Source: Stenopsyche tienmushanensis
Taxonomy: Eukaryota > Arthropoda > Insecta > Trichoptera > Stenopsychidae
DNA: 64,000 bases
Assembly (NCBI GenBank): GCA_008973525.1
Contig: WACJ01000128.1
Span: forward strand, 806,001 to 870,000
Direction of reading: 5' to 3'
Positions 1-64,000 of this stretch are shown here, one piece after another (positions within the stretch are counted from its first letter, which is position 1; every line of letters begins with the position of its first letter). The position numbers and the translations under genes were made by a program. The notes below the pieces were generated by a model. The model ran no database searches. It was not told the origin of the DNA and saw only the letters and a program-made list of their open reading frames with translations.

Positions 1-718
1 CCTTTTCTAGTCAGCGTTAATGTGTCCTTAAAACGGATTAAAAAAAGCTTGTTTACGAATGAAAGCAATTGGAAAATAGCTCGGCATTGTCAATAGAATA
101 AGAATCCTTTTATTTTGGTAATATATCAAAGTCGGGTCAATTCGTAGGATGTTAAGATCAAAGTCCGCTGCGCAAGGATATCGGCAGACTCGGGGAGGTA
201 GGTCTGGAGGGCAGTTCCGGAGGGGTGTTCCGGCATCAAAGAATGTTTCAAAGAATAAAAATGAAAATTAAATCTTCCACGCGAGTTAGCAGACTAATGT
301 TTCTGACGGTAACTATGGCTGTACACCGCTCATCTACATACTTGCCTCTCTTCCATATCCGCTTTTGCTCATATAAAAGGAGACACGCGTGCAATATTTT
401 TCATTAAATAAATTCTTATATATTTAAATTTATCTATGCGTATTTATTCCCTAATCAAATTTAAATTTGGCAAAGCCACATTCGTATTATTTCATACAAA
501 ACAATTACTAGAACTATCCTTGTTCAATTTTATGTTATGTTTTTTGTCTTTTCATAAATATAAAGAATGAATTTCATAGAAAAATTGAAATCGAAAAGTA
601 TGCAAATGTACATTTTTAATACTTTATGTATGCAAAAGTGGACAAAGATCTTCATATTTGCATTTTTTAATGCATAAATTCTAAATTAATGTTTTAAAGT
701 TTGAAATATAAGACTAAC
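1..718. other. eyeless intron after coding exon 5 (partial)
   Basis: AT-rich intron sequence running off the left edge. I looked on both strands for homeodomain motifs such as WFSNRRAKWR and found none, so the homeodomain exon lies further left. A slightly GC-richer patch at about 170-250 holds nothing I can identify. Confidence 0.6.
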
Positions 719-29693
<28,975 letters not shown>

Positions 29694-32600
29694 CCTAATA
29701 TATCCGGAATACACAATTTGCCTGGAACAATTTATAAATGACATTAAATTACATAAACAATCATTCATTTTATGGTGGAAACCAAATTGTAAAAATATGC
29801 GAAAATAGCCTCAAGCTATATACATTTAGTCGGTATTTTATATAAACCCGTAAATAAATTATTGATATTTTTCTATTAATTGGGTAAAAAAATTGATTTT
29901 AAGCCAATTTATTGTGATGTATTGCTGATTATAAGAACATTTATTATTACATTGATTAAAGGTATATTTGCCAAGACTGGAGATATGGTAATTAGTCATT
30001 ACAGTATTAATGAATCCACAAAAAACATATATGATAAATGCTTTTATGAAATGTATTTAAATTGCTTGCCCATTGTAAACAACGGTTGTAAATAAGTTAA
30101 ATTCTATCATAATATGCGTTGCATTGGGAGCGTTCACGGGAATAAATGGGAATAAAAAGTGCACTCGTCGAGGATTGCAATACAGATCCCGGTCGTCGAC
30201 AGCACCTGAAATAAATTAGTGATGCATCAATGGCACTATGATGAAATTTTATATGATGTAGTTTTGCGCTTGTTAACAACCCAAGAAAAGCGTGCATTCA
30301 AACGAATGTTCAGAGCAGATGCCAATTACCATTGGCATTCGAGCGAAATGTTATTCACAAACGTGCAACATTAAAATATTGTCTCAAAATTGCATGCTAT
30401 CCAAGGGAATATAGAACGTTTTATCGCCAAAATGTAATTATGTGTTTTGTCTCATTGTTAAAATAATGGCGTGCTAAAATGTCAATCATTTAAGGATGAT
30501 ATTCGTCAATTTCTAGCAAATGGGAATTGGATAAAAAATAATTTATTCGCCTTATGAATGAACGAGATCATACAAATGCTCGGATTAAAATGAACGATCA
30601 AAGTATAATGATATTAATTATTCTTTTGCGTTAATAAGCATGCTCGCCGACCGTGGATTTCACCTTCCCCGGAGGGGTTAAAAATAATAAATGACTTTAA
30701 AAAGGGGAAATGTTGTTGTAGAATTCTTCCACCATAGCGCTTTTTAAGTGTAGTTAATTACGTCAAGTGATTTTTTTTATGACGTATCCTTTATATTCGG
30801 CCTCCCCCGACGTTAATTATTTTCTAAAGGTGTCTTTTCATTATTGCATTTGTTGTCATCTATTCGAGTACATCCCTTTTATTCAACCCCTTTTTTGTGT
30901 GCCCAGAGTAGGCCCAATTAAGAACTAAAAACTCTCATTTTTAATAGAGAGAATATTTTTAGCCGAGCCATTTTCGTTTCGTGATTTGGGCGCTTTAAAA
31001 ATGTCAAATAATGTCGCAATTTAAAGGCAAAAATTACCACAACAAAATTACTGTGTGGCGTTATTATTTGATGCTGAGAGGTGGTTGATCTATTTGAAAT
31101 TCATGAATTTCACATCCGACGGAAGCATCCCTTGTCTCTCTGGATTAGAACGAATAAAAATGATTAAGAAAATAGTTTTGCCTTATTAATGATATTATTT
31201 TTAAGTTAATAATCAATATAGTTTAGAATTGCAAGCTATTTTTTGGTTTTATGATCATATTAATGGCTTTATATATAAAGTGTTTTAAATTTAGAAAACA
31301 TATAATTAAGGAATATTATTATAAATGATTATATTATTTATATCAATCAATAAATTGTTTTTAATCAATTTTTTATTGTAAATACTATGTTTTACATCGA
31401 AATTAAGTTTTGAGTTGAAATCCGTCGGCGAGGTGAAAACTTTACGCACAATAAAATTTTTAGACATTTTTTCGCAATAAAATGTGATGATTTTTTAAAA
31501 TATTACACTATTATTTAAGATTAAAAATCGATCTACTGTCATTTAATTTATCAGCCAAGGTTTACGCGTGGATCAAAAATGATATTTTGATTATTTTTAT
31601 TGAACGATTTTTACATTAAATTGGCATTTAAATCATACTGTCGTCAATATTTTGCCATTGTGTCATTGCGTTATTTAAAAATATATGAATAACAAAAAAA
31701 TAATAGATTACCTTAAAAATCAAGCTTGGAAATGTTTAATCCCAGCTTTGTAGCGTCATTTACTTATACTAGAATCTTCTTATTTCAAAATAATAATCAC
31801 TTTACATTCATTGCAGTAATCCCAAAACTTATCTCCGTAGTTTAAAAATCACAGTTATAAATTCGCATGCATTTTTATGAGATTCATCCCAAATCGCTCT
31901 ATAAATGCTTCTCAAATATGCGTATTACTTAATAATTATTTTCGTAAATAAACTAAATTTGTTTCAGCGCACATTTTAACAACATACGGTTGCATTGGAA
32001 TATAAAATTAAAATCGCGTACGATTGGCGTATTTTTTCCACATTTTTATTTAAGATCGAATCGCGGAAGACTTTGCACCCCCAATCGCCAATAATTAAAT
32101 GTTATAAAGATTTCGGGGATGTTTGATAAGAGCACGTTGGTGAAGGCTCCTCGCGCGGAGCGAGCACGACCGCCACGTTTGGCACGAGCTTTGGTACTGA
32201 TCAAAGTAAAGGTTATGGCTCTCAACCTGTGATAACGAAAAATAAACCCCTCAAATGAGACCACATCGAGTTGGACAACACCCCAAGTTGGTCTCTAGTG
32301 TAGTATGCGCTATGGGGTAATGTTGTGCGATAATGCAATACAGGTTACGACCCTATACAAACAATTGAGGTGCCAAACAATCTATAGTATTTAAAAGCAC
32401 CTTGTGATGCGGTGGCCACACGTTCTATGTTTTTATTGTAAACTTAGTGATGATATACTATGATGATTAAAACAACGCTATTTATGTTTAAATCTTAAGT
32501 ATTCTGACTATAAGGACATAAATAACTGTTTTAGTAAATATAATGCCGAAAACATTTTTTAAAATACCTTTTTTATGACCATTAAATATGATTTTATCAT

Positions 32601-32867
32601 GCGTTTTTTTTTAACGCTTTGCAGTATTTATGAAATAAAACCTTCTACAGATATCCAAATGCTTACAACATTGTTTAAAAAAAGATTTCTGATTTTGCAA
32701 TGAATATTTATGAAAAATTACTCTTTTTTTAACAAAGTTATTCTATTTTATTAAAATATTATATTAGGAAGACCAGAAGGAATAATACATTTTATGATAT
32801 TCTGTTTGAGTGCAGTTTGTGTCCAAACACAGTAAGTATTTTTTTGTTAATCTCTCAAATAATTTAC

Positions 32868-33215
32868 CTGCATGAAGCCCGGGCTTTTTTTAAAATGGAA
32901 GAGATGATTCGTGTGGCTTTTACAAGAACCCAAATTTCTTCCTCAGAATCAGCTATACATTTTTTGCTGTTTTTATTGGTTGTTTGCATTACACAAGAAA
33001 CGTTATCTACACTTCCACCAATTAATGCAAATTCTTTCAATTGAACGTCTAGTTCATGCATATAACCACTGTCGTCAATACGTGCAATCTTATTTTTTTT
33101 CAGTGGTTTTTTTCACAATTTTTAGTATTTCAACCTCCTCTCCCGTTATATCTCTAGAAAACAGACTGAATCTTGTGACGAACGTAAAAATATTCCTAAT
33201 TAAGTATATATATCA
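32868..33215 (-). pseudogene. coding-like fragment of unknown identity, frameshifted
   Basis: On the minus strand a protein-like frame (FVTRFSLFSRDITGEEVEIL, then KIVKKTTEKK) stops at a run of eight A. It continues in the next frame as IARIDDSGYMHELDVQLKEF, with LIGGSVDNVSCVMQTTN and EEEIWVLVKATRIISSILKK following. The fragment ends at a good donor-like CAG|GTAAAT at about 32,870. Composition and helix-like patterning look like real coding sequence, but I do not recognise the family. It may be a decayed gene, a retrocopy or a transposon fragment. Confidence 0.35.
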
Positions 33216-34189
33216 TCATATTTAAAATCTGCAAAATATATACATTCAATTCACACTCGACAGAGTTTATGATAGAATCAATTCAAATCGGAACAAAACT
33301 GACGTCTCAACATATGAGATATAGAACTGCAAGGTTTAAAACATTATTAACCTAGTTATTATTTAAGCACAGTGGATTAGTTCTTGTAATCTTACTGTAA
33401 GTATTCTGATTTAAAACCTAACTAAAGAGGAATAAATCATCATGCAATTAAATTTTTTGAATTAATTGATAATGTCGATCGGATGCACTTAAAATTATTT
33501 ATTATATTTACAACTATATTAAAATTAATTTTTATTGTTTTATCTTGAGTATATTTATTTAACATATATAACATGTATATAGCTATTTTTGTATACATAA
33601 GCCAGCCTACCTACAAATATATAGCCTAGCCCTTTTTTGGAGAATCCCTTTTAAAAATGAAACCTGTTGTTGAAAAATATTATCCTTACAAAGTTTTTAA
33701 AAAAGTCTGAAATTAAAATTATTCATCAATTACAAACAACGAATCGTTCACCGCTTGATTTTTTGGGATTGTATTAAAACTGCTATTTTTAACAACCTTA
33801 TTAAATTTACTAAAATATTACAATTCATTGCATTCTATTGATTTTGCAGATACAATGAAAACAAGTAATGAACTTAAACTAAAGCTCGAAAACCAAAACA
33901 TAATTGAGGTAAAGCTCATTACAGTACAATGGTATCTCTCATCGACGATTTATGAAACTGTAACTCTTAATTTACAGTTAACTTCAATTAATTTGTATTT
34001 TATATAATAGTTATATAGTAATACTTGATTTTTATTTGATTTTTAAAGTTAAACTTGTCTTTTGTGCATTAAAAACGCAATATTGATGTTCGAGATTTAA
34101 TTTGCATTGAAATTCGAATTCGTTTTAATATATTTATGGTGTATATATAATATTTATGTTGTTTTTCATCAGTATGTAATGTTAACATG

Positions 34190-34500
34190 TACGGATATAT
34201 CATATCGCATGGACACCCTTCTGAAACATTCCAAAACAAAACGTTCTGTTCTATACAACACACCCATAACGCTGACGGTGCTGCGTCTCTTTCTGGCGTA
34301 CGGAAAAGCTTATGCAGCATAGCGCTATCTCTGTTTCACAGCCTTCTCTACCCGTATTCAACAAACATAAATTCAAACTTGGAGCTTTATCTCCGGCCAA
34401 TGGGAGCGCGGTGTGACCCTCCTCCGCCAATGGAGGCGCGCCTAGACTTCTCCCTCTCCGATGGGCTGACACAATTGAATCACCAGTAAGGTGGCAACAC
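34190..34500. promoter_or_regulatory. GC-rich island with duplicated GCCAATGG boxes
   Basis: TCCGGCCAATGGGAGCGCG and TCCGCCAATGGAGGCGCG lie exactly 30 bp apart (CCAAT at 34,397-34,401 and 34,427-34,431). The island is GC-rich in A/T-rich DNA and lies 4.7 kb upstream of the eyeless start codon. CCAAT pairs are typical NF-Y sites near promoters. A role as a distal promoter of eyeless is inference. Confidence 0.3.
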
Positions 34501-36249
34501 TGCCTGTTGTTATTTATTTCGCATTATGATTTAGCACCGAGTGCTCGCAACACCTTTGCAACACTCGAGCCAAAACCGAAACACCCAAAAATACACATGT
34601 GGATAAATTTTCCGAGAAGACAATGTCTCCATGATCAGACGTTAACAACATTTTTGTAAAGAATACAGCACAATTAAATCTTGTAATTTTAATCAACGCT
34701 ATTCAATATTTAATTTAATGTATATTTTTTGTGCTTCGGCTGGTATTAAAGGCAACTTTTAGAGACACGTCGGAATATGATATCTGTGACATTAGCGGGG
34801 CTCGGTACAAATAATTTATTCGAGTCGATTGTTTCAAGTCAGTGATTCCCCTTTACGTTCCAATCGAGCAAAAGCTCGTCTCATAAAGCTCCCGAAGAGC
34901 TTTCTGTCACACTGCGGTAGAGCCTCTTTGCGCTTCGCCTCAAAGCTCTCTTACTTAATGTACCAATCCGATGAAGGAAACATTATCTATTCCCACAATA
35001 GGTAAACGTATTTTTATGAAGAATTATACGAGCGGCAGATCGAAAAGTGAAGAGGCCGATTTATTTTTTAATTCATTAGTTCCATATTTTTTATTACTCC
35101 ATAAATTCATGAAAATATATTGATATATGAAGTATATCAATATGAAATATCTTGAATAATTACAACTAATAGTAATAATATTAAGAATGCGTTATTAGGG
35201 TTATCTAATTATTATATCATTTGAAATTATTCATCCTCTTGTAATAAATCCTTTTCTATCGAATTAAATCACGTCAAGTCCTAAAAGTCAAGTAAGTCAC
35301 AAAAAAATGCATTTTTTTTAGGTATAAACAGGAATCAATCTCATAACTGATTATTTCATTTTTATTACTATTTACTATCAAATATGTAGCACATTTTCAT
35401 ACTTCTCGAAATCATGAAAGGTGTTAAATAGTTGATGTGTTTATATGTAAATCGAACATTGTTAGATTATGTTTCAATTAATTTGCAAGCACTTTTATGA
35501 TCATTTCTGTAGAAACGATTTGAAGACTTTTTCAGGGTAATTATTTTTCATGTGGGGATTTTCGATATACCTTCCACGTGTAAGAGGATTTTTTGAAGTG
35601 AAACTTCTATGGTGCGGTATGGTAAATTGGTCTAAACGTCATAATAAATTAAATTCCAAGCGGCAATTGGTCGAAAAGAGAAGAAAAATCATTTGTGTGT
35701 GTTCGTGTCCTTCGTATACATCATCGAGATGCTTCTGCTATGTATGTGTGTCTAGAGGTAGCATTAAGCAATCACTAGACGAGTAACTTGCCTATTTTAT
35801 TATATATTACACAACACGTAGCGCAATCTTTTTGTCAACAATTTTCGTTAACAAATAGGAAAAAAGCAGCAGCAAGCAAAAAAATTATACCATAATTGGT
35901 GTCTCTGAACAGCTTTATTAATCAAATCAGAATAAACCAGGATCACGATGATTTCAATTCGACTCTTCGAGTCCAAGACTTAAGCCACTATATCAACATT
36001 TAGAATAGACTACTTCTGACAATTATAAAATAATAATAGTTATCTATGAATGCCTTCATAAATATTACTCAATTGACAAGATAAATCAACTTTTTTGCAC
36101 TTCCATGTTATTTTCTATAGGATGTAAGTTTTCCATATATTCATTTAAAAGGTTATTATGTAGTACAAGAAAGTATGATCGTTTTATAAAGCTGATTTTG
36201 TTAAACTAAAGCTTAAGCTGAACTTATTAAAAAAAACGTTTCTCAAAGG

Positions 36250-36790
36250 ACTCGTCGATGTCATTGTCTAGTCAGAGTGGCTTCGAAGGCCACCGCAGGC
36301 TTTCCGTCCGAGCGGCTCGCAAGCCTCCCGCTAAAATTAGCATCGGCTTCGTGCGAAGTCCTGCAAAAACGATGACTTTGTTCTGTCCTCGATTACATCA
36401 TCAGCTAGTTCACCGTAATTAAAACACAACAACGACGTCTTTGTCGGCCATTTTGATTGGGGCGCTAGTCGTCAGCCCTCAACAAAGAGGTCGTGTACAA
36501 CGACGCGATTGAAGCGCGATTAAGGCAGCTTGATGAATTATGTGAAAATATCAGCTTCCGGGCCACTTTTGAAGTGATCGAGGGTGCTCGACTCAAAGGT
36601 TGGAGGAGCGTTTTGAGCCGTTTACCCCGCTGCTTATCTGAGCGTGTTGTAAATTTTAATAGTTGCGTGTTTACACCGTAATGCGGCGGCCGGGGGAATC
36701 GTGTGTGCGTAATTCGCTTTACATGCCCCACACCCACCCAACCTCCATCCGCACTCCACCCACTATTCACCCCTTACCTACGCCAACTCG
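36250..36790. promoter_or_regulatory. GC-rich island upstream of eyeless (candidate promoter or enhancer)
   Basis: The largest GC-richer block upstream of eyeless. It has several CG dinucleotides and a GCCATTTTGATTGGGGCG stretch at 36,446-36,463. The open frames in it overlap on both strands and none resembles a known protein. It could be the first non-coding exon and promoter of eyeless; nothing else supports that. Confidence 0.3.
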
Positions 36791-39296
36791 AGCTCCTTAC
36801 TCTTCTCCTTTGCCTATCTAAATCACCCCTTACCTACCAGAGATCTTCAACCTATTTCCAATCGACTCACACAATGCGACAAAAAATAATACATGCAGTT
36901 TCTTTATAAAAATCTGTTTTAATTATCGTGCTTTAAAGTTCAATTACTCTTAATTCTAAATCAATTTTATGCGTCGGAAAAATATTTATATTATAAAGTA
37001 CAGGTAACCCTCGTTGAACGCAAAGGATACGTTCTGGAGAAAGTCGCAATCAATGATGAAGTATTGATTAATCACTTGGTTCTGAATTTAAAAAAATAAT
37101 GTATACTGTCTACATTTAACCGTCCAATAATCATTTACAAATACGCTTTAAAGCACATATTGACTCGTCTTTTTTGTAATAACTCCATGTATTGATTCTG
37201 AATTAAAAAAATCAATAATTTTGATAGTTTTAATACGGAAACAGTTTCTAAGATGCCATTTTTAAGACGTGGTATAACACTCTAATTCTTGCAGCTCTTA
37301 ATTGTTTAAGGATTCACTGTGTGATTTAATATCTTCATTTAACAAGTATCTAATCAACATCGACAATTTTCAATGTCTTCGAAAATCGCTAAAAATCTTC
37401 GATGATATTTTGAATATAATTTTCATTATTAATGAGATCATCAACAATTTTCTTACAAATACCCTTCATACATGACTGGGTAATTTATTTTTATATTTGG
37501 TGGATTTGTATGATAACTATTACAGAATTAAATCGTTTCCTTCAAGCCTGCATGGCACCTTATCTTTAATTTGAATATAAACTCTGATGATGTAGAAAGA
37601 CGTGTAAAATCCATGGTTATTAAGCTATGTAAAAAGTATTAAAATATTTGGAGAATATCGTCAAAAGATTTCGTATTGTTATATAGTCTCTTCGTTTTGC
37701 GTTATAAGATATCAATTTTTCTAATCTCATTCTACATTAGCACCGAATTCATAACATTATAATAATTAAAAGGGGATTACATTTTAAGTTTAGATTTAGT
37801 TTTCATAAAAATTTGTCGAGTAAACGCATCGACAATAGTCCAGAATTTTAAAATGAAAACCATATGAAATAAGTCCATATAAACGATGATCGAAGGTTAT
37901 TGAATGCATTTACTTCAGCATCTCTTACATTATGAGCTATGATATAATAATTTGCAGTTCAGAATTATGCATTTAACCATATGCTATTATTGAGCTTTCT
38001 TCGTTAAAAATTATCTGTTAATCAAATGGAATGGTATCTGACGATATTGGATTGGCAGCACAAATATAAAAGATATTACTATTATAATACATTTTAAATA
38101 CACCAAATAAATCGTTTAATCATAATGTTTTTAGAACCAAAGCATTATGGTAAATTAATATTTTTGATATCTATTGAAAAAGTTTAACTTGGCCAAAGAT
38201 ATAATTTTATTATTTAAAACTTTGGATTCAATCTACTATGGCATTCGATATCGCCTTCGTAAATAATCGATGCTAAGAATTATCTTTACGACAAGATGTC
38301 ATTTTGTAGAAAAACGAATAATATTTTAGTTGCGTATCTGCGTGCAAATTGAAGGCTGCGAAAGTGGTTTTTGACACGTTCACCTTGGTAGCCCGAAATT
38401 ATTTCCAGCCAGAACTAAAAATTCGGATTGTGATACAGTAATTGTTATACGACCATCTTTTTTTTAAATCGATTGTTGCGTTATTTTATAAATATTAGAG
38501 AATCAGTGGGTACATCAATCTTTTAATGTTCTGAAGCTCTGCTTCATCTCTGTTCAACGGCGTCAATAGCGACACCCCAAAAATACTTATGATCCTTTGC
38601 TTTTAACGAATTGCAAATATCCTTTGAACTTTATGAAACAATCCTAATATGATTTACATTAAGGAAGCGTGTAATCCTTTTTTACGAAAGACAAATCATC
38701 TAATAGCATTCAATGTTTGGGTCTATATATTTGCATTGAAAACTTAAAAATCTCTCATAAAAATAATACGGTATTGGTTTTACAATGCTAAAAAAATACG
38801 GTTGGGTGTCGTGGTTGCCCCTTCTAGCTCCAACATCATCCCTCACTGCCTCAGTTCACACCAGGATGTCGCAAAGAATGAAACTACCTGTCAGGAAATC
38901 TGACATGCCAGAACACCACAGTTGTATACGCACTATTCTCGTCACAACAGGGTCATGAAGACAAGAAAGGGCGATTGGGATACAGACTTGTGGAAAACCC
39001 TTATTTATTTATATTGAAAGCTCAATAATTTTCTTAAAAATCCATATTTTCCATTTATTAATGAGTTAACTTTAAACTTCCTAACTTTCAATTAAAAATA
39101 CGGAGTCGATTGAACTTGTTTGTTATGAGAGATTTTAAATGTTTATAATCGTAGTTTTGAGTGACATCTATTATCGAGTAATTCCATAATTTTTTTAATG
39201 GTTCGATTATTTGCTTACTTATACTTACCACAAAAATTATTATATTCATTCATAGATGACAGAATAAATAATATTTTATGCAGACATAAATAATAC

Positions 39297-39302
39297 TTTA
39301 TT
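39297..39302 (-). terminator. polyadenylation signal AATAAA of channel gene A
   Basis: AATAAA on the minus strand, 64 bases after the stop codon. Confidence 0.6.
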
Positions 39303-39365
39303 TTTATAACACATCGAGTTTCAAACTTTTAAAAACACACAGTAAATCTACAAAATTATCTCCAG

Positions 39366-42300
39366 CTATTTTATGAAATTAATGTTTTTCCTAGCTGTGT
39401 CTCGTATGGAAAGTCTTATTTTAAACCATAAGATTATCGGTTGTAGTATTATATAATAGAAAAATTCAATCAAACTCATAATGCTGAAACCCAAAAAGAG
39501 ACTGAGCACTCCTCCAGTTGATCCTGTAATTTCGATTTTTTTTAATAATCGTATTGTCCTAATTCATAGATAATCGAATATTTTTATTATACCTAAAAAA
39601 TCCATAGTGTCATATAGAACTTTCCTATGAAAGCCTAAAAATAATGATTCTTTGAAATGGGCATCGAATCGCGTTAATTCATGTCTGGAAAATAAATTAA
39701 TTATTCAACCATAAATTAAGTCTACCTAAAATAGTTTAAACTATACAAATGTCGTTTTTATATAATACCTTTTCACTGTAAAATTGGCCCATGAAGGCTC
39801 AGAAATATCTGAGATCACAAGATCGGAATAAAAAACTTCCATATTGTAAGACAACTCTGTACAACCTGGATAACATTCACACCAATAAATTCCATCTTCA
39901 GTTGCTCGATCGTTCTCAGTATAATCAGAATCACGCTTGGTTGCATAATAGTTTTCTATCATTCTGACGCTGACTTGAGCTATAAAATAATTTGCATTAA
40001 TTAAAATAAACCTTAATACGTCATGGATAGAATGGGCAAATACCTTTGATTTTGAAAAAGCATAAATAATTTTTATACGTCTTGCATATTGGAATTTCTG
40101 TATTTTTTGCTGAAATTTTTGAAAAACTCATGTAATTAAATTAAACAAATCAAATTTATTTCACAGTATGATCAATTACGTTTTTGGAAGAACGGGACAC
40201 ATTTGCAGATAGCAATCATATATTTCAGTTCACATTCCAATATGCAATTGTATTGAGTGTAAAAGTCGAAATATTGCAATTGTTTTTCGTTGTTGAAGTA
40301 GCATTTTCTTGTTTTGGGTGATATATTTCTTATGGCAATATCAGATGAAACTTTTTTTGGTATTATAGCAAATGTGGTCTGTTTTTCCATTGGAATATTT
40401 CCAAAACTTTTGCCAAAAACGCTTTCCAATGGACAACCCATTGATATCTGTAATGAAAAAAGTATGTTACAAACTGCACATTGTTAATATTTTATCCTGA
40501 ATGGAAGGCATTGAATTTTATAATGAACCCGTCGAAGCGTAAATATGATAGCACAAGGAATTTAGTAACGTTGCGCTGAAATGAGCCCAAAATTCTTAAT
40601 TTTAAGATAATATGTACTTTACCTCTGCTACAAATTGTTTCTATGCATATGTTTGATAATAAATTGGTGCTATTATATTCAAAATCTTCAGCCGCTTTCT
40701 CGACTCAAATTATGACCTGAACAAGTTCTCATCGCCACTCGCTGTTACAAATTATTGATTTCAAAATAAGTTTCTCAAACCAAACACAGTTTTTTTGTTT
40801 ATTGACAAAATGCTAGATTTTGAATAGAAAATCTGAAAAGATAATACTTAACAAAGACAACGCTTGCTTGTAAGTATTAGGGTGCTCCATAAGTTTCTTT
40901 CGTTTTCATATTAAGAAAAAAATAAACAATAATTTATTGAATAATATATTATTCATTCTGTTCTATTACCTTTCGCCATCTCTCCGGAAGCCTCATAATG
41001 TCTTCTTGCCAAAATTTTCTAGGTTTGTTGGCAAAATATTGATCAAGGTACATTTTTATATCATTTTTTGAATTAAAATTTTTACCACGTAAAGAATTTT
41101 TCAATGAAAGAAATAAATAATAATCAGAAAGGGGCAATGTCCGGAGATTATGGAGGATGTGGTAAAACATCCCAATCAAATGATAATAATTTATTTCTGA
41201 CGAGCAAAGACACATGAGGCCTGGCGTTATCGTGATGAAAAACAACGCCTCGCCTGTTTGCTAATTCTGGCCGTTTTCTGGCAATTGCATCCTTTAGATT
41301 GTCTAGCTGGAAACAATATTTTGTTGAATTGATCTTTTCACCTTGCTGAAGTAGCTCATAATAAACTACCCCCTTCCAGTCCCACCAAATGCATAGCAAA
41401 ACTTTTTTTGGATGTAGGCCAAGTTTAGCTACAGTTAAAGCTTCTGTACCCTTGGTCCAAGACCGTTTACGTTAGATATTCTCATGGAGTATCTAACTTT
41501 TATCTCTAGTGACAAGTTTCTTCAAAAAGGGTTGGCTATTACGTCATTAGAGAAGAAGATCGCATGTTGAAATACGCTGAAGTTTATTTGAGTCAGTCAG
41601 TTCATGAGGAAGCCACACATCTGAACGATTTATGTAGCCCAATTTTGTCAAATGATTATGGGCGGATGTTCGTGGAATTTCTAACTTGTTAGCTATTTCG
41701 CGAACAGTATATCGCGGGTTTTCTTCAACCATGACCATGATTAGATCTGTGTTCGTAGTGGATGGGCGGCCGCAATGTTCTTCGTCTTCCAGGTTTAAAT
41801 TACCGGTTCTGAACTTCCTAAACCAACTGCGAACTGTCTGAACACTTGTAACGTCATTTCAATAAACCATAAAAATCTCATTTACTGTATCACTAGCACT
41901 AAAACCTTTTTTAAAACAATGCAGCATCACGTGTCTTAAATGTTTTCTTTGATTTTCCATTGTTCAATAATAAAAATAGGACTTCGTAAAAAAAATTGAG
42001 TCAACAAAACACACTATCTGATAGCTAAAGGTTGACTGAATGCAATGATATTAAAATTGAACTTAGAACATCACAGGTTCATACAGGTTCTTGCATGAAA
42101 ATGTCTTTGTGCGCATTTGCGAAAGAAACTTATGGGACAACCTAATATTTTAGTATCATTACTATTATTCGCTTGCTAATTTTAGTACTATTAATACATT
42201 TTGCTATGCTATTTGTTTCATTAAAAAACTAGAGCTCATCTTCGCTGATTTTGACATGCCAATTATATTTTTTCAGCTAAGAACATAAATATTTCAGCTT

Positions 42301-44024
42301 ATAAATGATTAATAAGTGCTGCTATCGGTGATTTGACAGCCACAATTGAGTAAAATTGGCAATACTTTGTTTGGTAAGCACTGTAAATCTTGGTTTTGAA
42401 GATAAACAAATTGTGTCACGGAAAGAAATATTAATTGAGGATGTATACCGATTTTCCTGTAACGAATTATATTTAGTTAAAGATGATTATGATATCAATT
42501 AAATATAATAATCTCACTTTGAATCCATTATCTACCCCATCGCAAAACTCCTGGGTATCAGATGTGTTTACATAGAGTTCTACTGATAATCCGATATTTT
42601 CTCCAACTGTATATACTCTTCTTGGATAAGGGGTATATCCTTGGTTGGGTGCAATTGTATATCCCGTACCTGGTGACCATACTTTAATACTGTTATTTTT
42701 TAGGATTTTGTCCCTTATTGAGTTGGAAAGATGTGTTCTGATAAAAACAATACATTTTCAAATCTCAATCCATTGCATTAACACGACAAATTATTGACGA
42801 TCATAAAAGATAAATATTATTGACTTACATCATGTTAAATCCAAAGCATACGCCATTATTGGTCATAAAAGACTGAAAATATTCGGAGCAGCAATCGAAA
42901 GTTTCAAACCTTTTTTCATTGGAAGTTACCCAATTGCAGCTTTTTATTACATCAGAACATTTCGGAGTACTCTGAATATCCAAACATTTCGTCATTAATA
43001 ATACATATATATCAATTTTGTGAGTTTAAAATTTAAACTTTTAAAGTTAACCTTCTCTATAAAATCCATAATCTTTCCATCTTCGTCTGGACTAGTCCCA
43101 TCCGGCAAAGAATATTTACCTGGAAGCATCTTTCCACAAACCAGTGACGCAGCAAAAAGAATAGTTCTGCATTGAAAATAAAAATTGATAAACTGTTAGT
43201 CAAAAATGTATCATTTCATGCATTAGCGGATTGGATGATAATCATTCGTGGAAGCGTTCAATCATGAGACAAATCTGATAGGTTATAGAAATACCTATCA
43301 GTTTCCTGGGACAGATTTATATACGACATCTTGACTGTATTTTCGGGACATATGACGATGCTAGGGAATGGTATGTCATAAATTGGAGTGTAGTCGTCGT
43401 CCATCACAAGGGTAAATGGAACTGATGTCCACTTCGTCCACAAGGTATGGATGATGGCGAAGCAGATAGCGAGACTGATACTAATGATGGCGAGCCATAT
43501 GCATTTTTCCCCGCGCCTTTTCGAAGCATCCGTCACATACCTGCATCAAAAACAATCTAAATATATTTGCGCAAAAATATTAATTTAGCAATGTAATATC
43601 GATTCTTACTTAAAACCGTGCAGGGTACCGTTTTCACACAGATGCTTGCCTCCCATTTTGATCAATTCAAAATAAGTCATACGCTCTATATCAGAGCAAT
43701 ATTTGGACTTTTCTTCTGGCATTTTCTGTGTTTTAACTTTGAAAATATTTTGATGGCTTTCATTATTTTTTTGTAAAGCAAAGTCATTTTCAATGATCTT
43801 CGATTGATATCCGACGTAAATGGTATTAGGGCGAAGATTCCAGATTTTCGATCTATGGTTTTGATAATCCAAATTTTCGTTGATGGTATTAGACAGCAAT
43901 CTTCTATTGAATATTGCACTCCTCGGGCCAACCTTTTTAATTGTTTTGCTTTACAAATAAAATTTTAAATTAGAATCGTTTTACTGAATTTCGAAAATTA
44001 AATTTATACTAACCGCTTAAACAT
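39366..44024 (-). CDS. pickpocket-like DEG/ENaC sodium channel subunit A, 600 aa, 10 coding exons
   Basis: Amiloride-sensitive-type cation channel subunit of the plasma membrane. Coding exons are 44024-44014, 43948-43610, 43540-43295, 43166-43052, 42971-42829, 42737-42518, 40447-40180, 39979-39769, 39684-39593 and 39523-39366. The lengths sum to 1803 bases with agreeing phases and one stop. TM1 lies near residues 126-148 (WLAIISISLAICFAIIHTLW). The conserved post-TM1 block YDIPFPSIVIC follows, then a long cysteine-rich extracellular domain with YTQYNCILECELKYMIAICK and CECYPGCTEL. TM2 near the C-terminus is GVLSLFLGFSIMSLIEFFYY, with selectivity filter GFS. Family length (about 450-600) fits. 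A mariner lies in the intron at 40,448-42,517. Which Drosophila ppk it matches best cannot be told from the sequence alone. Confidence 0.93.
40877..42145 (-). mobile_element. mariner copy 2 (TTAGG ends), full length but decayed
   Basis: A 1269-bp element flanked by TA duplications (40,875-40,876 and 42,146-42,147). The ends are TTAGGGTGCTCCATAAGTTT and the inverse of TTAGGTTGTCCCATAAGTTT. The minus-strand transposase starts near 41,960 (MENQRKHLRHVMLHCFKKGF). It shows VREIANKLEIPRTSAHNHL and VVFHHDNARPHVSLL, followed by VLPHPP. Several stops and frameshifts are present, and the last catalytic region reads APF instead of APSD. It sits in intron 6 of channel gene A. Confidence 0.92.
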
Positions 44025-46110
44025 GACAGTATACGTTATTTAATCTTGAATATATCCAAGCAATTGAATGACGGGAAGGTGATTGGATCAGAGAGTACTA
44101 ATCAATTAATAGTTGATTCATTGTTTGATAATTTATCGTTGATTACAGCTTTGTCTTTGTGTCAACATTACAATTTTCTACTTATGTAAATTAAAGATCT
44201 TATCGTTGATTCGACATATGTTCTTTGATTGAATGGACTAATAGATAAAATGAATATACAACCATATCTAGGACTACCAACTCCCAATTTGTTCGAAACA
44301 TTCTGAACTGAATTGGAAATCTCTATACATGATTTTAAACAAGTTATAATAAAAATTTATATATATTGAATGAGTTGAATTATTGACTATTTATTGCTTA
44401 TTAAAACCGTATTTGCAAATGTTTGGGCTCAAATATAGATTGGATGAAAAAGTATATTTACCCTAATATTTTTGTTCTGTAGAATAAAATAAGGAGTGAA
44501 TTCATAAAATAGATTATAATCAAGCACACAATATACGAATTTGAGTAATTTCACCTCAACTTCATAATATTTTTTCAAGCTGATCGTATCCTTCAGCAAT
44601 GATACAAAATTGTTGCCTCACTGAAGGAAATTCAATTATATTTACATCCATAATGAATAATTAATATGTAAAGTATATTTTGAATTACATTAGATTTGAT
44701 TATCATTCCAAGTTCATTCATAAAATAACACAAAATTCTCATCATACACATAGCAAAAAATTTGTGTTAATATCATTAATATATACTCAAACACTATTTT
44801 AAATAGAATAATAAAATCATCATTGATCATTCAAATTGATATAAGTAATAACTTTAAATCACACATACTTAAATACAGACCTTTTCCAAAAGAAAAAAAC
44901 GGATAGCTACCAAAATTAGCATAATTTTAGGTATATTAAGGTGACAGGAAACATTGAAAGCTTAAAAATTTGCAAATAATTTATTAAAAGTAATAAAAAT
45001 GTAGTCTAATCTATAAAATAATTAACATCGCCCTTTGCTACCGTTCAATTAATAATACAGTATATAAAAAGTAACTTAGTCTATTCTTCAAAAAATATAT
45101 CTAGATGATATTTTACCTCATTAAAATGACTATATTTTTACTTCATAAAGGGTGTTCTTAAGATCTAAATACATAGTAATTAGAAGTTGTGATATCCGGT
45201 TAATAAGATAAATGGGATAGAATTTCTAAACCAAGATCCATTATTTTTTTCTAATGTTAATTTTGCTGATCTTATTGAAGATTATATTCTTTCACAAACA
45301 ATTTTCTACGGCTCTGATTGTCTAATCAAATTCATGCAACTCTAAATAAATGACTATGATATTCTAGCATACACAAAGAAGAACCTTTTTTATTATTAAC
45401 GACGATTTAGAGATAAGAATAGGTTCTTCGTCTGAAGAAATCCATTTATTTTTTTGAATTTTTCCTTGCGTTATTCCTGATCTAGTGCAGTTAGCAAAAA
45501 TTCATATGGATGACAATATTATTCACGTAATAAGTTTCCTATAAAAAAGGAATAAAATGTTCTAAATTATGCTAGAAAAAATATTTTTAATACAAACGCG
45601 TAAATCAAAAACTAAAAAAACCCTTTCTTTTTTCTGGATCGAAAATTGGAATACAACCGATATACATTTTTTAGCTGAACCAGAACGGAAAACCGTAATG
45701 GAAAAAATATGGTTCGAAACCCTGATTATAATTACAATATAGAAATAGCTTTCAATACAAAAGTTCTCGTATAAAAAAAGCAAATATTTCTTCATTTTAA
45801 GGCATCACATAATTTTATAAACGTGCATATGATTAAGTTTGAAGCCAAATATAATTTCTGCAGCCAAAACATAAGTTCGATCATTTTAAAACGTTCTCGA
45901 AACTATTTAATATTTGAGAAAAATTTTAAACATTAAATCATTTAGAGTCATCTATGATGTTCGAGGAAAAATATTAAGCTCGCTTTCACAGTACCATAGG
46001 AACTTTTGAGGATCGGCTCGAACATTGGGGGATGATTTACGTCACCGACAGATGGCAAAAATACATTTTTAAAATGAAAATTCAACATTTTAAATCAGCA
46101 ATAATTAATA
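44025..46110. other. intergenic region between the two channel genes
   Basis: A/T-rich. It must hold the promoter of channel gene A next to 44,024. I see no convincing reading frame, RNA gene or repeat. Confidence 0.5.
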
Positions 46111-46116
46111 TTTATT
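46111..46116 (-). terminator. polyadenylation signal AATAAA of channel gene B
   Basis: AATAAA on the minus strand, about 33 bases after the stop codon. Confidence 0.6.
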
Positions 46117-46148
46117 TATAAACTATAAATTAATACATTTTTGTTATA

Positions 46149-49100
46149 TTATGTCTTTGGTGAAATCTTATTTACTTTGTTTTTATATCTTTTCCATATT
46201 ATGATCGACCACAGAAATATCGGCAAAAATGCTATGTAATATATTAACTCGATCAAACTCATGATACTAAATCCCAAAAATAAGCTGAGAGCCCCTCCTA
46301 CGGATCCTGTAAAATAAACAAAACGAATATAATAACGCAATTGTGGTATCAAGTAGACTTTAATATTATTTCGAACGTGATTTAATTGAAATCTGGGTAT
46401 TTGATAGCTTATTCAGATAATCCCTTTATTTACAATTTACAATATCACATCCCCCATATTTAACCCCGTTCAGGTGATAGAGTAGACACCATTTCTATTT
46501 TGTTCGAAAAAAGACTCCAATGATCACGAATCAGGATTTGCGGGACAGTCTACGTGCCTTTATGGAGAGCGAGAAGATTATCATTTGTACAGTATGGATA
46601 ACGATGCATATTAAATATCGAATGAATCCACGTCATACAACTGAAAAGATTAATTTATCATAATTTCAATGTAGATACCTACAAAATCCATGGTATCGTA
46701 CAATAAACGACGGTGGTATCCCAAGAAAAGCGAGTCCCTGAAATGAATATCAAATCTCGCAACTTCGTTCCTGCAAATAAACAAATCCGTTTTTATTATG
46801 TTCTATTCTGCATGCTATTCACAAGTGAATTAATTTTGATCGGAACTCGTTTATGTTAAAATTTGCCCACGATGGTTTTGCATGATCGTCAGATTTGAAA
46901 TAATCGGAATAGAATATGTCCAAGCTGTATCTCAAATCGGTGCAACTTGGATAACAATCGCACCAAAAAATTCCATCATCCAATATTTGATCATCCACGG
47001 TAAAAGATGTTCCCGATTTTGTTAAATAATAATTTTCAATCATCCGAATGTTCACTTTAACTACAAAACATACACGAAAAGCATTTATAAATCGTTAATT
47101 TTTCGCAAATAAACGCGCATAATATGTCATCAATAAAATCAAATGTGACCGTATGGTTACATCGATTGAAAAGCGCCTTTTCTTATATTATTCATTTTTT
47201 AAGACATGCATATCAATACATTTGGGTAACTGTGGCTTGATAAATGACAAGATAATTTCATCACATTCAAATACCTTTGATCCTATTGTAACAAATATAA
47301 TCGAGTTCGGTCTTACAAATTTGAACAAATGGCGTAATGTCTGAAAATGATCAATAATAATTAAAATAAGCATATGATTGTAATAAATTGTTCAAAAATA
47401 AAATACATGTACCTTTATAATAAAACGGAATGCAATTGCATTTTTCTATTGAATATCTCAATTTGCAATCCAATATGCAATTGTATTGTGTGTAAAATTT
47501 GAAATATTTCAACAACTTTTCATTATCGAAGTAGCATTTTCTGACTTTGGGCAACAGGTACCTCATTGATTCATCAGTGCCGACTTTTTGTGGTGATACC
47601 GAAAATGTTGTCTGTTTTTCCATTGGTATTGAAATGAAACTTCGTTTGATGGCACTGTCCATTGGAGAGCTGATGAGCACCTTAAATTATATTTAAATAT
47701 ATTTGAATTGGATATATAAAAATTGATTTATGAACGAAGTTCTACCTTAAATCCATAAATAGCCCCATCGCAAAATAGCTGCGCTTCGCTCGTATTGAGA
47801 TAGAGCTCAACGCTTAGTCCGTAATTATCCCCGACGGAAAACACCCTCCTTGGATACGGGGGCGTATTTTCAAATATTGGAAAATCATATCCTTTTCCAT
47901 AAATCCAGGATGTACTTTGTCCATTTCTTTTGATGGCATCAAGGTTTATTCTTTTAAGGTCCGCTCTAAACAATAATATCGAGCAACACTATAATATATT
48001 AAATCTACAATATTGCATACATATTTGCTTGCATGCAGAAAAAAGTATTTTAAAAAGATTGAGTCAAACTATATAAATAAATATTTGCTTCAATTTTCTG
48101 CCTTGTTTTATCGATTAGGCATTTTTTGTATAGTTCATGTTGTTTGAATTCTTAGGTGATATTTATTGTGAGCCTATTTTTCACGAACTATTCTGTCATT
48201 TCATTGCTAACAAAACATTGTCTTGTTAAATATGCATAATAAAAAATAAATAGATCTTTTATATTATGATAGTTTAAACACAGAAATACTCAAATGCAAA
48301 TATACTCAAAGATTAGTTAGCCAAACAAGTTCTCAATGATCATAACAGTGTGTTTTTGCCTTCTATATAGTTTTGATAACATTGAACTGAAAATTATGAT
48401 TTTAATATTACATCGGTCTTCATCATAGTCCAGCATTGTTGCAAAAAAAGACTCCATTTCTTGGCCAAGAGATAGAACAGCATATCTTAACAATTTATAA
48501 AGATTTTTCCAGGGATAAATTACTTGAAAGATGCTTGGGTGGCCACAATTGACATTTAACTCGACGGTTTGGTGACTGCTTCAAAGCACCTGCATTCTGG
48601 TGTAAAAATCATTGAAATATCAACATACATTGTTGTTTGGATATTTAAGAACAACTATAGCTTCATTTTGAAGATGATGAATACATTAAATATAATTATT
48701 GGCACCTACTATAAAGTGTTTACTGAAAACACCGATGAAATGCGGGTAGCGAGGCAGAACCGTAAGAATTTTTCTGCACAAAAGCAGCTCACATAGCCCG
48801 AAAATAACAGCTCCTCGAAGATAATTAACTTTTTGAGAAAGCTGAAGATCTATTATATGCAATTAAAATCATTGATTAATCAGTAAGTCGCTAAAATTTA
48901 TAGTTTTATCGTATTGAAACTTTAAACGAGATTATCTCGAAACTACATTTTTAAAATGTTCGCCAGTTGTAGCTTAAAAAGTTGTTGATCGATCTGCCTG
49001 AAATTTTGGGATATTTCTCACTATAATATTATGTGGTCAACAAAGCTAAAGTTTTAAGGTTTTCACGTAAATAAATTAATTTTAGGGTAAAAATGATCAA

Positions 49101-51081
49101 GAAAATGGTAAAAATATGAAAGTTTAACTGAAAAGCCTACTATTTTTTTTAATTTTATACTTTTTTAATTTTTTAATTTTATAGCTTGGTAAACTGTCTA
49201 CGCATAATAAAAATCAAAAAATATTTCCATTTTTGGTTTTAGTTCAACAGGAAACCTTCAACAAGTGGCGAGCCGTTTGATATCACGAGAAATGGTGCCT
49301 AATAGAAAACCTTATAATTCCGCCATTTTGTTTTTTTTTTATTAAAATAATAAAATAAATAAGCACTTTAAGGTTGTAGTAAAATAATGTCAAAAATTTA
49401 AAATGATACGATTATTTTATCACCATTAAAAATAATGATGAAAAATGACTCATTTTCGAGCGTCTAAAGGGATTGCCCTCATTCAGATAGCATTATTGTT
49501 TTTAAGTGTCGGAATTCTGAGTCTCTATTGAGTGTTTTTTAAATATGATAGACAGAGAGATGTTTAGATAACCATATTTTCTTATGAAATGATTCAATTA
49601 GAATTATATAACACTTACACCATATTAAATCCGAAGCAAATGCCATTATCTGTGAGGAACGGACGAAAAAATTCAGTGCAGCAATCAAATGATTCTTCTA
49701 TCATGTCAGTCATTGACATCCATCTACATTTTCTTATGATATCCGAACAACCTGGAAATCCCTGATGTATAAAAAAAGAATGATATAAATATATTTTTGG
49801 ACATTCAAAGTTTCCATTGCTTTTCCGTTACTGTAATCAACATTTCGATTTGGTTCTGACTATTGCATACCAATGAGGGCAAAGCTTTGGTTATAGAATA
49901 GTTTTAAAGTCAAAAAGCGTCTTGAAAAAGATGTTTCGAGCTTTGGGAAAACATCAAAGTCCGATACGTTCATATCGATGTTCACTAAAGTAAAAGCGAA
50001 AACAACCCCCGCATACCTATTTGTAAAGCATGCGTCATAGCCGATCCCTCGTGGAAACACACAGAGGGTTGAATTTGTCAAACATGAAAAAACGAATATA
50101 CCGTACCTTAAAATAACGTGGACTTTACTTACCACTGTGAAAAAGTCAATTATTTTCTTGTCTTCCTTCGAACTGACGCCCTCCGGCAGGGTATATATTT
50201 TCGGTGGAGTCTGATTGCATTTCAGCGCAGCGGCCAACATTAAAGTTCTGGAATAAGCAATAAAAAACTAATTTGACACGCTCTATCTTATATCTATAGT
50301 AACAATCGCTAAAAATACCTATCTTTTTCATTCTCGAAATTGATATAAGATTTCTTGGCAGAGTGTGCCAGACATATAACGACAGCTGGAAAAGGTATAT
50401 CATATATCGGAGTATAGTCATCGTCCATTACCAGACTGAATGGTACTGAAATCCATTTTAACCACATTGTATGAATGTTGATGGTACATATCGTAATGCT
50501 AATGATGATAAAAGCAGCCCAAATTATTCTCTCTAGTATAGATCTAGATTTATCTGTAATATATCTGAAATTTAAAAAAATGATTGATATACCTGTGATC
50601 GAATTTTGAAAAAGAAACATTCTAGAAATTATTCTGAAGTATGTGATACAAAGAAAATGTATTGTTTGTTGTATAACTTCTTTCCATACAGTAAAAAAAT
50701 ACATATTTGAATCAAAAGCATATAAAATCTCTTACTTGAGACCATGAAGAGTTCCTTTGTCGCAAAATTGTTTAGCACCACTTTCAATTAATCCCAAAAA
50801 AGGTTGACCGTCAGTTTTTTTTAAATAATTGTTCTTCGATTTAATTAGTTTCTTCGGTTTGAAATTCACGTTCAATTTTAGTTCACGATCGTCCTTTATC
50901 AATGTTGATTGATACGTTTTATATATTGCCCTTGGATCTAAGATTTGTCCATTTTCCACGGGGATTTTGAAAACCGTATATTTTTTCTTGGTTTTCATTT
51001 TATTTGCATCCCTTAAATATATTGCCATAGATAAATATACAAATAAAGATCATTAAAATAAAGAATAAATTCTCACCCCAT
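46149..51081 (-). CDS. pickpocket-like DEG/ENaC sodium channel subunit B, 578 aa, 10 coding exons
   Basis: Tandem paralogue of channel A. Coding exons are 51081-51077, 51011-50736, 50564-50319, 50247-50133, 49761-49619, 47965-47746, 47680-47413, 47060-46847, 46770-46679 and 46306-46149; they total 1737 bases with one stop. TM1 is WAAFIIISITICTINIHTMW, followed by YDIPFPAVVIC. The extracellular domain has SFDCCTEFFRPFL and YTQYNCILDCKLRYSIEKCN. TM2 is ALSLFLGFSIMSLIELIYYI, with filter GFS. Exons 3-7, 9 and 10 have exactly the lengths of those in A. The 5-nt first coding exon (ATGGG) is inferred from A's 11-nt one. A start at 51,028 without it is the alternative. The donor of exon 8 (GA|GTTCCG) is unusually weak. 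Confidence 0.9.
48420..49110 (+). mobile_element. decayed transposon-associated coding fragment
   Basis: This lies in the 1.65-kb intron 5 of channel gene B. Plus-strand pieces KDFSRDKLLERCLGGHN, VTASKHLHSGVKIIEIST and KMMNTLNIIIGTYYK, then DEMRVARQNRKNFSAQKQ, occur in order but in shifted frames with stops. They resemble the C-terminal part of uncharacterised proteins that are multi-copy in many insect genomes and are probably carried by DNA transposons. That resemblance is from memory, not a search. The borders are approximate. Confidence 0.45.
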
Positions 51082-51556
51082 CCGTTTAATAACCTTTAGG
51101 AGAATAAACGAGTTGTGAATATTATACATTTATGATGGAAAAATTCATATACTATTTTTTAAATTGCTAATTGATAAAAACTTATAAACTGTGACTGATG
51201 ACCATGATATCAGATCTACAATCATACTTATGAATATTAAAGATCTTATCTTACTATGAGTGCTTTCATGTGATACAATTCTCACAACGTATTGATTGTG
51301 AAATACCGATAATGCCATATGACAAGGGATGAAGTAGGTAGCCATGTAACTACACAACTTTATGATTTTTTGTCTTGGCTTTAAATAAAGTTTTCATCCA
51401 TCTTAATTGGACGATGGACCCAAATTGGTTCTAAGAATAGATTCTGAAGATAAATTGGATATAAACCTGTATTTTACCTGATTTTCGGAATGCATTTACT
51501 CGAGACTTGCGTCATTCCTTTCCAATAACAATTTCCCATGCCGTAATTTTCATCCC
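51082..51556. promoter_or_regulatory. shared divergent promoter region of channel B and CAPA-like gene 1
   Basis: Only 475 bp separate the start codon of channel B (minus) from the TATA box of CAPA-like gene 1 (plus). The region is A/T-rich with no reading frame. It must contain the channel B promoter and may be read in both directions. Confidence 0.45.
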
Positions 51557-51593
51557 TATAAAATAGGCTCAGTATTTTACTTTGGGCACAGTT
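51557..51593 (+). promoter_or_regulatory. core promoter of CAPA-like gene 1 (TATA and CAGT initiator)
   Basis: TATAAAAT is at 51,557-51,564. A CAGT initiator has its A at 51,590, 33 bases downstream of the first T of the TATA box, inside GCACAGTTCTCATC. The same arrangement and spacing occur at the two paralogues. The predicted 5' UTR is 64 bases. Confidence 0.7.
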
Positions 51594-51653
51594 CTCATCG
51601 AGCATTTATCTTCAAAACATCCTTTATCCTTGCAAAGAATATTTCTTCAAAAA

Positions 51654-52232
51654 ATGTCCTCGTTCAAAGTAAATTTGCACTCAATAATAATGCTTGTACT
51701 CAATATATTTGTATTAATATTGACGACTCAAAATCTATTCGTTGCAGGTAAGTCAAGTCCTTTAATTATAAAAATATTTTATTTCAAAGCAAATTATGTA
51801 GTATGTAAATATTACAGGTGATTCATATTGGGCAACTTATTGTGATACCCATTGGACTGATTATAAATGTCAGCCTTTCCCTAATACAAGACCGGGTAGA
51901 TCTCAAACTGGAAGAACATGGCAAATCAATCGCGGAGGATATGATGGTCTGATAAATGTCTATTTCAATTTATTTTTTTTAAATGTAATATATATAAATT
52001 TATCGAAAAAAAAAATATTGTAGGTCTTTTTCCTTTACCACGAATTGGACGCTCAATACACGAAGTTCATAAAGAGGAGGTTCAAAATGATGGCTCTAAT
52101 GATGTTTGGTTGCAAAATACCAATTTTTTGAAACAAAGGTTTGATGATTCCATAAATAAAGCTGACCCATGGACCATATTAGCTTTGAAATATTCAAAAA
52201 CGACCTCAAGACCAATGGAAAAATCTTTTTAA
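51654..52232 (+). CDS. CAPA-like neuropeptide precursor 1, 143 aa, 3 exons; one intact PLPRI-amide peptide
   Basis: Secreted prohormone. Exons 51654-51747, 51818-51946 and 52024-52232 join with phase-1 junctions as in the Capa gene. Residues 1-31 are a signal peptide (hydrophobic IIMLVLNIFVLILTT). Exon 2 carries a degenerate first peptide site, PFPNTRPGRSQTGR, where Capa has PFPRVGRSQIGR. It also has a pair of cysteines, CDTHWTDYKC. Exon 3 begins with the only canonical site, GLFPLPRIGRS. Cleavage after the upstream NR would give GGYDGLFPLPRI-amide. The pyrokinin position reads SNDVWLQNTNF instead of SGMWFGPRL. The alignable tail DDSINKADPW shows common descent with Capa. An earlier in-frame ATG at 51,582 lies before the predicted transcription start. 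The CAPA family acts through G-protein-coupled receptors on Malpighian tubules and viscera; this paralogue's role is unknown. Confidence 0.85.
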
Positions 52233-52639
52233 ATCATGATAATCAAAATGGAATGCCCTGAAGAGACTATGTCATGACTTCTACTACTATTTAAGTGTCT
52301 GTAAATATAAAATAATATAATATGAAATGTGTATAGAAATTGGATAAATTATATTGTGCAATTTAATGCAATCTTTTACTTTCATTCGTATTTTTTCAAC
52401 ATTGAAAATATTCCCAAATCCCAATAACCAGACCTACTTGTTAGAGAACTCGAACTTTAAGAGCTGGTATAATAAACCTCCGATATATTTTTACATAATA
52501 ATTAGTGTTCTTCATATTTTGTCCCAAAGCTTTACTTAAATTATATCTCAATCAATCAATTAGTATCATGAGTTTTAGATGAATAAATGATTCATCATAA
52601 TTTAGGATTTTTTTAATATAAAATACGTGACTTTTGTAA

Positions 52640-53600
52640 AAAGTTCGGCATTAGGGGTAGGACCAGGGGTTGAACACCACTAAGGCCACAAAAGCCATAA
52701 ATTAAATTTATGGTGAAGTTTCATCATTACAACATGCCGATTTTGGTATTCAAAATTTAAACCGGGTAACCGATGTTTGAAAGACGGCCCTAAAACTGGA
52801 AAACCCTTAAATTTTGATGACGATATGTTTGAGAGCCACAATAGAAACAGATCCTCGATTAAGTATCGAAGAACTATTGTAGAGATGCATTCATCGTACT
52901 CGACAGCTCAAGAACATTTAAAACGCATCGGGAAGACGAATTGAATGCCGCACGAACTGTCCGTAGATAACAAAGAAAAGCGACGAAACACGTGCAAAGT
53001 TTTGTTATCAAGACAAAAAGTTTCCTTTTTGCACTGAATTGTGACTTGGGATGAAAAATGGATTGTTTATGACAATATAAGTCATAAATGTCAATGTCTT
53101 TCGCTGAGGCAAAAACCATTTCTGACTCCAAAGCCTGGATTGATGACCGGCAATATTATTTTGTGCGTTTGGTGGGCTATTCAAGGAATTATTCATAATG
53201 AATTTATGAAACCTGGCGAAATAATAACTGTAGATATGTATTGTCAGCAATTGGAAAGGGTGAATAAAAATTGAAAGCCAAACGTCATATATTAATCAGG
53301 AACAATTTTGTAATTTTGCAACACGACAATGCAATGAAGAAAACGTCTGAAAAATCAGGGAATTAAAATGGGAAGAACTTCCACACCCTCCATATTCACC
53401 AGACCTGGCTCCGACGGATTATCATATTTTTCGATCTTTGATACATTCAATGAAAAAGGATAAATGCTCTCCAAACACAAGTAAAGTCAAAAATAATATT
53501 TGTACATATTTCGACTCAAAATCAGAAGAATTTTTCAAAAGGGGAATTGAAAAAATCGAAAATCTGTGGAAAACAGTAGATCGTAGACAGTAGGCGTCTT
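52640..53600 (+). mobile_element. decayed mariner transposase relic
   Basis: Plus-strand pieces in mariner order: KTGKPLNFDDD, STAQEHLKRIGKTN, PHELSVDNKEKRRNTCKVLL, VTWDEKWIVYDN, CVWWAIQGIIHNEFMKPGE and LQHDNA. A PYSPDLAPTDYHIFRSL-like block and GIEKIENLWKTVDRRQ follow. It is broken by stops and shifts. It belongs to a different lineage from the TTAGG-ended mariners. I could not define the terminal repeats. It lies between the convergent CAPA-like genes 1 and 2. Confidence 0.8.
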
Positions 53601-53877
53601 CTCACTTTAGGCGCCTCAAAAATAGGCTACTTTCACGATTTTTTTTCGAGGATTTTCGCTAAAAATTATGAGATAAAATGGATCATATGTAATAAACACA
53701 TCTTTCAAGTAAATGAAAAAAAAAAAAATATTTTTTTTTGAACAATTATTATAATAAAACAGTAGCATCGAAAAACCCGTGTAGAAATGTTATGTTCGTG
53801 GCTTGTTGATGGTATCTCCGAGATGGGTTATTTGAAACAAAAAAATAAAACAGTTTTAGATTCAGTATATCAGTGTC

Positions 53878-54030
53878 TATAGCGCATATCATCAGATTTT
53901 TGATATTTGCGAAAATAAGAAAAAGGCGCACGTTTTACAAAAAAGTAAAAAACGCGATTTTTTTGCAGTTTTTTGTAAAAAAAAATTACTTAAAATCAAA
54001 ATTTCAAAAATCTGATAATATGCGCTATAA
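53878..54030. repeat. imperfect inverted repeat, 27-base arms
   Basis: ATAGCGCATATCATCAGATT, continuing TTTGATA, at 53,878-53,904 is repeated in inverse orientation near 54,003-54,028 with few mismatches. The DNA between is A/T-rich. With the following stretch to about 54,500 it looks like a decayed transposon end. Confidence 0.5.
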
Positions 54031-54789
54031 CCATAACTATGAAGAATATGTCATTCAAATTTCATGACAATCGGCCAGATAGTTTCCGAAATTTCATCAA
54101 CAAGCCACCGAAAAATCTTGTTTTGAGATAAACGCGTTTAAAATTTTGATTGCAGAAAAATTTCCCAGACACAGCTGTTGAAACACTCGTTGTTATTTTG
54201 GGTATTTCCTCCGAAGATCTTCATAAATCGGTTTCAAAACCTCGTGAATATTCTCAACTAGAGCAGAAGGATGTTTAAAAGTTTCTATCTGATTGTTTTT
54301 CACCACTTTCTTGTACTTGCACCATGAGTCTGAACAATACGTATGCAGCCGGGTGCTCTCAGGTAGTCACCTAACGGTCGCCCAAAAATGTAGTTAGACT
54401 CGTCCGATCTTTATGAAATTTCGATATATTATTTTTGAAGATATGTACTTTCAAAATTTAAAATAAAATAAAAATCGATTTTTTTAAATTTGTAAAGTGA
54501 GAAGACGCCTTAAGTCAAGTTTTTGTCCAAAATCATACAAATGACTGACGATCCAAATTTATAAATAAATATCTTTCTCTTATAAAATTTAATTATCGAA
54601 GCACTCATTTGCTGAGAAACGTTGACATTATTGACAATGTCTTGAAAATTTCATCAAACTTATTAAATTATCGTCGTTTAGGGTCTCGCTATTTATAGGG
54701 TACTTACAATATCCTTTGAATTTTTCCTCCGACTAGGCTCAATAGAGAACAAGTTATTATAATCAAAGTCGAAAGTAATGCATCATATT

Positions 54790-54795
54790 TTTATT
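54790..54795 (-). terminator. polyadenylation signal AATAAA of CAPA-like gene 2
   Basis: AATAAA on the minus strand, about 170 bases after the stop codon. Confidence 0.5.
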
Positions 54796-54963
54796 AAATT
54801 AAAATAAATATTTTGATATAGCATGTTCATAAATATTAGATTTTTTACAGAATATACAAAAACAAAATGAAAAAGTACAAATAAAGTATAATTAATAATA
54901 GATTTTGTAAGAGATTTTTGCGCGTGATCAGTTCGTTGTCGATTAATCGTTAAATTGAAAAAT

Positions 54964-55649
54964 TCAATCAGATCTATCTGATGATCTTCCGGCTGGTTTT
55001 GTGACATCGAATGCGTCTATTCCTTGCTTGGAAAATTTGCTTGATCCAAACCACAAATCTGCAACGCCGTCTCCAATATATCTATTGCCTCCATCTTGGT
55101 CAAATATCCCTTGTCCCATTTGTGGGAAAGGTATATAAATTTGAGGTTCTATAACAAAATAAAAATATATTTTATAACACTCTAATCGCTATAATAATAT
55201 TTGATTAAGCTAAATGTTACCCTCATAATTTTCAGATGCTGTGAGCCAAGTTCTTCCAGGTTGAGCTCGACCAATTCTTGGCAGAGGATATAAGCTACTT
55301 TGTTGACGCCAATCTCCTATTTAAAAAAAAAAACATACAGAACCAACATATCGGATGTAAAGTCGCAATACAATCGTTCGTTTCCAAAAAAAAAGAGTTT
55401 TTCAATGCAATATGTTATGCGGATCGAACCAAACCGATAGCATCAGTAACACGAGACAGGAGTAATATAAATTGTGGATTTTATTTGTATTTGAATTGTA
55501 CTATGACTTTGTATGAAATCGATAAGTATTTTTTATGAAACGCCATTTTTACCTCCCCCAAGTACGCTGGGAGTTGCTAATGACAATATAAGGACGACAT
55601 TCAACACTGTCATTCTAATTGAATGCTTATTTACAGCAGAAAGAGACAT
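54964..55649 (-). CDS. CAPA-like neuropeptide precursor 2, 125 aa, 3 exons; one intact PLPRI-amide peptide
   Basis: Secreted prohormone, convergent with precursor 1. Exons 55649-55553, 55316-55221 and 55148-54964 join in phase 1 to 378 bases. Signal peptide: MSLSAVNKHSIRMTVLN, then VVLILSLATPSVLG, closely similar to Capa. Exon 2 has SLYPLPRIGRAQPGRTW. Cleavage after DWR would give QQSSLYPLPRI-amide, possibly N-terminally pyroglutamylated. In exon 3 the second site reads IPFPQMGQG where Capa has IPFPRVGRA, so both the essential arginine and the GR processing signal are gone. The pyrokinin reads DLWFGSSKFSK instead of GMWFGPRLGRFSK. Spacing and GDG and GID landmarks remain. The intron before Capa exon 4 is missing, and the exon-4-like DNA is read in another frame, ending at TGA 54,966. 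Confidence 0.87.
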
Positions 55650-55691
55650 TTTTTTCAACTAGGATGCTACAAGGACTAAAGTCAGCTGAAT

Positions 55692-55727
55692 ACTGTACTG
55701 TTGGGTAAATCTTGTATCCATTTTATA
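55692..55727 (-). promoter_or_regulatory. core promoter of CAPA-like gene 2 (TATA and CAGT initiator)
   Basis: TGCTATAAAATGGA on the minus strand is shared with the Capa promoter; the TATA box is 55,727-55,720. CAGT has its A at 55,694, exactly 33 bases from the first T of the TATA box. The predicted 5' UTR is 45 bases. Confidence 0.7.
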
Positions 55728-56157
55728 GCAGCGATGTTTTCACCATTTTAAGTCGTAATTAGATGCGAATGACGTAAGTCTGAGGTAAATCGGGGTTCAT
55801 ATCCTGTAATCAACGATTTATGATCAATTTGCATCGTGATTTTAAGGGCGATTTAGAATCATCCAATTAAGCTCGGTGTAAAATGTATTTAGATTTATAT
55901 ATTAGAATTAAATTAAATATGTTTCGCTAGTCTGAGTAATTGGGTGAATGTAACATTAACACCTTATTGCCGGGAATTTAATTTCCCCCTTTGCTTCCCT
56001 CTACAATTTATTGATTCTATTCGTTCGAAAATTTTCCTTCGCTTAATTAAGACTGAAAAGCGTTCCACAATAATTTCAAAATAATTGCTATAATTAACAT
56101 GAATGATTAAAAAAGGTTTTTTATACTATGTATAGTATAATTATTTTCCATAACTTA
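55728..56157. other. upstream region of CAPA-like gene 2
   Basis: A/T-rich DNA between the promoter of gene 2 and the Helitron. No reading frame or repeat was recognised. Confidence 0.5.
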
Positions 56158-58444
56158 TCTAATATATAAAAATAAGTTGCGTTTCCCGTCTAATGCTCGG
56201 GCGAAATGGGTTGATATGCGCGTTCATCGGATTGAGACAAAACTTGGTCCACTTATTGCCAAGGGATCAGGGGGTGACATAGGCATAGTACAATTAACTT
56301 ATAGTAGATTTTTAATTCAAAACTTAATGTGTGAAAGTTGTTGATTCTGACGTGTTTGAGATTACGCGTTGCTAAGGCTATAGGTATATAGTACCTACAA
56401 GTTGCAGTAGGAGGCGTCGTGTCGTCGTGTCGTCGTCACATACAACACATACGTCAAACGTCAATGTCATTTGCAGGTTATCCATCGGCGTGAGTCAATT
56501 ATATCCAAATTATTTATCGCAAGCACTTTTAAAATGCTTCATTTCATTCATCGCTTATTCACGTACGTAACAACCGAAAAAGTACGTTTGAGTGCTATCC
56601 GATAAAAAATCAGACGACCAACGTGCAACGAGAATCGAAAGTACATGTTGATTTGAATATTGCTGCATTTCAATATGATATTCATTACGATTACAGATTG
56701 CATCCCAGTGTAAAATGGATAAAGGTTAAATCCTGTTAACGAGGGGCAAATTTATTGGTAAATTGAAAACGCCTTCATTTCGACACAATGAAAACAAACA
56801 AACCTAACCTAACCAGATTTGAATTTAAATTTAATTTAAAAAATAAAAAACAAGAATCAAATGAATAATTATTTTATTTAATAACAATATGTTGACGATT
56901 GATTTGATTTGATCAGAGCTTGATTTTCAATCAAGCTCTGATCGAAATCGAAGACATTTGCTTAACCATCAACATCAAAGAATTCATTCAACAAGAATTC
57001 GTTCTGCACTTGAACAGCAGTACAATGCTAATGATTTGGATGCATTTGTCGAAGCAAACGAACAAATTTTGCTTGCGGAACAAAAATTGACCTACGATAC
57101 AATTACAAATGATCTGTTCTTCCTTGATGCGCCTGGCGGTACTGGAAAAACGTATCTCATCACTTTACTATTGGCTCACATTCGATCTCAAAATAGAATT
57201 GCTTTAGCTCTTGCTTCATTAGGTATTGCGGCAACATTATTAGATGGTGGACGAACAGCGCATTCGGCATTCAAATTGCCATTAGATATGCATTTATTGG
57301 AAGCTCTGACATGTAACATTCCTAAAGTTTCTGACATAGCTAAAGTTTTGAAAATTTGCAAGGGGATTATCTGGGACGAATGCAATGCTTGATCGAACTC
57401 TTAAAGACTTACGATCAAATGCAAAACCGTTTGGTGGCGCTCTAATTTTATTATGTGGCGACTTTCGACAACCTCTTCCAGTGATGCTTTCATCGACACC
57501 AGCTGATGCTTGCCTCAAAGCATCGCATCTTTGGAGAGACGTGCGAAAACTGACATTAAAGACAAATATGCGGGTACATTTGTAGCGTGATGCGTCGGCA
57601 GCCACATTTTTAAAACGACTATTGAACATTGGTGAAGGAAAAGTGCATGTTGATGCTACCAAGTTTATTTCATTTCCATCGAACTTTTGCGTTGTTGTGC
57701 CATCCATCGATTTACTCATTCAGAAAGTTTTTCCGCAGATTTTTAGTAATTATAAAAATCATTATTGGCTTTGCGAACATGCTATTTTGGCAGCAGAAAA
57801 CACCGACGTCAATACAATCAACCACACAATACAATAACAAATTGCAAATGATTTTGTTACCTACAAATCGATTGATAGCGCCATGAATGCAGACCAAGTT
57901 ACTAACTATCCAATCGAGTTTTTAAATTCGTCAGATCTTCCTGATGTGCCACCTTACAAATTGGAACAAGACTCACTATGAAGAAATTGATGCCGAATAT
58001 CATCGAAACAACTATATATTCTTAATGGAAAGTCGAAAGGAGAAGATGTGCTCATTCCCACCGACGTGCAATTTGATAAGAGACGACTGCAGCTCCCCGT
58101 TGGACTTGCATTCTCAATGACCATCAACAAGGCACTTCAAGTGTGCGGAAGAATCTATAAAATCCACGTTGGACAGCAGAGAAATTTATTTGTATTTGTT
58201 AAAGACGGAAAAGCCAAAACTATTCTCTACCCTAAAGCACTTAGCAGAACAATTAAGTAAGCAAAATGTATGCTTTTAATATTTTTTTCTTTATATATCA
58301 TTCAATATCAATAAATGTATTAATTGTCGGAAAAAATATCATTATTTATATCATTGCTAATTAAACAAGATAACTCTTTCAAATTTCAAATGGTATTTTT
58401 AGAACTATTTCTTCTGTGGCAGCAACGCGCCGGGTACCAGCTAG
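56158..58444 (+). mobile_element. Helitron copy 2, 2287 bp, internally deleted, helicase remnant
   Basis: It begins A|TCTAATATATAAAAATAAG and ends GGTACCAGCTAG|T. It is nearly the same sequence and length as copy 1. Helicase pieces: 56,958-57,392 with Walker A APGGTGKTYL and Walker B IIWDEC; 57,385-57,585 with [11 protein letters not shown]; and 58,048-58,260 with LPVGLAFSMTINKALQVCG and LFVFVKDGKAKTILYPKAL. The same deletion after WDEC as in copy 1 shifts the frame, and the Rep domain is absent. The 33-bp hairpin is at 56,911-56,943. It separates CAPA-like gene 2 from Capa. Confidence 0.92.
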
Positions 58445-58607
58445 TTAAGAATATAAAATGCATGATAAATGAATATTTAATTGGTGAATACTGAATCTTC
58501 ACTTTTTTCCCTGCTTAAGATAAATATAAATCAGAACTGTCTGATTTAGGAGGATGATATTAAAAACCAATTTAAATCATTTATTATATACCAATCCTAT
58601 TTTATTT

Positions 58608-59447
58608 CGATATACTGTTCGCAAAATAGCTAACAAGTTAGAAATTTCACGAACATCCGTCTATAATCATCTGACAAAATTGGGATACATCAATCGTTCG
58701 GATGTGTGTCTTCTTCATGAACTGACTGACTCAAATAAACTTCAGCGTATTTCAACATGCAATCTTCATCTCCAATGACATAATAGCCAACCTTTTTTGA
58801 AAAGACTTGCCACTGGAGATGAAAATTGGATACTCTATGAGAATATCCAACGTAAACAGTCTTGGACCAAGGGAAACTTTAATTGTAGCTAAACCTGGCC
58901 TACATTCAAAAAAAGTTTTGCTATGCATTTGGTGGGACTGGAAGGGGGTACTTTATTATGAATTACTTCAGCAAGGTGAAACAATCAATTCAACAAAATA
59001 TTGTTTCCAACTAAAGGATGCAATTACCAGAAAACGGCCAGAATTAACGAACAGACGAGGCGTTGTTTTTCATCACGATAACGCCAGGCCTCATGTGTCT
59101 TTGCTCGTCAGAAATAAATTATTATCATTTGATTGGGATGTTTTACCTAATCCTCCATACTCTCCGGATATTGCCCCTTCAGATTATTATTTATTTCTTT
59201 CATTGAAAAATTATTTACGTGATAATTTTTTTAGTTCAAAAAATGATATGAAAATGCACCTTGATCAATATTTTGCCAACAAACCTGGGAAACTTTGGCA
59301 AGAAAGCATTATGAGGCTTCCGGAGAGATTGAGAAAGGTAAAAGAAAAGAATGGATCATATATTATTCAATAAATTTTAATGTAATACAAATTATTGTTT
59401 ATTTTTTTCTTAATATGAAAACGAAAGAAACTTATGGGACACCCTAA
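58608..59447 (+). mobile_element. mariner copy 3 (TTAGG ends), 5'-truncated, longest transposase frame
   Basis: The right end is AAACTTATGGGACACCCTAA followed by TA (59,448-59,449). Similarity to copy 2 starts at about 58,608 (TATACTGTTCGCAAAATAGC), so the left end with its repeat and the start of the gene are missing. The 188-residue frame at 58,807-59,373 keeps WWDWKGVLYYELLQQGE, the second catalytic Asp in VVFHHDNARPH and the third in IAPSDYYLF. The last two are separated by 34 residues, the mariner D34D spacing. The first Asp lies in TGDENW, just upstream in a frame broken from the rest. Confidence 0.9.
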
Positions 59448-60962
59448 TATTTTTACTCGTATTAAATTTTTATTTTATAATTAGTATAATATTTGGGTTG
59501 ATATCAATCAAATATATCTTATTGACAAATATAATTTTAAAAAATGCACAGATTTACTGTCAAATACGCTGATTCCTTTTAATTAGTGATCACATATGTA
59601 TATTTTTAATGAAATTTCTATAGCTATAATGTAATAGAATATTTTATTTCTTGCCGAATTTTTTCATATTATAGTAACACCATAACTGCAAAATTGTATT
59701 TTTTAACGGACAATATAACTATAACAAAAAAAATCGTGTATATAAAAATTAATCAAATAAAAATACATCCTCCAATTTAGAATTAATAGAGAGCTATTGA
59801 ATGACACCTTTTTAAAAAATTGTAGTATTTCAATCAAATTTTCATTTTAAATTTTCATCATAATTTTATGGCTTTGAAACCACCTAAATTATTGAATGGA
59901 ATCGATTTTCCAAACATGAATGAACCAAAATATCAATAAGACTTAAATACTTAAATTGTAACACTAGATTTTGTAGGAGATGTTAACATTGATAATAATT
60001 TTATCTTAGAAGCTCAAAATATATGATTTAATCATTATATGTATAAACTTACGTCAAATAATGATATAAGCGTCACATTGAATTTTAAAAGCCAAAACAC
60101 GTTTGTTCAACAAAGTTTAAAAAACATTCATATAGAAAACGAATGGATAGAGTTGAGCACAAATTATTAAATGTATTGGATAGTTAAATTATAATGGGTT
60201 CAATCTACTGTAGATTATGCGTTATTATCATATAATAAGGCTAACTACGCCATTGGATAAAACCAGATTATGATAGAAAAAAATATTTAATTAAAATAAT
60301 AAAGTATTAATGTTTTCGATCGATCATCTCGGTCCAAATTTAGCTGTATTTTCTGGCTCTGATTTAAGTAAATACTGAAATGATTAATAAAATTCCCCGA
60401 CAAAAATAATTTTAGCCGAACTCGACCGCATGTGGAAGCCAATGCGATATTTATTTCATATAACCAAAAATAGTTTATTTCATATGAAGACTGCCTACGA
60501 GTTTATGAGTTTCGAGAAATATTATGAGTATATTTTTATTGCTTTTCAAAAACAATCTAATATTCGGTTAAAGTTATAGAGAAAGATGCTAATGAATAGT
60601 AAGGTCACTGAAAATCAATATGCTCAAAGGACCGAAGAAAATACTATTTGTATGTTGATGATAACACAATTAATTCCTTTCGACCTATATCAAACTACGA
60701 ATCTCGACAGCCTCTCAAAAAATATTTTTAATCTTTTAATAGAAATGTTATCTCATTTAATGCGAATTAAGGGATGATTTTCCATTTTGTAGAATATCAA
60801 ATTTCTGTTTTGATCCTTGCGGTGGTATGGCTTTAATTAAAGGAAACCAAAGACAAATTGCATTATATTCTTTATTTATTTCATACCAGGAACTATATAT
60901 TTTTCAATAGACTATGTATTTACAAATAATAAAATATTTAATGACGTTTACATTTGTATGAT
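59448..60962. other. A/T-rich intergenic region
   Basis: Very A/T-rich DNA between the mariner and the 3' end of Capa. The open frame at 60,586-60,777 resembles nothing known to me and has no splice or promoter support. No gene is called. Confidence 0.5.
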
Positions 60963-60968
60963 TTTATT
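60963..60968 (-). terminator. candidate polyadenylation signal AATAAA of Capa
   Basis: AATAAA on the minus strand, about 170 bases past the stop codon. Confidence 0.45.
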
Positions 60969-61136
60969 ATAAATGCACACATTGTAATATTATTTACATT
61001 GAGAAAATATTAAGGGCGATTTTTCTTCTCGACTGGAAAAATCACCGCTGTATCATTGTTGAAATAATCAAATTAAAAACATAATAACGACAATTTTGAA
61101 GGGATCTTCTCAGATTAATTTGTTCTCGTATTAAGC

Positions 61137-62506
61137 TCATTGTGTTTCTCTTGCTTGTCGGACGGTATCTTGTTCGGGCTGTTCAATGAGATCAATCTGA
61201 TCTTCTTCAGGCTGATCTTCTTGTTCTCTTCCCAGATGGGGTGTGAAGTCGGGGGATGCATTTATATCTGAAATAAATTTAATTTGCATAAACAATTCTC
61301 TGATTTGAAGCAATTGATTGGAGAGGATATTTACCCTTGAATGCGAACATCGCCCATGGATCTCTATCGTCGAATCTATCGATGCTCTTTTTTGAAAATC
61401 TTCCGAGACGAGGTCCAAACCACATTCCAGATGGACCATCGCCATTGTATCTCCTGGCTCCATGTTGTTCATACATTGCTCGTCCGACGCGTGGAAATGG
61501 TATCAAGCCAGCTCTTTTAATTTCATTATGCAGCTCTATTTTTAAACGAAAATTATTACTATACAATGATCAACATGATTTAATTAATACAAAATTAACA
61601 ATGTAATACCGGCATAATTTTCAGGGGTGATGAGCCACGATCTTCCTATTTGGGATCTACCTACTCTTGGAAATGGATACATCGTCATCGAGCCAGCACG
61701 TCTTGTTTTCGGATCTTCTTGCATTTCTGATTAATTTTTTTCAACAAATTTTAATAGCAATTAAATCGATTTTGTATTCTAGGATTTAATTTATTAACAA
61801 ATTATTTAGCCATTAGATCAAAAGCTTTTTATAAAAAAAAATATTTGAACAACCTTTGAATATTTTTAATCGCCAAAAAGTGTTGATTTAACGTCGCGAG
61901 TATATCGTACGTTAAATCAATCAATTAGATTCGAGGGTGAAATTCGATCAAGTGGAAAAGCTAGTTTTCACAAATTTTCATCGTTGAATTTACACCTACC
62001 CCATTACAAAATATTCTTATTTATAAAAAATTGAATATATTTTCTTGGAAAAGCTTTTCAAATCATTATTAATGAAGCGTTGTATTATATTTTTGCGTAA
62101 AATTAATGTGTATACACAGATTTATTGAATTTATGTGCTAAATTCGAAAAAGGCGATTCCTTTTAAAGAATATAACGATATTATTAAGCCCTTCTTCGAT
62201 ATACATTTCACAGCCCTGGGGTGAAATTAATCTATATGCAAAATTGTATAAAAATAATTTAGCACGGGATACAATCAAGCCTGTGTAAAGAGCAAAAATA
62301 GAATTAACGAATCATGTTTCAATTGGTTATTTAAACGGAATTATTTTAAATATGGAACAAAATATTTATAGAAAAATATAGTATTATTATAGCAAAAAAA
62401 TAGTCTTACCTGCTCCAAAAATATAGGGCGTCACCAATGACAGTATTAAAACGACGTTTATAACAATCATCGTCGCCGAATACTTATTTACAGACTTGAA
62501 AGACAT
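61137..62506 (-). CDS. Capa: CAPA neuropeptide precursor, 181 aa, 4 exons
   Basis: Prohormone for the CAPA peptides that control diuresis and visceral muscle through G-protein-coupled receptors. Exons 62506-62410, 61726-61610, 61535-61335 and 61267-61137 (97, 117, 201, 131 bases) join in phase 1 to 546 bases with one stop. The signal peptide is residues 1-32 (VINVVLILSLVTP core). Three amidated peptides have Gly-Arg processing sites: AGSMTMYPFPRV (after RR), AGLIPFPRV (after KR) and YNGDGPSGMWFGPRL (after RR). Two periviscerokinins followed by a WFGPRL pyrokinin is the standard insect Capa layout. Exon 4 encodes an acidic tail (EDQPEEDQIDLIEQPEQD) without peptides. Two paralogues lie to the left. 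The promoter is described separately. Confidence 0.96.
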
Positions 62507-62601
62507 TAAACTTATATGAAATAAATCTAAACTGATAATATTCGGAGTTCGTTCTTCCAACTTCGTATCGAAGATGTATCAAGGAGAAACGTCTGATGAG
62601 A

Positions 62602-62637
62602 ACTGTGCTGTAAGGAAAATGTGTGGTCCATTTTATA
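62602..62637 (-). promoter_or_regulatory. core promoter of Capa (TATA and CAGT initiator)
   Basis: TATAAAAT at 62,637-62,630 (minus). CAGT has its A at 62,604, 33 bases downstream, within GCACAGTTCTCATC, a 14-base string identical to the one at CAPA-like gene 1. The predicted 5' UTR is 98 bases. Confidence 0.72.
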
Positions 62638-62878
62638 GCAGCGCAGCCTCCAACACAATAAAATTATTACTAAGGGCGCGTGACGCAAGATAACGTGAAA
62701 AATAACGTAAATGCACTACGATCTTGGGATTTAATGATGATTTATAACGGATTTATTTACTCAGACGTTTGATCTATCTTTAGCATTTTTTAAATTTTAT
62801 TCTGAGATTCTTATAAATTGAAATCAATTGTAAATACATACATTTTTTATATATATATATCGTATCATAACATAATTA
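62638..62878. other. upstream flank of Capa
   Basis: A short A/T-rich stretch before the third Helitron, with a (TA)n run near 62,850-62,862. The Helitron inserted 242 bp upstream of the Capa TATA box, so distal control elements may have been displaced. Confidence 0.45.
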
Positions 62879-64000
62879 TCTAATATATAAAAATAAGTTG
62901 CGTTTCCCGTCTAATGCTCGGGCGAAATGGGTTGATATGCGCGTTCATCGGATTGAGACAAAACTTGGTCCACTTATTGCCAAGGGATCAGGGGGTGACA
63001 TAGGCATAGTACAATTAACTTACAGTAGATTTTTAATTCAAAACTTAATGTGTGAAAGTTGTTGATTCTGACGTGTTTGAGATTATGCGTTGCTAAGGCT
63101 ATAGGTATATAGTACCTACAAGTTGCAGTAGGAGGCGTCGTGTCGTCGTCACATACAACACATACGTCAAACGTCAATGTCATTTGCAGGTTATCCATCG
63201 GCGTGAGTCAATTATATCCAAATTATTTATCGCAAGCACTTTTAAAATGCTTCATTTCATTCATCGCTTATTCACGTACGTAACAACCGAAAAAGTACGT
63301 TTGAGTGCTATCCGATAAAAAATCAGACGACCAACGTGCAACGAGAATCGAAAGTACATGTTGATTTGAATATTGCTGCATTTCAATATGATATTCATTA
63401 CGATTACAGTTTGCATCCCAGTGTAAAATGGATAAAGGTTAAATCCTGTTAACGAGGGGCAAATTTATTGGTAAATTGAAAACGCCTTCATTTCGACACA
63501 ATGAAAACAAACAAACCTAACCTAACCAGATTTGAATTTAAATTTAATTTAAAAAATAAAAAACAAGAATCAAATGAATAATTATTTTATTTAATAACAA
63601 TATGTTGACGATTGATTTGATTTGATCAGAGCTTGATTTTCAATCAAGCTCTGATCGAAATCGAAGACATTTGCTTAACCATCAACATCAAAGAATTCAT
63701 TCAACAAGAATTCGTTCTGCACTTGAACAGCAGTACAATGCTAATGATTTGGATGCATTTGTCGAAGCAAACGAACAACTTTTGCTTGCGGAACAAAAAT
63801 TGACCTACGATACAATTACAAATGATCTGTTCTTCCTTGATGCGCCTGGCGGTACTGGAAAAACGTATCTCATCACTTTACTATTGGCTCACATTCGATC
63901 TCAAAATAGAATTGCTTTAGCTCTTGCTTCATTAGGTATTGCGGCAACATTATTAGATGGTGGACGAACAGCGCATTCGGCATTCAAATTGCCATTAGAT
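62879..64000 (+). mobile_element. Helitron copy 3, 5' part (runs off the right edge)
   Basis: It starts A|TCTAATATATAAAAATAAG. It then matches copies 1 and 2 almost base for base through the 33-bp hairpin (63,624-63,656) and into the helicase Walker A region (APGGTGKTYL). It differs from copy 2 in the number of GTGTCGTC units near 63,140 and by isolated bases (NEQLLL for NEQILL). The remainder lies outside the window. Confidence 0.9.

Follow-up and report, generated by a model that had tools for sequence, protein, structure and literature searches.

Insect prohormones often release several peptides together, and the separate regulation of these peptides is an open question. The capa gene, the water-balance hormone gene of insects, is concerned here with its periviscerokinins (PVKs) and tryptopyrokinin (tPK). 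In a vertebrate system, de Souza et al. reportedly described duplicated POMC genes in teleosts in 2005.

According to the available sections of earlier reports, beetle capa genes have an all-phase-1 layout of signal exon, PVK exon, PVK and tPK exon and acidic last exon; phase-1 exons allow the peptide content to vary, and in beetle PVK genes a PVK exon has been duplicated inside one gene (PMC6585902). Two capa genes, CAPA-alpha and CAPA-beta, are described in the available text on Rhodnius prolixus (PMC7591069, PMC6250713), the one insect for which several capa genes were found in the open-access literature on capa duplication, as far as its accessible text extends. Termite and locust tPK genes are reported, in equally partial text, as family members remade for mainly one peptide class, with several tPK copies (PMC4237046, PMC9853942), and lamprey POM and POC as paralogous prohormones with differing peptide sets (PMC3622036). 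Within the scope of these sections, the presence of two capa genes in Rhodnius is already known, and POMC offers a precedent for split peptide content.

The window analysed here, a stretch of 64,000 nucleotides, contains three capa-like precursor genes at 51.5-62.7 kb, with g1 on the plus strand and g2 and g3 on the minus strand. The preliminary description stated that insects usually carry one Capa gene; this is correct, although Rhodnius, at least, departs from it (available text of PMC7591069 and PMC6250713). Compared with a single-copy insect capa gene, g3 is alike in its beetle-type exon layout and three typical peptides (PMC6585902, available sections), whereas the tPK, one PVK and exon 4 are missing from g1 and g2, whose peptides terminate in PLPRI and not in FPR(V/L/I). 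Rhodnius is similar in having several capa genes, but has two rather than three and, in the text available, has not lost peptides. While the termite and locust genes carry several tPK copies, g1 and g2 instead retain a single PVK, and in contrast to the exon duplication described for beetles, whole genes with their promoters have been duplicated here. The POMC duplicates belong to a vertebrate, unrelated family; at this locus an intact three-peptide copy remains and the surviving peptides appear to converge on one end.

Gene structure and homology

Exon mapping and alignment agreed with the earlier claim that the three precursors have matching signal peptides, phase-1 splice sites and alignable spacers. 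When the exons were placed base by base, two introns were found in g1, two in g2 and three in g3, all seven of which were GT-AG and in phase 1 (Table 1). The predicted precursors comprise 143 (g1), 125 (g2) and 181 (g3) amino acids, and positions 51557 and 62637, the ends of the interval first annotated, coincide with the TATA boxes of g1 (51557) and g3 (62637).

Table 1. Positions in the window of promoter modules and exons of the three capa-like genes.
Gene	Feature	Positions	Strand	Remarks
g1	promoter module CTTGCGTCA...TATAAAATAG	51506..51566	+	pattern scan
g1	exon 1, signal peptide	51654..51747	+	aa identity 42% to g3, 55% to g2 signal exon
g1	exon 2, dead PVK-1 slot PFPNTRPGR	51818..51946	+	spacer GRSQTGRTW retained; 2 cysteines upstream
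g1	exon 3, live PVK-2 slot GLFPLPRI-G-R	52024..52232	+	dead tPK slot VWLQNTN; ADPWTILALK retained
g2	promoter module CTTACGTCA...TATAAAATGG	55718..55778	-	pattern scan
g2	exon 1, signal peptide	55553..55649	-	aa identity 61% to g3
g2	exon 2, live PVK-1 slot QQSSLYPLPRI-G-R	55221..55316	-	
g2	exon 3, dead PVK-2 slot IPFPQMGQ and dead tPK slot LWFGSSK	54964..55148	-	last exon fused, out of frame
g2	coding exon 4 remnant, different frame	54963..55001	-	QNQPEDHQIDLIE vs g3 EDQPEEDQIDLIE
g3	promoter module CTTGCGTCA...TATAAAATGG	62628..62689	-	pattern scan
g3	exon 1, signal peptide	62410..62506	-	
g3	exon 2, PVK-1 AGSMTMYPFPRV-amide	61610..61726	-	
g3	exon 3, PVK-2 AGLIPFPRV-amide and tPK YNGDGPSGMWFGPRL-amide	61335..61535	-	
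g3	exon 4, acidic tail FTPHLGREQEDQPEEDQ	61137..61267	-	

The coding exon 4 of g3, with its acidic tail, was absent from g1 and g2. At the place of the g3 exon-3 donor, g1 had no donor and its frame continued to a TAA codon. In g2 the exon-4 remnant inside exon 3 was recovered by tblastn (54963-55001, E 0.073) and by blastn against g3 (54963-54995, 84.8% over 33 bp, E 1.4e-5); this out-of-frame exon indicates that the 3' end of g2 has decayed.

Searches with tblastn within the window joined g1 and g2 to exons 2 and 3 of g3, with E values of 3e-9 and 3e-15, respectively. The signal exons of g2 and g3 matched at E 8e-9, and the g1-g3 (E 0.06) and g1-g2 (E 0.035) matches were weak. As judged from these comparisons, the likeness among the three genes exceeds chance. 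No convincing further capa gene remnants were detected within the window by tblastn and motif scan. Sixteen other open reading frames in the window were compared with Pfam; four matched ASC channels and two transposon proteins (PIF1 and Transposase_1), and the remaining ten gave nothing over a curated cut-off.

A protein search with g3 returned 162 matches at E <= 1e-3, the best being capa of Carabus violaceus (4e-19). Among the matches listed, Carabus and caddisfly Arctopsyche capa scored about equally, and none of the 120 listed exceeded 51% identity. The g3 protein also passed the Pfam periviscerokinin (PF08259) cut-off (20.2 vs 15 bits). For g1 and g2 the search gave 4 and 9 word-sharing candidates, respectively, none of them a relative at E <= 1e-3, and neither protein matched Pfam. 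Since no listed g3 match exceeds 51% identity, these missing relatives are uninformative with regard to transcription. A pattern scan with g3 of genome contigs (42 matches) and viral contigs (8 matches) revealed no relative among them.

Peptide content

Capa genes were recognised by one or two PVKs ending in FPRV/I-G-R, a tPK of the WFGPRL-G-R type after the PVKs, and a signal exon, phase-1 introns and capa-homologous spacers. The predicted peptides of g3 were two such PVKs, AGSMTMYPFPRV-G-R and AGLIPFPRV-G-R, followed by the tPK YNGDGPSGMWFGPRL-G-R, which reads YNGDGPSGMWFGPRLGR in context. Together with its acidic tail, the predicted content identifies g3 as an ordinary capa gene, consistent with the earlier reading of the 61.1-62.5 kb gene as having all three standard peptides.

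The translated exons also bore out the reading that g2 keeps only the first PVK site (SLYPLPRI-G-R), that g1 keeps only the second (GLFPLPRI-G-R) and that the pyrokinin has gone from both, the tPK slots being VWLQNTN in g1 and LWFGSSK in g2. When all six frames of the window were searched for P(x)PR[VILM]G[RK] or [FLM]xPR[VILM]G[RK], five sites were obtained, every one in g1-g3. The predicted N-terminal cleavage sites of the live g1 and g2 peptides are single arginines and are uncertain. Both genes have the signal exon, phase-1 introns and spacers, but neither has a tPK or an FPRV/I-type PVK ending; by predicted content they are capa paralogues rather than standard capa genes.

It is very doubtful that g1 is becoming a different hormone gene, with a disulfide-looped prolinamide peptide besides GLFPLPRI-amide. 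Its exon 2 reads SYWATYCDTHWTDYKCQPFPNTRPGR, with two cysteines, spaced by 8 residues, upstream of a Pro-Gly-Arg amidation site; however, in a stretch of some 28 residues a pair of cysteines may occur by chance, and the g1 protein search was empty at E <= 1e-3.

The PLPRIamide end

Both surviving peptides have a PLPRIamide end in place of PFPRVamide, and PFP is still readable in both dead PVK slots. Of 265 comparable sites in g3 homologues (the 120 listed among 162), one had an LPR end; the homologues are a set picked by likeness to g3 from which sites with G before PR (tPK-type) had been removed beforehand; the single case was a tick protein. No earlier report of PLPRI-, LPRI- or LPRV-amide ends was found in the open-access literature, as judged by titles.

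At the live sites the leucine, first arginine, isoleucine and glycine codons are TTA, CGA, ATT and GGA in g1 and CTG, AGA, ATT and GGT in g2. Because the leucine codons differ and the dead slots both retain PFP, the change from PFPRV to PLPRI looks parallel, that is, independent in g1 and g2. Gene conversion could otherwise have made the ends alike, with g1 exon 3 and g2 exon 2 as the partners. A 28-column blastn match links the two sites (79%, E 0.59), ATT at the isoleucine and CCT at the first proline are common to both, and the last arginine codon of g2 (CGA) is of the CGN kind and departs from g3 exon 2 (AGA). Apart from the leucine codons, conversion is contradicted by the first arginine and glycine codons, which in g1 track g3 exon 3 (CGC, GGA) and in g2 track g3 exon 2 (AGA, GGT), and by the flanking spacers, which align to different g3 exons. 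Conversion was consequently judged highly improbable.

A common promoter module

A module of 61-62 bp, CTTRCGTCA...TATAAAATRG, was present in three copies in the window, one per capa gene, and in 0 of 200 first-order Markov resamples, a control that is not an exact shuffle, with a pattern chosen after the three gene starts had been seen. The module halves alone also occurred elsewhere, at 4 and 5 places. Between genes the CRE-like end was identical at 8-9 of 9 positions and the TATA end at 9-10 of 10; the intervening 42 bp showed an identity of 14-22/42.

Selection and neutral decay

For codon analysis the MAFFT protein alignment was cut after its alignable part. The preliminary description had named dN/dS near 1 as the mark of neutral frames, an outcome that a branch codon model rejected for g1 and not for g2. 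The branch omegas were 0.17 (g1), 0.54 (g2) and 0.10 (g3); omega=1 was rejected on the g1 branch (lnL -1281.67 free vs -1286.75) and not on the g2 branch (lnL -1281.75 vs -1281.67), and neutrality of both was rejected (lnL -1290.84). Branch-specific omegas did not improve on the fit of a single omega of 0.16 (lnL -1282.62). NG86 dN/dS was 0.24 (g1-g3), 0.23 (g2-g3) and 0.61 (g1-g2), the last pair giving 1.00 when exon 2 was taken separately and 0.89 for exon 3. Pairwise synonymous distances among the genes were 1.0-2.6, and the g1 branch was saturated.

When neutral evolution was simulated with a g3-like ancestor, at the fitted neutral distances of nominally 0.19 (g2) and 0.48 (g1) per site, the frame stayed open without indels in 4.6% (g2) and 0.13% (g1) of 3000 runs, and with 0.1 indel per substitution in 0.2% and 0%. 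The simulation thins substitutions, and therefore real divergence is lower than the nominal value. At smaller distances without indels, the g2 frame stayed open in 41% (0.05 per site) and 18% (0.1 per site) of runs.

These results bear on the possibility that g1 and g2 are decaying pseudogenes, the remaining peptide being a leftover. Decay is consistent with the loss of most peptide sites and exon 4 from both, the out-of-frame exon-4 remnant in g2, the failure to reject omega=1 for g2, whose death may be recent, and the lack of protein-database relatives at E <= 1e-3. Against it, frames, splice sites and promoter module are intact in both genes at the synonymous distances given above, omega=1 was rejected for g1, open frames were rare in simulation at the fitted distances, and decay would not predict parallel PLPRI ends. 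On balance we consider decay unlikely.

Branching order

Two trees were built: one had 62 rows, namely g1, g2 and g3 with 59 proteins from the 120 listed, and the other had 19, the three genes with 16 proteins. The 62-row tree grouped g2 with g3 (99/85, starred) and did not recover the three genes as one clade, for which two changes were needed; protein P0027 stood beside g2 and g3 (98/57), a grouping absent from the 19-row tree. The latter grouped g1 with g2 (85/82, not starred) and placed all three genes together at a support of 50/0, and the alternative of g2 with g3 was not rejected (p-AU 0.396). The g1 branch was very long in the trees.

Discussion

The features described above make it reasonably probable that g1 and g2 are pared-down extra capa copies, specialised as one-peptide PLPRIamide genes beside a full g3. 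An insect capa gene would have been copied twice within about 11 kb, with g3 as the original type, expected to serve the usual hormonal function in renal tubules and visceral muscle. The g1 and g2 copies would have become one-peptide genes. These retained the signal peptide, the splicing, the processing spacers and the promoter module; for all peptides but PVK-2 (g1) or PVK-1 (g2) they lost a site of amidation or cleavage, and they would have shifted the surviving peptide in parallel to the PLPRIamide end.

The earlier proposal was that the duplicates split or specialise an ancestral multi-peptide hormone. Specialisation is favoured by the promoter module, the PLPRI end and the rejection of neutrality for g1. 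Splitting, in which the ancestral peptide set is divided among the three genes and no copy has the full set, has in its favour the reciprocal losses of g1 and g2. By peptide content, however, g3 is full, with all three peptides and intact processing sites, so that neither g1 nor g2 is needed for any ancestral peptide and these genes do not share out the ancestral job; classical subfunctionalisation is very unlikely.

If g1 and g2 are specialised copies, we infer that the common CRE-like/TATA promoter would activate them in neurosecretory cells of the capa type. Their precursors would release only a PLPRIamide PVK, and its supply would be separable from the tPK and PFPRV peptides; it might serve a receptor, or a state of a receptor, that prefers PLPRI. 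In a tentative extension that we regard as unlikely, PLPRIamide would be distinguished from PFPRVamide by a receptor of its own (or a receptor copy), with the parallel ends forming a private hormone channel from the capa system.

At this one locus, an intact three-peptide gene lies beside two copies, each cut to one, different, peptide, and the unusual end is common to both. Provided that they are expressed, g1 and g2 would be a natural experiment on the uncoupling of prohormone peptides by duplication and loss, and on whether the receptor follows.

Organization and identity of the capa-like genes

The preliminary description had claimed three capa-like neuropeptide precursors (g1, g2 and g3) with phase-1 splicing and alignable spacers, and exon mapping, alignment and tblastn confirmed this arrangement. 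In the window (64 kb, 32% GC), g2 and g3 lie head to tail and g1 and g2 tail to tail, and each of the seven introns has GT-AG borders and interrupts the frame in phase 1. Judged by sequence, g3 is an ordinary capa precursor. A protein search with g3 gave 162 database matches at E ≤ 1e-3; among the 120 listed, the closest was a ground-beetle protein, Carabus violaceus capa (4e-19), with the caddisfly Arctopsyche almost level (5e-19), and a Pfam periviscerokinin match was over the cut-off. Its exons encode, in order, a signal; a periviscerokinin (PVK); a PVK, tryptopyrokinin (tPK) and hydrophobic stretch; and an acidic tail, the order described for beetles (PMC6585902).

Over exons 2 and 3, tblastn matched g1 (E 3e-9) and g2 (E 3e-15) to g3; the g1 signal exon alone matched g3 weakly (E 0.06). 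Both genes retain the signal exon (pairwise identity 42-61% among the three genes), and in the alignment to g3 all three share the spacer GR(S/A)QxGR(S/T)W and intron positions. No database relatives of g1 or g2 were found at E ≤ 1e-3, which was counted among the adverse results. The branching order of the genes differed between trees, in one of which they did not form a single clade.

Features of the capa region and neighbouring elements (window coordinates)
Feature	Position	Strand	Remarks
g3	62.5-61.1 kb	minus	four coding exons
g2	55.65-54.96 kb	minus	three coding exons
g1	51.65-52.23 kb	plus	three coding exons
Cysteine pair, g1 exon 2	51818-51890	plus	eight residues apart, upstream of Pro-Gly-Arg site
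Two stretches shared with g2, upstream of g1	51382-51517	plus	
Two stretches shared with g1, upstream of g2	55767-55891	minus	
Amiloride-sensitive sodium channel (ASC) exon row	40172-50731	minus	Pfam ASC in 4/5 ORFs tested
PIF1-helicase piece	20439-20918		by eye
PIF1-helicase piece	56913-57392		Pfam
PIF1-helicase piece	63600-64000		by eye
Mariner-type transposase fragment	12350-12970		by eye
Mariner-type transposase fragment	40949-41858		by eye
Mariner-type transposase fragment	58801-59373		Pfam Transposase_1
Mariner-like stretch between g1 and g2	52.9-53.6 kb		by eye

The pickpocket-like ASC row stops ~0.8 kb short of the g1 promoter module and is oriented away from it. The PIF1-helicase pieces, from a Helitron-like element, are alike; one separates g2 from g3 and another sits immediately upstream of g3, and they may have helped the rearrangement. 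The mariner-type fragments are partly broken.

Reciprocal peptide losses

Alignment to g3 bore out the proposed pattern, in which g2 keeps only PVK-1, g1 keeps only PVK-2 and both have lost tPK. The live slot of g2 is PVK-1 (SLYPLPRI-G-R); its PVK-2 slot has IPFPQMGQ, and PRLGR is gone from its tPK slot, which reads LWFGSSK. The live slot of g1 is PVK-2 (GLFPLPRI-G-R), with PFPNTRPGR at PVK-1 and VWLQNTN at tPK. Neither gene retains coding exon 4: exon 3 of g2 ends in an out-of-frame 33-bp exon-4 remnant (85% identical, E 1.4e-5), and g1 has no donor at this junction, its frame continuing to a stop. The cysteine pair and Pro-Gly-Arg site of g1, an arrangement absent from g2 and g3, mark a possible looped amidated peptide.

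Selection and decay

NG86 dN/dS was 0.24 for g1-g3, 0.23 for g2-g3 and 0.61 for g1-g2 (1.00 in exon 2, 0.89 in exon 3), at synonymous distances of 2.6, 1.6 and 1.0, respectively. A three-branch codon model gave omegas of 0.17 (g1), 0.54 (g2) and 0.10 (g3), which fitted no better than a single omega of 0.16 (2 delta lnL ~1.9). Neutrality was rejected for g1 (~10.2) and for g1 and g2 jointly (~18.3), but g2 alone was compatible with neutrality (~0.2). Decay from a g3-like ancestor was simulated in 3000 runs at the fitted neutral distances, without indels or with 0.1 indel per substitution; the frame stayed open in 4.6% and 0.2% of runs, respectively, for g2 and in 0.13% and 0% for g1. Because of these tests and the rarity of open frames, g1 looks to be maintained by selection, and g2 probably was through most of its history. 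Recent decay of g2 is a possible alternative, consistent with the codon-model result for g2 alone, by its broken 3' end and by the frequency of open frames at shorter distances without indels (41% at 0.05 per site, 18% at 0.1).

The proposal that the duplicates split or specialised an ancestral hormone is partly supported: the reciprocal losses and the non-neutrality of g1 are in its favour, and the broken 3' end and unrejected neutrality of g2 count against it.

A shared PLPRI end

Both surviving peptides end in PLPRI, although their slots differ; the dead PVK slots still carry PFP. Among 265 PRxG(R/K) sites in the best 120 of 162 g3 matches, with tPK-type sites (G before PR) excluded, the residue before PR was F in 233 and L in one, in a tick protein. 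The live-site codons differ: TTA, CGA and GGA in g1 and CTG, AGA and GGT in g2. First-arginine and glycine codons track the g3 exon of the same slot; CGA at the final arginine of g2 departs from this pattern, and the isoleucine codon ATT is common to both. The simplest account is independent change of each survivor to the same end, a possible sign of some shared requirement, for instance a receptor. In Tribolium, LTPSLRVamide was as good as MVSFPRIamide and beetle receptors accept varied ends, according to PMC6585902; given this tolerance, PLPRIamide peptides are plausible receptor ligands.

Promoters and upstream DNA

A CTTRCGTCA...TATAAAATRG module (61, 61 and 62 bp), defined post hoc once the three gene starts had been aligned, occurred three times in the window, once upstream of each gene, and in none of 200 first-order Markov resamples; its halves taken singly occurred 4 and 5 times. 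CTTRCGTCA is CRE-like. Between genes, 8-9/9 and 9-10/10 positions of the two ends were identical, compared with 14-22 of the 42 bp separating them, and the alignment extended through ACAGT, ~20 bp past the module. Such conservation would be expected if the three promoters were still used and bound by the same factors. The upstream stretches shared by g1 and g2 (34 bp with 79% identity, E 0.001; 24 bp with 83%, E 0.014) had no g3 counterpart in the same within-window search, which hints either at a closer relationship between g1 and g2 or at sequence exchange between them.

Comparison with known systems and proposed working

Rhodnius has two capa genes (PMC7591069, PMC6250713), both with full peptide sets according to PMC6250713, unlike the pared-down g1 and g2. 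Termites and locusts have dedicated tPK genes (PMC4237046, PMC9853942), and lamprey POM and POC are paralogues differing in peptide content (PMC3622036). Among the listed titles, abstract openings and text passages covered in an open-access library, none described a set of three capa genes, a capa gene with one PVK or a peptide ending in PLPRI. The cluster observation is confirmed and its interpretation partly supported.

All three genes would be transcribed in capa-type neurosecretory cells via the common promoter. Cleavage ahead of the live peptides would occur, with some uncertainty, at single arginines. The output of g3 would be the normal peptide mix, and g1 and g2 would contribute PLPRIamide PVK alone; because they add no tPK, PVK supply would thereby be uncoupled from tPK.
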